A DNA stretch of 64,000 nucleotides from Phycisphaerae bacterium (GCA_016782885.1 JADHXQ010000011.1:1-64000); one strand, 5' to 3'. Shown: positions 1 through 64,000, numbered from the stretch's first letter. Numbers and translations are program-made. The notes: generated by a model from the sequence alone, not told the origin.

Positions 1-1
1 G

Positions 2-520
2 GCGGTAACGATCGCCTTTGCGGCAAGTCGACACTTCCCGTTCCGGGCGGTGGCGCCCTATGTGATCGCGCAGTGCGCAGGAGCCTTGCTCGCCAGCGCC
101 GCTCACCTGGCGACATTCGGCGGCCAGGCCGCGAGAGCCGCACAGTTTGGCGCAACTTCTCCTGTCGGGATAACGCTGGCGGGAACCTTCGTATTCGAGG
201 TTATTCTGACCTTCGTCCTGATGTTCGTGATCATGGCTGTAGCGACCGATGTTCGAGTCGCGCGCGGTGTGGGAGGCCTTGCCATCGGCGCAGCCGTGTC
301 CATTGACTGCCTCGCCGCGGGCAAATGTTGCGGCGCATCGATGAACCCGGCGAGGTCGTTGGGGCCGGCGGTGTTCGCGGGAGGCCAGGCCATCGGCCAT
401 TTGTGGCTGTATGTCTGCGCGCCCGTCGTCGGAGCCATCGCGGCAGCATACGCATACAAGCTTGTCGCTCGTGCGGGGGCACAAGCGGAGGCGCCTGTGA
501 GAGAACAAGCCGATGACTGA
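2..520 (+). CDS. Aquaporin / glycerol facilitator (MIP family), 5'-truncated by window edge
   Basis: Channel protein of the inner membrane for water or small neutral solutes. The frame is already open at the window edge: bases 2-49 encode AVTIAFAASRHFPFRA, which continues the first MIP signature (the Asn-Pro of NPAVT lies just outside the window). The second half-helix is intact as GASMNPARSLGPA (bases about 334-372), with the Asn-Pro-Ala that lines the pore. Four hydrophobic segments remain, as expected for the C-terminal two thirds of the family. The gene ends 15 bases before the stop of the convergent permease gene. In other bacteria such aquaporins often sit in arsenic-resistance operons, but the upstream neighbours are not visible here. 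Family call is secure; substrate is unknown. Confidence 0.93.
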   Translation, partial: AVTIAFAASRHFPFRAVAPYVIAQCAGALLASAAHLATFGGQAARAAQFGATSPVGITLAGTFVFEVILTFVLMFVIMAVATDVRVARGVGGLAIGAAVSIDCLAAGKCCGASMNPARSLGPAVFAGGQAIGHLWLYVCAPVVGAIAAAYAYKLVARAGAQAEAPVREQADD

Positions 521-535
521 AAAGCAGCGGCGGCG

Positions 536-1381
536 TCAACGTTTCTCCACCACGTGCATCGCCAGCAACAGCACCCTGCAGGCCGCGCTGACCACAACCG
601 CCGCGGCCAGGACCACGCAGGCGGTCGCGGCGATCGTCTGGTTGGTCGGCAGGTCACGGCTGAACGAAACGTACAGTCCGCCCATGGTCGCCGCTACCGC
701 CGCTACCACCGATATCACCAACACCCCCCAGAGCTTTCGGCACAGCAATAATGCCGTTGAAGGCGCGACGACCAGGTAGCAAAACACCAGCAGCGCCCCG
801 GCGACTTTCGACGCGGCTGAGACGGTCAGGCCCAGCGCGAAGAAGTAGAGCAGTTCCCACAACACCACGCGCAGACCTAGGACCCTGGCGGCCTCGCGGT
901 CCAGAAACGTATAAAGCGTCGGGCGAAGGAACGACAGCAGGTAAACGCCGACCGGAATGAAGATCGCAAGGATAAGCGTCAGATCCGTATCCGACGTGAG
1001 GATCAGATCACCGTACAGCAGCGCCTTGACGTCCTGCAGCCCAAACCCGCTATTGGCCACCAGCAGGATGCTGGCGGCAGAGGCGAGTACGAAGATTATC
1101 CCGAGAACGGCGTCGCGCGGAAGGCGGTTGCTCTCGAATGGATAGCTCAGCACGATCACGGTTGCCAGTGTCAGCGCCGCGGCGCCGAGGAACGGGTGAA
1201 TATGACACATGATGGCGGCCGCAATACCGCAAGCCGCAACTTCCGACAACGCGATCCCGATGAAGACAACACGTTTGAGGATCACAAACACACCGAGCAT
1301 CGCGCAGATTGCGCCGATCACCGCACCGGCGATAACAGCTTCGGGGAACATTTCGAATATAGTCTGCATATTCTCCCACAT
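536..1381 (-). CDS. Metal ABC transporter permease (ZnuB/TroC family)
   Basis: Inner-membrane permease of a high-affinity divalent-metal importer. The 281 residues are mostly hydrophobic, with seven or eight predicted transmembrane segments, and match the ABC-3 (ZnuB/TroC/MntB) family in length and in features such as the GAICAMLGVFVILKRVVFIG opening. The start at 1381 is preceded by a strong AAAGGAGGG site and lies 2 bases after the ATPase stop, so the genes are co-translated. Last gene of the operon with the ATPase and binding protein. Zinc is the likeliest cargo given the His-rich and outer-membrane partners, but manganese or iron cannot be excluded from sequence. Confidence 0.92.
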   Translation of the reverse strand: MWENMQTIFEMFPEAVIAGAVIGAICAMLGVFVILKRVVFIGIALSEVAACGIAAAIMCHIHPFLGAAALTLATVIVLSYPFESNRLPRDAVLGIIFVLASAASILLVANSGFGLQDVKALLYGDLILTSDTDLTLILAIFIPVGVYLLSFLRPTLYTFLDREAARVLGLRVVLWELLYFFALGLTVSAASKVAGALLVFCYLVVAPSTALLLCRKLWGVLVISVVAAVAATMGGLYVSFSRDLPTNQTIAATACVVLAAAVVVSAACRVLLLAMHVVEKR

Positions 1382-1383
1382 GA

Positions 1384-2127
1384 TTACCGCCCTCCTTTCA
1401 CGCTGTTATCGTTGGCTGTATTACCGGGCGATGCGGGCCTCGCCGGGAACACATCGGACGTTTCGGCCAGGCGGACGCGGCCATGCTCGACGAGACAGAT
1501 CCGCGCCGGAAGCTCCAGCACCTCGTGCATTCCGTGGACCGCCATGAGAACGGTCTTGCCCTCATCCCGGTTGAGTCTCAGCAGGTGGGCGAAGACCTCC
1601 TTTTCGGACTTCTCGTCGAGTTGCGAGGTCGGTTCGTCCATGATGAAGACATCGGCGCCGCTGACGAACGCCCTTGCCAGCATGGCCTTCTGCTTCATCC
1701 CGCCGGAAAGCTCCGAGAATATCTTGTTCGCATGATCGCCCAAACCGAACTCCTCCAGCGCCTTCTGGACGGTCAGTCTGAGTTTCTTCGGTCCGCGGCG
1801 CCACCACCCGAGCTTCGGATAAAGCCCCATCGCGGCGATCTGTCGCACGGAGACCGGATACAGCGGATCGATCGTCCGGTGCTGCGGTACGTACCCCGGC
1901 GGCGAGGTCCCAAACGGCGTGATGATCTCGCCGCGGCGCGGGCGAATCAGCCCCAGAATCGCACGAAGCAGGGTTGTCTTGCCCGCGCCATTGGGACCGA
2001 CAAACGGAAGGAACGACCCGCGGGGTATCTCCAGCGATACGTCGTGGATCACCTCCTGCCGGCCGTAGGCGATAGAAACGTTGCGACAGGTAATTATCGC
2101 ATCTTTGTTCGATGTTGTTGGAGTCAT
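1384..2127 (-). CDS. Metal ABC transporter ATP-binding protein (ZnuC/TroB family)
   Basis: Cytoplasmic ATPase that powers the adjacent metal permease. The 247-residue protein has a Walker A motif GPNGAGKTT with Lys50, a signature motif LSGGMKQ, and a Walker B ending in DEPTS. The D-loop is SQLD and the H-loop histidine falls in AVHGMHE. An unusual point is FLPFVGPNG where most relatives have a flexible F-x-A-I-x-G-P-N-G stretch. Start ATG 2127 overlaps the stop of the binding-protein gene (ATGA), which indicates translational coupling. Length and motif order are normal for this family. Confidence 0.94.
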   Translation of the reverse strand: MTPTTSNKDAIITCRNVSIAYGRQEVIHDVSLEIPRGSFLPFVGPNGAGKTTLLRAILGLIRPRRGEIITPFGTSPPGYVPQHRTIDPLYPVSVRQIAAMGLYPKLGWWRRGPKKLRLTVQKALEEFGLGDHANKIFSELSGGMKQKAMLARAFVSGADVFIMDEPTSQLDEKSEKEVFAHLLRLNRDEGKTVLMAVHGMHEVLELPARICLVEHGRVRLAETSDVFPARPASPGNTANDNSVKGGR

Positions 2128-3164
2128 TTCGTAGCCGCCTTGCTTATACGATCGACAATCAGGTCTATAAGTGCCAGATAGTCGACAGCTTCCTTCTGTC
2201 CGCCTACGGATATCGCGCAGACCACGACGGTAACGCCTGTCTTCTTGGCCACGAGGTCTGCGGCCTTGCGGTTGTACGCCGGTTCCAGGAGGATCAGACC
2301 GACGCCCTCGGCCTTGGCGCGACTCATCACTTTCAGCAGATGCGCCCCGCTTGGCGGCACGCCGGGCTTGGGTTCGAGTTCAACCGCTACGATCAGTCCG
2401 AATCGGTTGACGAAGTACGACCAGCTCCGATGGTGCGTGATGATCTTGCTTCCCCTCAGCGGACGCATGGCGGCCGACCATCCGCCCAGGTCATTGGTAA
2501 GCTTCCGGGCGATGAGGTACTCCTGCAGCGTGCCCTTGAGTTCCATCGCCCACAGCTTCCCCCCGCCGACCTTCCTGGCCAGCACCGCACCGAACATCCG
2601 CTCGTCGAGGGCATTCTGGAACGCCGCAAGATTTTTCTCGAACGCCTCGGTGTTTTCCGGAGCCAGCTTCGACAGGCGCCTGGCGATCGAGGCGGCGACG
2701 ATCCGGGCGTTCAGCGGATCGAGCCAATAGTGCGGATTGCCCTGGGGGTGAACGTCTCCCAGTTCTCGCGTGACCCTGGTCTTGGGCACCTCAAGGCGGA
2801 GCACCTTCTCGGACGCGTCGAGATGCCCGGGCTTTCCAATGCGAATGTTCCTGTTGCGCGACCCGTCGATAATCAGTTCTTCGTACCCGATTTCCAACTC
2901 GAGCCCGACCCGGATCCACAGGTCCGCCTTGCGGGCGAGCATCATGAAGCTCGGCTTGGCCTGGACGTAATGAGGGTTTTCATATCCGGTGGCGATACTT
3001 GTGACGCTAACCTTCTCGCCGCCAACAGCCTGGGCGATCGCTTTCAGGTCCGTGGTAGTCGTGACGATCTGCAGCTTCTCGGTCTTCGCCGCCGCCAGAG
3101 CGGTCCCAGCCGCCGCGGAAGCCAACATCGCTAATATCGTGCATAGTATTCTTGTGTATTTCAT
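2124..3164 (-). CDS. Metal ABC transporter substrate-binding protein (ZnuA/TroA-like, cluster 9)
   Basis: Periplasmic receptor that captures the metal and delivers it to the permease. Start ATG 3164 has AAGGAG seven bases upstream and gives a 346-residue protein with a clear signal peptide ending near TALAAA. An in-frame codon at 3200 would add residues before the signal and is disfavoured. Probable metal ligands occur in the usual order: NPHY near residue 60, NPHYWLDP mid-protein, ITHHRSW, and a late acidic ligand in ILLEPAYN. The His-rich flexible loop typical of many ZnuA proteins is missing; only DVHPQGNPHYW is seen. It overlaps the ATPase start by four bases and follows the barrel protein gene by 32 bases. 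Confidence 0.92.
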   Translation of the reverse strand: MKYTRILCTILAMLASAAAGTALAAAKTEKLQIVTTTTDLKAIAQAVGGEKVSVTSIATGYENPHYVQAKPSFMMLARKADLWIRVGLELEIGYEELIIDGSRNRNIRIGKPGHLDASEKVLRLEVPKTRVTRELGDVHPQGNPHYWLDPLNARIVAASIARRLSKLAPENTEAFEKNLAAFQNALDERMFGAVLARKVGGGKLWAMELKGTLQEYLIARKLTNDLGGWSAAMRPLRGSKIITHHRSWSYFVNRFGLIVAVELEPKPGVPPSGAHLLKVMSRAKAEGVGLILLEPAYNRKAADLVAKKTGVTVVVCAISVGGQKEAVDYLALIDLIVDRISKAATK

Positions 3165-3196
3165 TTCAAGTCTCCTTAAATCCTGTCGATGCGCAA

Positions 3197-4576
3197 TCAA
3201 TACTTATGCGCAGGATGCGCACCAAGCCCAAAAATCAACTGTAGAAAGACCTGGTGGTCTTCGGGCGCGCCGTCCACGTCGAAGTTGCGACGGCTGTATT
3301 GATAAGCCAACCGCCAGGAGCAGAATTCGCTCTGAAGAAACGTCAGGTAAACCGACCAGGCGTTCTCGTGCAGGTTTTCGTTCTCGGGCCACTGGGAGTA
3401 GTCGTACCGTCCGCCGGCGGCCCACTGCCGTGCGAACTGATAGTCGACGGCGGTATACAGTCCGACGGTGTTCTCCCGGCGGTCGGCGAGTTCCTTCTGG
3501 GCGGCCAGTACTTCGCTCTGCCACGTGAAGGACTTGTACAACCCTTTTTGGGGATGGCGCCATTTGTAGGTGACGTCGAGCCCTTCGATCCACGTCCGCC
3601 GGCGCCCGTGCCCGTGGTCGTTGGGCGCCGTAGCGCCGCTAAAACCGACCTCCAGCGTTGAATCGGCGGTGAGGTCGTGGAACGTCTTGAGGTGAGCCAA
3701 GTGGACGAAGTCGTCAGCCTCGTGACCCGCGAACATGTTCGCGTCGTCATTGTAGAGGCTCTCGCAGGTCAACTCGATGTACTTGTCCCACGGGTTTGGA
3801 ACGAGCCAGCTTACCGAGGCGCCCTCGCCGGCAAGGCCTTCGGAGCCGAAGTAGTTGCGGACGGCCAGGGGATACTCCACCCACGGAAGAGCGTGCAGAT
3901 GCCTGGTGTTTGCCTGTCCGAACTTCGCCCGGAACTTTCCGGCCTTGGCCTGAAGGTCCCAGGGCAGGTCCAGCAGCGTCAAGTACGCTTCTTCGATGTG
4001 CAGGTCGTAGTGTGCCCCGTGGGCATGCTCGCCGGGGGCCCGCTCGTCGTGGTCCTCATCGTGCTCGTGGGACTTGTGAATCCCCAGAAAGATGTCGACC
4101 CGCGCGTGGGGATCGATGCTGCCCGAAATACCGATTTCCAGTTCGCGGAACAACCACTGGTCGTCCAGCTCGCCGCCTTCGCGGCTGTCGTAATGCCCGA
4201 CGAAGTCGCCGACGACGCTGATCTCGGGGTTGAAGTTCTGGATGGCCCGCCCAACGCTGAACCAACCGTCGGAGTTCTCTCTGCCCCCGGCGTCCTCAAG
4301 CATTTTGCCCATCACCCCGGCGAGTTCATCTTCGCCGGACGGTTGGGACTTTCCCGAGGCGCGGGATTTTTCGAGATCATCGATCTTCCTGTTCAGACGA
4401 TCGATTTCTGTCTTGTGGGCCTCAGACTGGGCCTTGAACATCGCGCGGAGTTCCTGAAGCTCCTTTTTCACGCCCGCGATGTCCCCGGCCGGGGAGGGCT
4501 TGTCCTGCGCGAAAGCGGGCATTGCCCACAAGACCATCAGCGCAGGAGCGCACAGGAGAATAATTCGTTTTGCCAT
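3197..4576 (-). CDS. Outer-membrane beta-barrel protein linked to metal uptake
   Basis: Probable outer-membrane porin or metal channel, 459 residues. It opens with a signal peptide ending AFAQ, followed by a coiled coil of about 45 residues (ELQELRAMFKAQSEAHKTEI) like the periplasmic N-terminal helix of other planctomycete porins. Then come alternating beta-strands with aromatic girdles. A loop around residues 165-180 is rich in His and acidic residues (HKSHEHDEDHDE, EHAHGAH), which suggests metal capture at the cell surface. Start ATG 4576 has AAAGGA seven bases upstream. Position directly before the binding-protein gene implies a role in getting the metal across the outer membrane. Function is inferred from context and composition. 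Confidence 0.78.
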   Translation of the reverse strand: MAKRIILLCAPALMVLWAMPAFAQDKPSPAGDIAGVKKELQELRAMFKAQSEAHKTEIDRLNRKIDDLEKSRASGKSQPSGEDELAGVMGKMLEDAGGRENSDGWFSVGRAIQNFNPEISVVGDFVGHYDSREGGELDDQWLFRELEIGISGSIDPHARVDIFLGIHKSHEHDEDHDERAPGEHAHGAHYDLHIEEAYLTLLDLPWDLQAKAGKFRAKFGQANTRHLHALPWVEYPLAVRNYFGSEGLAGEGASVSWLVPNPWDKYIELTCESLYNDDANMFAGHEADDFVHLAHLKTFHDLTADSTLEVGFSGATAPNDHGHGRRRTWIEGLDVTYKWRHPQKGLYKSFTWQSEVLAAQKELADRRENTVGLYTAVDYQFARQWAAGGRYDYSQWPENENLHENAWSVYLTFLQSEFCSWRLAYQYSRRNFDVDGAPEDHQVFLQLIFGLGAHPAHKY

Positions 4577-4685
4577 TTTGCGTCCTTTCCAACAATTGCA
4601 TGTGGCTGCGCCACAACGATCGGAGAATCAGATCGGTGTCGGGCGCAAACGGGCCGGACGGGACACAGCAGCGACCCCGCCGGTG

Positions 4686-5078
4686 TTACACGATGTGAGT
4701 TGGAAAGCCTGCCGGCGGCGCACGTGAATGAAGGGGCAGAGGATGGTGGCGGCCGATGGGAGTATCCGCCCGGACAACGGGCGTCGACGGAAGTGTATGC
4801 GCCTCGTGATGGTCGACCGCCTCTGAGCACGAGGACACCGGGCGGGTCTTGAAGAACTCGCAGACGGGACACGAACCGCTCAGCACCGCCTCGCCGCGGG
4901 TGTGATGCGAAACGCCCGCCTCCGCATGGTTGTCCGCATCGCTGTCGTGCCGGAAGCAGTCGGATTGGTGACCCGACGGATGCACCAGAATATGGAACGC
5001 ATGCACGCCAAGAACCGCGGCGAACATCGCTGCGAAGGCGAGGATACGGGCTACCGTGATTGTGCTGCGTGACTTCAT
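4686..5078 (-). CDS. Small exported His/Cys-rich protein heading the metal-uptake operon
   Basis: 130-residue protein with an N-terminal membrane or signal segment (residues about 9-28) followed by a hydrophilic tail unusually rich in His (LVHPSGHQSDCFRHDSD, VSHH, DHHEAH, GRHHPLPLH) with a CPVCEFF motif. The composition resembles small DUF2946-type proteins found near metal transporters, but I cannot assign a family firmly. It is the first gene of the cluster 4686-536, separated from the barrel gene by 109 bases with no clear terminator. A role in periplasmic metal buffering or sensing is inference from composition and location. Confidence 0.6.
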   Translation of the reverse strand: MKSRSTITVARILAFAAMFAAVLGVHAFHILVHPSGHQSDCFRHDSDADNHAEAGVSHHTRGEAVLSGSCPVCEFFKTRPVSSCSEAVDHHEAHTLPSTPVVRADTPIGRHHPLPLHSRAPPAGFPTHIV

Positions 5079-5391
5079 GTTGTCTGCCGATACCGCGGAA
5101 CGCTGAAAGCGGAACCTGCAGACCGACTACTAGCAGGCCCTCGCGGCCATGTCAAGTCTATTGTCCCAACCGATGGCGCCAGTTGGGTTGCGCCAAACAA
5201 AGGGGTCAGGCGTTGGAATAAAGGTTTCCGCAACCGAAAACTGCGTTGAGTTCTCCCGGAGATGGGATAGAATCATTGTAAAGGCCCACGGTGGTCGTCG
5301 GCGCGAGTTCATAGGGAATCTCGGATGAGAGCCAACCTCCGAATTCGAACCCGGCGCCTCGGCTTCATCGAGTTGATTGGAGAACGCGCCC
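5079..5391. other. Divergent intergenic region with a REP-like motif
   Basis: No gene is seen in these 313 bases between the minus-strand metal operon and the plus-strand membrane-protein gene. It must hold the promoters of both. It contains an inverted repeat GGCGC-CAGTTGGGTT-GCGCC at about 5177-5193 and the motif GGGGTCAG at 5202-5209, which recurs near 58590 and 60415. A T-loop-like string at 5341-5355 does not belong to a foldable tRNA. Confidence 0.5.
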
Positions 5392-5880
5392 ATGCGGGAA
5401 CAGCGCGGCAGTCGTGATATTGTGAGCCGTAGGTTGGCTGTACTTCTGATCATCATTGGGGCGATGTTTGCCGCTGATTCGGTCCTGGAACTGTCGGTGG
5501 CGCCGAAGCTGTGGCCCGTGCTGTTGACGATCGTCGCGGTCGGCCTGATCGGGATCTTCATCAAGCGCAGCGCAAGAGGCGGGGGCTACCTGGGCGGCGG
5601 TATTTACCTGCTGTGCTTCAGCGGGTTGGCCCTTTACTGCAACTTCGCCGATTGGGCGATGCTCACAGTCCTGTGGCCTGTGTTTATCGTCTTCCTGGGG
5701 CTTGCCTTCCTTGCGGTGTTCTTCGCCTGCGGCCGAAACCGTTGGTATCTCCTGTTGGGCCTGTTGCTGCTGTCGACGGCTGTGGTGCTTTGGTTGTTCC
5801 TGGCCCTGAGTGGGCAGTTCTGGTGGACCGCCTTCATCCTGGTCGGCGTGAGCCTCCTTGTCTGGGAGAGAGGCCAATGA
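5392..5880 (+). CDS. Small integral membrane protein (LiaF/DUF5668-like transmembrane domain)
   Basis: 162-residue protein with about six hydrophobic segments. The repeated pattern LWPVLLTIVAVGLIGI and LWPVFIVFLGLAFLAVFF resembles the LiaF/DUF5668 transmembrane domain (W-P-h-h-h-h-h-G). Start ATG 5392 is preceded by GGAG with nine-base spacing; an upstream TTG in the same frame overlaps that site and is less likely. The stop overlaps the start of the radical SAM gene (ATGA), so the two are translationally coupled. In LiaF-type proteins this domain accompanies envelope-stress signalling, but no such partner is present and no function is assigned. Confidence 0.72.
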   Translation: MREQRGSRDIVSRRLAVLLIIIGAMFAADSVLELSVAPKLWPVLLTIVAVGLIGIFIKRSARGGGYLGGGIYLLCFSGLALYCNFADWAMLTVLWPVFIVFLGLAFLAVFFACGRNRWYLLLGLLLLSTAVVLWLFLALSGQFWWTAFILVGVSLLVWERGQ

Positions 5881-7349
5881 GTCCAAAACGAGTGATCTTC
5901 ATCGAGCCGTCTGCCAACAAGACCAACGTGTTCGATAGTTACATGCGATTGCCCCTTATGGGCTCGCTCTACCTTGGTACTATTCTGCACGAACACGGTT
6001 ACGACGTGCGTATCCTGAACGAGAACATCATGGGCCGGGAGATTGACGCGTTCGAGATACCAGCCGACGTATTCTGCCTGACAGCCCTGACCGGCAGCGC
6101 CAGCCGCACCAAGTACCTCGCGGCCTACCTCAAGCGCATCTACCCGGCGGCCAGGGTCATCGTGGGGGGCATTCATGCCTCTCTGCTCCCGGAGGAGTTC
6201 ACTGATGTGGCCGACCATGTCGTCGTGGGGGAAGCCGAGGAGATCATTGTCGACCTCGTGGAGGGCCGATTTGACGAGAAGATCGTCCAAGGCCGAAAGG
6301 TCGCTGACATGGCACGGTTGCCCCTGGTGCGGTACGACCTGCTCGATGGATACCGGAAACTGGACCTTATCCCCCTGATGACCTCGCGGGGCTGCCCGTT
6401 CAACTGCAATTTCTGCACCGTAACCAAGGTTTTCGGACGGGAGTTCAGGATGCTGTCCCCCGAGCGGGTCCTGACCGAGATCGAGAATGCCCTTCAGTAC
6501 TTCAGTACGCGGGACTTTTTCTTCTATGACGACAATTTCACCGCCGACCGGAAGCGTCTGGCTGATCTTTGCGATCTGCTCATCGCCAGGCGCGTGGGCA
6601 TCACTTGGGCGGCACAGGTGCGAACGGACCTTGCCCGGCACCCGGACCTGGTGGAGAAGATGGCGCGGGCCGGTTGCCGGTGGGTCTACATCGGATTTGA
6701 ATCCATCGAAAACGAGACGCTCAAGGCCCTGCGCAAGAGCCAGACCCGAGCAGACATCGAACAGGCCATTACCGTATTCCACCAGTTCGGTCTGAACATC
6801 CACGGCATGTTCATGTTCGGCGAGGATCACGACGCGCTCGATACCTTCCCGCAAACGGTGGCTTTCGCCATCGAGCACCGGATCGACACCGTCCAATTCA
6901 TGATTCTGACGCCGTTTCCCGGAACGGAATATTACGAGCGAATGCTCGCCGAAGATCGGCTCCTGCATACGGACTGGGACTACTACAACGCCATGTTCGC
7001 GGTATTTCAACCGAAGAACATGAGCGCGCTGAAACTCCAGACCGAGACATACAGGGCATACGGGAAGTTCTACTCGTTGCGCAGGACGGCTTTGGACGCC
7101 CTGTCGCTGACCGTAAACGTTCTGCTGGACGCGCTGGTATGGAACTTCGGACGGGCCCAGCGGCACAACCTCGACACGATCTTCATCCGGGGCGGGGCCA
7201 AAGCCATCGTGCTGAAAGGCGCACGTACGTCCGACAGCTACTTGCGTTTCCTCGGCGAAGCCGAGCAACGCAAGCTGCTGCATGCCGGAGGGAAGAATGC
7301 AACCACAACGCCCCTCCCCGCCAACATCGCCCCACACCGCGACGCATAA
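5877..7349 (+). CDS. B12-binding-domain radical SAM protein
   Basis: 490-residue enzyme. Residues 1-140 form a Rossmann-like cobalamin-binding region (YLGTILHEHGYDVRILNE, VIVGGIHASLLPEEF, VVVGEAEEII) without an obvious DxHxxG motif. The radical SAM core starts near residue 165 with SRGCPFNCNFC, giving the 4Fe-4S ligands Cys173, Cys177 and Cys180. A later GFESIEN strand follows, as in the BchE/HpnP/hopanoid-methylase type of radical SAM proteins. The C-terminal about 90 residues resemble the extension of that subgroup. The start overlaps the stop of the upstream membrane protein. Substrate is unknown; lipid or bacteriochlorophyll-like targets are typical of relatives, not shown here. Confidence 0.87.
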   Translation: MSPKRVIFIEPSANKTNVFDSYMRLPLMGSLYLGTILHEHGYDVRILNENIMGREIDAFEIPADVFCLTALTGSASRTKYLAAYLKRIYPAARVIVGGIHASLLPEEFTDVADHVVVGEAEEIIVDLVEGRFDEKIVQGRKVADMARLPLVRYDLLDGYRKLDLIPLMTSRGCPFNCNFCTVTKVFGREFRMLSPERVLTEIENALQYFSTRDFFFYDDNFTADRKRLADLCDLLIARRVGITWAAQVRTDLARHPDLVEKMARAGCRWVYIGFESIENETLKALRKSQTRADIEQAITVFHQFGLNIHGMFMFGEDHDALDTFPQTVAFAIEHRIDTVQFMILTPFPGTEYYERMLAEDRLLHTDWDYYNAMFAVFQPKNMSALKLQTETYRAYGKFYSLRRTALDALSLTVNVLLDALVWNFGRAQRHNLDTIFIRGGAKAIVLKGARTSDSYLRFLGEAEQRKLLHAGGKNATTTPLPANIAPHRDA

Positions 7350-7415
7350 ACCAACACACGGGGAATCTTGCGGGAGATGCTCGGGGGAGGTATCCTGCCT
7401 GCTGAAAGGTGTGCG

Positions 7416-8135
7416 ATGTTTGAAGAACTCGACTACAGCCGGACCTCGCTTGGCGAACTGATCCTGCGGCGAAGAACGGTGCCCGCGATGGACGACGCCT
7501 GCCTCTACGAGGTCAAACTCGACGGGGAGTTCCTCATGTCGTCGATAGTGAACGAATCGGAGATCGCACTGGGGAACCTGGCGATGGAGGAATTCGGCGC
7601 CGCCGACTGCCGCGTACTGGTCGGCGGGCTGGGGCTGGGCTACACCGCCGCCGCTGTGCTCGAGTTCGAAAACGTGCAATCGCTCGTGGTGGCCGAATAT
7701 CTGCCCGAGGTGATCGGGTGGCACGAGCGCGGCCTGGTTCCACTGGGCGACGAACTGACGGGCGACGGGCGATGCCAATTCGTCCACGCGGATTTCTTCT
7801 CACTCGTGGATACCGGTTTCAACATGGGCCCCGGAGCGAGCGTGCCTTCGATTTACGACGTGATAGTGGTCGATATCGATCACTCTCCGCGATTCCTGCT
7901 CGAACCGCATCATGCCGCGTTCTACGATCCGGCCGGCGTGCAGCGTCTGGCGGGCCACGTCGCCCCGGGCGGCGTCTTCGCCCTCTGGTCGGCAGACGCG
8001 CCGGACAAGGCATTTCTCGCGGCGCTGGGAGCGGGTTTTGAGTCGGTGCGCGCCGAGAGCATCGAGTTCTTCAACCCGGTAGTCGACTCGGCGGACACCA
8101 ACACGATCTACATCGCCCGGCGCGGCGGCATCTAG
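7416..8135 (+). CDS. Spermidine-synthase-like / class I methyltransferase-fold protein
   Basis: 239-residue protein with a nucleotide-binding fold typical of spermidine synthases: LVGGLGLGYTAAAVLEF near residue 70 is the glycine-rich motif I, and YDVIVVDIDHSP near residue 150 is the acidic motif seen in SpeE-like proteins. The catalytic tetrad cannot be confirmed by eye. ATG 7416 is chosen because AAAGG lies six bases upstream and the protein opening (MFEELDY) fits the family; an in-frame TTG at 7368 lacks a ribosome site. The last 25 bases of coding sequence before the final codons recur at 9723-9747. It lies 66 bases after the radical SAM gene and may be part of the same unit. Confidence 0.78.
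   Translation: MFEELDYSRTSLGELILRRRTVPAMDDACLYEVKLDGEFLMSSIVNESEIALGNLAMEEFGAADCRVLVGGLGLGYTAAAVLEFENVQSLVVAEYLPEVIGWHERGLVPLGDELTGDGRCQFVHADFFSLVDTGFNMGPGASVPSIYDVIVVDIDHSPRFLLEPHHAAFYDPAGVQRLAGHVAPGGVFALWSADAPDKAFLAALGAGFESVRAESIEFFNPVVDSADTNTIYIARRGGI
8097..8121 (+). repeat. 25-bp direct repeat, copy 1 (inside methyltransferase 3' end)
   Basis: Twenty-five bases encoding TNTIYIARR near the C-terminus of the methyltransferase-like gene. An identical copy lies at 9723-9747 in the same orientation, 1.6 kb downstream, outside any gene. The two copies bracket the PEP-CTERM gene and its terminator. Confidence 0.9.
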
Positions 8136-8270
8136 CAGGCGCCAAAGAAAACTTCCTCCTCGATTAGCCTGGGGGCAAATCGAATCTTACTCTTCCAAAG
8201 ACGACGCTCCGTTCGGGAGTAGTTCCCGTCGGTATGATGCGTCCGGTGTGTGCCTTTGGAGGACAGCACT

Positions 8271-8345
8271 ATGAAAAACGTCAAAGCCATTCCCCCAACC
8301 TTTGGGCTCTTGCCTGCCGGCCCTTCCACCACCGTAGTCTGTTAA
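8271..8345 (+). CDS. Possible 24-residue leader peptide
   Basis: Short open frame MKNVKAIPPTFGLLPAGPST-TVVC preceded by GGAGGA eight bases before the ATG. It lies 69 bases before the next likely start and is followed by a GC-rich hairpin at 8367-8384. The arrangement of ribosome site, short peptide and hairpin resembles a translational attenuator leader, but no diagnostic codon run is present. Peptide expression is inference. Confidence 0.35.
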   Translation: MKNVKAIPPTFGLLPAGPSTTVVC

Positions 8346-8366
8346 TCCCCAGAACATACCCGTGTC

Positions 8367-8384
8367 GCGGGCGGCGTAGCCCGC
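8367..8384 (+). promoter_or_regulatory. Hairpin in the leader of the PEP-CTERM gene
   Basis: Perfect six-base stem GCGGGC/GCCCGC with a six-base loop, 20 bases before the AGGAGG site of the downstream gene. There is no T-run after it, so it is not a simple terminator. It may affect ribosome access or mRNA stability. No known riboswitch class was recognised. Confidence 0.4.
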
Positions 8385-8417
8385 AAACGGAAAATGATTA
8401 CCCCAGGAGGTAGAATG

Positions 8418-9023
8418 ATGAACGGTATTACAAAAGTTGCGATGTTGTCGGTAGTGTGTCTGGTCTGTTCCGGTGCAATGGGTGCGAGCTACTCTCTCGT
8501 CCCGCCTGACAGGGATCTCGGCGACCTGGACCACTACAGGTACTATACTTGGGGACTCGACACCCCCTGGAGCGTCATCCCGGACGTGGACAACAACTAC
8601 GAGCAGGCCATCGGCGCCTCGCTGTCGTTCAAATCGATCCGGAACTGGAATAACCAACCCAACGTGCTGTACATCCACCTGCTGGATAACGCGCCCCTGG
8701 GCATCAGGACGGGATATGACGGACAGGGCGGTGGAGACAACTTCGCCGGCCAGGGGATCGTGCTGACCGTCTATCAGAATCTGCCTTCTACGGCCCAGAA
8801 TCTGAGTTACTCGTTCTCCGGCGATGAGATTGAGGCCTTGAACGACTATGCCGCGGACGGACGCTTCGCTCTCGGATTCGACCCCGACTGCCATTTTTAC
8901 AATTGCGGAGTGAAACTGGACATCGACACCGCCGCGCAGGTGGTGCCCGAACCGGCGACAATGACGCTGCTGCTTGTCGGCGGCGGATTGGTGGCTCTTC
9001 GCAAACGGCGGAAGCAGAAGTAG
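8418..9023 (+). CDS. PEP-CTERM sorting-domain protein
   Basis: Exported protein of 201 residues intended for exosortase-dependent surface anchoring. It has an N-terminal signal peptide (residues 1-23, ending GAMGA) and a C-terminal sorting signal VPEPATMTLLLVGGGLVALR followed by a basic KRRK cluster. The central domain of about 150 residues (DRDLGDLDHYRYYTWG, FNLPNV-like strands) resembles the beta-sandwich cargo of other PEP-CTERM proteins and gives no enzymatic clue. Two adjacent ATGs exist; 8418 has seven-base spacing from AGGAGG, 8415 only four. No exosortase gene lies in the window, so the sorting enzyme must be encoded elsewhere. Confidence 0.85.
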   Translation: MNGITKVAMLSVVCLVCSGAMGASYSLVPPDRDLGDLDHYRYYTWGLDTPWSVIPDVDNNYEQAIGASLSFKSIRNWNNQPNVLYIHLLDNAPLGIRTGYDGQGGGDNFAGQGIVLTVYQNLPSTAQNLSYSFSGDEIEALNDYAADGRFALGFDPDCHFYNCGVKLDIDTAAQVVPEPATMTLLLVGGGLVALRKRRKQK

Positions 9024-9045
9024 CGTTCTATACAATTATCGCCTT

Positions 9046-9082
9046 AACGCGGGCAGGCCACTTTGGTCCGCCCGCGTTTTTG
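9046..9082 (+). terminator. Rho-independent terminator of the PEP-CTERM gene
   Basis: Stem AACGCGGGC (9046-9054) pairs with GCCCGCGTT (9070-9078), directly followed by a T-run. It lies 22 bases after the stop codon. Confidence 0.88.
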
Positions 9083-9765
9083 CGCGCTTCGGGCCTCGGG
9101 GTTTGGCGCGAGCATGTCTGAACCCCACATCACCCCGCGAGGCATCTTCGCTCAGGGCGAGCGTATCTGAATCTGAGGCATCTGCAAACTTCTTCGATAT
9201 CTCCGAAGTGATGATGTGGTTGCTCTCGTCAGGCAAAAGGCTCCAGGCGGTGGACTACTTCCTCTGGGCAGTGCAGCGGTTTTTGGACGAGGAGAAGATC
9301 GTTTTATCGAGTTGATCTGGCCCAAGGTGTATTGCATAACGGCTTGCTGTATCACACGTTAACACCCTGTGACATATCACGCGGCGTCAAACGCAGTTTT
9401 GACAAACCGCCAGGGTGGATCGCATCACTGTAACCATTTAATAAGCAGATGGTTATGGCAGTTTGCGGGGTGAGTATTTACGATTTGCGCCCTGGGCGGC
9501 AGGGTCACAGGCCCGACAGGTGTGAACCGCGCTTCGCGAGAAAGGTGAACAGTGGTAAGTGGTGAGTAGACAGGCAACGGCGACGGATCAACCAGCGCTA
9601 ACCGCCGCCGCCATCAAACCTTCGCCCAACGCCACCGGGTGCATTTATCTCGGAGATCACAAGTAGTACCACTTTTCCGCACGCTGGGTCAGGCTGTGAC
9701 ACCTGTGTACCAATTGTGACAACCAACACGATCTACATCGCCCGGCACGGGAACGATTGATTGCT
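9083..9765. other. Gene-poor spacer with the second copy of the 25-bp repeat
   Basis: About 680 bases without a convincing gene. Short open frames exist in several phases but lack ribosome sites and family features. Base composition is more AT-rich than the flanking genes around 9310-9480. The segment ends with the 25-bp repeat at 9723-9747, 18 bases before the stop of the minus-strand pilin gene. It may be decayed sequence. Confidence 0.5.
9723..9747 (+). repeat. 25-bp direct repeat, copy 2
   Basis: Identical to 8097-8121, which is coding sequence of the methyltransferase-like gene. Flanking bases also show partial likeness (a GAC-A step before it and a purine-rich stretch ending at a stop-like TGA after it), as if it were a residual second end of the same gene. 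Confidence 0.9.
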
Positions 9766-11037
9766 TCAGTTGAGCAACCGATTGATCGCGTTGGGCAGTT
9801 GAAGGACTTTGACGGTGGTTGTCGATGCGCCGGGCGGTATGAAGCCCATCGCCTCCACATCATTCAAACCGTACGGGGCAAGGCTGCCATAGGACGAATT
9901 GTTGCCGTTCTGCAGCGTAACATGGTAAAGCTTCTTGGTGTTCTCGTGTGCGGCGATCAGGCGATTGTTGACCGCATCCCACGCCAGCGCCTGAAACTTG
10001 CTGTTTGGAACGGCGTCGTTGTCGACTATCTGGGTAATCGCCCCGGTCGTCTTATCGATCTTGAGGATGCTGTCCTCGCTCTCATCGGTAACGTACAGCA
10101 CCCCGTTACCGTCGAACGTCATGCCCTCGCCTTCCCCTACTTTCTCGCTCAACCCTTCCATCGCTCCGACGTCGCTGGTGACCTGGGCGGTGAGCTTGTT
10201 GATAAGCAGCAGGTGATCGGCCGTTCCCGACCCGCCTTTTTGCCCGAGCGCATAGAGCTTGCCATCGGTAGGGTCAATCGCCAGGCCGGTGATGTCTCCG
10301 GATGACCAGTTAATCGAGCCGACAATCTCAACAACGTTGGTCTGGGTGGTCGAGGCCGTGTTGACGTTGAATCGCATCAGGACCGGATCGGAATACGAGC
10401 CGATATTCCGCCCCGAAACCATATACGCCACACCATCGCCGTCGATCGTGAAGCCTTCGATATCACCCCTGGTGCGTTCGTACTCGCCATCGTCGTTCCA
10501 GTACAGCAGTCCGTATTTTGTCACATCCATGCTGCTCTGCGTATAGTCGGCGATTGAGAACAACATGCCGTCATCTTCGTTGACGCCCCAGAGAACCGTG
10601 TTCACCCCGACGCTGCCCTGTGATTGTCCCGGTGTCGAAAGCTTGACGGTCAGCGAATAGACCGCGTCCCCGACTGTCCCGGTGGCGATAAGGGTGGCCG
10701 GATCGCTGTTGTTGTCAGCCAGGTCGCCATCGCCCGGATCGATCACCCTCCAATTGAAGCTTCCCGACCCCAGCGACCTGGTGGTCGTTACGCCGTTGAG
10801 GTTTGCCCGCCAACTGTCGGTATTGTTGATTTGGGTCATCGCGTGTTCGCTCGCCGAAAACGCGAGCATCCTGGCTTCGGCCCACTGGTTGGCTTGAGTG
10901 GTGCTTCGCGTCTGGACGCGGGAGACCGCGACGCTTCCCAAGCCGATGGCGGTAACGGCCATCGCGACCCCGAGCACCGAAACATACGTCGAACCGCGCC
11001 TCCGAGCGCTATAGGATTGTCTGTTATTGTCACTCAT
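9766..11037 (-). CDS. PilX/GspK-like minor pilin with C-terminal beta-propeller-like domain
   Basis: 423-residue protein. A prepilin-like N-terminus has the cleavage context RRRG|STYVSV (Gly14/Ser15) followed by a hydrophobic helix. Glu at +5 is absent, as in GspK and PilX tip pilins. Residues from about 135 onward form repeated strands with motifs such as ITGLAIDPTDGKLYALG, GMTFDGNGVLYVTDESEDSIL and FQALAWDAVNNRLIAAHE, typical of NHL or DUF4394/SBBP-type propellers. The start at 11037 has GAGGA seven bases upstream; an in-frame ATG at 11058 overlaps the previous gene. It is the last gene of the pilin cluster. A tip adhesin or sensor role is inference. Confidence 0.82.
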   Translation of the reverse strand: MSDNNRQSYSARRRGSTYVSVLGVAMAVTAIGLGSVAVSRVQTRSTTQANQWAEARMLAFSASEHAMTQINNTDSWRANLNGVTTTRSLGSGSFNWRVIDPGDGDLADNNSDPATLIATGTVGDAVYSLTVKLSTPGQSQGSVGVNTVLWGVNEDDGMLFSIADYTQSSMDVTKYGLLYWNDDGEYERTRGDIEGFTIDGDGVAYMVSGRNIGSYSDPVLMRFNVNTASTTQTNVVEIVGSINWSSGDITGLAIDPTDGKLYALGQKGGSGTADHLLLINKLTAQVTSDVGAMEGLSEKVGEGEGMTFDGNGVLYVTDESEDSILKIDKTTGAITQIVDNDAVPNSKFQALAWDAVNNRLIAAHENTKKLYHVTLQNGNNSSYGSLAPYGLNDVEAMGFIPPGASTTTVKVLQLPNAINRLLN

Positions 11038-11050
11038 TTTCGATTCCTCG

Positions 11051-11695
11051 TCATTCACTCGAAACCGGGACCTTGTTGAGGACGTTCGTACCGGAAGTCA
11101 CCCGATCGCTCGACTCCGTGCCGATCTGGAGTTCCACTCCCGCCCAGGTGACGAACGTGGTCTCCACCGACGGCGCCTGGTCGGCCGTACCGACATCACT
11201 GCGAATCGCAGCCACCGAACTTTGCTGATCGAACGGATCGGTTACCGTAACCGTAATCAGTTTGATGCCCTGGTCGGTCGCGCTGACCGAACTCAGATCG
11301 GTCGGCAGGACGTACTGCACGGTAACGCTCCGTGTCCATCCGTCCATACCGGCCAGGGGCGTGCCGTCCTTGTCCTGCGGTGTGGCCGACCAGTTGTGGT
11401 AATCGTCCACGTCGTCGAAACTGCTGCGATTCGAGCCGGTTTCGGAAGCTTCCCGCCCGAAGACGGGGGTTTCAGTCAGATCGGCATAGCTGGCCTGGAG
11501 TATCTCAGCCATCAGTTGCGACGCCAGCGCCGGCGCTCGCGACTGAGTCTGCCTTATCTTTCTGCCTCGGACCGACGAACCGAGCGTGTTGATCACCATC
11601 ACGAGCATCCCGCCTACGATCAGGATCGACATTACACTCTCGACGATGGTGAATCCCAGCCTGCGACAGGCCTTATTGTTCTGGTTTCTGGTCAT
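11051..11695 (-). CDS. PilV-like minor pilin
   Basis: 214-residue type IV pilin-like protein. The leader MTRNQNNKACRRLG ends at Gly14, followed by FTIVESVMSILIVGGMLVMV with the conserved Glu19 at mature position +5. The globular part is beta-rich (SVTVQYVLPTD, IKLITVTVTDP), consistent with PilV/GspI-like pilins. ATG 11695 overlaps the stop of the upstream pilW-like gene (ATGA) and is preferred over a longer frame that would begin inside that gene. It is probably co-assembled with its neighbours into the pilus tip complex. Confidence 0.85.
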   Translation of the reverse strand: MTRNQNNKACRRLGFTIVESVMSILIVGGMLVMVINTLGSSVRGRKIRQTQSRAPALASQLMAEILQASYADLTETPVFGREASETGSNRSSFDDVDDYHNWSATPQDKDGTPLAGMDGWTRSVTVQYVLPTDLSSVSATDQGIKLITVTVTDPFDQQSSVAAIRSDVGTADQAPSVETTFVTWAGVELQIGTESSDRVTSGTNVLNKVPVSSE

Positions 11696-13329
11696 TCGGG
11701 GTCCCCTAACGTAGTGTAGGTTCCGTAGACGGTGAACCGCATGTCTTTCGAGCTTTCCGGGCTGCTCCACGAACTGCCGCTGTTCCAGGTGGTCATCCAG
11801 TGGGAATTGGACGTCATGGGATTCCCGTCCTTCTCGTATTCGATCTTGGCAATCGTCGAACTCCCTGAGGAATATGCGACCACCAGGCAGAATCCATCGT
11901 CCGGGCTCAGCTCGCCCAGGGGCGTGAAGTTGACCCGGACCCACTCAAAACTGCTGCTCAGGTCGGATTCATTGACAGTGCCCTGAACACGAATGGAGGA
12001 TGTGGGCTTCTGGTTTGAATCGGCGTTGCGAATCTGCACCGAGATCACGCCGTTGGTGCTGCGGTCTTTCTTGAGCCTGATCCGTACGCCGTTGATTTTC
12101 CAGCTTTCGGTGTTCGACGGGAGGGTCGGCTTGAAGTACTGTGCGGACCACTCGTCATCCTTGATCTTGTCGTCCTTGAAATACCCGCCCGGGGCGTTAT
12201 CGTGCTCGATGAGTGCCATCTCGGCGCTCTCCTGGGCCTCGGCGTCGCCGCCGGAACTTGCCGGTGCCAACAGCAGTTCAGGCCCGTTGCCCCCAGAGTG
12301 CTCTTTGGAGGCAAACTCCATCCACGCCCAGGAATTGTGCTTGATGTTCAGCGTGATCGATCCGGAAGAGCGGTAGGCTTCGACGGCCGATGCAGTCAGA
12401 GGAATCTCGATCCATTGGTTGGCCTGATAAGACGAGGAAGGGTCTATCGACCCGATCTCCGAACCGCGGATCCGGGTAAAATAACTCTGGCCGGCACCGC
12501 TGGCATTTTCCCATTTCTTGGGGTTGCGGGACTGGTAGCTGCGATACCTATAGCAGGCGGCCCCGGCTTCGTACTGACCGTTCTTTGTTCCCTCATACCA
12601 ACTGGCGTTGTTTGCGGTATGCACCATGGGGTAGACGCTGAGTTTCGCGCTGCCATAGGCTCTGGTCGTAAACAGCCTGAGCTTCGCCGAGGCGATAGTG
12701 TAGTCCACACCCGAAAGATCGAAGCCCACCAGCCCCGTGTAGTAATCGTATCCGCGGACAATCATGGTCGTCCGCCCGCCGTAGCTCCTCGTGCTGGAGG
12801 AACCTGAGCTGACGAGCATCGTATCGCCAAGGGCCGCAACGGTGACTTCCTCAGCCTCGGCATCTCCCGTATCGGCGGCAGCCGGTTGGACGACCTTCGT
12901 AATATAGCCCAGATTGAAGTGGTGAACGTCTTCGGCGATAGTCACCACCGGCCCGCCGTTGTATTGTCGGGTAAGCGTCCCGCCGGCGCCTCCGGACCAG
13001 GCATACCTGACCGATTCTGACAATCCGTCGCCGTCGCGGTCGGGGACCTTGAACGCGGCGGTCGTGCTGGTGCGTTCGGTGAAGCTTTCTGCCAGACTGA
13101 GATCTGTCGTGATCTGCGAAATGGTATCGCGTGCCTGGTAGGTGTTTTCGGTCGCTTCGATGTTATTGTACGACGCCATGGAGGCAATCGACATCACCGA
13201 GACCATCCCGCCCATCAGCGTGGTGGTCACGCCGATCGAGACGACGGCCTCCATCAGCGAAAAACCCCTTGCCCGGCGTCCGCGTCTCGGGTGGGGGATG
13301 AGTTTTCGTTTTCTGCCCGGATAAATCAT
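11692..13329 (-). CDS. PilW-like minor pilin carrying a DNRLRE domain
   Basis: 545-residue protein, far longer than a normal PilW. The prepilin leader ends at Gly22, followed by FSLMEAVVSIGVTTTLMGGM with Glu27 at +5. Residues about 40-150 are the usual PilW beta domain (ITTDLSLAESF, ADVHHFNLGY-like). Residues about 168-360 match a DNRLRE domain: SYGGRTTMIVRG, then LVGFDLSGVDYTIASAKLRL, WYEGTKNG, QWIEIPLTASAVEAY, and a closing EFASKEHSGGNGPELLLAP. The last about 175 residues form a second beta-sandwich (choice-of-anchor-like). DNRLRE domains occur in secreted carbohydrate-active and adhesin proteins, so a presentation role at the fibre tip is plausible. Confidence 0.83.
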   Translation of the reverse strand: MIYPGRKRKLIPHPRRGRRARGFSLMEAVVSIGVTTTLMGGMVSVMSIASMASYNNIEATENTYQARDTISQITTDLSLAESFTERTSTTAAFKVPDRDGDGLSESVRYAWSGGAGGTLTRQYNGGPVVTIAEDVHHFNLGYITKVVQPAAADTGDAEAEEVTVAALGDTMLVSSGSSSTRSYGGRTTMIVRGYDYYTGLVGFDLSGVDYTIASAKLRLFTTRAYGSAKLSVYPMVHTANNASWYEGTKNGQYEAGAACYRYRSYQSRNPKKWENASGAGQSYFTRIRGSEIGSIDPSSSYQANQWIEIPLTASAVEAYRSSGSITLNIKHNSWAWMEFASKEHSGGNGPELLLAPASSGGDAEAQESAEMALIEHDNAPGGYFKDDKIKDDEWSAQYFKPTLPSNTESWKINGVRIRLKKDRSTNGVISVQIRNADSNQKPTSSIRVQGTVNESDLSSSFEWVRVNFTPLGELSPDDGFCLVVAYSSGSSTIAKIEYEKDGNPMTSNSHWMTTWNSGSSWSSPESSKDMRFTVYGTYTTLGDPE

Positions 13330-13820
13330 TCCTGAACCTCCGCTTTTCCACTGTCGGCGTCGAGCACTATGGTCTTGCTGTAATCGCCTACCGCCACGAC
13401 CACTGTCCCGCCGCTGTCGGGAACACCGTATCCGTCGAAGGTCACGTCGCCATTACCGTCGAAATTGGCAGAGACGATTCTGGCTTTGTATGGCGCCGAC
13501 GACAGGGACACCGAATAATCCGACGCGGAAGTTTTCATGTCCGCCACGCCGGGGAGTTGGTATGCGTTATTTGCGACGTTGAAATTGACCGCCTGGGAGG
13601 TCGACGATATTCTGGCGCGCTTTCTGGCAAAGGTCAGATCTGCGGCTACTTTCCTGGCGGCCGATGCGGTTCGATAGCGGGCAACGGCCTGCCCGTAGCG
13701 TGGAGTGGCAATCGCCGCCAGTATCGCCATGATCACCATCACGACGACCAGTTCGAGCAGCGAGAAACCGCCTCCGCTCCGTCTCGTTCTCCGTCGATCA
13801 CTGTCCGGGCTCTTGCCCAT
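13326..13820 (-). CDS. GspH/FimT-like pseudopilin
   Basis: 164-residue pseudopilin. The leader ends at Gly18, followed by FSLLELVVVMVIMAILAAIA with Glu23 at +5. Then comes a helix with AARKVAADLTFARKRARIS, a hallmark of GspH/FimT, and beta strands ending FDGYGVPDSGGTVVVAVGD. ATG 13820 sits seven bases after GGAGGAG; a GTG at 13844 is less likely. The stop overlaps the start of the PilW-like gene by four bases, so translation is coupled. Confidence 0.87.
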   Translation of the reverse strand: MGKSPDSDRRRTRRSGGGFSLLELVVVMVIMAILAAIATPRYGQAVARYRTASAARKVAADLTFARKRARISSTSQAVNFNVANNAYQLPGVADMKTSASDYSVSLSSAPYKARIVSANFDGNGDVTFDGYGVPDSGGTVVVAVGDYSKTIVLDADSGKAEVQE

Positions 13821-13864
13821 TGCCGGCTCCTCCGTACAACTCACCCGCCCCTAAACGCCACAGG

Positions 13865-13903
13865 CCGCTTGGCGCCATTCCCAGGGGAATGCATGCCAAG
13901 CGG
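13865..13903 (-). promoter_or_regulatory. Hairpin 2 between major and minor pilin genes
   Basis: Nine-base outer stem CCGCTTGGC/GCCAAGCGG with an inner complementary pair CATTCCC/GGGAATG. It has no T-run. With the hairpin at 13936-13967 it occupies most of the gap after the major pilin gene. Confidence 0.55.
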
Positions 13904-13935
13904 TCCTGTAAACTCTCCTCCCGGGAAAGCACACG

Positions 13936-13967
13936 GCCTTGCGGTCATCCCTCCCCGACCGCAAGGC
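13936..13967 (-). promoter_or_regulatory. Hairpin 1 immediately after the major pilin gene
   Basis: Eleven-base perfect stem GCCTTGCGGTC/GACCGCAAGGC with a ten-base loop, starting 17 bases after the pilin stop codon. There is no T-run on the transcribed strand, so partial termination or 3'-end protection is more likely than full termination. Confidence 0.65.
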
Positions 13968-13983
13968 ACAGGCTCGTAATATC

Positions 13984-14463
13984 CTAGTACGTATTGTACG
14001 CCACGTCGGAAGAATCCTTCTCCGCATCAGTAGTGTTGGACTTGATCGTGCCCGAAGCGGCAGTGTAGATCCAACCAACGGTGTCGCCGGTGGCGGCGGC
14101 GATACCGACCTGGCCCTTCTTGGCGCCTACCGGAAGCTTAGGGACCTTGCGAAGGTACGGACCGTAAAGGTACGTCGAAGACTTCGTGGCGTTGGTAGCC
14201 CCTGCGCTGCTGCTGTACAGCGTCAGTTGATTGGCTATGGTGCCCACGGCGGGGTACGTCCCGTTGTGCTCGCCGGCGTACATGTCGATGGCATTACGCA
14301 AAACGGACAAATTACCGCTCAACGCCGCATCGGCCGCTCCGGCTGAACCGCGGGACATCCGGGGGATCGCAACAGCAGCCACAATACCCATGATCACGAT
14401 GACAATCACGAGTTCCAGCAGGCTGAAGCCGCTTGCCTTTCGTCTTTTTCTCCAACTATTCAT
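13984..14463 (-). CDS. Major type IV pilin / GspG-like pseudopilin
   Basis: 159-residue pilin. The short basic leader MNSWRKRRKASG is followed by FSLLELVIVIVIMGIVAAVA with Glu17 at +5, and then an alpha-helix and small beta-sheet (DAALSGNLSVLRNAIDMYAG; VPKLPVGAKKGQ; VGWIYTAASGTIKSN). The region GPYLRKVPKLPVG and the late WIYTAASG step resemble GspG-type pilins. ATG 14463 has GGAG nine bases upstream; an ATG ten codons earlier lies in the leader and is disfavoured. It is flanked by a terminator upstream and two hairpins downstream, consistent with separate and higher expression than the minor pilins. Confidence 0.9.
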   Translation of the reverse strand: MNSWRKRRKASGFSLLELVIVIVIMGIVAAVAIPRMSRGSAGAADAALSGNLSVLRNAIDMYAGEHNGTYPAVGTIANQLTLYSSSAGATNATKSSTYLYGPYLRKVPKLPVGAKKGQVGIAAATGDTVGWIYTAASGTIKSNTTDAEKDSSDVAYNTY

Positions 14464-14599
14464 TTGTTTAATCTCCGTTTCCTTAGAGTGCATCTCTGGT
14501 CAGCCAGCGACCGCCGTTGGCTTCTATCAACTGGAATCGACCAAGCGCAGGGTCGACTTAAGTTACGAATGATGTTTTTTCGACTCGGAGTCGGGCCTC

Positions 14600-14620
14600 A
14601 AAACCCTGCCTGAGCAGGGG
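14600..14620 (-). terminator. Rho-independent terminator after the PilP/GspC-like gene
   Basis: On the minus strand CCCTGC-TCAG-GCAGGG is followed by TTTT, about 30 bases after the stop at 14649. It separates that gene from the major pilin gene. Confidence 0.75.
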
Positions 14621-14648
14621 CCCGGGTGAAATTGCCGGTTCGGCTATA

Positions 14649-15227
14649 TTATCGATTGACATTTTCGGGGGCTGCGGCATTGAGTTTCAATACCACTTCG
14701 GCGCCCTCGCAGGTCAAAACGGCCGTGTCAGCCGTTACAGATTTCAGTTCAAAACCATCTACCTTCTGCCCGATAGACACGCAGTCACCGTTGATTATCG
14801 CGATACTGCGGTCCGAGGCTGTAATGGCGCCCTTAAGCTGATGCGTGCGGGCAAACTCCTGTGCCTTAACCTCGGCGGAGTCAACTACGGGTTCCTCATC
14901 GACCACCACCTTGCCGCCTCGCGGGCCAACCCACTCAGGCGACGGGAGGAATGCGTCCTTAACTGCTGACGGTTCCAGACGACGTGAACGTGCAAGTGAA
15001 TCGAGGCGTTTTGCCAGGACGGTGCGAACTTCCGCAACCTGAGTCTCCCGGTCGTCAGCCGGAGAGAATACCTCCGCTGCGATCTCATCGCCCGCCTCGC
15101 CAATGGCGGCTTGGGCTTTGTCCGGACCGGCTGGGGAACCACCGGGCATTACGCGGTCGGCAAGGAATACCGCCACCGCGAGGCCCAGAACCGCGAACAT
15201 CACTTTATGTTTCTTCTGTATCTCCAT
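14649..15227 (-). CDS. PilP/GspC-like inner-membrane pilus assembly protein
   Basis: 192-residue protein with a single N-terminal transmembrane segment (VMFAVLGLAVAVFLADRVM) and a periplasmic domain. The C-terminal part (ITASDRSIAIINGDCVSIGQKVDGFELKSVTADTAVLTCEGAEVVLKL) has the SxxAIINGxxVxxGxxVxGxxVxxIxxxxVxL pattern of the GspC/PilP HR domain, which contacts the secretin. Start 15227 has GGAG six bases upstream; ATG 15239 is an alternative. It belongs functionally with PilM-N-O but is separated from them by a plus-strand gene. No secretin gene lies in the window. Confidence 0.78.
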   Translation of the reverse strand: MEIQKKHKVMFAVLGLAVAVFLADRVMPGGSPAGPDKAQAAIGEAGDEIAAEVFSPADDRETQVAEVRTVLAKRLDSLARSRRLEPSAVKDAFLPSPEWVGPRGGKVVVDEEPVVDSAEVKAQEFARTHQLKGAITASDRSIAIINGDCVSIGQKVDGFELKSVTADTAVLTCEGAEVVLKLNAAAPENVNR

Positions 15228-15459
15228 CGGTATCTCCATCGCATGAAGTAGACGATACACATCGGGAGAAAGCAAATGTAGTCGGTATTTTTTTATCCAA
15301 CGATACGTCTTTGTATATTAAGTAGCTACAGACAAGCAAACAATTGGCGGCGTTCCAATTGCCATGCCGTTTGACATCGCCGGGAAACACGATACAATCA
15401 CCGGGAAAACCCGCAGACGACCGCCCGGGGCGAATGAGTAACGTGCAGGAGATCGTGCA

Positions 15460-17814
15460 ATGACAGGACATAGGCATCTCAACCGATTCGAACAGGTTTC
15501 CTTTGCGCTCATTGCCTGGTTTGTTCTCTGCTCGAGCGCGGCGAGAGGGGCCAAAATCTATGTATCGCCCGATGGTAATGACAAATGGTCGGGGCAATTA
15601 CCCGCAACAAAAGCGGACCGCACCGATGGACCGTTCCGTACGCTGAAGCGGGCCTCCGCAACTACCGGGCCCGGTGACACCTGTTTCATTCGCGGGGGTA
15701 TATACCACCAGACTCTCCGCCCCGCACAGAGCGGTAAGCCGGGGCAGCCGATCACGTTCAGAAACTACGAGAACGAGCGAGCGGTCATCAGCGGCGCCGA
15801 CCGTGTAACTGGCTGGAAGAGAGGCGACGCGGGCGTCTACACGGCCGGCGTCTCCTGGGATTTAAAGGACGGTAACCAGGTCTTCGCCGATGGGCGGATG
15901 CTAATCCAGGCCCGCTGGCCCGACATCTCCGGAACACTTATGAAGCCCGTTCGCGCGCGGGCCCAAAGCGGGACTGCCAACACGCTGACCGACCCGAAGC
16001 TCACCGGCGCCGACGGCGCCTGGAAGGGCGCATTGCTTTGGTGTGCCGGAGGATCGGAGTGGATCTGCTGGTCCGCGCGCGTCACCGCATACAACGCCAA
16101 AACTCATACGCTGACGTTCGACCGGAAACAGACCAACCGGTGGTACCAACCGAGAAAGGGAAATCCGTACGTGCTGATGGGCGTGCGAAAGGCACTGGAC
16201 TCAGGCGGTGAATGGTGGATGGACGGGAAAAATGGCAAGCTGCATCTTCGCCCACCGGGCGGGAAGACGCCCGCGGCGCTCGGTCTCGGTGTCAAACACC
16301 GCTTCGACGCGATCGACCTGTCCGCACGGTCCCACATTCAAATCATCGGATTGCACTTCCACGCCGCGGGTATCCGCACGGACAAGGCATCGTCGGACAT
16401 CGTTCTGCGAGGTCTGCGGGGCAGCTACGTCGCCCACTCCTACGAAAAGGACATCTCCGGAAAGTCCGGCGTTTTGATACACGGCAGGCGGATCGACGTG
16501 TCCGACTGCGAGTTTGCCTTCAGTTCCGGAAGCGTGGTCGACATGCGCGGCAGTGATAACCGGCTGGTCAACTGCTATATCCACAACGGTAATTACGGCG
16601 CCAAGTGGCGCGGTACGCTCGCCGCGGCCGGGCAAAGGCACGTGATCGCCTACAATACCATTCGCCATTCCGGTCGCGACCTGGTCAACATCCACGGGCT
16701 CACCGAGAGCCTTATAGAATATAACGACCTGTCGGACGCGGGCTGGTTGACCAGCGACCTCGGTATGATCTACGGGCACAACACCGACTTCGGTAACACG
16801 GAGATCCGCTACAATCTCGTTCACGACAACCACGCCCCGGCGTGCAATATGGGAATCTACTTCGACCACCTCAGCCACAATGTCATCGTCCATCACAACG
16901 CCGTCTGGAACGTGCGGCGCGACCCGATCCGCATCAACAACCCCAGCTACAACAACCTCGTCTACCACAACACCTGCTGGAACACTGGACCGATCACGAC
17001 GTTCGACCACAGCCGGCGCAACGACCTGTTCGGCACGCGATACCACAACAATATCCTCAGCGCCCCCATCCGCCTGCCAAAGCACGTGTCCGTAACGCAC
17101 AACCTCGTCGCCAAGGCCCCCGCGCTGGTCGATCCGGCCGGGCGTAATTTCGCGCTGAAGGGCAACTCGAAGGCCCGCAATACAGCCCTGGTCATCGAAG
17201 GTATGGTCTCAGCAGACATCGGCGCACTGGAGTTCGAGAAGAAGCCCTGGAAGGCGGGACACGACTTTTCCCGCTCGGCGCCACCGGTGAGCGTATTGAA
17301 TCGCCCGAAAATCGGGTACATGAACCTCGTAAGAAACGCCTGCTTCGAGTTGCCAACGCTGGAAGGCTGGACCAAAACCGGCGCCCGAAAAGCCCAATTG
17401 ACCCCCGGAAACGGGTGGGGCAACAATTTCGGATCCGGTAAGGCACACGCCACGGGAACATCCAAGCTTGAGCTTCGCCTCGGGCCCGGCGCAGACGGCA
17501 TCGAGCAAACAGTCAACGGTCTGCATCCGAAAACTCGCTACACGCTGTCGGCGTGGTTAAGAGTTTCGGACAAGAACGAGTCGATCAGTCTGGGCGTCAG
17601 GGGCTTCGGCGGAAAGGAAGTCTCCACGTCGACAAGCAGCGCCGCCTGGGTCCGTAAAATAGTCACGTTCGAGACCGGACCAACCGCCCGCAGCGTAACA
17701 ATCACCCTGAAAAAGACATCCTCCGGTCCGGGACGCGCCTGGTGCGACAACGTAGCGTTACCCCTTGCTCAGATTCACATCCGCCAGGGCGTACCAGAGC
17801 AGGTCGACCCGTAG
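15460..17814 (+). CDS. Secreted parallel beta-helix protein with C-terminal CBM4/9-like module
   Basis: 784 residues, exported (signal peptide ending SSAARG). The opening KIYVSPDGNDKWSGQLPATK...DGPFRTLKRA and FIRGGIYHQTL is the DUF1565-type start of right-handed beta-helix proteins. Residues about 290-560 contain repeated N-rich rungs (YNDLSDAG, IRYNLVHDNHAPACNMGIYFDH, VIVHHNAVWNV) like pectate-lyase folds. Residues about 620-770 form a CBM4/9-like sandwich (NACFELPTLEGWTKTG ... AWCDNVAL). The last 17 residues are read from the antisense strand of pilO, because the 3' ends overlap by 57 bases. It is probably a polysaccharide lyase or glycosidase; substrate is unknown. Confidence 0.85.
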   Translation: MTGHRHLNRFEQVSFALIAWFVLCSSAARGAKIYVSPDGNDKWSGQLPATKADRTDGPFRTLKRASATTGPGDTCFIRGGIYHQTLRPAQSGKPGQPITFRNYENERAVISGADRVTGWKRGDAGVYTAGVSWDLKDGNQVFADGRMLIQARWPDISGTLMKPVRARAQSGTANTLTDPKLTGADGAWKGALLWCAGGSEWICWSARVTAYNAKTHTLTFDRKQTNRWYQPRKGNPYVLMGVRKALDSGGEWWMDGKNGKLHLRPPGGKTPAALGLGVKHRFDAIDLSARSHIQIIGLHFHAAGIRTDKASSDIVLRGLRGSYVAHSYEKDISGKSGVLIHGRRIDVSDCEFAFSSGSVVDMRGSDNRLVNCYIHNGNYGAKWRGTLAAAGQRHVIAYNTIRHSGRDLVNIHGLTESLIEYNDLSDAGWLTSDLGMIYGHNTDFGNTEIRYNLVHDNHAPACNMGIYFDHLSHNVIVHHNAVWNVRRDPIRINNPSYNNLVYHNTCWNTGPITTFDHSRRNDLFGTRYHNNILSAPIRLPKHVSVTHNLVAKAPALVDPAGRNFALKGNSKARNTALVIEGMVSADIGALEFEKKPWKAGHDFSRSAPPVSVLNRPKIGYMNLVRNACFELPTLEGWTKTGARKAQLTPGNGWGNNFGSGKAHATGTSKLELRLGPGADGIEQTVNGLHPKTRYTLSAWLRVSDKNESISLGVRGFGGKEVSTSTSSAAWVRKIVTFETGPTARSVTITLKKTSSGPGRAWCDNVALPLAQIHIRQGVPEQVDP

Positions 17815-18333
17815 CTTTGTGGGTTCTGTGGGATTTGTCGGATCGCCTTTGACTTCAAAAGACGCCACTGATGTGTCGGGAAACTCTCTTTGCAATTCCC
17901 GCAGAAGCTTAACGCATGCCGTGAAACTACCGCTTCCGACGAGGTAGATTGGCACGGTCTGGTATCTGCTGCCGCGCAAGCACTTGTCCGGTCGAAGGCG
18001 GTCGAGTTTCAACCCGCATTGTCCCGCAAGGTTCGCTATACGGCCCAAGTGGCTGTTGACTTGACCGACCGGTTTCAGATCGACGGTGTTATCCGCCAAT
18101 TCCTGCCTGATCTGCGTGATTTCAGAGGCGACACGCGCGACTTTCGCGGACAGTTTTCTCGCCTTTTCATGCTGGGCCTTGAGTTCGATCTCCCTGAGAG
18201 CAAAACCCTGATGACGCCGGATAACCGGATAAACACCCACCGCATAGGCGATCAGGGCCAGGAGGGCGCAGATGCCTACCGCGGCCAGATCAACATACAA
18301 AGGTTTGAGTTTCGTGAACTTCATTCGATTCAC
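17758..18333 (-). CDS. PilO-like pilus assembly protein
   Basis: 191-residue bitopic inner-membrane protein: basic N-terminus, transmembrane helix (VDLAAVGICALLALIAYAVGV), coiled coil (EIELKAQHEKARKLSAKVAR), then an alpha/beta domain with VPIYLVGSGSFTACVKLLRELQREFPDTSVASFEV, typical of PilO/GspM. The likely start is the GTG at 18333, which overlaps the pilN stop; ATG 18324 is an alternative. Its last 57 bases overlap the 3' end of the convergent beta-helix gene. PilO pairs with PilN to link the cytoplasmic PilM ring to the PilP/secretin part. Confidence 0.85.
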   Translation of the reverse strand: MNRMKFTKLKPLYVDLAAVGICALLALIAYAVGVYPVIRRHQGFALREIELKAQHEKARKLSAKVARVASEITQIRQELADNTVDLKPVGQVNSHLGRIANLAGQCGLKLDRLRPDKCLRGSRYQTVPIYLVGSGSFTACVKLLRELQREFPDTSVASFEVKGDPTNPTEPTKLRVDLLWYALADVNLSKG

Positions 18334-18977
18334 CGTTTCCGGTCGGTTGTTCCTTCAAAGCGGCACTTCAGGCGGAAGGCAATGGCTTTGGCATTCAGGA
18401 AAGGCTCTCGGATAGTGCTTACGAGCCCTACGTTATCAAACATACCGGATCGTTCCAACCGCAGGACAAACTGCGAAACGGCCGTTTGCGACCGCCCGAA
18501 ACCTGATACAGTCAAGACAAAAACCATCTTCTGTTTCTTCTCTTCCAAAACACTTGTCACAGGGATCTTCGAATCGCGCCGCCTGCCTGATGCCCCCTCC
18601 AGCGGGATCATTATCTCGTCGAGTTCGCAACTCCTGAGCACAACTTCATTCCCAAGCCCGTCTGCCAGCAGCGCCAGCACCACACTCCAGTCGGGCTGAC
18701 GACCAACGCCCCTGAATGTGTCAAGCTTCCAACGCGATGCAACCAATTGCTCCCGCAACCCTGAGATAGTCCTTCCCGATGTCGCAATGCGGTCTCTGGT
18801 CTGTCGGATTTCACCGGCCAGCGGATCCGGTCCGACGCCCCATGTCCTGTGGCAGGTGATGCAGATCATCACAAGCATCCCCACAAAAGCCACCCCGACC
18901 GCCAACCACTGGCGCACGCGAGCGCGGCAGGCCTTGGCCTGACGTCTGGGAGCCGGCATGAGGTTAAAGCACTTCAC
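18330..18977 (-). CDS. PilN-like pilus assembly protein
   Basis: 215 residues: a short N-terminal motif FNLMPAPRR that corresponds to the PilM-binding INLLP peptide of PilN, one transmembrane helix (LAVGVAFVGMLVMICITC), a coiled coil (IRQTRDRIATSGRTISGLREQL) and a periplasmic domain ending VSQFVLRLERSGMFDNVGLVST, the usual PilN/GspL signature. It overlaps pilM by four bases and pilO by four bases, so the three form a coupled translation unit. Confidence 0.87.
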   Translation of the reverse strand: MKCFNLMPAPRRQAKACRARVRQWLAVGVAFVGMLVMICITCHRTWGVGPDPLAGEIRQTRDRIATSGRTISGLREQLVASRWKLDTFRGVGRQPDWSVVLALLADGLGNEVVLRSCELDEIMIPLEGASGRRRDSKIPVTSVLEEKKQKMVFVLTVSGFGRSQTAVSQFVLRLERSGMFDNVGLVSTIREPFLNAKAIAFRLKCRFEGTTDRKR

Positions 18978-20032
18978 TTATTTCTCTCGGAAAACTGCCC
19001 CAGTCCAGCCGCCGCGGTAAGCGACGGACCGAACTGCTGTTCGATATCCGGCGAACATTTTACGATATCGCCTGAGCGAACCGTTCGTACGTAAAAATCA
19101 AGGACCGAATTCAGTTGCCCCTCGAGTCCGGGTATCCGCGCTCCCCCCCCGACCAGCAGCAGCGTCTCGGGCAATGCGTCGGGATACTGGTTGGCGAGAT
19201 AGGAAAGCGGTATCCGCATTTCTTCGACCAGCGCCTCGCAGTAGGCGTTAACGGCAAGGTTAACCACCCGGACCGAGGCCGGAGTGATGTCCGCACATTC
19301 GGGCGAAAGGCCTACCTGGCGAACGAGGAGTTCGGACTTCTTGTGATGCAGTTTCAACTCCCTGCCCAGCGAGTCAACAACCGAACCGATACCGCACTTG
19401 ACCAACTTCCGTTCGTAGACAACCACGCCCTGGTAGATGAGAACCAGATCGGCCTGATCCCATCCAAGGTCCAGAATTGCCGCAATGCCCGTGACGCCCT
19501 GTAGCAGCGGGCTGCACGCCCGCGATACGGCAGATGCGTGTATGTCCAGTGCGTAGACGTCGAGGTGTTCGGCCTCGACGATATCCACAAGTTCATCGGC
19601 CTTTTCGTGGCTGAAACCTGCCGCCATCACATATGTAGCCCCTCCTGCGCGGGCCGGAGCGGGCAGATCCCAGCAGGCTATCTCGAACGAATTCGGTTCG
19701 CGGCGGTGCATTCTGGACAGTTCGCCCCTGGCCAACTGCTCGATCGGAGCACCCGAAGATCTGGGCGGAAGCTCCATTATACCGGTTAGCAGTTGACTGA
19801 ATGGAACGGCAAGGACTACCCGGCGCCCCTTGAACAAACCCTTGGCAAACAGGTCGCGAAGTTGGACGATATCGGCGCTTTCCACCGGACCGCCCGGATT
19901 GTCGCGCGGGATAGACCCCGCCGCGGTGACGCACCACCGCCCCGGGGCGCCACGGAGCTGGACAGCCTTTATATGCCGCCCCCCAATGTCAACGCCTATC
20001 GGCAGAGAAGATGTTCCAGACAACAACCTCAC
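18974..20032 (-). CDS. PilM-like actin-fold pilus assembly ATPase
   Basis: 352-residue cytoplasmic protein with the actin/FtsA-like fold: GVDIGGRHIKAVQL is phosphate loop 1, AAILDLGWDQADLVLIYQG is phosphate loop 2, and ETLLLVGGGARIPGLEGQL is the adenosine motif. It forms the cytoplasmic ring that binds PilN. The GTG at 20032 is preferred because GGAGG lies six bases upstream; a TTG at 20038 overlaps the gspF stop. It is followed directly by pilN. Confidence 0.9.
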   Translation of the reverse strand: MRLLSGTSSLPIGVDIGGRHIKAVQLRGAPGRWCVTAAGSIPRDNPGGPVESADIVQLRDLFAKGLFKGRRVVLAVPFSQLLTGIMELPPRSSGAPIEQLARGELSRMHRREPNSFEIACWDLPAPARAGGATYVMAAGFSHEKADELVDIVEAEHLDVYALDIHASAVSRACSPLLQGVTGIAAILDLGWDQADLVLIYQGVVVYERKLVKCGIGSVVDSLGRELKLHHKKSELLVRQVGLSPECADITPASVRVVNLAVNAYCEALVEEMRIPLSYLANQYPDALPETLLLVGGGARIPGLEGQLNSVLDFYVRTVRSGDIVKCSPDIEQQFGPSLTAAAGLGQFSERNK

Positions 20033-20034
20033 TA

Positions 20035-21321
20035 TCAACCTCCACCAGTCATTGATGTTACGTCGAACAATGGCATAAACATGCTCAACGCAACGAAACC
20101 GACCAGCAATCCCATCACGATAAGGATCACCGGCTCGATAATACTAGTCAACGCTTTAAGGGTTCCTTCGTTTTCCTCGTCAAGGAACTCGGCCAGGTTT
20201 AGCAATAACGGACCAACCTGCCCACTTTTCTCACCACTCCTGGTGGCCTCGTAGACCGCCGGAGTTATCAAATCGGTATCTGCGAAGACCGAACTGATCT
20301 CCTGTCCCTGGGAGACGGCCTTCTCCGCACGGTCCATAAGTTCGGTATAGTGAACGTTGGAAGTGGTGTCTCTGGTCAGCGTCAAGGCTTCCAGAACGGG
20401 CACGCGACTTTCCAGCAGTACACCCATCATCCGAACGATACGCGCGGTCGAAAAACTCCTGACAATCCCGCCGATCTTCGGCATGCGGAGGACGAGTGTG
20501 TCGAACGCCCGTTTACCGCCGGGCGACCTGAAGTAGGTCCTCAGGCCCACGATCACAGCAACGAGCCCTCCAATGAGAGCCCACCAGTAATTTACGGCTA
20601 TGTCACTGGCTGCCAGGAGGATGGCCGTCGTCGGCGGTTGTTCGGCGTCGAGGCTATCGAACAATTCGCCAAAACGCGGAATGACAAATACCATCAGCAG
20701 CACCAGCACCGACAGCGCCACCACACTCAGGAGGCAGGGATAGATCATCGCTCCCTGGATGGCGGAACGGATATGCAGACGCTTGTGCGTCAACTCGGCC
20801 AGACGGTCGAGCATCCCGGGCAACTCTCCGCTCGTTTCACCGGCGGCAATCATGTGGCGATAAATCGAATCGAAGCACTCCGGGTGCGAACCCATCGCCT
20901 CAGACAGCGCACTGCCCTCCTCGAGACGCGCACGAACATCACCAATAGCCTTGCGCCATCCGGAATCCTTGATCTGGCGTTCGAGCGCCAACAACGCCTG
21001 GGTCAACGGCGTGCCCGATGAAACCAATACGAACAACTGCCTGGTGAACATCGCCAGGGTCTTCAACCGGCGGGTCTTGCTGCCGCCAACACGCGCCTTG
21101 CCCTCGCCCGCGATCTGGGTCGCAGGAGCCCCAGTGCCCGCAGCCCCACCGCCGCCGCCGGACTTCCGACGCGGACCGGAACCTCCCCTGACCGGTGTAA
21201 TGTCAGCAACGAACAGATCCTGTTTTCGCAGATCTTCGGTGGCCTCTGCAATGTCAGTGGCCTCGATAACATCGCTGACCTTCTGCCCGGTCTTGTCGAA
21301 TGCCTCGTATACCAGTTTCAT
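20035..21321 (-). CDS. GspF/PilC-family inner-membrane platform protein
   Basis: 428 residues. The cytoplasmic N-terminus (KLVYEAFDKTGQKVSDVIEATD) is followed by a Gly/Ala/Pro-rich linker (RKSGGGGGAAGTGAPA) and two GspF domains, each with the pattern LARLTxxxL/TRQLFVLVSSGTPLTQALLALER. Three transmembrane helices end with LIVMGLLVGFVALSMFMPLF. It transmits movement of the GspE/PilB ATPase to the pilin platform. ATG 21321 has GAGG nine bases upstream. The Gly-rich linker replaces a shorter segment of most relatives. Confidence 0.92.
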   Translation of the reverse strand: MKLVYEAFDKTGQKVSDVIEATDIAEATEDLRKQDLFVADITPVRGGSGPRRKSGGGGGAAGTGAPATQIAGEGKARVGGSKTRRLKTLAMFTRQLFVLVSSGTPLTQALLALERQIKDSGWRKAIGDVRARLEEGSALSEAMGSHPECFDSIYRHMIAAGETSGELPGMLDRLAELTHKRLHIRSAIQGAMIYPCLLSVVALSVLVLLMVFVIPRFGELFDSLDAEQPPTTAILLAASDIAVNYWWALIGGLVAVIVGLRTYFRSPGGKRAFDTLVLRMPKIGGIVRSFSTARIVRMMGVLLESRVPVLEALTLTRDTTSNVHYTELMDRAEKAVSQGQEISSVFADTDLITPAVYEATRSGEKSGQVGPLLLNLAEFLDEENEGTLKALTSIIEPVILIVMGLLVGFVALSMFMPLFDVTSMTGGG

Positions 21322-21364
21322 TTATCTAACCTCGCAGGCCGACAGCGGGCGCCTTTGGCGTCTG

Positions 21365-23095
21365 CTATTCGGGGGTATCTTCACATTCCTCACCGTTGCT
21401 GTGAGTCACGTTGAGAATTTCTTCAAGCGTCGTCTTACCGTCCTTGGCCAGCAGCAACCCTTCCTGGCGGAGCGTCAAACCGCCCTCCTCGGTCCAGCGA
21501 TCGCGGATCTCATGCGGTGAGACGCCCTTATGCACGAGCCGCCGAATCGAGGTGGATGCTTCCATCACCTCGTATATTCCGACGCGACCCTTGTATCCGG
21601 ACTTGTGGCATTTGCTGCAGCCTTCGCCCCGTATGAACGTCTGTCCCTTAAAGTTGGCCAGGCCGGCCTCCTCGAGGAAAACGTCGTCGGGAACATAGGA
21701 GACTTTGCAGTGTTTGCAGACGGTCCGCGCGAGCCTCTGGGCCAGTACACCATTGATCGCGCTGGAAAGCAGGTAGGGTTCGACTCCCATGTCGACCAGG
21801 CGCGAAACGGCGCCCGGGGCGTCGTTGGTGTGTAAAGTAGCCAACACCAGGTGACCGGTCAGAGAGGCCTGAATAGCCACCCGCGCAGTCTCTTCATCGC
21901 GAATCTCGCCGACCATGATGACGTCCGGGTCCTGACGCAGAATACTTCGCAGCGCCCTGGCGAACGTCATGCCAATCGCATCCTGAACCTGGATCTGGTT
22001 TATCAGGTCCAACTGGTACTCGACCGGATCCTCAACCGTAAGGATGTTCAACTCGGGACTGCGGATCAACTGCAAAGCCGAGTACAGCGTCGTTGTCTTA
22101 CCGCTTCCCGTAGGCCCGGTAACCAGCACCAGACCATAGGGTTGGTGCAGGATGCGAAGGAATGCTTCCAGCGTTTCTTTCCGGAAGCCCAAGTCGTTGA
22201 GTTGGGTTTTCAGATTGCCCTTGTCGAGTATTCGCATGACGAGTTTTTCACCGAGCAGTGTCGGCATGCTGGACACGCGCAGGTCGACTTCCCGTCCGTC
22301 AGCCCCGATCCGAACACGCCCTTCCTGCGGGAGGCGTTTCTCGGCAATGTCCATCCGCCCGATGACTTTTATGCGCGATACTATCGAGGGATGCATGCCC
22401 GCCGGAGGAGCCGGCAGGTCGCGAAGCACACCGTCAAGCCTGTAGCGCATTCTCGTGGAGACCTTATCCGGTTCGATGTGAATGTCGCTGGCGCCTTCCC
22501 GTATCGCCTTGAGAAGGATCATGTTTATCAGGTTCACCACGGGGCTGTCACCGGAGATATCAGAGAGATCGGTCATCGAGGAGTCTTCGTCCTCCTCTTC
22601 AAGGACTTCCACGTCGCCGCTGGAGATTGCGGCTATCAGGGCATCCATATCAGTTTCGGCGCTGGTGAAGCGATCGATGTGCTCCAGTATGTTCGCCTCG
22701 GTGGCCAGGATCGCCCTGATGGTGCATCCGGTTAACTGGCGCAGGCGATCGACGCTTGGAAGGGATTGCGGTTCAGCCATCGCCACGGTCATGGTATCGT
22801 GGACTTTGAACATCGGAATGGCCCTGAGATGGCGAGCTTCTTCCTCACCGATGATTCCCAGCAGAGATGGATCGGCCAGGCCCTTGCGCAAAATGCAGTG
22901 ACGCACTCCCAGGCGTTTGCCCAGCGCGCACAGGATCTCCTCGACGGTTACCAGGCCCTGATCGACGAGCATTTCGCCAAGTCTCTTACCGGTGCGTTTC
23001 TGCTCGGCGAGAACTTCCGTCAGCGTATCTTCGGTAACGATCCCTTCTTCCACAAGGACTTCACCGATGCGAATCTTTTTTGCAGTAACCGTCAT
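21365..23095 (-). CDS. GspE/PilB-family assembly ATPase
   Basis: 576-residue hexameric motor for pilin assembly or type II secretion. An N-terminal MshEN-type domain (KIRIGEVLVEEGIVTEDTL, then GLVTVEEILCALGKRLGV) precedes the catalytic domain. Walker A is GPTGSGKTT with Lys333, an Asp box follows (RSILRQDPDVIMVGEIRDEETA, which is also the Walker B), and the His box is GHLVLATLHTND. A tetra-Cys zinc motif is seen as CKHC...CSKC, typical of assembly ATPases and absent from retraction ATPases. ATG 23095 has GAGG seven bases upstream and overlaps the STAS gene stop. Confidence 0.95.
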   Translation of the reverse strand: MTVTAKKIRIGEVLVEEGIVTEDTLTEVLAEQKRTGKRLGEMLVDQGLVTVEEILCALGKRLGVRHCILRKGLADPSLLGIIGEEEARHLRAIPMFKVHDTMTVAMAEPQSLPSVDRLRQLTGCTIRAILATEANILEHIDRFTSAETDMDALIAAISSGDVEVLEEEDEDSSMTDLSDISGDSPVVNLINMILLKAIREGASDIHIEPDKVSTRMRYRLDGVLRDLPAPPAGMHPSIVSRIKVIGRMDIAEKRLPQEGRVRIGADGREVDLRVSSMPTLLGEKLVMRILDKGNLKTQLNDLGFRKETLEAFLRILHQPYGLVLVTGPTGSGKTTTLYSALQLIRSPELNILTVEDPVEYQLDLINQIQVQDAIGMTFARALRSILRQDPDVIMVGEIRDEETARVAIQASLTGHLVLATLHTNDAPGAVSRLVDMGVEPYLLSSAINGVLAQRLARTVCKHCKVSYVPDDVFLEEAGLANFKGQTFIRGEGCSKCHKSGYKGRVGIYEVMEASTSIRRLVHKGVSPHEIRDRWTEEGGLTLRQEGLLLAKDGKTTLEEILNVTHSNGEECEDTPE

Positions 23096-23427
23096 CAAAT
23101 AGCCTCGGGGGTATACTCGACACTGTCGGAATACTCGAACAGCGACGCCAGTTCAGTTAGCTCCAGTATCTCGCGAAGAGTCTCGTCGGCGCCAGCGAGT
23201 TTCAGCGCCCGTCCGCTCCGAATAAGTTGCTCGGTCGCGTCGACGAGCACCTCGAGGCCTTTGCTGTCGATCTGTGTAACCTTCGAAACGTCGATCACAA
23301 GATCCTCCGGATTCTCGGCCATAACGCCCGCGAGAACTTCACCAAACTGCACCGCATCGTCCCCGACGAGTGAATCGTTCGGGATAAGCATCGTCATGTC
23401 CTCGTAGTGCTCCTGGTCGATCTTCAT
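23095..23427 (-). CDS. STAS-domain protein heading the pilus locus
   Basis: 110-residue anti-sigma-antagonist-type protein. The core LVIDVSKVTQIDSKGLEVLVDA carries the conserved IDSxG site whose Ser is phosphorylated in SpoIIAA-type proteins. No partner kinase or phosphatase is nearby. Its stop overlaps the start of the assembly ATPase (TGATG), so expression is coupled to the pilus machinery. A role as a phospho-switch or scaffold for the motor is inference. Confidence 0.85.
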   Translation of the reverse strand: MKIDQEHYEDMTMLIPNDSLVGDDAVQFGEVLAGVMAENPEDLVIDVSKVTQIDSKGLEVLVDATEQLIRSGRALKLAGADETLREILELTELASLFEYSDSVEYTPEAI

Positions 23428-23766
23428 TCCAAACGACCTCCATACGGCGGCAGGCGCCGATTCGATAATTCGCTGTAACTATCTCTCTTTTCGGAACATA
23501 ACTATCCAGCAACCCTAAGGCGCCTCACCCGCCCGGACCGATGAACTCAACTTGAGAACATCCATACGGACACAGGCTGCACTTACCGCCATGTTCATAC
23601 GTTTTCGCGTCATTGTTATCCATCGGCTATCCCTGTAGGAACTTTAGTAGTTACGAAAACTCCCGCGAATCGGACTTGGATTCCCCCAGCCCCTCAGCAA
23701 TGACGCCGAATGGACCTGTCGGCGACCTGCAAATCGCTCGCTCTAGAGATACCTCGATCGGCACGA
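23428..23766. other. Upstream region of the pilus operon
   Basis: About 340 bases with no gene seen. It must contain the promoter of the minus-strand operon that begins with the STAS gene. A short palindrome CTCAA-C-TTGAG occurs near 23546-23556. No recognisable riboswitch was found. Confidence 0.4.
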
Positions 23767-24348
23767 TCAGCGCAGTGTAGCCAAACCCTGCAGCATGCCC
23801 CCGAGGATCTTGATGGCAAAGTCCCCTAGTACCTCCTCAATCGGCCCGCGGTACAATTGCCTCCGCCTGACGACCTCCAGACGGACCCTTCGGTCTCCGA
23901 GGTTTTCACACGTAACTTCCAGACCTTCGGCCTGGCCCTGCCGTTTGAATCCATCGACGATAACCTGACGCGGGTCCAGATCATCTTGCCCGAACGAGAT
24001 CAACGAGATCGGGGCGCTTGCCACCGGGGCCCCGCCGGAACTGATCTGCTCCGATGCACCTTCGGGCCTGACGGGTACAGCTTCCAGAAGTTGTGCGGCC
24101 AGACAGAGATAGTCGAGTGCTGTTCGCCTGGAGCGTGTCGTCGGATCGATCTCCCCGGTTTTCGATGGTTCGGCGTTTTCATCTGACACAAGATCGCCTG
24201 CGACCAGGTTCATTCGGGGCGTAAGCACCCCGGGATCGTCCGGACGCCGCTCATACCAGTCCTTCCACTGTCTGACAAAAACCCGCTGTTCTGTTTTCGG
24301 GTAAGTCCGGAAACATCCGTGGAGCGCTGGTATATCCCTCGCCGTCAA
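23767..24348 (-). pseudogene. Uncharacterised fragment fused out of frame to a ligase remnant
   Basis: Open frame of 193 residues starting at a TTG inside the end of the ligase remnant. I do not recognise its family. The C-terminal half has an alternating charged/hydrophobic pattern (LGDRRVRLEVVRRRQLYRG, FAIKILGGMLQGLA). No ribosome site precedes the TTG, and the frame is entered just where ligase homology stops (after GDLVRIDGEGY). The simplest reading is a deletion that joined the 5' part of a ligase gene to the 3' part of an unrelated gene. It could also be a separate small gene. Confidence 0.4.
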
Positions 24349-25228
24349 TTCGCACGAGGTCGCCTGTTTGGAACCATTTGTCGGATGCGAACGCGGCGGC
24401 CGTCTCGTCGGGACGATTGTGGTATCCCCTAGTCACGCAGTCGCCCCGCACCCAGAGTTCTCCTTCGTCACCCGAGTTCACCGATTGGCCTGAATCGTCT
24501 ACGACCATCGCGTCGACCCAACCGAGCATTTTTCCGACCGAACCGCGACAATTCCGCCCCGGTTGGTTGAAAGCCACCACCGGTGAAGTCTCCGTCAGTC
24601 CGTATCCTTCCAGCAGCGGCATGAGCACGGACGTCATAATACCAAACGAGTGAAAAAGCGGAAGCATCCCGAGCACCACGTCGTCGCCGTCCAGATCAAT
24701 ATGCTCGCACGAACTCTCGAAGTTGCGGAGCAGGTTCTTGTGCGTCAGAATCACCCCCTTGGGCCGACCCGTACTGCCGGAGGTATACAGGACAGTGGCC
24801 TCATCGTCACCGCCCCGGCTGACCGGCGCCAACGGACGCGAGGCGTCGCGGGGCGCCTCGCCGATAAACAGGTGTTTGATCTCCAACTCCGCGACAAGCC
24901 CCTCGAAGGACCTCGAAGCGACAATCGTGTCGAAGCCCGCATCAACCGCAACGAAACCCAACGATGCGGCATCCAGCAGGAAGTTCAACGGTACGGGCGT
25001 ACGATCGGCCAGGAGGATACCAAAATAACCCGCCACAAACCCCGCCGAAGTCGGCGCCAGCAAACCCACACGCCTGTATTCGGTGGTCTCCTGCACGTTG
25101 CGGGCGATGCCCTCGGCAGCGGCAAGCAGTTGTCCATAAGTGTACGAATCAGTATCGTCGCAAATGGCTTCCTTGTCGCTAAAGCTTCTCGCAATCGCCG
25201 CAAACCTGCCGGCCAGGTTCATTGTCAT
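24251..25228 (-). pseudogene. Decayed AMP-dependent acyl-CoA/acyl-ACP synthetase
   Basis: 325 residues of an ANL-superfamily ligase, whose members are usually 500 residues or more. Present are the A3 phosphate loop (LYTSGSTGRPKGVILTHKN), MLPLFHSFGI, the A5 motif GYGLTETSP and the A7 region ELWVRGDCVTRGYHNRPDET with TGDLVRIDGEG. Two lesions are visible. About 100 residues expected between SVLMPLL and EGYGLTETSP are gone without a frameshift. All homology ends after GEGY, so the C-terminal lid domain with the catalytic Lys is missing. The protein should be inactive. Start near 25228 is normal in form. Confidence 0.8.
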
Positions 25229-25438
25229 CCGCCTGTCTCCTGTGTTTCACCTGCATGGTTTGATCATCGCGCCGGCTTGCGGGGAATGATAGGCACGCAG
25301 GCACGCAAGGTCAACTCGAAGACGGCCGCTGAGATATTTGTTATGTTTCTTTACAATCCGGGTGGTTGTTCTTATGCTGACGGGTCTGCAAGCTGATTCG
25401 CGAAATATAACCCCTGGTTTCGAGGAGAGGTATGGATA

Positions 25439-26665
25439 ATGAGTAAACTCAATAGACGAAGGTTTCTGAAGGGTGTGGGAGCGGCCGCGGTTGCACTCCC
25501 GCACGTAATCACGTCCAGCGCACTCGGCGCAGAAGGCCGCCCCCCTGCCAGCGATCGAATCACCATGGGCGGCGTGGGCATGGGGGGACAGGGCTCAGGC
25601 GACCTCCGCGGTTTCATGGGCGACAAACGCGTTCAGGTCCTGGCGGTCTGCGACGTCAAGCACGGCGCACTTGCCGGATGCAAGAACAGCGTTAACGGCA
25701 GGTACAAGAACCAGGACTGCAAGGGATACCTCGACTATCGCGAGCTTATCGCACGCGACGACATCGATGCTATCGTCTGCGGGACGCCCGACCACTGGCA
25801 CGCACAGGTCACCATCGACGCCATGAAGTCCGGTAAGGACATTTACTGCGAAAAACCGCTTTCGCTGACCATTCGCGAAGGTCGCAAGATGGTCGAGGCG
25901 GCAAGGCGTTTCGGACGGGTCTTCTCCTGCGGCAGCCAGAGAGTGATCGGCGACTACGGGCACCTGGCCAAGGCCGCCAACAGCGGTCGCTACGGTAAGG
26001 TCCTCGTTGCCCACGCCAATCCGGGCGGACCGCCCCGCCACTGCCACCTTCCCGGAGTACCGATCCCGCCCAATACGATCGAGTGGGACATGTGGCTCGG
26101 ACCGGCGCCGTGGGCGCCGTACAATCCGTTCCGCTGCGGACGCGCGTACGGGCTTGGGGGCAAGGGTTTCCGGACATGGTACGACTACTCCGGCGGTATG
26201 ATGACCGACTGGGGCGGGCACAAGTTCGGCGGCGCCATGCACGGATTGAAACTCGACCACACCGGACCGACGGATGTCCTGTACCCCGACGGTAAGGACG
26301 TCAAGATGCTCACGTACGTATTCAAAAACGGTATGAAACTGGTTCATGGCGGCGGGCAGAAGTACATCTGCGAAGGCGGAGAAGCCAAACCGATCCGCGG
26401 AGAAACCGTACCTCCGGGACTTCGCTGGTACGAAGACGGCGCAAACTACCCGATAAGGGACCTTGCAAACTGCATAATCACGAGAAAACGCCCGTTCCGC
26501 GACGTCGAATTCGCGCACAGGACCGCGACGATATGCCATCTCGGTAATATCTGCTACATGTTGAAGCGAAGCCTGAAATGGGATCCAGATAAGGAAGAGT
26601 TCATCGGCGACGCCGAAGCCCAGAAACTTATCGACAGGCCCAGGCGCGGACCGTGGCAGATATAA
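25439..26665 (+). CDS. Tat-exported Gfo/Idh/MocA family oxidoreductase (1)
   Basis: 408 residues. The twin-arginine signal NRRRFLKGVGAAAVALPHV is followed by a Rossmann domain (ITMGGVGMGGQGSGDL), then IVCGTPDHWHAQVTIDAMKSGKDIYCEKPLSLT, which contains the canonical EKP motif. The C-terminal dimerisation domain ends KWDPDKEEFIGDAEAQKLIDRPRRGPWQI, as in the paralog at 31820. Start ATG 25439 is just after a GAGAGG site and overlaps a four-codon minifame (ATG 25432). The enzyme probably oxidises a sugar or inositol derivative in the periplasm with bound NAD(P). The following gene is a HEAT-repeat protein on the same strand. Confidence 0.9.
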   Translation: MSKLNRRRFLKGVGAAAVALPHVITSSALGAEGRPPASDRITMGGVGMGGQGSGDLRGFMGDKRVQVLAVCDVKHGALAGCKNSVNGRYKNQDCKGYLDYRELIARDDIDAIVCGTPDHWHAQVTIDAMKSGKDIYCEKPLSLTIREGRKMVEAARRFGRVFSCGSQRVIGDYGHLAKAANSGRYGKVLVAHANPGGPPRHCHLPGVPIPPNTIEWDMWLGPAPWAPYNPFRCGRAYGLGGKGFRTWYDYSGGMMTDWGGHKFGGAMHGLKLDHTGPTDVLYPDGKDVKMLTYVFKNGMKLVHGGGQKYICEGGEAKPIRGETVPPGLRWYEDGANYPIRDLANCIITRKRPFRDVEFAHRTATICHLGNICYMLKRSLKWDPDKEEFIGDAEAQKLIDRPRRGPWQI

Positions 26666-26729
26666 GCATCGGATAAACGCGGAAACCCGAGACTTTTTTA
26701 CATCAAAAGCATCGAAAAGAGATAAAAAA

Positions 26730-28751
26730 ATGATCAGGAAATTGACAATTATATTAGCAGTTGGATGCCTGCTGACGCCGATGACGATGGGCGATGTGTG
26801 GCAGGATCTGGCAAAGTACGAGTACGGCGACAAGAGCAATGCAGCCGCCGAGGCCCACAAACTGCTTCAGGACACCCCCGTGTCCGGGCACGCCGCAATT
26901 GAAACCAAACTCATCGCATTAGTTTCAGCGAAAGACTCCACCCAAACAGGCAAGGCCTGGGCCTGCCGCTACCTGCAGCAGATCGGTACGGAAAAGTGCA
27001 TCCCGGCGGTTTCGGGCCTGCTCGGCGACAAGATCCTCTCGCACTACGCCAGGCTCTCGCTTGAGATGATCGATTCGCCAAAAGCATCCGCCGCCCTGCT
27101 CGCGGCGCTGCCCAAGGCGCCGGACAAACTCAAGTGCGGAATCATCATGAGCCTCGGTAATCGCAAAGAAGCGACCGCCGTCAAGGCCATCGCCCCCTCG
27201 CTCGCCAGCAAGGAAGCAGGCACAGCGGCCGCTGCGATGAGATCGCTGGCGATGATCGGCGGTAGAGACGCCGCGGCAATTCTTGAGAAGGCCAAGGCGC
27301 CCGACGCACTGCTTCCGGTCCTGCTGGAATCGCAGATCGTATGCGCCGAAAGCCTGGACAAGACCGACGCCGCAAAGGTCTGCAGCACGATCTTCGCGGA
27401 CGCAAAGAACTCCCCCCCCACGCGCATAGCCGCCCTCCGCGGCCTGATCAAGGCCGACGGTATGAAAGCCGCCCCGCTCGTGGTAGCCGCCATCAAGGGC
27501 AAACCCGGTTACATGAAGCAAGGCGCCCTGCGACTCGTCGCCAGCGAGCAATGCCCCTGCCTGACCGGCGCCGCTTCGACCGCTCTGGCCTCGATGAGCG
27601 AAGCCTGTCAGATCAAGGTCCTCGACGTGCTGGGGCAGCGAGGAGACATCAAAGCCCTCAAGGGCGTATCGGCGCTCTACTCCTCTTCGTCGGCGGAAGT
27701 GAAACTTGCGGCCTACAAGACGGCCGGACGCATCGGCGACACCGAATGCATCAAGCCGCTGGTCGAACTGACCAACAACGCCGACCAGGGAATCTCACAG
27801 AAAGCTGTAGATGCTCTGGGTATCATCGATAACGACGCGGTCGACAAGACGCTGGCGTCGCTGATCGGCGATCCCAAGCTTGGTCCCGGCGCGATCAACG
27901 CCCTGAAACGCAGAGGATGCACCTCCGTCACCGCAGAAATCATCAAGCTTGTCGAAAGTGGAAACACCGAAACGAAGATCGCCGGATGGGGCGCCATGGG
28001 CAACCTGGCCACCGACAGGGATCTCGGCTCGCTGATGAAGCAGATCGTCAAGATCAAGGATGACAAGGTCCTGGCCGCGGCGACAAACGCCATCAAGAAC
28101 ATCTGCACCAACTCAGGTGACAGGCGCAAGTGCTTTGACTCTATCGGACCCCAGTACGCCGGCGCCGACAAGAAGGTGAAGATGCTGATTATCACCATCA
28201 GTTCCGCCACCGGCGGAAACACGGCGATCGCCACGATCAAAGAGGCGATGAAGTCCTCAGACGCCGACATCAAAACCGCCGCGATGCGGGCACTGATGAA
28301 TTGGCCCGACACCGGAGCGGCCGGCACGCTGCTCGATATAGCGAAAAACGGTCCGACCGACAAGGACAAGACCCTGGCCCTCAGGGGATACATCCAGGTC
28401 ACCGGCAAGGAAGACGTCCGCAAACAGGTGGGAATGTACAAGAAGATCGCTCCGCTGGCCAAAACCTCTGACGCGAAGAACCAGATCATCAGCGGACTGC
28501 GAAACGCCCGCCAGTTTGAAGGACTCGCCATGCTGAACGAGTACATCGCTGACGAGTCGGTCAAGGCCACCGCCGAACGGGCCGCACTCGACGTCGTCGA
28601 TGGCATCAAACGCGACAGGCGACAGAGGAACGTGATCAAGCAGAAGAAAAAGGAAATCCTGGCGATCGTCAAGAGCATCATGGACAGCAGCAAGAACAAG
28701 AAAAACACAGATCGAGCCAAGAAGCTCTACAAGGAATTGGGCGGTAAGTAA
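26730..28751 (+). CDS. Exported HEAT-repeat protein
   Basis: 673 residues. A signal peptide (MIRKLTIILAVGCLLTPMTMG) is followed by at least ten HEAT/PBS-lyase-type helical repeats of about 35-40 residues (for example ALLAALPKAPDKLKCGIIMSLGN, KLAAYKTAGRIGDTECIKPLVEL, DAVDKTLASLIGDPKLGPGAI). The C-terminus is Lys-rich (KQKKKEILAIVKSIMDSSKNKK). It lies 64 bases after the Gfo/Idh/MocA gene. Planctomycetes often pair such repeat proteins with Gfo/Idh/MocA enzymes or cytochromes, so a scaffold role is plausible but unproven. Confidence 0.85.
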   Translation: MIRKLTIILAVGCLLTPMTMGDVWQDLAKYEYGDKSNAAAEAHKLLQDTPVSGHAAIETKLIALVSAKDSTQTGKAWACRYLQQIGTEKCIPAVSGLLGDKILSHYARLSLEMIDSPKASAALLAALPKAPDKLKCGIIMSLGNRKEATAVKAIAPSLASKEAGTAAAAMRSLAMIGGRDAAAILEKAKAPDALLPVLLESQIVCAESLDKTDAAKVCSTIFADAKNSPPTRIAALRGLIKADGMKAAPLVVAAIKGKPGYMKQGALRLVASEQCPCLTGAASTALASMSEACQIKVLDVLGQRGDIKALKGVSALYSSSSAEVKLAAYKTAGRIGDTECIKPLVELTNNADQGISQKAVDALGIIDNDAVDKTLASLIGDPKLGPGAINALKRRGCTSVTAEIIKLVESGNTETKIAGWGAMGNLATDRDLGSLMKQIVKIKDDKVLAAATNAIKNICTNSGDRRKCFDSIGPQYAGADKKVKMLIITISSATGGNTAIATIKEAMKSSDADIKTAAMRALMNWPDTGAAGTLLDIAKNGPTDKDKTLALRGYIQVTGKEDVRKQVGMYKKIAPLAKTSDAKNQIISGLRNARQFEGLAMLNEYIADESVKATAERAALDVVDGIKRDRRQRNVIKQKKKEILAIVKSIMDSSKNKKNTDRAKKLYKELGGK

Positions 28752-28792
28752 TACTCCCCAAAAAGCCTGATCCCGCCGCTGGAGCTTTCTTG

Positions 28793-30079
28793 TTATTGCT
28801 TCAGCGGAGGGACGCCTTTTATTGTCGGAAGTACAATCTTCGGCGCCTTGCGTAAAGCGGGGCGCCGATATTTTTTACCGTACTTGTCCGAGCCCGGAAC
28901 AAAACCGCCGTGTGACAAAAAGAACTGACCGTCCTCGACGCCCATAAAGCGGTCGAGGCGATCGCCCCGACCGGTGGCGTCGTGGCTGAATTTCGCATCC
29001 GTAATCTCAATCCACTTGCCCTCGCTCGTGCGAATCCACTGGTTCCCGTAGAGCGCCTTTCGCAAAACGTGGCCGTTCGCGCCACCGAAGTTCTCGCTGA
29101 AACTGTACAGGCCCCGCAAGTAACGCCCTTCCTTTGGTGCATTCCAACTCGAAATCAGCATCCATTTCTTCTTGTCCGGGTGAAAATACCATCCGGAAAA
29201 GATCGTGTGCTTCTCCCCCACCGGTTTGGCGGTCACCAGGAACAGTTGCTTTTCCCCGGTTTTCCAGGGGTAAACCAGGTGGCTGTGCCCGCCGGTGCCT
29301 TCACCGCCGAATGAATTGGTCTTGACGCCTTGGCCCTTGGCGACGAGCTTCACGCGGTTGGCGTCGTCCACCTTTTTGCGGTCCTTGGGCTCGCCGCCGC
29401 TGTCCCACACGCTGAAGATGATCCGGCGCTCGGTGGGGCTGTTGACCTGCATTCCGAAATACCCGCGATGCCAACCGCATGCCATGTAGTACGTCCACAA
29501 CGGTTCTTCGAGACCTGTCATTTCGCAGTACATCGCGGCGACCTTGACACCCTTGGGAACCGGATACGCAAGGTGAACCGATGCCGCATTGCGGCGCGGT
29601 TTGAGGTTGAAATGTGCATCCTCAATCGCAGGACCGCCCAGGATCAGAGCGTCGAGATCGCCGAACGGTTTGCCCGCTTTGCTGAGCGATTCGAGCGTAA
29701 AACGCTGGTATCCGGCCTTGGCGATATCGAACGTGCCGAAGTCAGCGGTAACATTGTCCTTTCCGGCTCCGGTGACGCTGGCCTTACGCGACTGTCCGGC
29801 GAGGGTAAGCTGCAGACTGGAAGTCGCCCCGGCCGCCAGACGCATGCGGACGGCACATTTGATCTTACCGGTAGTCTTGATCTCCCCGAACCAGAGCACT
29901 TTCATCGCAGGGTCTTTCCAGTGCGTAACCCCGGATCGCCCAACGCGCGCTCCGCGCACGTTCGGCGAGATGTAGGCGGTGGCGGCGGGAACGCTGAGTT
30001 CCTTGCCAACCGGGGCGCCCTGGACCAATGCGGCGGTAAATGAGACAACGATCGCTACGATAATACTTCTGTGGTTCAT
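28793..30079 (-). CDS. Secreted DUF3472 protein with DUF5077-like N-terminal domain
   Basis: 428 residues with a signal peptide (SIIVAIVVSFTAALVQG). Residues about 25-160 form a beta-sandwich with a tandem of Ala-rich turns, like DUF5077. Residues about 190-410 match DUF3472: WTYYMACGWHRGYFGMQVNSPTERRIIFSVWD, then GGEGTGGHSHLVYPWKTGEKQLFLVTA, IFSGWYFHPDKKKWMLISSW and FSENFGGANGHVLRKALYGNQW. Function of DUF3472 is not established; it often occurs with glycan-degrading genes. ATG 30079 has GGGAGG seven bases upstream and lies four bases after the kinase gene stop, so the pair is an operon. Confidence 0.87.
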   Translation of the reverse strand: MNHRSIIVAIVVSFTAALVQGAPVGKELSVPAATAYISPNVRGARVGRSGVTHWKDPAMKVLWFGEIKTTGKIKCAVRMRLAAGATSSLQLTLAGQSRKASVTGAGKDNVTADFGTFDIAKAGYQRFTLESLSKAGKPFGDLDALILGGPAIEDAHFNLKPRRNAASVHLAYPVPKGVKVAAMYCEMTGLEEPLWTYYMACGWHRGYFGMQVNSPTERRIIFSVWDSGGEPKDRKKVDDANRVKLVAKGQGVKTNSFGGEGTGGHSHLVYPWKTGEKQLFLVTAKPVGEKHTIFSGWYFHPDKKKWMLISSWNAPKEGRYLRGLYSFSENFGGANGHVLRKALYGNQWIRTSEGKWIEITDAKFSHDATGRGDRLDRFMGVEDGQFFLSHGGFVPGSDKYGKKYRRPALRKAPKIVLPTIKGVPPLKQ

Positions 30080-30083
30080 AAGC

Positions 30084-31118
30084 TTACCTCCCGGGGTTGG
30101 ATGCAAGGGCAAGAATCTCGGCCGGACTGGCCGTACCGGTCATCCGGAGTTTGCGAACGGTTACGCATGCGGCAAGGTTGGCAAGGCGTCCGGCCAGGAC
30201 GGGCCGGCCCCCACCGCCCAACACGGCCGCCAGTGCGGCAGTTACGGTGTCCCCGGCTCCGACCGGGTCGATCGGGCCCTCGCTGCGGATACCCGCCTCG
30301 ACATGCACGCCGCTTGTCTCAGCAACGATCAACCCGTCGGCGCCGCGAGTTACGAATACCGGGCGACCCGTCCGCTCACACGCCCCGCGGGCCAGCTCGA
30401 CCGCCTGATCGGCTGGAATCGCCGTCGACAGGTCAACATCCTCCCCCGCCAGGCAAGCCGCTTCGTGTGAGTTCATCTTCAGGACCCCTCCGCGATAGGC
30501 GCCGGGGCGATGGCGAGAGTCTATCACGAACACCTTGTCTGCATACCGGGCGGCCATCGCATTGAGCTGCCCGATCATCGCCTCAGTCGATACGCCCGCG
30601 GGCACCTGCTGGTTCAGAACGATCGCGTCGGATCGCCCCGCAGCGGCATCCAATGCCCCCGCCAACGCCTCGATCGATTCCAGCGAGGGAACGTTGAAGC
30701 CGCCAAAGTCCACGCGGTTCTGCTCCCGGTCATCCAGATGCGGCTTGGCGAAAACCTGACTCTGCCAGTCTTCCTGGCAGGTGAGCATGTCGGTGATATC
30801 GGCACCGATATCTGCCAGCCTCGCAAGCAGTTCCCTGCCGAAAAGGTCGTCGCCGACCATGCCCACCGCCCGCACCTCGGCCACTCCAAGAGCGAGAAGA
30901 TTCGCCACCACATTCCCCGCCCCGCCCAGTCCGTAATGCTGCTTCCGCACGCGCCGCACCGGCAGCGAGGTCTCGACCGAAAGTTCACTCTCGTCGGGAT
31001 CGACCGCCCAGTAGGCATCGAGTGCAAAATCTCCGAATACGGTTACGCGCGCCCGTCCTGCGAAATCCAGAGCCCGCCTGGCCCAGTGCCCATCTGTCGT
31101 TGTATTATAAGCCTGCAT
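30084..31118 (-). CDS. PfkB-family carbohydrate kinase (HldE/RfaE kinase-domain type)
   Basis: 344 residues. The ribokinase-type fold is shown by RVTVFGDFALDAYW near the start, GGAGNVVANLLALGVAEVRAVGMVGDD, and the closing PVGAGDTVTAALAAVLGGG, whose Asp is the catalytic base. The GGAGNVAxN form is typical of HldE-type heptose-7-phosphate kinases, but the C-terminal cytidylyltransferase domain of HldE is absent, so other sugar substrates are possible. It precedes the DUF3472 gene by four bases. Confidence 0.85.
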   Translation of the reverse strand: MQAYNTTTDGHWARRALDFAGRARVTVFGDFALDAYWAVDPDESELSVETSLPVRRVRKQHYGLGGAGNVVANLLALGVAEVRAVGMVGDDLFGRELLARLADIGADITDMLTCQEDWQSQVFAKPHLDDREQNRVDFGGFNVPSLESIEALAGALDAAAGRSDAIVLNQQVPAGVSTEAMIGQLNAMAARYADKVFVIDSRHRPGAYRGGVLKMNSHEAACLAGEDVDLSTAIPADQAVELARGACERTGRPVFVTRGADGLIVAETSGVHVEAGIRSEGPIDPVGAGDTVTAALAAVLGGGGRPVLAGRLANLAACVTVRKLRMTGTASPAEILALASNPGR

Positions 31119-31274
31119 GATTTCACCCGAAGCATCTGACGGATCATTAACGCCTGCGGGCGATCGAATATCAAGGAATTGCCCGGCCTTATTTTTGCCC
31201 GCGGAGATTCTTTCGGGTAAGATGCCTTCAAATTAGATACACTAACGCAATACTGACAATTGCGGAGGTCGAAT

Positions 31275-31742
31275 ATGACTGATCGCACGGGCCAAATGGA
31301 TAAAGACCATCGCGGAAAGCGTTGGCTGCTTTCGGTCTTGCTGCTCCTGATCATCGTGGGGGTAATAGTCGCATTCTTCTTGTGGCCGGAACCCGGAGAC
31401 GATAACCGACAAGATGTCGACCGGCAGTCCGGCAGCGAGACGCAGCCGGCGGGCGGCGGGGAGAGGTTTGCGTACTCGGACTTCTACCACGCGACCGACG
31501 GCACGTGGATCATCAGCGATGACGGGATTCTCGTACTGAAGGAGCGGAAATTCATCACCGAGTCGGAGATCGACCGGTACTCCGTTCACAGGATCACCGG
31601 TCAGGATCGGGTGCGGATTGTCGAGTCCTCTCAGCGTTGGAAAAAATGCCAGGTCATTCGTGACGGAAAGACAATCGCCGAAGGCTGGATCGACGCGAAC
31701 TTCGTCCGAAACGTCAAACGCGTCGAAAGGGCTTGGAAATGA
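31275..31742 (+). CDS. Hypothetical single-pass membrane protein
   Basis: 155 residues: a charged N-terminus, one transmembrane helix (WLLSVLLLLIIVGVIVAFFLW), an acidic/Ser-rich linker, and an outward-facing beta-rich domain (GTWIISDDGILVLKERKFITESEIDRYSVHRI; WKKCQVIRDGKTIAEGWIDANFV), with the strand-turn feel of an SH3-like fold. Start ATG 31275 has GGAGG six bases upstream. The next gene is a Tat-exported oxidoreductase 77 bases on. No family was recognised. Confidence 0.7.
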   Translation: MTDRTGQMDKDHRGKRWLLSVLLLLIIVGVIVAFFLWPEPGDDNRQDVDRQSGSETQPAGGGERFAYSDFYHATDGTWIISDDGILVLKERKFITESEIDRYSVHRITGQDRVRIVESSQRWKKCQVIRDGKTIAEGWIDANFVRNVKRVERAWK

Positions 31743-31819
31743 GAAAACAATAGTAGATAATGGCTCGCGATGGGTAAGAGTCATTTGGATAACTTCGGTT
31801 AAAGAGGAAGGATATAACG

Positions 31820-33079
31820 ATGGCAGCAGAGCAGGGACAATTGACGAGGCGCGGGTTTCTGTCCGCGGCGGCAGCGGCGGTCACACTTCCGCAATTCATT
31901 CCAGCCAGCGCCCTGGGCAAAGGCGACAAAGCGGCCCCCAGCGAACGGATCACTTTCGGCGTGATCGGCCTGGGCGATCGCGGACCGAGACACTGCAAAA
32001 TGGGCGGAGCCGAAGGGCAACTGGTAGCCGCCTGCGACACGTGGAAGGACCGCCGCGAAAAAATAGCCGCTCAATATAAAGTTAAACCGTATGCCGATTT
32101 CCGCGAGGTGCTGGCTCGCAAGGACGTGGATGCGATCGTGATCACCACGCCGGACCACTGGCACGTTCCGTTGGCGATCCTGGCGGCGAAGGCGGGCAAA
32201 GACATCTTCTGCGAAAAGGCCCTCGGCATCAGCGTCGAGCAGGATCTGGCGCTGCGGGCAGTGCTCAAGCGTTACAAGACGGTGTTCCAATACGGTCCCC
32301 AGCGGCGAGCGTCCCACAAGTTCCGCCACGCTTGCGAACTGGCGCGGAACGGGCGCATCGGAGAGATTAAGGAAATTCACATCGTGACGATGACTTTCGG
32401 CGCCTGTGCGCCCAAGAAGATCGCAGTCCAGCCACCGCCGGAGACTCTCGATTACGAAATGTGGATGGGACCATCGCGAAAGGTGCCCTACGTTCCCGGA
32501 CGCTGCAAATCGCGCGGATGGTACACCATTTACGATCACAGCATTGGTTGGATCGCCGCATGGGGCTCGCACGTATTGTCCATCGCCCAGTGGGGATACG
32601 ACATCCACAAAGCCGGCATCACCGAATACCAGGGCACCGGCGTGATCCCCAACGAAGGGCTCAACGACAACCTGATAAAGTGGGACGTGAAGATGCAGTG
32701 CGCAAACGGCGTGAAGATGACGCTGAAGACCGGAGGCAACAGCGTCAAGTTCGTCGGAACTGAAGGTTCGGTCTGGGCCGCCGACCGCGGACAGGGCTCC
32801 GACCCCGAATCGCTCTGGAAAGACGCGATCAAGCCGGGCGAGAAACGCCTGAAATCCGCCAACCTCGGAACCGACTTCATCAAGTGCGTCAAGACCCGCG
32901 CGGCAACCGTCGGCCCGATCGACGACGCGGTATACTCCGACATCATGAGTCACATCGCCGACATCGCCATCCGCCTCAAACGCCCGGTGAAATGGGACCC
33001 GGCCAAGGAAGTAATCGTCGGCGACGCGGAGGCAACCAAGATGCTCTCCCGCCCGATACGCAGCCCCTGGGAAATCTAG
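31820..33079 (+). CDS. Tat-exported Gfo/Idh/MocA family oxidoreductase (2), EKP changed to EKA
   Basis: 419 residues. The Tat signal LTRRGFLSAAAAAVTLPQF precedes ITFGVIGLGDRGPRH (Rossmann GxGxxG) and IVITTPDHWHVPLAILAAKAGKDIFCEKALGIS. The usual EKP motif reads EKA here, keeping the Lys thought to contact the cofactor and substrate. The C-terminus KWDPAKEVIVGDAEATKMLSRPIRSPWEI is the same as in the protein at 25439, so they are paralogs. A transcription terminator at 33128 follows the gene. Confidence 0.88.
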   Translation: MAAEQGQLTRRGFLSAAAAAVTLPQFIPASALGKGDKAAPSERITFGVIGLGDRGPRHCKMGGAEGQLVAACDTWKDRREKIAAQYKVKPYADFREVLARKDVDAIVITTPDHWHVPLAILAAKAGKDIFCEKALGISVEQDLALRAVLKRYKTVFQYGPQRRASHKFRHACELARNGRIGEIKEIHIVTMTFGACAPKKIAVQPPPETLDYEMWMGPSRKVPYVPGRCKSRGWYTIYDHSIGWIAAWGSHVLSIAQWGYDIHKAGITEYQGTGVIPNEGLNDNLIKWDVKMQCANGVKMTLKTGGNSVKFVGTEGSVWAADRGQGSDPESLWKDAIKPGEKRLKSANLGTDFIKCVKTRAATVGPIDDAVYSDIMSHIADIAIRLKRPVKWDPAKEVIVGDAEATKMLSRPIRSPWEI

Positions 33080-33127
33080 CATCGGGATGCGGCGTGTATA
33101 GAACCCAAACGATGGGATAATAACGAC

Positions 33128-33165
33128 AGCCCACAGATTGCAATTGCTATCTGTGGGCTTTGTCT
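33128..33165. terminator. Bidirectional terminator between oxidoreductase (2) and the NanA-like gene
   Basis: Stem AGCCCACAGAT (33128-33138) pairs with ATCTGTGGGCT (33149-33159), loop of ten bases, then TTTGTCT on the plus strand. It sits between convergent genes. Confidence 0.85.
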
Positions 33166-33226
33166 GCAGGTTTGATACTCCGTTTGGATTTGATAACGAC
33201 GCGCGAAACCGCAAGCGTTAGAATCC

Positions 33227-34144
33227 TCATCCGTTTCCCGACCATTCGAAGAAACCGATGGCGTCGAGGTCCTTTCGGAGGTCCGCTTTCGCAGCGTCGT
33301 CCAGAACGCCCAGTGGCAGGCGACACCCGCCGACGTCGATACCCAGCATGCCCATGACGGCTTTGATGCTCGGGTGCAGATTGTGCGCTATCAACACGCG
33401 AACCATCTCCACCGAGCACAATTGCCATTTCCTGGCGGCTTCGAGGTCGCCGGCCTGAAAAGTATCGATGATCCGCCGGTAGAGCGGCGCGGCGATATTG
33501 TACGTGCTTCCGACACCGCAAGTCGCCCCGACCACCAACGCCGACAACAGCATCTCGTCGCAACCCCAGAGTATGTCGAACCGCCCGCCGTCAAGATTCA
33601 GGCAGGCCTGGTACTCGTGGACCTTCAGGTCGGTATACTTCAGCCCGACGAGGTTCGGTATTGCCCGCCCGCCCCGGTCAAGGAAATCGAGCATGTCAAC
33701 TTCGCTGCCGGTGAATCGCGGGATGTAGTAATGGTAGAACGGAAGATCGGGCGCCGACGAGGCAATCCGCGCCATCGCGTCGATGAGTCCGGAGACCGTA
33801 TCGATCTTGAAATAAGACGGCGCGTTTGCCGACACGGCGTATGCTCCGCAGTCGGCGGCATGGGTGGCCAGATCGCACGATTCAGCCAGCGAGTTGCTGC
33901 CCACCTGCACGATAACAGGCACTCGCCCCGCGGAGGCAGATACGTACGCTTCAGCCGTCGCCATGCGTTCGGCGGCCCGAAGAGATACACCTTCGCCGGT
34001 GCTTCCGACAGCATAAATCGCCGAAATGCCCGAGGCGATGTGGTGCTCGACGATCTGCGGGACGACACTGAGGTTCAGTTCGCCGTCGGAGTCGAACGGA
34101 GTGTGTGCGGCGACTATCAGTCCGGTCAGATGCTTATAAGCCAT
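33227..34144 (-). CDS. N-acetylneuraminate lyase-like / DHDPS-family aldolase
   Basis: 305 residues of the class I aldolase family. Features in order: GLIVAAHTPFDSDGELN, the GSTGEG substrate-binding turn, a Tyr pair YYIP around Tyr140, and the Schiff-base Lys169 in GLKYTD. Then GCDEMLLSALVVGATCGVGST. The GSTGEGVSL form and lack of lysine-pathway neighbours favour sialate or sugar-acid lyase over DapA. It lies 16 bases after the third oxidoreductase gene on the same strand. Start ATG 34144 has AGGAA at nine bases. Confidence 0.83.
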   Translation of the reverse strand: MAYKHLTGLIVAAHTPFDSDGELNLSVVPQIVEHHIASGISAIYAVGSTGEGVSLRAAERMATAEAYVSASAGRVPVIVQVGSNSLAESCDLATHAADCGAYAVSANAPSYFKIDTVSGLIDAMARIASSAPDLPFYHYYIPRFTGSEVDMLDFLDRGGRAIPNLVGLKYTDLKVHEYQACLNLDGGRFDILWGCDEMLLSALVVGATCGVGSTYNIAAPLYRRIIDTFQAGDLEAARKWQLCSVEMVRVLIAHNLHPSIKAVMGMLGIDVGGCRLPLGVLDDAAKADLRKDLDAIGFFEWSGNG

Positions 34145-34160
34145 CAGTTCGCTTTCCTTA

Positions 34161-35561
34161 CTAAAGTTTCCACCCGTTCTGGTAGTCGGGCGTTAGAAGC
34201 TTGTTGGCGGCGGGTGAGTTTGTGAACTTCATATTGGGTCCATCCCATTCCAGGTGCTTACCGGTGAGGACGGCCACACAGCCAAGCAGCACGATTTCGG
34301 TAAGCGGGACGGCGCAGTCGGGCCAGTGCTCTGAAGGTTTCTCCCCGCCGCAGACGGCCTGATACCATTCGCCATAGATTCCGCTGCGGCGTTTGAGAGT
34401 TTTGGGCGGAGGCGTGTAGGACTTCATCTTGGAATCGGGCAGGAGGCGGGGGATACCGCTGGCCCCACCGGCCATCATCACGCCCTTGGCGCCGACGTAG
34501 ATGATCCCGTCGTTGGGCATCCTCCGCCCGGTCTCGATCTGCACCGGGCGCGGTGGCATGAGTCCGCCGTCGTACCAGACGATCTTGACCGGGGGCATCT
34601 TCTCGCGGGCGGGGAACTCGTACGTGATGATCGACGCCAGAGGCCAGGACTCGCCCATCATCTTCGTCGACGATGCACTGACGGATGTCGGGTGTCCAAG
34701 TTTCAGCGCCCGCCGCGGAGTGTTCCAGTGGTGGCAGCCCATGTCGCCCAAGGCGCCCGTACCGAAATCGCACCATCCCCGGAAGTTCCACGGGTGATAG
34801 ACCGCCGGGTTATACGCGCCGGCCTTGACCTGCGCCATCTCGAGCGAACCAGCGGGCCACCCCCTGACGAACGGGCGCTTCGGAGCCGGCCCGAGCCACA
34901 TGTCCCAGTCGAACGTCTTGGGAATGGGGTCGCTGCCCTTGGGCCTGGCCATCCCGTGAGGCCAGAGCGGGCGGTTGGACCAGATATGCACCTCGGTGAC
35001 GTCGCCGACGATCCCGTCCCAGATCATCTCGCAGGTGCGGCAGCCGCTGTCGGTGGAAGCCGGCGCGGCGGTCATCTGGGTCATCACCCCGGCCTTGGCG
35101 GCCGCCTCGGCCAGCATCCGCCCCTCGGCGATCGTTCGCGTCAGCGGTTTTACGGTCAGACAGTGCTTGCCCGCCTTCATCGCCGCCATCGAGACAATCG
35201 CATGGGTGTGATCGGGAGTACCGCAGTAAACCGCGTCGATCTTGTCGCCTTCCTTGGCGAGCATTTCGCGGAAGTCGCGATACTTTCTGGCCTGGGGAAA
35301 CTTCTTCCAGGTTCGCGAGGCCATCACGTCGTCAACGTCGCAAAGAGCGGCGACGTGGAAACCGGCGGCGGCGCATTGCTGGATCTGCCCGTGCCCCACG
35401 CCGCCGATACCGACGCCTCCGATGTTTGGCTTGTCGCTCGGGGCGGTCTTGCCCTTCCCGCCGAGCACATGGCTGGGAACGATGGTTATCGTCGCCAGTG
35501 CTGCGGCGCCGCCGAGCACCTCTCGACGGGTGATTTTGGACGACCGGCTCTTGTTTGCCAT
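34161..35561 (-). CDS. Tat-exported Gfo/Idh/MocA family oxidoreductase (3), EKP changed to VKP
   Basis: 466 residues. The Tat signal ITRREVLGGAAALATITIV is followed by IGGVGIGGVGHGQIQ and AVYCGTPDHTHAIVSMAAMKAGKHCLTVKPLTRT; the acidic residue of the EKP motif is Val here. The C-terminal domain is long (to residue 466) with HHWNTPRRALKLGHP and PDCAVPLTEIVLLGCVAV, similar to planctomycete secreted dehydrogenases. Start ATG 35561 has GGAG nine bases upstream. It sits between the NanA-like gene and the large propeller gene in one minus-strand unit. Confidence 0.89.
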   Translation of the reverse strand: MANKSRSSKITRREVLGGAAALATITIVPSHVLGGKGKTAPSDKPNIGGVGIGGVGHGQIQQCAAAGFHVAALCDVDDVMASRTWKKFPQARKYRDFREMLAKEGDKIDAVYCGTPDHTHAIVSMAAMKAGKHCLTVKPLTRTIAEGRMLAEAAAKAGVMTQMTAAPASTDSGCRTCEMIWDGIVGDVTEVHIWSNRPLWPHGMARPKGSDPIPKTFDWDMWLGPAPKRPFVRGWPAGSLEMAQVKAGAYNPAVYHPWNFRGWCDFGTGALGDMGCHHWNTPRRALKLGHPTSVSASSTKMMGESWPLASIITYEFPAREKMPPVKIVWYDGGLMPPRPVQIETGRRMPNDGIIYVGAKGVMMAGGASGIPRLLPDSKMKSYTPPPKTLKRRSGIYGEWYQAVCGGEKPSEHWPDCAVPLTEIVLLGCVAVLTGKHLEWDGPNMKFTNSPAANKLLTPDYQNGWKL

Positions 35562-35582
35562 TTGCTTGTCTCCTCTGACGGA

Positions 35583-38500
35583 TTAAGGTTCTATATCGAA
35601 GCAGACTAGTGTTCCGTTGCTTTGTGCGACGAAGATTCGCCCGGACGCCATGGTTAGTCCGTCCCATACCGGCGGCGAATCCAGGAGTTTCTCGCCTCGT
35701 ATCTTCCCGGTCTTGCGATCGACGATGAGCAGTCTACCGCCTTTGCGGCCTTCCAGGGCGGTGTAGGGATCCTTCGGGGATATCTCGTCTGGCAGACCGG
35801 CCACCAGCAGTGCGTTCGAAGTTAGCAGCATAGCCTGGCCTCGCACGGGTATTTTGCTCCGCCATTTGAATTTCGGCCTGGTCGTTCGGTAACCGAGATA
35901 TGAAAACGCGGTCTTCTCGAACTGCGCGAGCGGTTCGCTTTTTTCCGGTAGTTCGGCTTCCATCAGCAGATATCCGCTTGTGACCTGGAAGGTTGAACTT
36001 CGGTGCATGCTGGCGGCCGCCCTGGCGGCGTAGATGCGACGATCGTCGTGTACGATATTGCTTCCGGTGATTTTGCAGGCCCCCACGAAAGCCCAACCGA
36101 AACGATTGAACATCGAGCCGTCAAGCATTCCACCGGTGGCCAACAGGAAGGGTCTTTGCGGCGCGGGTGATAAGGGTTTACCGGGAAAGAGCGGTTTGCT
36201 CTGCAAATAGACCGTTTTTCCGTCGCTGACCAGGATGTGATTGAGCGCTCCGTCAGCATCGTAGACCTGGTCTGAGTGTGGTATTGGCTTGTTGCTGTGC
36301 GAAGTGGTGATTCGGCGTTGCTTGCGTATTTCACCAGTGGCGGGGTCGAGGGCGAATGCGTACATGCCTCCGTCGAGGTACGACGATCGCCCGGCGACGA
36401 AGCAAACCAGATCCTCGCAGACCAGAACGCTGCCATGCACCGGCCAGGACGACTCGATCTGACCGCGGGCGAGTATCAGATTCACCGCCGGTGCAGCGCG
36501 GAATCGCCAGGCGAGCTGTCCGTCTTTTGCGCGCAGGCAATAGACGTGCCCGTCGGAGGAACCGAAGAGGAGACGGCCTTTGTTGAATGTCGGGGCGCTA
36601 TCGATCGGCCCGGAGGCGGTGAAACTCCAGATTTCTTTACCGTCGGCGGCGTTGAGCGCGAGTATTCGATGTGTGTTTTTGCAGTTGACAAACACCGTCC
36701 GGCCAACGCAGATCGCCTGGCCGATCGCGTCGTGAAGATCGATTTTCCACGCCCTGTTAAGTGCGTCGACCGGTTGTGCGGCGTAGCCTTGCCTGCGAGG
36801 GTTTTTGCGGTGCATAGGCCAGTCGTGGGCGCCTGCCGGTGCGGCTTGGGCTTTTTGATGGGCGGGCCCTTTGGCCAGTCTCGGCGAGGTCTCCGGCGTC
36901 AGGTCCGCCCCGGTGGACAGAGCCAGCAGTCCGCCGACCTTGATGCGAATGTGACACGCGCACGGATCCGGCGGCACATACAGCATCCCGTTGGCCGGAA
37001 CGATGCCGAATCGGCATTCTCCCCGCAGCCAGTGGTTGACGGAAATTTCACCGGTTTTCAGATATGCCAGTTCCGTTCCGCGTCGTCCTGAGAGTACGAA
37101 ACGTTCGGTCGCGTTGTTGCGGTAGCAGCGATGATGATGCCCGATGTTGAAAATCGTTCGCGTGTCGAGTCGTTTTTCGATCTCACCGGTTTTTGGATTT
37201 ATCGCCAGCATCGCGTATTTGATGTCATCGGGATTTACCGGATCGGCGCCCCTCATTTTGCTCTCGATGTGTTCGTGAGCCCAGAGTTTTCCGCCGATCA
37301 GGAATACGTCCGCGTGGATGCCCCATGCGAAGGAGCCTATCCGGCGGTTGAGCGACCAAAGCGGTTTGCCCGTTTTCGCGTCGCAGGCGTACAGGTCGCA
37401 TGGAATGGTGTGGAAGGTGTTTCGCAGTTTGCCTACCGGCTGGGCCACATACAGGCGTTCGTCGTCGGCAAGCACCGTGCAGTTATCGCTCATGTTCACC
37501 CCGAGCATCATACGATGCGTGGGATGCTCGCCTCGCGGATGGGACCACAGGCGTTTACCGTCTTGCAGCGCGTAAGAGACGATTTCGGTTTTTGTAATCG
37601 CGAACACATTCTTCGAGCGGACTGTAAGCTCCAGGTGGGTTCTGGTTCCCACCGCGTCGTAACGCCCGGCAAGTGCGTCAAGCCACGGCGAAGCCCATAG
37701 CTTCCGGCCCGACTGCGGATCGATAACCACGATCTTCTTCCTGAGCCCCGGCGAGGGGGGCTTTTTTCCGCGGGTTGGCCTGATGGGTTGCGCCGCGGGC
37801 CTGTCATGAACCGCCAGAATCAGTTTGCCATCGGCCAGGAGCAGTTCGTCTGCGTAATCAGTTCCCTCCAGGACCTTGATCGCCATTCCGGTCCGCGCAT
37901 CGAGAACCGAGACCGGGGCGTTGAATCCCATCGTAACGTAGAGCCTGTCGCCGTCGACAACCATCCGTTTGGGCAGTTGGATCGGCTGGGCGAACCGGAC
38001 GTTCTGCCTCACGCCCCAACTTTTCCAGCCCCAGTTCTTTATGGGCTTCTTCCAGAGCAACAATCCGTTAAACGCGTCCCGTGCGATCAGGGAGAACTTT
38101 CCGCCGATGTATGGATGAAATGTGGACGGCGGCGATTCGTCGACAATCGCAAACAGGCGCCCTCCGCCGCTGACCATGGCGCTGGTGGCTAGAACCTCGT
38201 CGTGATGGCGAGAGTGCTTCGGCGCCGCGACCCAGCGAAGAGCCTCGGGCCGACCGACGCGAGTGTCCTTCGATACGGCGTTACCGTCCGCCGAGTGCAG
38301 AAAATGAGTCCACTCGTCCATATCCGCGGGCCACGGCTTGACGGTTTTCGCCCATCGCCCGCTTTTCTTGATGCAGACCGCGCCAAGCGGACAAAGCACG
38401 CGCATAATCTCGCCGATCGGAACGTTCGCCGATCCGTCGGAGACCACCAGATTAACCAGATTGTCCGCATACGGAAGGCGTTTGGACGTCCAGTGCATCA

Positions 38501-38792
38501 CCGACACGCGGCCATACAGACCCTTGGCATGGAGATAATCTCGCGCCTTGGCGACGTTCGCTTCATCGGCGTCCAAACCGTGAACGAGATATCGATCGCC
38601 GGTTTTGAGTTGAGCGGTAAGCGTTCCATCTCCGCAACCCAAATGAACGATCAGCCCGCCGGGCGTCTTGGCAGCGGCGAGTATGCTCTCGGCATCATCG
38701 GCGCCCCGAGCGGGGCGTGCTGACAGCAAAATCGCACTACCCCAGATAACAACCACCACTAAAACAGCTTTACTAATGCCCGGAAATTTCAT
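35583..38792 (-). CDS. Methyltransferase-fold / PQQ-like beta-propeller fusion protein
   Basis: 1069 residues, exported (signal peptide VVVVIWGSAILLSARPARG). Residues about 40-160 are a class I methyltransferase-like domain with motif I VHLGCGDGTLTAQL and the later DLVVSDGSANVPIGEIMRVLCPLGAVCIKK. Two PQQ-type propeller blocks follow, about 200-650 and 700-1069, with blade motifs such as LYVTMGFNAPVSVLDARTG, VVIDPQSGRKLWASPWL, ADGKEIWSFTASGPIDSAPTF and RLLFGSSDGHVYCLRAKDGQL. No quinone ligand set is identifiable. The start at ATG 38792 is chosen because the signal peptide begins there. It heads the minus-strand operon with the oxidoreductase and aldolase. Confidence 0.85.
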   Translation of the reverse strand: MKFPGISKAVLVVVVIWGSAILLSARPARGADDAESILAAAKTPGGLIVHLGCGDGTLTAQLKTGDRYLVHGLDADEANVAKARDYLHAKGLYGRVSVMHWTSKRLPYADNLVNLVVSDGSANVPIGEIMRVLCPLGAVCIKKSGRWAKTVKPWPADMDEWTHFLHSADGNAVSKDTRVGRPEALRWVAAPKHSRHHDEVLATSAMVSGGGRLFAIVDESPPSTFHPYIGGKFSLIARDAFNGLLLWKKPIKNWGWKSWGVRQNVRFAQPIQLPKRMVVDGDRLYVTMGFNAPVSVLDARTGMAIKVLEGTDYADELLLADGKLILAVHDRPAAQPIRPTRGKKPPSPGLRKKIVVIDPQSGRKLWASPWLDALAGRYDAVGTRTHLELTVRSKNVFAITKTEIVSYALQDGKRLWSHPRGEHPTHRMMLGVNMSDNCTVLADDERLYVAQPVGKLRNTFHTIPCDLYACDAKTGKPLWSLNRRIGSFAWGIHADVFLIGGKLWAHEHIESKMRGADPVNPDDIKYAMLAINPKTGEIEKRLDTRTIFNIGHHHRCYRNNATERFVLSGRRGTELAYLKTGEISVNHWLRGECRFGIVPANGMLYVPPDPCACHIRIKVGGLLALSTGADLTPETSPRLAKGPAHQKAQAAPAGAHDWPMHRKNPRRQGYAAQPVDALNRAWKIDLHDAIGQAICVGRTVFVNCKNTHRILALNAADGKEIWSFTASGPIDSAPTFNKGRLLFGSSDGHVYCLRAKDGQLAWRFRAAPAVNLILARGQIESSWPVHGSVLVCEDLVCFVAGRSSYLDGGMYAFALDPATGEIRKQRRITTSHSNKPIPHSDQVYDADGALNHILVSDGKTVYLQSKPLFPGKPLSPAPQRPFLLATGGMLDGSMFNRFGWAFVGACKITGSNIVHDDRRIYAARAAASMHRSSTFQVTSGYLLMEAELPEKSEPLAQFEKTAFSYLGYRTTRPKFKWRSKIPVRGQAMLLTSNALLVAGLPDEISPKDPYTALEGRKGGRLLIVDRKTGKIRGEKLLDSPPVWDGLTMASGRIFVAQSNGTLVCFDIEP

Positions 38793-38834
38793 AGCAGTGA
38801 TTGTATCCAACACGCCGTCCCAAACAAGCGTTAA

Positions 38835-38896
38835 GGGACGCCGAGTTGCGTTTGGGGCTTACAGCGGCATTCAATTAGCAAATGAGGTGGCGTCCC
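38835..38896. repeat. Inverted repeat with GGGACGCC/GGCGTCCC ends
   Basis: An eight-base perfect inverted repeat (38835-38842 and 38889-38896) around a 46-base core, in the 271-base gap between a minus-strand and a plus-strand gene. The GGTGGCGTCCC form resembles REP/MITE elements associated with Y1-type transposases. No transposase is present. Confidence 0.4.
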
Positions 38897-39063
38897 CAGC
38901 CCTCCGGTCGAGCCGGTTGTTTTTCTCCTGCTCGAAATCATGACAAAAAAAGTATTCGGATTGGACTCAATTGCCCTGGTTCCGGAGGCTCGGCTTGCAG
39001 AACTCCCCCCGGGCTTCTATCATTCGGACTCACCACGTGCGAACTGACAGCGAGGAAAAACTG

Positions 39064-40224
39064 ATGTTCGACAAAAGCATAGAATTGTTTCCCATAAAGC
39101 AAGAGACCGCGTACCTGGCTAATTGCGGTAACGCGCCGCTGTACAGTCACGGCGCCGACGAGATCGCAGCGTTCTCCAGCGCGCGGACCCTAACCGGCAG
39201 CGGGCCCGTGGCGGCCTACGGGCAGATACTCTCTTCGCTCAAGAGATCGCTGGCCGATCTGACCGGAGCGGAGAGCGAGAATTTCTCGTTCATGAAGAAT
39301 ACGGCTGAGGCGATGAGCCTTATCGCCAACGGATACCCCCTGTCCGAGGGCGACGAGATAATCAGCTACGTACATGAGTATCCGTCCAATCACTATCCCT
39401 GGCTCGTCCAGCAGCGCAGGGGCGCCAGGCTGGTGCTCCTGGACGATACCGATCCAATCGGCGACCTGGCACCGGGCAGGCCCAGGGGCTGGTCGATGGA
39501 CGACCTCGAGCGGGCGGCCACCGACCGGACGCGCATCGTGGCGATAAGCCACGTGCAGTTCACCAGCGGATTCGCCGCGAATCTCGCGGAGGTCGGAGAG
39601 TTCTGCGATCAGCGCGGTATCGACCTGGTAGTCGACGTTGCTCAAAGCCTGGGCGCCCTTCCGGTCCGCCCGGAGGAGTGGCACATATCGGCGATGGCGG
39701 GATCGGGCTGGAAGTGGCTGCTCGGACCGGTTGGATCGGGCATCATGTACACCTCGCCGGAGTTCCGCGCAAAGCTCGACATGGTCATTACCGGGGCGAA
39801 TATCGTCGTGCAGGGGACCGACTATCTCGATCACACCTGGAACCTTCTCGAAGACGGGCGGAAATTCGAGTACAGCACGGTCCAGTTGAGCTACGCGGCC
39901 GCCCTGGGCAGATCCATATCCGAAGTCTTCTGCAAGTACGACCCGCAAGACGTGCGCGATGAAATCTTCCGCCTCCAGGACGTCTTCCTCAGCCGCGTCG
40001 ACACGAAGCGATACCGCCCGGTGCTGTTCGCCCCGGAGCATCGCTCGGGCATTCTGGCGATCGTAACCGAAGGCGACCTCTCCGAAATCGTCGCAAAACT
40101 CGCAGCCGACGGGATATGCGTCTCGGCCCGCGGGGGGTATCTGCGCATCGCGCCCCACTTCTACAATGATGACGATGAGATGATCCGAGCGGCCGACGCC
40201 TTGGGCTCCCTGCCGCAATCCTGA
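39064..40224 (+). CDS. Class V aminotransferase / cysteine desulfurase-like PLP enzyme
   Basis: 386 residues of the fold-type I PLP family. FSFMKNTAEAMSLIANGYPLSEGDEI is the early cofactor-phosphate region. IDLVVDVAQSLGALPV carries the Asp that contacts the pyridine nitrogen. The likely Schiff-base Lys217 lies in GSGWKWLLGPVGSGIMY. The catalytic Cys loop of IscS-type desulfurases is absent, so it may be a kynureninase-like or isopenicillin-epimerase-like aminotransferase. Start ATG 39064 has GAGGA seven bases upstream. The gene stands alone. Confidence 0.87.
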   Translation: MFDKSIELFPIKQETAYLANCGNAPLYSHGADEIAAFSSARTLTGSGPVAAYGQILSSLKRSLADLTGAESENFSFMKNTAEAMSLIANGYPLSEGDEIISYVHEYPSNHYPWLVQQRRGARLVLLDDTDPIGDLAPGRPRGWSMDDLERAATDRTRIVAISHVQFTSGFAANLAEVGEFCDQRGIDLVVDVAQSLGALPVRPEEWHISAMAGSGWKWLLGPVGSGIMYTSPEFRAKLDMVITGANIVVQGTDYLDHTWNLLEDGRKFEYSTVQLSYAAALGRSISEVFCKYDPQDVRDEIFRLQDVFLSRVDTKRYRPVLFAPEHRSGILAIVTEGDLSEIVAKLAADGICVSARGGYLRIAPHFYNDDDEMIRAADALGSLPQS

Positions 40225-40329
40225 TATACTCCAGCAACCGACCGCAACGATTCATCATCCGGGTTTCTCACGATTCTTGCGAGAAAACAGCCGACGATGC
40301 GTTATAAGTGGTGTCTGGAAGTGCGTTTT

Positions 40330-41514
40330 ATGAACAGAACTAATTCGATGATCCTTGCCGCGGTGATGCTTTTCGCCTCTCTGTGCGCGCAATTCGCCGC
40401 GGGCGCGGACCTGTGCACCAGCGCGGTCGATCCGTACGACATCGTCTCGGAGAAGGCGCGTTTCTACGCATCAGCCGGCAAGGACAACGAACTGTCGGCC
40501 ACCGAGTTCGCAGCAATCCAGATCGGACCGACCGGTTTCAGGCGAAAGTTCGACAAGTGGTCGGAAATGCTGAAGTTCGACAGGGACGGAAACAAATCGC
40601 TCGACTGGCTGGAGGCGGGCGCATATCGCTTTGAAATGCGAAAGATGGTCCTCGCCGGTTACGACGCCAACAAGGACGGTAAGCTCGGCGGACCGGAGCG
40701 TCAGTCGGCCTGCAAGGCTCTCGCATCGGGCAAGATCCGTTTCCCGGTCAAACGGTCCGCTCCCCCCCCGCCATCGCCGCACCGTCCGAAGGACCACAAG
40801 AAACCAAACCACAAGCCGCCGAGCGGTAAACCCGACAAACACCATGACACCAGGTCACGCGAGTCCGCCCAAGCCGCCGACAAGGAAGCTCGACTCCGCG
40901 AGGCCAGGCGGAGGCATGAGGAACACCAGGCCAGGCGGGATATCGAAAAGTTCGACAGCAACAAGGACGGCAGGCTCGACAAAAAGGAGAACGCTGAACG
41001 CGACAAGTACAATACCGAATCGCAGAAGCGGCAGTACGAGGGAAAGAAACGCTACAGCGAGTTGCTAAAGAAGTACGACAGGAACGGCGACGGAAGGCTG
41101 GACGACGGGGAGAAGGCTGCCGCCAAAGAATCCTACCGCCAGGAGGCCATGAAGCGAGCAGCCGCGGCAAGGGAGGCTTCCAAGAAGAAGATAGAGGAGT
41201 ATCACCGCCGCAAAGAGGTCGAGAAATACGACAAGAACAAGGACGGCAGGCTCGACGAAGAGGAATCCGCCGCACTTAACGAAGCTCGCGCCGAACAGAA
41301 AAGACGCAAGGAGGAATTCTACAGGAAGTATGACTCCAACCGCGACGGGAAGATAAGCAGCGAGGAAAAAAATGTATACCTGCAGGAGTTGAAGAAGCGG
41401 AAAGAAGACCAGGACAGGGACAAGAGGAAGGGAAAAAAGGACAAGGGCAAGAAGGATCCATCCAAACGCAAACCGCCCAAGTCACCCAAGAAGCACTCCA
41501 GGAAAGACCGCTAA
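40330..41514 (+). CDS. Secreted protein with six EF-hand calcium-binding loops
   Basis: 394 residues with a signal peptide (MILAAVMLFASLCAQFAAGA). Six loops match the EF-hand DxDxDG pattern: about residues 84 (DRDGNKSLDWLE), 112 (DANKDGKLGGPE), 209 (DSNKDGRLDKKE), 250 (DRNGDGRLDDGE), 301 (DKNKDGRLDEEE) and 335 (DSNRDGKISSEE). Loops 3-6 are separated by charged, probably coiled-coil helices rich in Lys, Arg and Glu. A Pro/His/Lys-rich stretch (residues about 145-180) links the two halves, and the C-terminus is a basic tail. Matrix or calcium-dependent adhesion is plausible. Start ATG 40330 fits the signal peptide. Confidence 0.86.
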   Translation: MNRTNSMILAAVMLFASLCAQFAAGADLCTSAVDPYDIVSEKARFYASAGKDNELSATEFAAIQIGPTGFRRKFDKWSEMLKFDRDGNKSLDWLEAGAYRFEMRKMVLAGYDANKDGKLGGPERQSACKALASGKIRFPVKRSAPPPPSPHRPKDHKKPNHKPPSGKPDKHHDTRSRESAQAADKEARLREARRRHEEHQARRDIEKFDSNKDGRLDKKENAERDKYNTESQKRQYEGKKRYSELLKKYDRNGDGRLDDGEKAAAKESYRQEAMKRAAAAREASKKKIEEYHRRKEVEKYDKNKDGRLDEEESAALNEARAEQKRRKEEFYRKYDSNRDGKISSEEKNVYLQELKKRKEDQDRDKRKGKKDKGKKDPSKRKPPKSPKKHSRKDR

Positions 41515-41647
41515 CCTCCCCGGATGGCGGATTCACATCGTAAACTTCCGCGCCACCAAAGGAATTCCACGGAAAGTAGTCAAGAGCGGTTGCTCCGTAT
41601 CCGATCAGATGTCAGGAGGATACACAAAACAGTAACGGAGCAAGTTC

Positions 41648-42043
41648 ATGACAGCCATCGACGCGGTTGAAACCACCCGCGAGCAGACTCAGGAAATCAT
41701 AGCTATCTCGCAACATGAGCGAATCATGGACGCCGCAAGACTCATGCACGAAAACCGCGTTGGTTGCCTCATCGTCGCCGCGGATACCAATGACGAAACG
41801 ATGGTGGGCGTAATAACCGAACGGGATATTCTCGGATGGATATCCAATGCCTCTCCCGAAACCTATTTCCAGCAGGTCCGAGAGATCATGACCACGAACG
41901 TTATTTCCTGCCGGCCGGACACGTCCGCCGGCGAGAGCCTCGAGCAGATGAAACGATTCCACATACGCCATATGCCCATCGTTGAGGACGGAAAGGCCGT
42001 AGGGATACTCTCGGTGCGAGATCTGCTCGAACAGCACCTTTAG
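41648..42043 (+). CDS. Tandem CBS-domain protein
   Basis: 131 residues consisting of two CBS motifs: IIAISQHERIMDAARLMHENRVGCLIVAAD...VGVITERDIL, and MTTNVISCRPDTSAGESLEQMKRFHIRHMPIVEDGKAVGILSVRDLL. Such pairs bind adenine nucleotides and regulate partner enzymes or channels. Start ATG 41648 has GGAG seven bases upstream. No partner is encoded next to it. Well formed and of normal length. Confidence 0.9.
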   Translation: MTAIDAVETTREQTQEIIAISQHERIMDAARLMHENRVGCLIVAADTNDETMVGVITERDILGWISNASPETYFQQVREIMTTNVISCRPDTSAGESLEQMKRFHIRHMPIVEDGKAVGILSVRDLLEQHL

Positions 42044-42341
42044 CCCGGACATCTCACGAAGTTCTCCGCAACTCCGGGGCGCCGAGGGGGAACTGTTCCC
42101 GGGCATGCTCGCGATAGTCACGGTGCATTGGGAAGACCGCGAAGCTTCTGGATTATCGTCTCGAATCTGCCGGCTTTGCCAGGGCGGTCAGCTACTCGGA
42201 AGCAGGCTTGACGGGCTTTGAGTGGGGCTATAGACTCATGCGCATGAAGCTATCAACCCAATAATGTTTCATCCTGCGGGAGGGGGTGTTTCTCGTCGCG
42301 TTTTTTTTGAGGTTTTTTTGAAGTTCCTGAAAGGTTCCTTC
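42044..42341. other. Leader region of the nagB-nagA operon
   Basis: About 300 bases with no gene seen. It contains T-rich tracts (TTTTTTTTGA, TTTTTTTG) close to the nagB start and the palindrome ATGCGCAT near 42238. It must carry the promoter of the amino-sugar genes; no riboswitch was recognised. Confidence 0.4.
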
Positions 42342-43094
42342 ATGCGGAAGGTCGCATACAAAACGAAGGCGGAGATGGGCGCCGCCGTAGCCCGGATGGC
42401 GATTGTGGAAATCTCGACAGCTCTGGACAGGGCGTCAGCAGCTTCGGTTATCCTGGCTACCGGGGCGAGCCAGTTTGAAACCCTCGATGGCCTCGCCAAC
42501 TCGCAGGCAGTCGACTGGTCCCGCGTCACGATGTTCCATCTCGATGAGTACATTGGCCTGGGCGAATCACATCGGGCCGGCTTCCGGAGATACTTGAAAG
42601 AGCGGTTCGCCGACCGTGTCGGAACCTTGAAGGCCGCGCATTTCGTTAATGGCAACGCACCAGACGCCAGCGCTGAATGCCGGCGTCTGGGGGAACTTAT
42701 CCGGATGAATCCTGTTGATGTCGCGCTGGTGGGGATCGGCGAAAATGGGCATCTGGCATTCAACGATCCGCCGGCCGATTTCGATACCGAAGATCCATAT
42801 CTCGTTGTGGAACTCGACGAGGCCTGCCGGGCCCAGCAGCTCGGTGAGGGATGGTTCGAGACGATCGAGGATGTTCCGCACCGGGCAATCTCGATGAGCA
42901 TACGGCAGATCATGAAGTCTCGCGTGATTCTTGTCTCCGTCCCCGACAAGCGTAAAGCCCGCGCGGTCGCCGATGCGCTGGAAGGTCCCGTAAGCAATAC
43001 GGTCCCGGCCTCGGTTCTCCAGCAGCACCCCTGCTGCACGGTTTTCATGGACACCCCCGCCGCGAGCCTGCTGACCGAATACGAGAAGGAATGA
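42342..43094 (+). CDS. nagB: Glucosamine-6-phosphate deaminase
   Basis: 250-residue enzyme that converts glucosamine-6-phosphate to fructose-6-phosphate and ammonia. The active-site sequences FHLDEYIGL and GIGENGHLAFNDPP are intact, and FDTEDPY is followed by the C-terminal ISMSIRQIMKSRVILV and NTVPASVLQQHP. ATG 42342 has AAGG seven bases upstream; longer in-frame starts lie in the T-rich leader and are unlikely. It overlaps nagA by four bases. Length is normal for NagB. The pair suggests use of GlcNAc from chitin or peptidoglycan. Confidence 0.93.
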   Translation: MRKVAYKTKAEMGAAVARMAIVEISTALDRASAASVILATGASQFETLDGLANSQAVDWSRVTMFHLDEYIGLGESHRAGFRRYLKERFADRVGTLKAAHFVNGNAPDASAECRRLGELIRMNPVDVALVGIGENGHLAFNDPPADFDTEDPYLVVELDEACRAQQLGEGWFETIEDVPHRAISMSIRQIMKSRVILVSVPDKRKARAVADALEGPVSNTVPASVLQQHPCCTVFMDTPAASLLTEYEKE

Positions 43095-44080
43095 GCATGG
43101 TTTTTCCGGGTTTCGTGGATTTGCAGGTCAATGGCTTCGCGGGAGTCGATTTCTCGGCGCCCACGCTCGATACCGAGGCGTTCGCGGGCGCCTGCCGGGC
43201 AATACGCCAGTCCGGAACGGCGGCCTTCATGCCTACGCTCATCACGTCGCCGGCGGAGGTTTACCAGAGGAACCTGGGCGTCATTGCAGGAGTCATGAAA
43301 CGCCCGGAATTCGAGGACTGCCTGCTCGGAATTCATCTGGAGGGCCCGTTTATTTCGCCGATGGAAGGTGCGCGCGGAGCCCACAACCCCGATTGGATCG
43401 AAGAACCCTCTGCCGATTATCTCAGGCAATTGCAGGCCTGGGGCGGGGGAAATATTCGAATGATGACAATTGCAGCCGAACTGGAAGGCGCCGCTGAGCT
43501 CACTCGATGCGCGGTCGAAGCGGGTATCACGATTTCGCTGGGCCATCAGCTCGCAACGGGCGACGACCTGGAGCGACTGGGAGCCAGTGGCGCCAAGGCG
43601 CTGACCCATCTGGGCAACGCTCTTCCGGCCATGCTGCAGCGTCACGAGAATCCCATCTGGGCTGGCCTCGCCAATGACGGTCTGTTCGCTACAATCATTA
43701 CCGACGGGCACCACCTTCCTGACGATCTGATCAAGGTCCTCGTCCGCGTCAAGGGACCGCGGCGCCTTGCCGTGGTGAGCGACGCGACCGCTATCGCCTC
43801 GCTGCCTCCCGGTCGCTATCAGACTCTCGGAAACGAGGTCGTTCTCGATGAGCGCGGTAAACTGTACAGTTCCGAGACGGGATATCTCGTCGGATCGTCC
43901 GCCACGATGCTGGATTGCATGAATCATCTGGCGTCACTCGAGTTGCTTTCATCTGAAGATCTCGTCGGCGTCGGTTTGGACAATCCGCTGAAGCTGGCGG
44001 GGCTCCGGCGAGAGGCAATTGCTGACAAGCCCCGCGTCGAGTATGTTCGGAGCGCCAATCGCTTTCGACTGATACCTTGA
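43091..44080 (+). CDS. nagA: N-acetylglucosamine-6-phosphate deacetylase, short N-terminus
   Basis: 329 residues of the amidohydrolase barrel. Metal-site motifs are HLEGPF, ITISLGHQLA, LTHLGNALP, TDGHHLP and VVSDATA. It starts directly at FPGFVDLQVNGFAGVDFS, i.e. at the beginning of the barrel, so it lacks the about 45-residue N-terminal part of the small beta domain present in E. coli-type NagA (about 380 residues). The canonical HGxxG metal site in that segment reads QVNGFAG here, so the His ligand is replaced by Asn. Whether it is still active is open. A downstream ATG at 43097 is possible. Confidence 0.87.
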   Translation: MSMVFPGFVDLQVNGFAGVDFSAPTLDTEAFAGACRAIRQSGTAAFMPTLITSPAEVYQRNLGVIAGVMKRPEFEDCLLGIHLEGPFISPMEGARGAHNPDWIEEPSADYLRQLQAWGGGNIRMMTIAAELEGAAELTRCAVEAGITISLGHQLATGDDLERLGASGAKALTHLGNALPAMLQRHENPIWAGLANDGLFATIITDGHHLPDDLIKVLVRVKGPRRLAVVSDATAIASLPPGRYQTLGNEVVLDERGKLYSSETGYLVGSSATMLDCMNHLASLELLSSEDLVGVGLDNPLKLAGLRREAIADKPRVEYVRSANRFRLIP

Positions 44081-44117
44081 CGTGTTTTCCGTTCGTTCAG
44101 GAAGGGAAGGACAGTTT

Positions 44118-45407
44118 ATGAATAACTCGACAGATTCAACCACGTCCAAAAAACGCCCTCCGTGGTGGCGGTCTCTGGGTCCGGCGCTGATCACGGCGTG
44201 TGTCGTATTCGGACCGGGCAGTCTCCTGATCAGCTCCAAGGTCGGTGCGGCGTACGGCTACGAATTCCTCTGGCTTCTCCTTGGGACCGGTGTGCTGATG
44301 GGGACCTACCTGACAATGGCCGCGAGAATCGGCGTTGTTGGCGGCGCCACGCCGTGCAGGCTGGTCGCCCAGCGGCTCGGACGCGTCTTCGCGGCGGTCG
44401 TCGGTATTAACCTGTGCCTGATCTGTACGGCCTTTCAGTTTTCGAACAATCTTGCTTTTGCGGCCGCAGTCAAAACCCTCGTCCCCGGGGTTAGACCCGA
44501 ATGGTTCCTGTTTGGGCTTAACGGCATCATCATCGCTTTCTTTCTTTTCGCGGGGAATATCTATCGCGTTATCGAGCGGGTCATGAAGGTTACGATTGGG
44601 GTGATCCTGGTCTGTTTCGTGCTCAACCTGATTGCAGCCGGTCCGGGGCTTATGGACATTCTCGGCGGTTTGGTTCCGAGTTGGCCCGGGAATCTTCCCA
44701 TCGGCCTGCCGGACAAGGTCGATGGTGAAATCCGCGACCCGATGCTCCTTATCGCCTCGCTTCTGGGAACGACTTTCTCCGTGGCAGCAGCCTTTTTCCA
44801 GGGGAACCTCGTCAGGGAGAAGGGATGGAAAATCGAAGACTACAAGCAAGGGGTCGGCGATTCGATTGTCGGTGTCGCCGTGATTGCCGGCGTCAGTATG
44901 ATGATAATGATAACCGCCGCGACCGTTATCCCGGGACGCCCCGCCGCCGACATCGGGGCTCTGGCCCAATCCCTCAAACCCCTCCTCGGCAATTTCGCCC
45001 ATATTGCTTTTTGCGTCGGTCTCCTGGTGGTCGCAATGAACCCGTTCCTGATTAACGCCATGATCGGCGGAACCATGCTCGCCGACGGGATCGGCAAGCC
45101 CGCCCGATTGAGCGACCGCTGGCCCCGACGATTCACCATCGCGGTCCTGACCGTCGGGATGGTCGTGGCGATCCTCGCGCTGCGAACGGGGGCCAAGCCG
45201 ATTCAGTTGATCGTATTCGGTCAGGCCATGACGGTAATCGGCAATCCCCTGATGGCCGGCGTCCTCCTGTGGCTGGCGAACCGCAAAGACATAATGGGCG
45301 ACCGCCGCAATCGACTGACAGTAAACATTCTGGCTACAGTGGGATTCCTCGTTGTCTGCGCCATGGCCGTGCGGGTCCTTATGCGGTTGACATTCCAATT
45401 AACATAG
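44118..45407 (+). CDS. Divergent Nramp-family transporter
   Basis: 429 residues with eleven predicted transmembrane helices. The Nramp fold is recognisable in GPALITACVVFGPGSLLISSKVGAAYGY (helix 1) and FSVAAAFFQGNLVRE (helix 6). The metal-binding motif of helix 1, usually DPGN, reads GPGS, and the helix-6 Met-Pro-His motif is missing. Canonical Mn/Fe transport is therefore unlikely. The gene is 37 bases after nagA and probably in the same operon. Relatives of this type are common in planctomycetes and may carry other ions or small molecules. Confidence 0.85.
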   Translation: MNNSTDSTTSKKRPPWWRSLGPALITACVVFGPGSLLISSKVGAAYGYEFLWLLLGTGVLMGTYLTMAARIGVVGGATPCRLVAQRLGRVFAAVVGINLCLICTAFQFSNNLAFAAAVKTLVPGVRPEWFLFGLNGIIIAFFLFAGNIYRVIERVMKVTIGVILVCFVLNLIAAGPGLMDILGGLVPSWPGNLPIGLPDKVDGEIRDPMLLIASLLGTTFSVAAAFFQGNLVREKGWKIEDYKQGVGDSIVGVAVIAGVSMMIMITAATVIPGRPAADIGALAQSLKPLLGNFAHIAFCVGLLVVAMNPFLINAMIGGTMLADGIGKPARLSDRWPRRFTIAVLTVGMVVAILALRTGAKPIQLIVFGQAMTVIGNPLMAGVLLWLANRKDIMGDRRNRLTVNILATVGFLVVCAMAVRVLMRLTFQLT

Positions 45408-45491
45408 CAAACACCAGGCCTTTGTATTGCGCTGGCATTCAAGTATAATTACGATTGAAATATCCCCCTGGCTACGGAAGGCGGAAGCAAA

Positions 45492-48400
45492 ATGGCATAT
45501 CCCAGACCTTTGATACCGTGTCGCATTGCGTGCGTGATCGTGACGATCCTGATCGCCTCTCACGTGACGGCCGGACCGGTCGCTGTCGACAAACCGCTGA
45601 TCGCACACTGGACGTTTGACGATAACTCATCGGCAGGAGCCTCCTGCGCCGACGCGAGCGGTAAGGGCTTCAACGCGTCGCCCGCTGGCAAGGCTGGTCT
45701 GAGCCGCGTCGAGGGCGTTTCGGGGCGTGCGATGAGCTTTTCCGGTCGGCACAGGTTGCGCGTACCGAAAATGACCGATCTGACGAAGGTCAAAAAGATC
45801 ACTCTCAGCGCCTGGGTGATGCCCGCCAGTTTCCAGACATACAACGAGATCTTCCGCAAGGAAGACGCTCACTTCCGCATTCTGTTCTCGTTCCAGGAAA
45901 ACGGGAGGACCCTGTCGCTCGGACTGAATATCGGCGGGTACATCGAGTGTGACGCCCGCATCAATCCGAAACAGTTGCTGGACGGGATGTGGCATTTCTG
46001 TGCGGCCACTTACGACGGTAAGACTATGCGCGTCTACCTCGACGGAAAGGAAATCGCATCGCTCGATCGCCCCGGTGCGATCAACTCCCAGCGGAGCGCG
46101 GCGCCGTGCATCGGCTCGTCCAACGGCGGCGAATGCTTCCAGGGCGCAATGGACGACCTCCGCATCTACGCGGGCGCCCTGACCACAAAAGAAATCACCG
46201 CCCTCCACTCCCAGGGATTCAAAGCTCTCAAGGCGTACTACGCCAAACAGGACAAGCATATCGATGCTTTTTCATCGGCCGACAAATCGCTGGCGCGCAC
46301 GCTGGCCAAATGGCGGAAGGACCTCGTCGAGAAGCGCGTCGCCTTGAGTCCGAAACTCGCCCAGGCCGCCCGCAGGAAGCTCGGCGTCACCTTCCCCCAA
46401 GAGTACCGCAACTTCGTCGCCCTGACCGAAATAGACCCCATAGAATATCTCCGCGCCACCGACGACAGCATAAATGAGAGGTTGGCAAATCGCGCGGTCG
46501 GACCGCTGGTCGAGTACAAACCTCTCACCAGGAACCAGTGGAGCAGGCAGAGCCCCGAAGACCTCAAGAAATGGAAGGCGATCGACGCGGCTGAGAAAAC
46601 ATTCGCCAACCTCCGAAAACAGGGCGCCGCGGCGCGCTTCTCGCCGGAATGGATCGAAGCGGCAATGCAGATCGGGCAAGACTACTCGAACGTCCCGACC
46701 AGACCCAGGACCAGGGAACGCGTGGCGCCCTACGTCACGCCGGCGACACCGGAGACGAAGAATCTCACCGCCGACGAAGCCAAAGAAGCCCTGCAGCGCG
46801 ACTGGCTGCACCAGGCAGGCAATAAACCAACATCCCAACGTATCGCCGACGAAATCAAGTGGACGCGACGTCTCGCGAAGAGAATCAAATCCGCTTCAGG
46901 CGGGAAGATCACTTTCGCCGCCGAACTTGTTAAGCTCGACGCCCTGGCGAAAACGGCTGCAACGCTCAAAACCGCATCGCCCGAGCTTTACTTCAAGGTC
47001 CGATCGATCAAGCGCGACATAGCCTTCAAGAACCCCGTCGTCGACTTCGCGAAGATACTGATGGTGGACATGCCTTATCCCGCGGGCAGCGAACCGATGC
47101 ATGAAACGCGCCATCGTCTGGGCTACATGGCCGTTCCCGGCGCGCGGCTGCTCGTCCTGGACGGTCTGGCGCCGGACGGAAAACTCACCAAACTGGCGCC
47201 CAAGGCGCCGCTGCACGGATCGTTCTGGCGGCCTGACGTTGATTTCGACGGAAAGAAAGTCCTGTTCTGCTTCAAACCGCATAACGAAAAATCATTCCAC
47301 CTCTACGAAATCAACGCCGACGGGACCTCGATGGTCCAACTTACCGACGGGCCTTACGATGATCTCGACCCTATCTACCTGCCTGACGGTAAGCACATCA
47401 TCTTCTCCACCACGCGCGGGCATACCTACGTCCGCTGCATGCCCCCCACCAACGCATACGTCCTGGGCCGCTGCGAGCGCGACGGGAAAAACATCTACCT
47501 GATCTCCCGAAACAACGAACCGGACTACCTCCCGTCAGTAATGAACGACGGAAAAGTAATCTACACGCGATGGGAATACACCGACAAACCGCTCTGGCGG
47601 GCACAGGGCCTGTGGACCGTCAATCCCGACGGTACGCAAGTCGACACGTTCTGGGGTAACCAGAGCGTCTGGCCGGACCTGCTCAAGGATGCGCGCGCCA
47701 TCCCCGGCAGCCGGCGAGTCATGTTCACCGGAAGCGCGCATCACAACTGGTTCAGCGGAACGGTGGGCATTATCACGCCGGGCAAGGGCTTCAACTTCCC
47801 ACACGGGCTTACCAAGGTCACCGCCGACCTGGCCTGGCCGGAATCCGGTAACGGTCCAAGCGACCCGATCGAATCGCCAAACTACCACGCATCGGGCAGG
47901 TACCCGGCGTACTACTCGCCGTACCCGCTCAGCGAGACCGACTTCATCGTCTCGGCCAACCGCGGCGGGAAATTCCTGCTCTACCTCATGGACGTCGAAG
48001 GTAATCGCGAACTCATCTACGAAGGCGTGAACAATATTTTCCACGCCCAGCCCCTGAAGGCCCGCAAAAGGCCCCCGCTCGTCGAGGATCGAGTAACCTG
48101 GCCGACCGCCGAAAACCGCATGAAACCCAAAAGCGGCGTTATCTACACCAACAACGTCTACCAGGGCGCACCGAAAGAGTTGGCCGGCAAGGCCAAGTAC
48201 CTCCGCATCCTCAACATCGAGCACAAGACGTACACCTACTGGTACAAGCGCCCGTACCTTTCCACCGGCCCGGTAGTCTCCGCCGTGCAGTCCGAGGGCG
48301 TCAAACGCATCCTCGGCACCGTCCCGATCGAGAAAGACGGGTCGCTGGCGTTCGATGCGCCGGCTGGTATTCCGCTGCACTTCCAACTGCTCGACGAAAA

Positions 48401-49091
48401 CTATCTCGCCCTGCAGACCATGCGGAGCTTCACCGGCGTCATGCCCGGCGAGCGGCGCGGATGCCTCGGATGCCACGAACGACACAGCACCACCTCACCT
48501 CCGGCCGGGCGGGCAATCGCCCTTACCAAACAGCCGAGCAAGATCACCCCCCCGCCATGGGGCAGCGACACCGTCGGCTTCGAACGATACGTACGCCCGG
48601 TGCTCGACAAGTACTGCGGTAAGTGTCACCAGGGCGAGGGCAAGGGACGAAAAAAGCTCGACATGACCCCCCGCCCCGGACGACTCGGATTCGACGAAAC
48701 GTACTGGCTGTTCACCGGAAAGCCCGCGTGGGGACGACCCTACCACAAGCCCAAAAACCCCCCGCCGGGATTCGGAATCGCCGGTATGATCATGGTCGAG
48801 GGCTACCACCAGCGCGACCCCGTCGCTTACCAGACGCCCGAACCGATGACGAGCCTCTCGTACAAAAGCCGCCTGGTCCACATAGCCTCCAGCGGAACGC
48901 ACAACAAAGTCAAGGTCGATCCCGTAAGCCGCCGCAGGCTCATCGCCTGGGTGGACGCCATGTGCCCATACCGCGGCGCCAGGGAAGTCCGCGCCATACC
49001 CGACCCGGTCTTCCAGGGCGTCGACTGGCTCTCAATCCGCCCAAAGATCAAGAACGCCCCGCGCATCACCAGACCGGGACCGGTGGACTGA
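45492..49091 (+). CDS. Giant exported LamG / TolB-like propeller / dihaem cytochrome c protein (HzsA-like)
   Basis: 1199 residues. A signal peptide ends near VTAG. Residues about 35-240 form a LamG/concanavalin-like domain (LIAHWTFDDNSSAGASC, LSAWVMPASFQTYNEIF, MDDLRIYAGALTTKEI). A helical linker of about 250 residues follows. Residues about 550-900 are a PD40/WD40-like propeller with the hydrazine synthase alpha-like opening (DVDFDGKKVLFCFKPHNEKSFHLYEINADG). Two c-type haem sites are at Cys991-Cys994-His995 (CLGCH) and Cys1042-Cys1045-His1046 (CGKCH). Such proteins are typical of planctomycete and verrucomicrobial sugar-degradation loci; electron-transfer role is inference. Confidence 0.85.
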   Translation: MAYPRPLIPCRIACVIVTILIASHVTAGPVAVDKPLIAHWTFDDNSSAGASCADASGKGFNASPAGKAGLSRVEGVSGRAMSFSGRHRLRVPKMTDLTKVKKITLSAWVMPASFQTYNEIFRKEDAHFRILFSFQENGRTLSLGLNIGGYIECDARINPKQLLDGMWHFCAATYDGKTMRVYLDGKEIASLDRPGAINSQRSAAPCIGSSNGGECFQGAMDDLRIYAGALTTKEITALHSQGFKALKAYYAKQDKHIDAFSSADKSLARTLAKWRKDLVEKRVALSPKLAQAARRKLGVTFPQEYRNFVALTEIDPIEYLRATDDSINERLANRAVGPLVEYKPLTRNQWSRQSPEDLKKWKAIDAAEKTFANLRKQGAAARFSPEWIEAAMQIGQDYSNVPTRPRTRERVAPYVTPATPETKNLTADEAKEALQRDWLHQAGNKPTSQRIADEIKWTRRLAKRIKSASGGKITFAAELVKLDALAKTAATLKTASPELYFKVRSIKRDIAFKNPVVDFAKILMVDMPYPAGSEPMHETRHRLGYMAVPGARLLVLDGLAPDGKLTKLAPKAPLHGSFWRPDVDFDGKKVLFCFKPHNEKSFHLYEINADGTSMVQLTDGPYDDLDPIYLPDGKHIIFSTTRGHTYVRCMPPTNAYVLGRCERDGKNIYLISRNNEPDYLPSVMNDGKVIYTRWEYTDKPLWRAQGLWTVNPDGTQVDTFWGNQSVWPDLLKDARAIPGSRRVMFTGSAHHNWFSGTVGIITPGKGFNFPHGLTKVTADLAWPESGNGPSDPIESPNYHASGRYPAYYSPYPLSETDFIVSANRGGKFLLYLMDVEGNRELIYEGVNNIFHAQPLKARKRPPLVEDRVTWPTAENRMKPKSGVIYTNNVYQGAPKELAGKAKYLRILNIEHKTYTYWYKRPYLSTGPVVSAVQSEGVKRILGTVPIEKDGSLAFDAPAGIPLHFQLLDENYLALQTMRSFTGVMPGERRGCLGCHERHSTTSPPAGRAIALTKQPSKITPPPWGSDTVGFERYVRPVLDKYCGKCHQGEGKGRKKLDMTPRPGRLGFDETYWLFTGKPAWGRPYHKPKNPPPGFGIAGMIMVEGYHQRDPVAYQTPEPMTSLSYKSRLVHIASSGTHNKVKVDPVSRRRLIAWVDAMCPYRGAREVRAIPDPVFQGVDWLSIRPKIKNAPRITRPGPVD

Positions 49092-49169
49092 GGGGCAACG
49101 GCCCTTGCCACAAATGACCAAAAGGCCACCAGGTTTTGGAAACGCCCACGATACGGCGGGAAATGCGGA

Positions 49170-51704
49170 TCAGCCGCCGGTCTTCGGTGTTCCCCGCAGA
49201 GCGTCGCGCACGGCATGTGCCAGCGACCGGGCGGAGAACGGCTTGGTCAGGATCGGGGCGCCCGTCGTTATCGGGCCTCTCTTGGCGATCACATCGGCGG
49301 CGTGTCCGGACATGAAAAGAACCCTGGTGGCGGGATCGGCGTTCACTATCTTCCGCGAGAGTTCAAAACCGTCCAGACCCGGCATGACCACATCGGTCAG
49401 GAGGAGGTCGACTTTCCGGTCCGCCCGTCCGGCCTGGGCAAGTGCGCTGTCCGCCCCGTCGGCGACGAGCACGTCATACCCGCAATCCTGCAGCGTATCC
49501 CGTATCATCCATCGTATCGCCTCTTCATCCTCGACCACCAGGACGGTCCCGGTTCCGACGGGAAGAGGCGCCGCCGGGCCATTTTCGCCCCGGTCCGTCC
49601 CGGCGGGTGCATCGACCCTGGGGAAATACAACCGGAAGATCGTGCCCTGTCCCGGTTCGCTGTAGACCGCGACATGCCCCCCGCTTTGCCTGGCGAAACC
49701 GTAGACCATCGCCAATCCCAACCCCGTGCCCTTGCCCACCGCCTTGGTGGTGAAGAAGGGGTCAAAAACCTTCTCCATAATCTCCGGGGCCATGCCTTCA
49801 CCGGTGTCGCTGACGGATATCATCACGTAATCACCGGGGTTGGCGCCGGGGTGCGATGCGGCGTAGGCATGATCCAGCACCGCGCAGGCAGTTTCTATGG
49901 CGACCCGCCCTCCGCCGGGCATCGCGTCGCGGGCGTTGACGATGAGATTCATCAAAGCGTGCCGCAAATGGCCCGCATCAACCAGGATCCGCCCCAGGCC
50001 CTCGCCAAGCCTGGACGACAGGTCGACGTTCTCGGGGATCGCCTTGCCGAGCGTCTTTACGGTGTCCTCGATCAGACCGTTAGGCTCGACGACCTCCGGT
50101 TTCAGCATCTGTTCGCGGCTGAAGGACAGCAGGTCCGCCGATACGACCGCCGAACGGTCCGCCGCCTTGAGAATCTCCTGAAGGTACTGCCCGCCTTTCT
50201 CCACGACCAGACCGCCCCTCAGGAGCATCTCCCCGTAACCCTTGATCACGGTAAGCTGGTTGCGGAAGTCGTGTGCGATTCCGCCGGCCAACTGTCCGAC
50301 GGCTTCCATCTTCTGGGCCTGCATGAAGCGGTGTTCCATCTTTCGCCGCTCATCTTCGGTGTGCCGATGCTCGTCGATTTCCCTGGCGAGTCGATCGTTG
50401 GCGTCCTGGAGCTGGGACGTCCGCTCCCGCACGCGATCTTCCAGCGTGCCCTGCCATCTCTGGATGCGTTCGATCATGGAGTTGAACGATTCGGCGAGCC
50501 GGCCGACCTCGTCCCTTCGCACTACGATTGCGCGTACTGAAAGGTCTCCGCGACGGGCCTGTTCGGCGGTCCGGCTGAGCGCCAGAACCGGGCGGGCGAA
50601 CCGATTCACCATCACCAGGAGGACCGCAAGGCTGATCGTGAACCCCGCCATCCAGACCGTGATGGTCGTTCCCACCGCATCCCAGACCGGGATCAGGATA
50701 TCCGCTTCGTCGCGCTTAACCACCATGCCCCAGTCCTGGTCGGGGCCTACGGGCAGGTGCCTGTACGCCGCCAGCACCCTCACGCCGCGATAGTCTTCAG
50801 TGCGGATCAGGCCTTCCTTGCCCATCGAGGCCAACAGGGCGGGCCTGGCCTGGATCTGGTAGTCCAGTTCCCTGGGCATGCTTCCATCGGCCAGCGGATG
50901 GCTCAGCCCCATCAGGATGCGCCGGTCCTCGTTGACCAGGACAATCTCCCCGGTCGTCCCCAGCCCCCCTCCGGTGTAGAGCATGGGCTTGAGGAATTCG
51001 TCGGTGTCGATGTGGGCGACAACCACCGCGAGGACTTTGCGTTGACCGGCCTGCCCAAGGTCGAAATCGCAGATGGCCGTCGCGATATTCATGTAATGCC
51101 TGCCGGTCTGGGAGTCGAGGACCACGTCGACCCATTCTCGCCCTGCTGCAACCATGGCCTGGCGGAAGACCTCCGAATCGGCGATGCTTCGGCCCAGACC
51201 GGTCCCGTCCGTCGCGGCCAGGATGACGCCCCCGTCGGCATCGGCGATTCTTATCCGTTCGAACACGCCGTAACTGCCCATGACGACGGCGAGGCGGCGA
51301 AGAAGGGTCTGGTAACCCGGTTCGCTCGTGATTCGCAACCGGAAGGCGTCCGGGGTCTCTCGGGGCTGTTTCTCCCTCGCCAGGCGAGAAAGCTCCTTCA
51401 CCGACTCTTCGACGATTCCGTTCTGCGACAGCGCCCGGACGTTGGCCTTTCGCTGCTCGAGCCAGAGCAGAAAACGTTCCTTCTTCAGGTCGGCCACCAC
51501 GTTGAGGTGCCTGGCGACACTGGCCTGTTCGTGGCCGTAGACGCCTCCCCAATCCGTCAGAGGCAGGCCGAACGCCACCGAAAGGACGACCGCCGCCATG
51601 ACGCCCGCAAGCAGCAGACCGAAATACATCGCCATCCTGAATCGCAGGCTCAGGAAGAAGCGGACCTTCGCTCCGCCGGGATCGGGGGGGCTCATGGCGT
51701 TCAT
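49170..51704 (-). CDS. Membrane hybrid sensor histidine kinase / response regulator (dCACHE-HAMP-HisKA-HATPase-REC)
   Basis: 844 residues. Two transmembrane helices (about 20-40 and about 335-355) flank a dCACHE-like extracytoplasmic domain. Then come HAMP ([32 protein letters not shown]), a coiled coil, and a HisKA domain with the phospho-acceptor His478 in [11 protein letters not shown]. The HATPase domain has [16 protein letters not shown] and [13 protein letters not shown], and a C-terminal receiver domain has phospho-acceptor Asp771 in LTDVVMPG with Lys in LTKPF. The start at ATG 51704 has GGGAGG six bases upstream and overlaps the SBP gene stop. Complete with all catalytic motifs. Confidence 0.93.
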
Positions 51705-52849
51705 TGATCGCCTCCCTCGTCGTGTCTGAACTCGCCAAGGCGGTACAGTGCGGGATCGGCGAGGATGCTCCGGAAGATTGTCCTGTCGAACATCGCCCGA
51801 ATCGCCGCCCAGTCGGTATCGGCGGGCAGATGCCCCAGTCTCTTCAGGAAATCCAGTTCGCGATGCAGTTGGCCCCCATCCCTGAGAGCGAAAACCGGGA
51901 CGAGGGAGTTGCGGCTGGTCCCGCTGGCCTGTACAACGGTCTGCACCATGTTGTCGACCGAGAACGGCGCGTCGTCTTCCGTTGCCAGGGGCCTGCTGGC
52001 CTGCTCGGCCCATCGGCAGGAGAGCAATATATTGTCCCTGTCTCGCAGCATCCAGGCGGTTGCCCGTTCGTGGGCGGCGAGTATCCGGCGAACGGCCTGG
52101 GGGCGGTTGTCGGCGAAGACCCTGGTAAAGTACAGGAATCCCAGGTACCGGCTGCGGTGAATCACGGCGCTGCCGGGGCAGTGTTTGAGCACGGACGACG
52201 TCAACGGTTCCCACGTTCCACAAGCATCGATCCTTCCATCGAGAAGCGCCGCGGACATTTTCGTGGGCTCCATCGCCACCAGAGTGACATCACCTTCATC
52301 GATTCCTGAGAGCTTCAGGCCGTCCAGCACGGCGTGATGGGTGGAGGCGCCGAAGGGCACGGCGATCCGCTTGCCCTTGAGCTGCTCGAGGCGAACGGCC
52401 CGGCGGGCGACGATCTCGTCATAACCCTGATCGGTCATGACGGGGATGAGAACGGGTGTGCGGCTTGCGATGCGCAGGACGGCCATGTCACCGCAGATAC
52501 CCCCGTCCAGGTCTCCTCGCTCGACGAAACAGTTGATGTCCGCGCCCGTCTGGAAGGAGTGGAACCGGATCTCCATACCGAGTTTCGCCAGTTCCTCCCT
52601 CAGGACCGCATCTCGCCGCATGACCTCCATGACGTTCCCGGCGAACGCCCACATCGGTTGGGTTCCCAGATGGATGACGTTCTCTCGCGGTGAAAAGTCG
52701 TACCGGGAGTAGACCGGGTGGCTGGCGGGGTCCTGTCTTACGGGGTCGGCTTCAGGCGGCGGCTTCCAGAGAACCGCCACAATCGCAAGTGCGATTCCGC
52801 AGACCGGAACAAGTCCGAACAGCAGGACCGGTCTGGATATGATCCGCAT
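51701..52849 (-). CDS. NMT1/SsuA-type solute-binding protein without a transporter
   Basis: 382-residue binding protein of the aliphatic-sulfonate/taurine/nitrate/thiamine-precursor type. An N-terminal membrane anchor or signal (VLLFGLVPVCGIALAIVAVLW) is followed by the two lobes, with DINCFVERGDLDGGICGDMAVLRI, LKGKRIAVPFGASTHHAVLDGL and LDGRIDACGTWEPLTSSVL. ATG 52849 has GGCGG seven bases upstream. The gene overlaps the histidine-kinase start (ATGA), and no permease or ATPase is encoded nearby. It probably presents ligand to the kinase rather than to an importer. Confidence 0.86.
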   Translation of the reverse strand: MRIISRPVLLFGLVPVCGIALAIVAVLWKPPPEADPVRQDPASHPVYSRYDFSPRENVIHLGTQPMWAFAGNVMEVMRRDAVLREELAKLGMEIRFHSFQTGADINCFVERGDLDGGICGDMAVLRIASRTPVLIPVMTDQGYDEIVARRAVRLEQLKGKRIAVPFGASTHHAVLDGLKLSGIDEGDVTLVAMEPTKMSAALLDGRIDACGTWEPLTSSVLKHCPGSAVIHRSRYLGFLYFTRVFADNRPQAVRRILAAHERATAWMLRDRDNILLSCRWAEQASRPLATEDDAPFSVDNMVQTVVQASGTSRNSLVPVFALRDGGQLHRELDFLKRLGHLPADTDWAAIRAMFDRTIFRSILADPALYRLGEFRHDEGGDQ

Positions 52850-53087
52850 TGCCAACCGCCTTCCGGGAACACTACCCCGGATCGTGAGATTCACAGGTCG
52901 CCCAAATTAATTCACCCGAACCATTCTACATCAGACTCCCGGAGTGTCAAGTTGCAAATTTGCCCCCGCCACAGACATATCTTCCAGCCCGCCGGACCGG
53001 GCGCATCCCGGCAGGTATGCAGATACACGCATCACAGGATATTCGACCCAAACAGGTCTATGCCCGGGTCAACAGCGGGGCGTTCGG
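52850..53087. other. Upstream region of the SBP-kinase pair
   Basis: 238 bases between the binding-protein start and the stop of the Cys-rich Spy-like gene. No gene or clear terminator was seen; it should contain the promoter for the minus-strand SBP-kinase pair. Confidence 0.35.
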
Positions 53088-53633
53088 TCATGAACAGCAC
53101 ATGCACGGACCGCCGCCTTTCCCGCGAAGACAACCGCGTCGGTCAGCAGCGGGGCATTTTCCGTTCCTGCATCCATCTCCCCAGCCCCAGCGGCAGCGCT
53201 GCATTCGATTCCGGGTTGCCCGGACCCGTTCGGACATCAGGCCCATGAGCCTGGCGCGCTGCTGAGGTGAGAGGTGTTGGCGCACTTCCATGATGTGCTC
53301 GGCGACGCGGCGCTCCAGGGCGTTGTGCGCCAGCATCATCTTCTCGACCTGCGCCATCACCGTCTCCCGAGCGGCGCCGGAGTCCTCCAGCAATTCGGCG
53401 AGCCTGTCCTGCTCGGCGTCGAGTTTCATCGCAAGTTCGCCGGCCTCGCCGCGGAAGTTCGGGTCCGCCTTACCGATGGCGGATTCCTGCTCGGCTGACA
53501 GATCAAGCAGGTGCGACATCGGCGGTCTTCGCCGGGTTGTCGCCGCGGTGTCCGGACCGCGGGCGTATAGGAACGAGACGATACCCGATGCCAATGCTAC
53601 AATCAGTATTACAAGCGTCGTGAGATTTTTCAT
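53088..53633 (-). CDS. Spy/CpxP-like periplasmic metal-sensor protein with Cys-rich tail
   Basis: 181 residues, last gene of the sigma-factor operon. An N-terminal anchor (LVILIVALASGIVSFLYA) is followed by a helical domain with the LTxxQ-like motif LSAEQESAIGKADP and LSPQQRARLMGLMSE, typical of CpxP/Spy/ZraP and heavy-metal-resistance proteins. The last 40 residues contain seven Cys (RCRWGWGDGCRNGKCP, RRGCLRGKG, GPCMCCS), a strong candidate metal or redox-sensing tail. The start overlaps the anti-sigma gene stop. No zinc-finger array of known spacing is apparent. Confidence 0.82.
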   Translation of the reverse strand: MKNLTTLVILIVALASGIVSFLYARGPDTAATTRRRPPMSHLLDLSAEQESAIGKADPNFRGEAGELAMKLDAEQDRLAELLEDSGAARETVMAQVEKMMLAHNALERRVAEHIMEVRQHLSPQQRARLMGLMSERVRATRNRMQRCRWGWGDGCRNGKCPAADRRGCLRGKGGGPCMCCS

Positions 53634-54100
53634 TGTTCTTTCTCCCCGGATTCCTTTGTCGCCGCCAGCACGTATTCCGAGAGGCCGGCCGGCGTACCGG
53701 ATTCAAACGTATCGAGGTAAAGTGACGCGGCCGCCTGCTGCTTCAGGTTTCGGGCAGCGGCCGATGGCTCGGGACGATACGACCGCCCGGCTGCGTATCC
53801 GATGGCGGCGGCAAGGACGATCGATGCCGCGGTTTTCAGTGCGACCAGGGCGAACCTTCGCCATGCCGACGGGCAGCGCATCCCACGTGAGCCCGCGGCG
53901 ATGACTATCCGCTCGCTGATGTCTCTGCCGGGCCGAATCGTCTCCCATTGGCCCAGGACTTCCCATGTGTTAACCAGTTGCTGATTCAGTCGCCTGCACG
54001 ATTCACAGGCGGCGAGGTGGTCCTCGGCTGCGGCTCGCTCATCCGAACCGGAATGCCCGCCGATCAAATCGAGCAATTGTGCTTCGGTAAGGTGTTGCAT
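53630..54100 (-). CDS. Transmembrane anti-sigma factor (zinc-finger type)
   Basis: 156 residues. The N-terminal zf-HC2 domain has DHLAACESCRRLNQQL (His-x3-Cys-x2-Cys). A transmembrane helix (LVALKTAASIVLAAAIGYAAG) near residues 84-104 is followed by a short periplasmic tail. It should hold the adjacent ECF sigma factor inactive at the membrane until a signal arrives. ATG 54100 lies 55 bases downstream of the sigma gene, and its stop overlaps the Spy-like gene. All three genes form one unit. Confidence 0.88.
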   Translation of the reverse strand: MQHLTEAQLLDLIGGHSGSDERAAAEDHLAACESCRRLNQQLVNTWEVLGQWETIRPGRDISERIVIAAGSRGMRCPSAWRRFALVALKTAASIVLAAAIGYAAGRSYRPEPSAAARNLKQQAAASLYLDTFESGTPAGLSEYVLAATKESGEKEQ

Positions 54101-54155
54101 TATCGATCCCTTTGCATGTTAAACGTTCGCAATCTCAATATCCTGCAAGTAATTC

Positions 54156-54650
54156 CTATGATTCTTCCATCAGCTTCGACAGCGATTTTCGGAGATTGGC
54201 ATATGCCCGCACCAGCAGCGACTCCACCGCCGGCTGCGACCAGCCCGTAACCTCTGCAATGTCGCGATGCGAAAGGCCTTCGTAGCGGTGCAGATTCAAC
54301 ACCGTTTTCTGGCGATCCGGCAGGTCTGCGACGGCCTGGCGAATGATTTCCACCCGTTCGCTCGCTTCCAGCGGGTCCGGGACGCTCCGGACGGGTAAGT
54401 CAGCATCTTTCGACAGCGCCGCCGGGGCGCGTTTGGACCGGCGCATCGCGTCGAGGCACAGGTTAACCGCAATTCGATACAGCCATGTTGAGACTTTCGC
54501 CTTCGGTTGATACTTGCCCGCCGAATGATACACGCGCAGAAATACTTCCTGGGCAACGTCTTCCGCAAAATCCCAACTCCCCAGGGTGCGATAGGCCAGC
54601 GCCTGAATGTTCTGCTGGTGTCGGCGGACCAGTTCGCCAAGGGCGTCCAT
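54156..54650 (-). CDS. ECF-type RNA polymerase sigma factor
   Basis: 164 residues from ATG 54650. Region 2 is seen as QALAYRTLGSWDFAEDVAQEVFLRVYH, STWLYRIAVNLCLDAMRRSKR, and region 4 as LPDRQKTVLNLHRYEGLSHRDIAEVTGWSQPAVESLLVRAYANLRKSL. Codons upstream of 54650 continue a normal ECF opening (SDTDLVKAIGSGDMDALGELV), back to about 54710, where only non-ATG starts (ATT 54710, CTG 54713 or 54707) precede an in-frame stop. The true start is therefore probably upstream and non-ATG. A GGAAAC element at 54767-54772 could be its own -35 site. Confidence 0.85.
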   Translation of the reverse strand: MDALGELVRRHQQNIQALAYRTLGSWDFAEDVAQEVFLRVYHSAGKYQPKAKVSTWLYRIAVNLCLDAMRRSKRAPAALSKDADLPVRSVPDPLEASERVEIIRQAVADLPDRQKTVLNLHRYEGLSHRDIAEVTGWSQPAVESLLVRAYANLRKSLSKLMEES

Positions 54651-54976
54651 ATCACCGGACCCTATCGCCTTAACGAGGTCGGTATCGCTGTTGATTTCTT
54701 CTGGCAGAATCAGGCCTTTCCGCTCTGGGGTTTTCGAGTATCAATATCATAACGAACCGAGCACTTGTTTCCAATGGATGGGGCAATATGCATGTTCACC
54801 TTGAGAATCTCGGATTAATTCCAAAAAGCGCCAAAACCGACCACAGGTAAAGATGCCTTGTGAGCGTTTAAGGGTAAAAAGGATTCCGAGGTCCGGGACT
54901 CCAGTGTTTGGAGGCTCGGCGGCCTCGGGAAGAACACGCAGTCACGGCGACTGCATTGCATGAGGAGATCGTTACC
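54651..54976. other. Divergent region between the sigma-factor operon and the next secreted-protein gene
   Basis: About 325 bases, of which 54651-54715 is probably coding for the sigma factor N-terminus. A possible minus-strand promoter, GGAAAC (54772-54767) and a TATGATA-like sequence 16 bases downstream, would lie about 30-40 bases before the extended sigma start. Otherwise no gene is seen. Confidence 0.4.
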
Positions 54977-55363
54977 ATGAAGAAAACTCTCACCCTTACT
55001 CTTGTAGTATCTCTGGTCCTATGCCTCCTGGCGGTGGATGCTTACAGCAGGCGCGGAGGCGACCCATCTGACGGCGTGGTCATCATGATTTCCCCCAGGA
55101 CGCTGGTTCTCGACTCTGCCGGCGGCGCCGCCGTGACGGTCCACACGAACCTCCCGCTGGGTTCAGTGGATCGCAGCTCGATTGAACTGAGCGGTATCCC
55201 CGCACTTTTCACCTTTGCCGACGACAGGGGCAATCTTGTAGCGAAGTTTGACGACGCGGTCGTCAAGTCCATCGTCGCTCCGCCTGAGGCGACCCTCACC
55301 CTGACCGGCGACAGGCTCAACGGACCGCCGTTCGCCGCGTCCGAGACCATCAACGTCAGGTAA
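54977..55363 (+). CDS. Small secreted protein, Ig-like
   Basis: 128 residues: signal peptide (KKTLTLTLVVSLVLCLLAVDAYS), then a beta-rich domain (VVIMISPRTLVLDSAGGAAVTVHTNLP; VDRSSIELSGIPALFTFADDRGNLVAKFDD; ATLTLTGDRLNGPPFAASETINVR). The pattern resembles a single Ig- or cohesin-like sandwich. Start ATG 54977 has GAGGAG nine bases upstream; longer in-frame starts precede this site. No family assigned. Confidence 0.65.
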   Translation: MKKTLTLTLVVSLVLCLLAVDAYSRRGGDPSDGVVIMISPRTLVLDSAGGAAVTVHTNLPLGSVDRSSIELSGIPALFTFADDRGNLVAKFDDAVVKSIVAPPEATLTLTGDRLNGPPFAASETINVR

Positions 55364-55444
55364 CGGCGGACTTAACCGGCCCGATGACGGAAACGGCGGC
55401 CAGTAATAAATCACGCATCGCTCAGGGCAAGCAAACCCGGGATT

Positions 55445-56152
55445 TCAGATCGGGCGTCGCCGGCGCTTCAACAGCAACGGTAGGGCTGCGGTCATCAGGA
55501 TCATGGTCCCCGGTTCGGGAGCGCCGATGTAGAAGGTCAGGTCCTTGGCGCCCTGGTAGTCCGCACTGCCGGTATGGATGCCCGTACCGCGCCCATAGGG
55601 GCCTTCGGTGGTGTCGCCGGCGAGGCTGAACTGGTAATTGTTTGCGTGGTAAGGCGGAGTGAGCAGGCCGACGGAGTAAATCTGTCCGGCGGTCAGGGTG
55701 CCCAGCGAAGCAGTCTCGGCGGGGGTCAGCGTGATGGTAATATAGCGATTACCGGTAGCATCGAACGGACCGCCGGTGACCGTGATGTCGGGACCGCGCT
55801 GGGTCGTACCGGCGGCGAAGTCCTTACCGCGATGCAGCCGCAGAATAAAGTCCGCGGCCGGCTCGGCGGCGCTATTGCGCGGGTCCGTGGCGGCGCGGAA
55901 CGTTATCGAGGAGAACCAATAGTCCGACCCGCCCGCGCTACCGTGCGTAAACGACTGGCCGTTGGGGAGAGACTTGTCGGAAACCTTCAGATACATCCCG
56001 GTGGCGCCAGTGTCGTTCCAGGCATCGGGAAGGTACGTACCAGCAGCCGGGGGCGTGGGACTGGTGCTGATCGTAGCGGCTGGCGCGACGCTGCCTGCGC
56101 CCAGCAACAGACAGGCAGACACGGAAACCACAACGATACTCCGTAAAAACAC
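55445..56152 (-). CDS. PEP-CTERM sorting-domain protein (second)
   Basis: 235-residue exported protein with a signal peptide (VFLRSIVVVSVSACLLLGAGSVAPAAT) and a beta-sandwich central domain of the choice-of-anchor type (WFSSITFRAATDPRNSA, ADFILRLHRGKDF, YITITLTPAETASL). It ends in a C-terminal sorting signal: APEPGTMILMTAALPLLLKRRRRPI. The start is a GTG at 56152 with AAGGAG six bases upstream; no ATG precedes the signal peptide in frame. It is isolated from the other PEP-CTERM gene at 8418, and no exosortase is in the window. Confidence 0.82.
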   Translation of the reverse strand: MFLRSIVVVSVSACLLLGAGSVAPAATISTSPTPPAAGTYLPDAWNDTGATGMYLKVSDKSLPNGQSFTHGSAGGSDYWFSSITFRAATDPRNSAAEPAADFILRLHRGKDFAAGTTQRGPDITVTGGPFDATGNRYITITLTPAETASLGTLTAGQIYSVGLLTPPYHANNYQFSLAGDTTEGPYGRGTGIHTGSADYQGAKDLTFYIGAPEPGTMILMTAALPLLLKRRRRPI

Positions 56153-56643
56153 GAGCCTCTCCTTGTCCAGGACGAGCAATTCCAGACGAGCAGCAAGCGA
56201 GCAAACTGACACGGCCGTAATAGCATACCACGATACACCGTTTGCGACAAAACAATTCTTGTCCGGATTTGGAGATTCGTTTTCGAGCGATACCACACAG
56301 ATACGCCCGGATCGGTTGGTTTTCGAGCAAGCGAAAGGCAACTGGCTCGGCCGGGGCAAGTGTCACATTTGGTTCACAGGTCTCAGCCTTTCAGGCTGCA
56401 CAACTTAACGGGAAAAACTTCTTTCAGATTTGCACAACTATGTATTCGCCAGAAAAACTAGTCACACCCGTGCAAAGGTCGGGTTAATATATCCGTGACA
56501 TACGTGACATCTGTGGTTTAAACGAGGGCGGACCGTCTTCGTCTTGCGACTGCGTCGTAACACGCTGCTGACTGTGAGGACGGGCGGATGAAAGACTGTG
56601 CCCCATGTAAAGAGACGCAATATAAGAGTCGAGAGTATCCACA
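56153..56643. other. Intergenic region between PEP-CTERM gene and zinc-ribbon protein
   Basis: About 490 bases. No gene is seen. It contains a small hairpin CAGCC-TTTCA-GGCTG (56384-56398) and the divergent promoters. Base composition is less GC-rich than the neighbours. Confidence 0.4.
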
Positions 56644-58569
56644 ATGATTGAGTATAAATGTCGATTCTGCGGTACAGACATGGCATCCCCGGAAAGCAGG
56701 TCCGGCGAGATGGAGCAGTGCCCCGAATGTGGAAAAGCACAGGCTGTGCCCGTCGCGGCAGACGGGGACGCGGCGGGGCTCTCGGCGGCGAATTCAACAG
56801 AGGACCTCTCGGATGTCACACAAACCTGCCCCCGCTGCCACAAGTCCTTGTCGATAGCGTACACGCCAGGCCGCGAGCTGTCCTGCTCGTATTGTGTGGC
56901 GAAGCTTCGGATAGCACCGGACAAATCCGTGGTATCCATCCCGGATGATTCCAGTGAGGCCCCCCCGGATGGAACCGAAACTTGTCCTGACTCCAACGAG
57001 GCGTCTCAAAGCGACATGGAGCCCCCGCCGCCGAACCCTGCGACTGTTATATACGTCAAAGCGATCATTTTGAGCGTGATACTGGTCCCTGTAATCGCAA
57101 CAGCGATCTACCTGGCTGCAGGTGGAGGCCGTTCCGGCCGAAGGCGATTCGACGAATGGGGGATACGCTTCTCCGCCCCGCCCGGCTGGAACAAATGGAC
57201 TGGCAGTAAGGAGTATCAGGCCGTCGAGATGTTGCAATCGCAATTGGGCGGAACCGGCAGGCACGTCACTCACGCGGCCCTGTGGGAGACTCCTGACAAG
57301 CGTGCCGTTTTTGTTGTCGGAATGTACCGGGCCGCTTCCGATGAGTACCTCCAATCATTGCAGAGCAGTGAGCGGAACCACATGGAAGCGGAGCAGCGGA
57401 GAGGCAACGTCACAAAAATCCATGAACTGGCGATAGTGAACGTTGGCGGTCGCGATGCTGTGAAGTCCGACACGGAGAGAAGCAGCGGCGTGCGCAGCGA
57501 ATGCTATTACTTACCGGACACACCCAACGTGGTGTGCATTATGATGCTTGCCCGTAGAAGCTCGGAGTTTGGCACGTATCACGAACAGATCAAAGGCTCC
57601 CTGGCGGGCTTGTCGATCGGCTCCCGCCGCTCAGACAGGGATGTTCGCGATCCTGATGACGCCGGCGAGGCCGGCGAGTTCCCCACGCTCACACTGGCCC
57701 TGATATTGGCGTCACTGACCGCATTGCCGGTGCTGGCGCGGATGGGGCGAGTCAGGTCTTGTGAGCCTAAGGTGCGCGGACTGATTGCGCGTGATCAAGC
57801 GGATTATCGCGTTCGCAGGCTGCTTGAAAAAGCATTTGGCCGATTTCCTGACACGGCTGTGGGTCGGCGTGTCGCCAACTGTGCTCTTTTCTTCTTCTTT
57901 CCGCTGGCGATCGTGCTGGGGTATCTCTGCAGCCTGGCTTCACTTCACTTCGGATGGTGTTGTCTCGCCGGCGTGGTTCTGGGTGGGGTGTCGGCCGGGT
58001 TCTTATCTGATTGGATATCTCAAATATCTGACGAAAGGATGACGCTGCGCAAGCTCAGAGCACGCTTGCGGGAAGAGTTCCCGGAACTATGGCACAAACT
58101 TGCGGCATACTGGCGCCAGAGGTCCATGAAGGAACGCCAGGAGCAGCTCGAGTTCGAAAAGAAGGCCGAGGAATTCTGGGACGGCTTTTCAGGCGAGAGT
58201 CTGCGCAGGAGCCAGGAGCAAACACAAAATCCCGGCGCGCAAGGCCTCATCGACATGTGGCGCCAGATCAATCCAAACGGGGCGGTGTTTATCAACGGCG
58301 AAAAGGTTCCGTCCGGCCTTCCCAGCATTCCCGAACTCGATGCGGCAGCCAGGAAGATAGCAAGCATGGCCACTAACACAGATGCTTCAAAGGCCTCCGG
58401 TCTGTATCCGCACGAAACAGAGATCGCGGCAATAGGGAGAGCCATTAACGCGTCTCATGGGTTCAAAGGCATGCAACATGTCTGGACGGTCCTCCGGAAA
58501 CTGAAAGGCCCGGGACCGACAAGCGAACTAACACGAATATGGAACGGAATTGGAAAGTGGCAATCATAG
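56644..58569 (+). CDS. Multi-pass membrane protein with two N-terminal zinc ribbons
   Basis: 641 residues. Two zinc-ribbon units lie at residues about 5-30 (CRFCGTDM...CPECGKA) and 62-85 (CPRCHKS...CSYCVAK). A first transmembrane helix (IYVKAIILSVILVPVIATAIYLA) precedes a domain of about 180 residues (WGIRFSAPPGWNKWTGSK...). Two to three further helices follow near residues 345-460, and the rest is a helical, cytoplasmic-looking tail (LRARLREEFPELWHKLAAYWRQRS). No family recognised; relatives with a zinc ribbon next to membrane helices are common in planctomycetes. Isolated gene. Confidence 0.72.
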   Translation: MIEYKCRFCGTDMASPESRSGEMEQCPECGKAQAVPVAADGDAAGLSAANSTEDLSDVTQTCPRCHKSLSIAYTPGRELSCSYCVAKLRIAPDKSVVSIPDDSSEAPPDGTETCPDSNEASQSDMEPPPPNPATVIYVKAIILSVILVPVIATAIYLAAGGGRSGRRRFDEWGIRFSAPPGWNKWTGSKEYQAVEMLQSQLGGTGRHVTHAALWETPDKRAVFVVGMYRAASDEYLQSLQSSERNHMEAEQRRGNVTKIHELAIVNVGGRDAVKSDTERSSGVRSECYYLPDTPNVVCIMMLARRSSEFGTYHEQIKGSLAGLSIGSRRSDRDVRDPDDAGEAGEFPTLTLALILASLTALPVLARMGRVRSCEPKVRGLIARDQADYRVRRLLEKAFGRFPDTAVGRRVANCALFFFFPLAIVLGYLCSLASLHFGWCCLAGVVLGGVSAGFLSDWISQISDERMTLRKLRARLREEFPELWHKLAAYWRQRSMKERQEQLEFEKKAEEFWDGFSGESLRRSQEQTQNPGAQGLIDMWRQINPNGAVFINGEKVPSGLPSIPELDAAARKIASMATNTDASKASGLYPHETEIAAIGRAINASHGFKGMQHVWTVLRKLKGPGPTSELTRIWNGIGKWQS

Positions 58570-58589
58570 CAATGCCTTGGGGATAAACC

Positions 58590-58626
58590 GGGTCAGAACT
58601 GCTCTGTAGAAAAGCTCTGACCCCAT
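58590..58626. repeat. REP-like inverted repeat with GGGTCAGA/TCTGACCC
   Basis: Stem halves 58590-58597 and 58616-58623 form a palindromic unit. The 13-mer GCTCTGACCCCAT at 58614-58626 recurs exactly at 60415-60427, and a related GGGGTCAG occurs at 5202. This is typical of dispersed REP elements linked to Y1-type transposases. Confidence 0.5.
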
Positions 58627-58813
58627 TGGTTCCTGACCGGCGTACTGTCGGCCGCCATTCACGATTAAGGATGCATTCTCTTCATATCTTCAGTATTTAC
58701 AGGCATCGGTAGCGCGGGGCGTTGCTTAACTGATAGCTGACAGCGACCTGACGTCATGTTATGATGCCAGACGCACAATGAACATTCTTCAACCTTCAGG
58801 AGAAAGGGCCGCT

Positions 58814-60250
58814 ATGAGACATCTGCCCGCCAAACCGTTTGAGTTCGCGACTCGCCACGTTTGTGTGATGATGATCGCCCTTGCCATTATCAGCCCGGCG
58901 GCGATGGGCGCCAAACCCAATCGCTTCCTGCTTCTGGACGGGCGCATCGTCGAAAAAGCGGACAACGCGAAACTCGTCGTCGGGACCGTCGAGAAACACC
59001 AGGCCAACCCGCTCTTCGGCGAAGACAAGCCCTGGGAGATGCGCTTCGACAACCTCTACGGAAACATCATCTACGATCGGGCCGAAAAAATATACAAGTG
59101 CTGGTACAGCCCCTTCATCATAGACGCGCCCTGGTCGAGGAAGTGGACCGTTGAAGAGCGTCAGAAGAAGCGATACCGCAGCGGACGAAGGGAAATGGGC
59201 ATCTGCTACGCGACGTCGAAAGACGGTATCGCCTGGGTAAAACCGGAACTCGGACTGATGGATTACGACGCGGAGAATCGCTCGAAACGCGGCTCGGGCG
59301 ACAAGAAGAACAACATCGTCCTTCGCGGCCCGCATGGGGCGGGCGTGTTCAGGGACGACCGCGATCCCGACCCCAAGCGCCGCTACAAGACCATCTACCA
59401 GGGCCTGAGCGTCAGCTTCTCTCCAGACGGGCTCCACTGGTCCAAAGCCCAAAAGTGCCAGGGCGTCCGCGTCGCGGGCGATACGCACAACAACGCGTTC
59501 TGGGCGCCGACGCTCGGGAAGTATGTTGGCATCACGCGTACCTGGGGCCGCCCCAAGGGAAGGCAGGTGGCGAGAATCGAAAGCGACGATTTCGTCAAGT
59601 GGACCAAAGAAGTGGTGGTCCTCGAAGGGCTCAGCAATAAACAGCAGACTTACGCCATGCCGGTGTTCTATCGCTGCGGCGTCTATATCGGACTGATCGC
59701 TATTTTCGACATACCGTCCAACCGAGTGTGGACGGAGTTGGCATGGTCCGCGGACACGAAGAAATGGAACCGCGTTTCGCCCGGCACGCCGCTGATCCCC
59801 TGCTCGGAGAAGAAACTCGACTACGATTACGGATGCGTGTACCCCTGCGCATACCCCGTCTTCCTGAAAGATGGAATCCGCCTCTATTACGGCGGGAGCG
59901 ATTACCTGCATAACGGATGGCGCACCGGTTTTCTCTGCCTGGCGACCCTCAGGCCCGACGGATTCGCCGGTTACGAGCAGGAAGACCAGAGCAAGCCGTC
60001 GATCGTCACGACAACCGCAATCCCCTACTCCGGACAGGCTCTTCAGATCAGCGCGGACGTGGCGAAATCCGGCTCGATCAAAACCTGCGTCGTCGACGCC
60101 GGCGGGAAAGTCATTTCGGAGGCGCAAACGATCACGCAAACAGTAACTGACGCCCCACTGAAACTGTCGAAGAAGATCACAACCGACAATATCCGCCTCC
60201 GCTTCGAATTGAGAAACGCCAAGCTTTACTCATTCAGCTTTGGCGATTGA
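58814..60250 (+). CDS. Exported five-bladed beta-propeller protein (GH32/GH43-like)
   Basis: 478 residues with a signal peptide ending AMGA. Blade motifs include NLYGNIIYDRAEKIYKCWYSPF, ICYATSKDGIAWVKPELG, YQGLSVSFSPDGLHWSKAQ, FWAPTLGKYVGITRTWG, ELAWSADTKKWNRVSPGTPLIP and IRLYYGGSDYLHNGW, as in GH32, GH43 and GH130-type proteins. I cannot place the catalytic acids unambiguously, so glycosidase activity is not certain. ATG 58814 has GGAGAAAGGG upstream; an ATG twelve codons earlier is disfavoured. It is upstream of a lipoprotein gene. Confidence 0.8.
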   Translation: MRHLPAKPFEFATRHVCVMMIALAIISPAAMGAKPNRFLLLDGRIVEKADNAKLVVGTVEKHQANPLFGEDKPWEMRFDNLYGNIIYDRAEKIYKCWYSPFIIDAPWSRKWTVEERQKKRYRSGRREMGICYATSKDGIAWVKPELGLMDYDAENRSKRGSGDKKNNIVLRGPHGAGVFRDDRDPDPKRRYKTIYQGLSVSFSPDGLHWSKAQKCQGVRVAGDTHNNAFWAPTLGKYVGITRTWGRPKGRQVARIESDDFVKWTKEVVVLEGLSNKQQTYAMPVFYRCGVYIGLIAIFDIPSNRVWTELAWSADTKKWNRVSPGTPLIPCSEKKLDYDYGCVYPCAYPVFLKDGIRLYYGGSDYLHNGWRTGFLCLATLRPDGFAGYEQEDQSKPSIVTTTAIPYSGQALQISADVAKSGSIKTCVVDAGGKVISEAQTITQTVTDAPLKLSKKITTDNIRLRFELRNAKLYSFSFGD

Positions 60251-60284
60251 ACGCTGACCACATCGGACGTTGATTGCTACGGTA

Positions 60285-60336
60285 AAACCGCTTGCGGTTT
60301 AGCGCGTCGTTGCTTTATCGTCATCCCGAAGGGATG
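60285..60336. repeat. Two adjacent hairpins after the propeller gene
   Basis: AAACCG-CTTG-CGGTTT at 60285-60300 with a stable CTTG tetraloop, then CATCCC-GAA-GGGATG at 60322-60336. Neither has a long T-run. They may work as a weak terminator or be dispersed palindromic repeats. Confidence 0.45.
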
Positions 60337-60414
60337 AAAGGTCAGGCGCGTGCTATACAGATCGTTCGCACCCCCCGTCGACACACAAGAGAAGACGCCT
60401 TATTAACTATTCAC

Positions 60415-60427
60415 GCTCTGACCCCAT
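60415..60427 (+). repeat. 13-mer GCTCTGACCCCAT, second copy
   Basis: Exact match of 58614-58626, in the gap before the lipoprotein gene. Part of the same REP-like family. Confidence 0.6.
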
Positions 60428-60516
60428 ATGTCGCGGAACGATGGTTTTGCGGGCGTTTTCGGATTTCTTATTTCGTACTGATCGGTATGGGGGTTGTGAA
60501 CGTTATATATTGTGGA

Positions 60517-61566
60517 ATGTCACACATCTGGAACCCTACATCATGCCGAACCTGCGAACTTATGCCGCTGGTTGCACTTCTCGTCGCATTGTTCATGTTG
60601 TACGGATGCGGGCCTTCGCGCCAGGAGCCCGTCGAACAACCTGAAACGCGCAACTCGCCGCCCGCCACCCAAAAAGCCCAGCCAAAAAGCAAACCCGCGC
60701 CGTTCGTTCCGAAACCGATCCGCATTTCCGCAGCCGGCGCCGTTGATTTCGATATCAACTGGCCGCCGAGATCTCTGACGCCAAGCAAACCGTCCAGACG
60801 AAGCCTGCTGACGGGCCAACTGCTCCTACGGGGCGACACGTCACAAAAGACCGATCCGAGAATATTCATCACGCTAGTCCTCACCCGCCCGCACACCACG
60901 GACGCCGACAGAGAGTTCTGGAACTCCGAAACCACCTTCAGACAATACAAGAACTGGATGCCATACGTCCGAGGCCGGGACGCTGATGAGGGCCAGTGGC
61001 TCTGGCCGAACCTGGCGTGCCTGTTCAAAGCCCGAGGGACCGAGCGTGTAGAGCGTTACGGCGGCTGGGATCGAGGCCACAAGGCGGACAATGATTTCGG
61101 CGGAGTGCTGATCCGCAAATACGACGCCTCAGGCGCCACCGAATCCGGTAAGCCGCTGGTCTCAGGCGATTGGCGCGCCGTCGGTGACAACGACGCGGGG
61201 CTCTTCAATGTAGCTCACTCCGCCGAGTCGAACACTTTCACGCTGCACCCCGGCGACATCGACAGGCCATGCCGCGGACGAGCCAGGGTCTGGTTCATCT
61301 ACGGGGACTTCATGACCTGGCGACCACCATGGAAGTACGCGAGCGGACCCATGAAGGGTCGTCCGCTGAAAAAAGAGTACGCCGGCGGAATCATCGCGCA
61401 ATTCCGGATCGACTGGACCTGCGCCCCCGGCCGCCCGTTCGAGTTTACGGTAACCCCCGAAACGCCGCGCGACGACACGGGTTTCGACTGGATAAAATGG
61501 GTCGCCAGAAAAACCGAATGGGACACGCCAATAGCCCGCCCAAGACTAACCGACCACATAAAGTAG
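60517..61566 (+). CDS. Lipoprotein of unknown function
   Basis: 349 residues from ATG 60517; the N-region MSHIWNPTSCRTCEL precedes the hydrophobic stretch MPLVALLVALFMLYGC with lipobox L-Y-G-C. A Pro/Lys-rich linker follows, then a beta-rich domain of about 230 residues (FDINWPPRSLTPSKPS; IFITLVLTRPHTTDADREFWNS; ARVWFIYGDFMTWRPPW). No family recognised. The frame stays open upstream to about 60292 but lacks a signal-like start. Convergent with the PQQ-like gene at 61632. Confidence 0.68.
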   Translation: MSHIWNPTSCRTCELMPLVALLVALFMLYGCGPSRQEPVEQPETRNSPPATQKAQPKSKPAPFVPKPIRISAAGAVDFDINWPPRSLTPSKPSRRSLLTGQLLLRGDTSQKTDPRIFITLVLTRPHTTDADREFWNSETTFRQYKNWMPYVRGRDADEGQWLWPNLACLFKARGTERVERYGGWDRGHKADNDFGGVLIRKYDASGATESGKPLVSGDWRAVGDNDAGLFNVAHSAESNTFTLHPGDIDRPCRGRARVWFIYGDFMTWRPPWKYASGPMKGRPLKKEYAGGIIAQFRIDWTCAPGRPFEFTVTPETPRDDTGFDWIKWVARKTEWDTPIARPRLTDHIK

Positions 61567-61631
61567 GCACCGCCGAACACCTTTTTTGTGTCCTTTGAAG
61601 TGTCGTCGCAGGCGCTCCCGCCGCAAGTGAA

Positions 61632-63155
61632 TCAATGCCCTTTTTTCAGGGCGTATAGTTTCTTCATTGTGGCGATGTAGATCGCGGAGTTGGCTGCGGT
61701 GGCTGCTCCGTGGACGGCGCTGTCAAGCTGGATGTCTGCGAGGATTTTTTTCGTTCGCCCGGCGGCGAGGATGAGGAACTGGCCTTTTCGCGTGCCCACG
61801 TAGATTTTGGAGTCCGCCGCCAGCGCCGAACCGTACACTTCGCCCTTTGTCTTGTGGGCCCACACAGTCTTGCCCGTATCGGCGTCGAGGCAGTATAAAT
61901 TACCGCCCAGGTCGCCGACATACAGCAGACCGCCGGCGATCGCGACCGTGGCGCAGCAGTGCTGCGAGACCTCGCTCGACCATATCCCGGCGGTCGTGGT
62001 GACGTCGCCGCTCTTCGTCGCGTCGATGCACTTTACCCACGCCTTGCGCTTGCCCCACCAGATATCTCCGCCGACGGTCACATAGATGCGGTTCTTATGG
62101 AAGACGGGCATACAGTAGATGATGCTCGGGCCGGCGGCGCGGTTCTTGATATACTCGTTAAGATTGACTTTGGGCGCGGACGGATCGCAGTCGAATCGCC
62201 ATATCCGCTTCAGCGCGGCGGGCTTGGCGGCAGGGGCGGCATCAGGCTTCACGGCCGCAAAGGCGTAGACCACGCCGTCGCCGCCGCCGAAGAAAACCTG
62301 GCGTTTTCCGCCGACCTCGCCCATCGACGGCGGGGCCCAGGTGGCGTGGAATATTCGCGGACCGATCCGCTCGGCGTCCGCGGCGATGAGCTTTCCGGTG
62401 GTTTTGTCCAGCACGATCAGGCTGGGCGCGTCGGGGCGGCGGATCTTCTTGTGGGAGTTGTCCTTGCCGTTACTCGTGTTGAGGTACAGGTGGTTGCCCA
62501 CCACCATAATCGAAACGCTCACCGAATCGTGGGGCCACATCCTGATCCCGTCTGCGGTGCGCATATCGAGCCGCCAGATAATGTCGGCGTCGAACTTGCC
62601 GAGTTTCACCGGCTTCGCGTCGCCCTGGGTCATGAACTTCTCTTCATCCTTGAAAGGCCCGTTGTTACCGTCTGACAGGGCGTTTATGTCCAGGCACACG
62701 ACCTCGGCGCGGTTGGTGACAACGTAAACGCGGTCGCCATCGACCGTCGGCACGGAGCAGATTCCGACTTTGGGCCAGTCGAGATACCTGTCGCTCAGCA
62801 GTTTGGGCACGACGAGCTGCCATGCGAACTTACCGTCGGACTCGTTGAAGCACATCAGCACGCCTAAATCTCCGGTGCGTCGCGGATCGCGCGGGCGTTC
62901 ATTGTTCGTGCCGATAAACACCTTCCCGCCGGCGACGATCGGCGTGGAGTACGTGCGTCCGCCGATGTCCACCGACCACTTGACGTTCTTTCCGCTAGCC
63001 AGGTCGAAGGTCTCGGGCAGGTTCTTTTCGGCCGATACCATATTGCGATCGTAACGATTACCCCACTGCGGCTGATCGCCGGCCTGTGCGGCGATAACGA
63101 GAAACGCTCCGGCCAGCACGGTCGCCAGCGATCTGAAAAACGGCGTGATGCGCAT
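61632..63155 (-). CDS. Exported PQQ-like beta-propeller protein
   Basis: 507 residues with a signal peptide ending AAQAG. Blades show the PQQ-repeat pattern: NVKWSVDIGGRTYSTPIVAGGKVFIGTNNE, GVLMCFNESDGKFAWQLVV, ICSVPTVDGDRVYVVTNRAEVVCLDI, LYVGDLGGNLYCLDADTGKTVWAHKTKGEVYGSALAADSKIYVGT and ILAAGRTKKILADIQLDSAVHGA. No metal or quinone ligand set was identified, so BamB-like scaffold or binding function is as likely as dehydrogenase activity. Divergent from the beta-helix gene at 63318. Confidence 0.85.
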   Translation of the reverse strand: MRITPFFRSLATVLAGAFLVIAAQAGDQPQWGNRYDRNMVSAEKNLPETFDLASGKNVKWSVDIGGRTYSTPIVAGGKVFIGTNNERPRDPRRTGDLGVLMCFNESDGKFAWQLVVPKLLSDRYLDWPKVGICSVPTVDGDRVYVVTNRAEVVCLDINALSDGNNGPFKDEEKFMTQGDAKPVKLGKFDADIIWRLDMRTADGIRMWPHDSVSVSIMVVGNHLYLNTSNGKDNSHKKIRRPDAPSLIVLDKTTGKLIAADAERIGPRIFHATWAPPSMGEVGGKRQVFFGGGDGVVYAFAAVKPDAAPAAKPAALKRIWRFDCDPSAPKVNLNEYIKNRAAGPSIIYCMPVFHKNRIYVTVGGDIWWGKRKAWVKCIDATKSGDVTTTAGIWSSEVSQHCCATVAIAGGLLYVGDLGGNLYCLDADTGKTVWAHKTKGEVYGSALAADSKIYVGTRKGQFLILAAGRTKKILADIQLDSAVHGAATAANSAIYIATMKKLYALKKGH

Positions 63156-63317
63156 ATAGAAGAATCCTTTTGCCTGCGGGATCGAACGTTTATGCGAAGG
63201 CGTCGCGGAGATTCTACCATGATCCGCCGCCCGATTGTCAGATGATTTGCATTTCCGCCGCTAGGTGCGGCCTCGATGGGACGGTATACTAATCAAACTA
63301 CTAGTAAAGGCGGTGAT

Positions 63318-64000
63318 ATGATGCGAGTCAACTTATTATGTGCGGTGTGCGTTTTGGTATTCGTCGGACTCGCTGCAGCCTGGTGCGCCGGCGAGGGCGA
63401 CGCTCTGAAGAGTCTCGAGCCGAAAGTCTTCCTCCCCGACGGGCGCGAGTTCAAGACGTGGCGGCCGACTCTGACGTTCTCACGCACCTTGTACGTCGAC
63501 GGTTCAGCCGCCAACGCGTCCGACGACAATCCCGGTACGAAGAAACGCCCGCTGAAGACGATCAATCGAGCAGCCCAACTCGCCGCGGCGGGTCAGCGGG
63601 TGCTGGTGGCGGCCGGTGTCTATCGCGAGCGGGTCCGTCCCAAGCGCGGAGGCGAGTCGCCGGCGAAAATGATCAGCTACCAGGCCGCGCCGGGGGCGAA
63701 GGTAGTCATCAAAGGCTCCCGCGTTGTAACGGACAAATGGCAGGCGGGCGGCGCCAGGGGCGTCTGGAAACTCGCCCTCCAGGCCAAGTGGTTCGAGAAC
63801 GACTACAATCCATTTGCGCTGCCCAACGTCACGCCAAAGCAGTTCGACATGATGTCGTGGGCCCAGCGCTGGCGGGGCAAAAAGCCTTACACGCTGCCGA
63901 GGGGCCTGGTGTTCCAGGACGCCCGGCGGCTCGTGCAGGTCAATACGCTCGACGATCTCGCCAAGCGCCCGGGGGCGTATTGGGTGGACGTCAAGGGTCA
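63318..64000 (+). CDS. Secreted parallel beta-helix protein, 3'-truncated by window edge
   Basis: Open to the window edge (227 codons seen). A signal peptide (RVNLLCAVCVLVFVGLAAAWCAG) precedes a DUF1565-type opening: RTLYVDGSAANASDDNPGTK..PLKTINRAAQLAAAGQRVLVAAGVYRERV, then a right-handed helix start. It resembles the opening of the protein at 15460. ATG 63318 has AAAGG seven bases upstream. It is probably a polysaccharide lyase or similar enzyme; the catalytic part lies outside the window. Confidence 0.8.
   Translation, partial: MMRVNLLCAVCVLVFVGLAAAWCAGEGDALKSLEPKVFLPDGREFKTWRPTLTFSRTLYVDGSAANASDDNPGTKKRPLKTINRAAQLAAAGQRVLVAAGVYRERVRPKRGGESPAKMISYQAAPGAKVVIKGSRVVTDKWQAGGARGVWKLALQAKWFENDYNPFALPNVTPKQFDMMSWAQRWRGKKPYTLPRGLVFQDARRLVQVNTLDDLAKRPGAYWVDVKG

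Follow-up and report, generated by a model that had tools for sequence, protein, structure and literature searches.

The PilW- and PilX-like minor pilins encoded in a 64-kb stretch of DNA from a Phycisphaerae bacterium (64,000 nucleotides; hereafter, the window) carry large outer modules behind ordinary pilin modules, and comparison with other planctomycetes shows that such modules have been exchanged over evolution on a conserved set of minor pilins. Judged from the sequences, this exchange across cassettes stands out more than the size of the two proteins or their single pairing.

Type-4-filament operon in the window

Searches of the window with Pfam and NCBIfam profiles identified an 11-gene type-4-filament operon on the minus strand, which contains the PilW and PilX genes. 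In minus-strand order, the genes were predicted to encode a PilB/GspE assembly ATPase with an N-terminal MshE-type c-di-GMP-binding domain (21365–23098; TIGR02538, 1.4e-180; NF053729, 65 bits; cut-off, 38), a PilC/GspF platform protein (20035–21321; PF00482, 7.7e-55; TIGR02120, 3e-106), PilM (18974–20038; PF11104), PilN (18330–18977; PF05137), a PilO/GspM-like protein (17758–18333; PF04350), a GspC/GspB-like periplasmic protein (14649–15275; weak matches to T2SSB, 1.3e-3, and GspC, 9e-4), a GspG-like major pilin (13984–14493; TIGR01710, 2e-12; 69% identity to that of congener G001), a GspH/FimU-like minor pilin (13326–13820; PF12019; TIGR01708, 2.5e-11), PilW, a PilV/GspI-like minor pilin (11051–11719), and PilX. 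The PilV-like protein has no extra module and gave a weak match to TIGR02523; its place in the order is the same in relatives. The tip pilins are thus encoded together with the assembly ATPase, the platform protein, and PilMNO. The pilins fit the pattern of type-4-filament pilins, with a class III leader and a G/A cleavage site; Glu5 is present in the W, V, H, and G pilins and absent from X, and alpha1 and the sheet were modelled.

The subtype of the filament was less clear. The best-named models for several subunits were parts of the type II secretion system (T2SS), and the ATPase scored slightly higher as PilB. The GspC, E, F, G, and H matches were all below the equivalog cut-offs, and no linked GspD was found at the locus; contig C186 of the same genome carries a bona fide GspD, close to which an ATPase of the GspE/PilB type is encoded. 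PilT and PilQ, which would mark a type IVa pilus, are absent at the locus. No secretin or PilT gene occurs within the operon, whereas both types of gene, including three of the PilT family, lie elsewhere in the genome. Because the T2SS scores are all sub-cut-off, the ATPase fits PilB better, and the PilT-family and secretin genes and the GspD/ATPase pair lie elsewhere, the operon product is called here a type-4 filament of uncertain subtype, either a pilus or a long pseudopilus. As the operon has no secretin or PilT of its own, exposure outside the cell and retraction are only possible features of this filament.

The PilO-like gene is separated from the GspC-like one by a gene on the opposite strand for a secreted right-handed beta-helix protein, GH141-like, with a CBM_4_9 domain (15460–17814, plus strand; PF13229, 5.8e-12; PF02018, 1.7e-6). 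Its matches in the PDB were 9rx2 (7.5e-14) and 5mqp (2.8e-7), the latter being the glycoside hydrolase BT_1002 of family GH141. Both congeneric genomes have this hydrolase-like gene inside the operon at the same place, and the identity to the G001 copy is 71%.

Domain structure of PilW

PilW consists of 545 amino acid residues (11692–13329, minus strand). The original prediction had given it a DNRLRE-type domain plus a second sandwich, and both were found. The pilin module (residues 1–150; 12880–13329, minus strand) comprises the prepilin leader, alpha1, and the pilin sheet, and carries the N_methyl motif, GFSLME, with Glu5. In the AlphaFold2 models, which are of single chains for both PilW and PilX, the pilin sheet of PilW has a pLDDT above 90 for the most part; the pilin module is conserved in 32 planctomycete loci.

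The DNRLRE/CBM96 domain (residues about 155–360; 12250–12867, minus strand) lies between the pilin module and a C-terminal jelly-roll. It matched the Pfam CBM96 family PF24517 at 3.2e-10 (40.5 bits; cut-off, 26), most strongly in its N-terminal half. The NCBIfam DNRLRE model NF033679 matched residues 173–352 at 8.6e-8 over nearly its whole length, with 32.4 bits, 1.6 bits under its cut-off of 34. The domain aligned end to end with DNRLRE PEP-CTERM proteins of relatives, and a profile from the CBM96 alignment reached a protein of known structure with a DNRLRE domain (PDB 8wab, 1.9e-5). AlphaFold2 modelled the stretch at low confidence, as is to be expected for a prediction made with no homologue of it as input. 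The domain is flanked by a linker repeat (GDAEAEE and GDAEAQE, alike in 16 of 20 bases), which was equalled by 2 of 389 control pairs and gives a weak hint that CBM96 may have been inserted.

The carbohydrate-binding family CBM96 was defined by experiment, and its founder, TM6-N4 of the alginate lyase Dp0100, binds alginate (PMC9971899). The PilW domain belongs to the same family. However, known CBM96/DNRLRE domains are enzyme modules or parts of surface proteins, whereas this one is on a pilin, and its alginate-binding residues are uncertain: the Lys/Arg/Tyr positions of the carbohydrate-binding groove in TM6-N4 gave no confident residue mapping, and in a weak alignment with 8wab, judged by eye, one of two basic positions looks kept (as Arg) and the other is not. 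Alginate is therefore not implied and was rejected as the PilW ligand.

The C-terminal jelly-roll (residues about 365–545; 11695–12237, minus strand) was modelled as all-beta with a pLDDT of 90–98, and no Pfam family matched residues 365–540. The best Foldseek matches of this second sandwich were phage baseplate and capsid jelly-rolls; CBM28 and CBM11 matched more weakly (E about 0.01–0.02). Sequence searches of the PDB with whole PilW and whole PilX gave no direct match.

Domain structure of PilX

PilX consists of 423 residues (9766–11037, minus strand; start ATG at 11037). Its pilin module (residues 1–138; 10624–11037, minus strand) was modelled at a pLDDT of about 97 and has the sequence RRGSTYVSVLG. 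The N-termini had been expected to be those of ordinary prepilins; that of PilW is, and that of PilX is a GspK-like prepilin without Glu at position 5. As in GspK, Glu5 is absent from the PilX family, occurring in 0 of 29 aligned members.

The propeller-like region foreseen for PilX was confirmed at residues 145–403 (9829–10605, minus strand). Three Pfam families, PF06977, PF21959, and PF13449, matched over residues 231–381, all above their cut-offs (SdiA-regulated, 1e-9, 38.4 bits against 21; DUF6923, 5e-7; and Phytase-like, 2e-6, respectively). AlphaFold2 modelled residues 145–403 as all-beta at modest confidence (pLDDT mostly 40–70), too low to fix a closed ring or a definite blade count. 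Foldseek matched this region to 208 PDB chains at E <1e-3. Propellers made up most of the 50 matches listed, and many of these were six-bladed, including NHL, gluconolactonase, YWTD, and designed Pizza6 proteins. A profile of the PilX propeller and its relatives also matched propellers of known structure, with E down to 2.4e-13. A relationship to PilY1 was considered and rejected, as no member of PF05567 in the genome reached the cut-off and PilX matched other propeller families. A search of viral contigs with PilX found no relatives.

Exchange of outer modules among planctomycete minor pilins

The W-V-X order recurred in many planctomycetes, in a search of 60 relatives and in 32 loci from named records, the latter by a contig scan with four close PilW sequences; Bythopirellula polymerisocia and Rhodopirellula maiorica are among the named records. 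Beyond the pilin module, about 170–640 further residues are present in most PilW and in nearly all PilX proteins of planctomycetes. Unusual size was consequently rejected as a point of interest: similar lengths, which the original prediction had named as grounds for refutation, are ordinary in the phylum, while the fold and the pairing seen in the window are not.

Iterated profiles were used to class the outer modules of 43 PilW, 40 PilX, and 40 PilV proteins. PilW carried a jelly-roll in 19 cases, a module labelled THUA in 8, THUA with a jelly-roll, a CBM4-like module, and CBM96 with a jelly-roll in 1 each, an unclassed module in 6, and none in 7, two of which (L103 and L115) are cut by the contig end. 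PilX had a beta-helix (26 cases, in two groups), a CBM4-like module (3), CBM4 with a beta-helix (4), a jelly-roll (2), a propeller (1), or none (4). Most PilV proteins had no module (34/40); the others had a jelly-roll (2), THUA (1), or an unclassed module (3). In relatives, PilV can thus have the jelly-roll as an insertion. The CBM96 with jelly-roll PilW and the propeller PilX are the window's own, each a single case among the tip pilins classed. Pfam, independently of the iterated profiles, placed CBM_4_9 in 6 of 29 PilX homologues, and DUF7305 or bactofilin-like beta-helices in some of the others.

Across the 39 loci with both W and X, pilin modules were conserved and outer modules exchanged. 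These loci showed 17 label combinations, 6 of which rest on unclassed PilW modules told apart by length, and the combination of the window was unique. Modules also appear on different subunits: the PilW jelly-roll of the window is clearly homologous to modules on PilV and PilX elsewhere, in other species (E to 1e-23), and THUA and CBM4 modules were likewise found across subunits. A tree of 38 concatenated pilin modules required at least 10 PilW-module changes and at least 9 PilX-module changes, counts that give no direction. With support of 98/96, the window grouped with four other members, all of which combine a PilW lacking an outer module with a PilX bearing a beta-helix; therefore, both W and X of the window differ from those of all their nearest kin.

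Origin of the modules

The modules differ in where else they occur. In a phylum-wide sample of 392 genomes, 10 of 10 non-self matches of the PilW jelly-roll were in tip pilins (9 PilW and 1 PilX), and it looks like a tip-pilin-specific domain in this sample. Propeller and CBM96 are generic secreted modules. The nearest relative of the PilX propeller by far is a secreted PEP-CTERM protein of the same genome (G000:C172; 43%), followed by others at about 30%, and neither congener had a match. Within the same family and class, most relatives of CBM96 are PEP-CTERM proteins whose copy of the domain leads directly into the sorting tail; no second CBM96 was found in the window's genome. A PEP-CTERM gene (8394–9023) lies 0.7 kb from PilX.

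Comparison with described filaments

Modular pilins, onto which functional domains have been grafted, form a known class of 264 architectures (PMC8179133), and CBM96 and propeller families were identified by Pfam on the pilins studied here. In PilB and PilC of Streptococcus sanguinis, likewise, a folded domain, in some cases carbohydrate-binding and presumably tip-exposed, has been grafted behind the N-terminal pilin module (PMC8179133). In contrast, the present system has tandem modules on PilW and a propeller on PilX, a diderm GspHIJK-type set, and modules that subunits have exchanged. PilY1, together with the priming complex of FimU/PilV/PilW/PilX, also presents a beta-propeller at the tip by means of the same four minor pilins; it is, however, a separate protein, whereas the propeller here is part of the PilX pilin itself and falls in the SdiA-regulated/NHL-like group rather than in PF05567. 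GspK in the GspH-I-J-K tip of the T2SS resembles PilX as an apical minor pseudopilin without Glu5 that bears an extra domain, but the extra domain of GspK is alpha-helical and interrupts the sheet, and that of PilX is a C-terminal propeller. CofB and ComZ (named in PMC8179133) are also minor pilins with big extra beta-domains, although the domains are unrelated and the systems different.

In the part of the literature covered, no title or abstract on DNRLRE concerned pili, and the work on propeller minor pilins and planctomycete minor pilins did not describe this arrangement. The view that no described tip has this pairing thus stood within that partial coverage and among the 39 W/X pairs; its novelty is reduced by the known grafted-domain pilins (PMC8179133) and by oversized minor pilins being the norm of the phylum. 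Grafting is already known as a strategy; in planctomycetes, the tip resembles a socket with frequent swapping of modules.

Possible function of the filament tip

We propose, with about even confidence, a type-4 filament with an ATPase bearing a c-di-GMP-binding domain, an apical PilX, and putative tip modules that are exchangeable over evolution and most likely bind polysaccharide. The GspH-, PilV-, PilW-, and PilX-like minor pilins would form a priming complex that becomes the filament tip. This tip position is well argued by homology, given the conserved H-W-V-X order and the GspK-like PilX, and we infer that PilX, being without Glu5, occupies the apex as GspK does. The tip would display a cluster of beta-domains, namely CBM96 and the jelly-roll on PilW and the propeller on PilX, which most likely bind polysaccharide, either environmental or belonging to the surrounding matrix. 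Assembly would be driven by the ATPase, which carries the c-di-GMP-binding domain, and the filament is probably c-di-GMP-regulated. The pilin heads would serve as a conserved socket, and the outer modules may have been replaced over evolution, partly from the secreted PEP-CTERM pool.

The tip had been suggested to bind or process extracellular substrates. Binding appears plausible in view of CBM96, CBM_4_9 in the PilX slot of relatives, and the hydrolase-like gene; processing was not supported, as the pilins contain no catalytic family. Several observations speak against the proposal: the propeller family has no fixed ligand, CBM96 and the propeller are each a single case among tip pilins, one of the two basic positions compared with 8wab is not kept, and the operon has no secretin or PilT.

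The same modules could instead bind the cell's own matrix or an outer-layer polymer, such as exopolysaccharide or PEP-CTERM proteins, in which case they would act in surface sensing or in the cohesion of a biofilm and not in capturing a substrate. We regard this as possible but somewhat unlikely. Both grafted modules are related to secreted PEP-CTERM proteins, one of which is encoded close to PilX, and DNRLRE domains have long been known in surface proteins (PMC2447325); however, a particular ligand does not follow from a shared pool of modules, and CBM_4_9 and the hydrolase indicate foreign polysaccharides as much as self matrix. It is doubtful that the operon encodes a T2SS pseudopilus, whose tip modules would recognise secreted hydrolases or their substrates as periplasmic cargo and assist in its expulsion with no surface filament. 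T2SS models are the best-named ones for the F, G, H, and C-like proteins, a GspC/T2SSB-like protein is encoded in the operon, and neither PilT nor PilY1 is in the locus, yet all these matches stay below equivalog cut-offs, the ATPase leans to PilB and has the MshE-type domain, PilM and PilN are pilus-type, and the true GspD and GspE-type ATPase on C186 indicate that the genome has a separate T2SS.

It seems improbable that the modules are structural caps or fortuitous accretions with no ligand. Any stable beta-domain would then suffice, which would account for the high turnover and for the module-free tips among W and X (7/43, with the two truncated cases, and 4/40). The recurrent use of carbohydrate-binding families and the dedicated jelly-roll found only in tip pilins argue otherwise and suggest selection for a role. 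Among these readings, we favor the polysaccharide-binding filament.

Implications for planctomycete biology

In Planctopirus limnophila and Gemmata obscuriglobus, pili-like fibres have been observed with gold-labelled dextran on them, and planctomycetes take whole polysaccharides into the periplasm (PMC5394234). We found no paper naming the proteins of these dextran-binding fibres. The cassette, often with carbohydrate-binding modules, is a concrete genetic candidate for them, and pilQ-like genes have already been deleted in P. limnophila (PMC11958385), so that tests are feasible. The pattern across cassettes is of greater interest than the one pair in the window because the identity of the planctomycete polysaccharide-binding fibres becomes testable. 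A bolder, rather speculative proposal is that planctomycete GspH-PilW-PilV-PilX is a dedicated tip cassette with a fixed socket, whose modules are rapidly re-armed among three subunits and the PEP-CTERM proteome, and that it is the identity of the polysaccharide-binding pili-like fibres. The cassette also brings to light a jelly-roll domain that has no name as yet and that, within the sample, occurs on tip pilins only, and it provides a natural swap series for learning how filament tips change specificity.

Further modules of the tip pilins

The closest relative found for the PilX propeller was a secreted PEP-CTERM protein with the same propeller (43% identical), encoded on contig C172 of the same genome, G000 (L041:4766-5794, minus strand). 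Another PEP-CTERM protein gene (8394-9023, plus strand) is located 0.7 kb from the end of the PilX gene and is convergent with it; no relative of it was found in any compared locus. In genome G007, two PilX homologues were arranged in tandem (L043:5966-8728), both with an outer module of the beta-helix type.

A second unnamed module, roughly 200 residues long, was common to PilV (L052:3708-4970) and PilW (L104, L108, L109, L110, L111, L117, L120, and L126) of different species. The copies that were scanned matched no Pfam family, and the module was judged to be Rossmann/ThuA-like by eye, not by profile.

Other genes in the window and genome

Between the PilO-like and GspC-like genes, and on the strand opposite to both, a plus-strand gene (15460-17814) encodes a secreted, GH141-like beta-helix protein with CBM_4_9; its counterpart in a congeneric genome (G001) occupies the same position with 71% identity. 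A 1076-residue open frame (35583-38813, minus strand) oddly joins a methyltransferase domain, located towards the N-terminus, to a PQQ/BamB-type propeller (residues 687-844).

The assembly ATPase (21365-23098, minus strand) has an N-terminal MshE-type c-di-GMP-binding domain that scored well above the cut-off. Beyond the window's own cluster, G000 contains several more PilB/GspE or PilT clusters (contigs C92, C145, C101, C186, and C75), with secretins encoded on C186, C174, C30, and C83.
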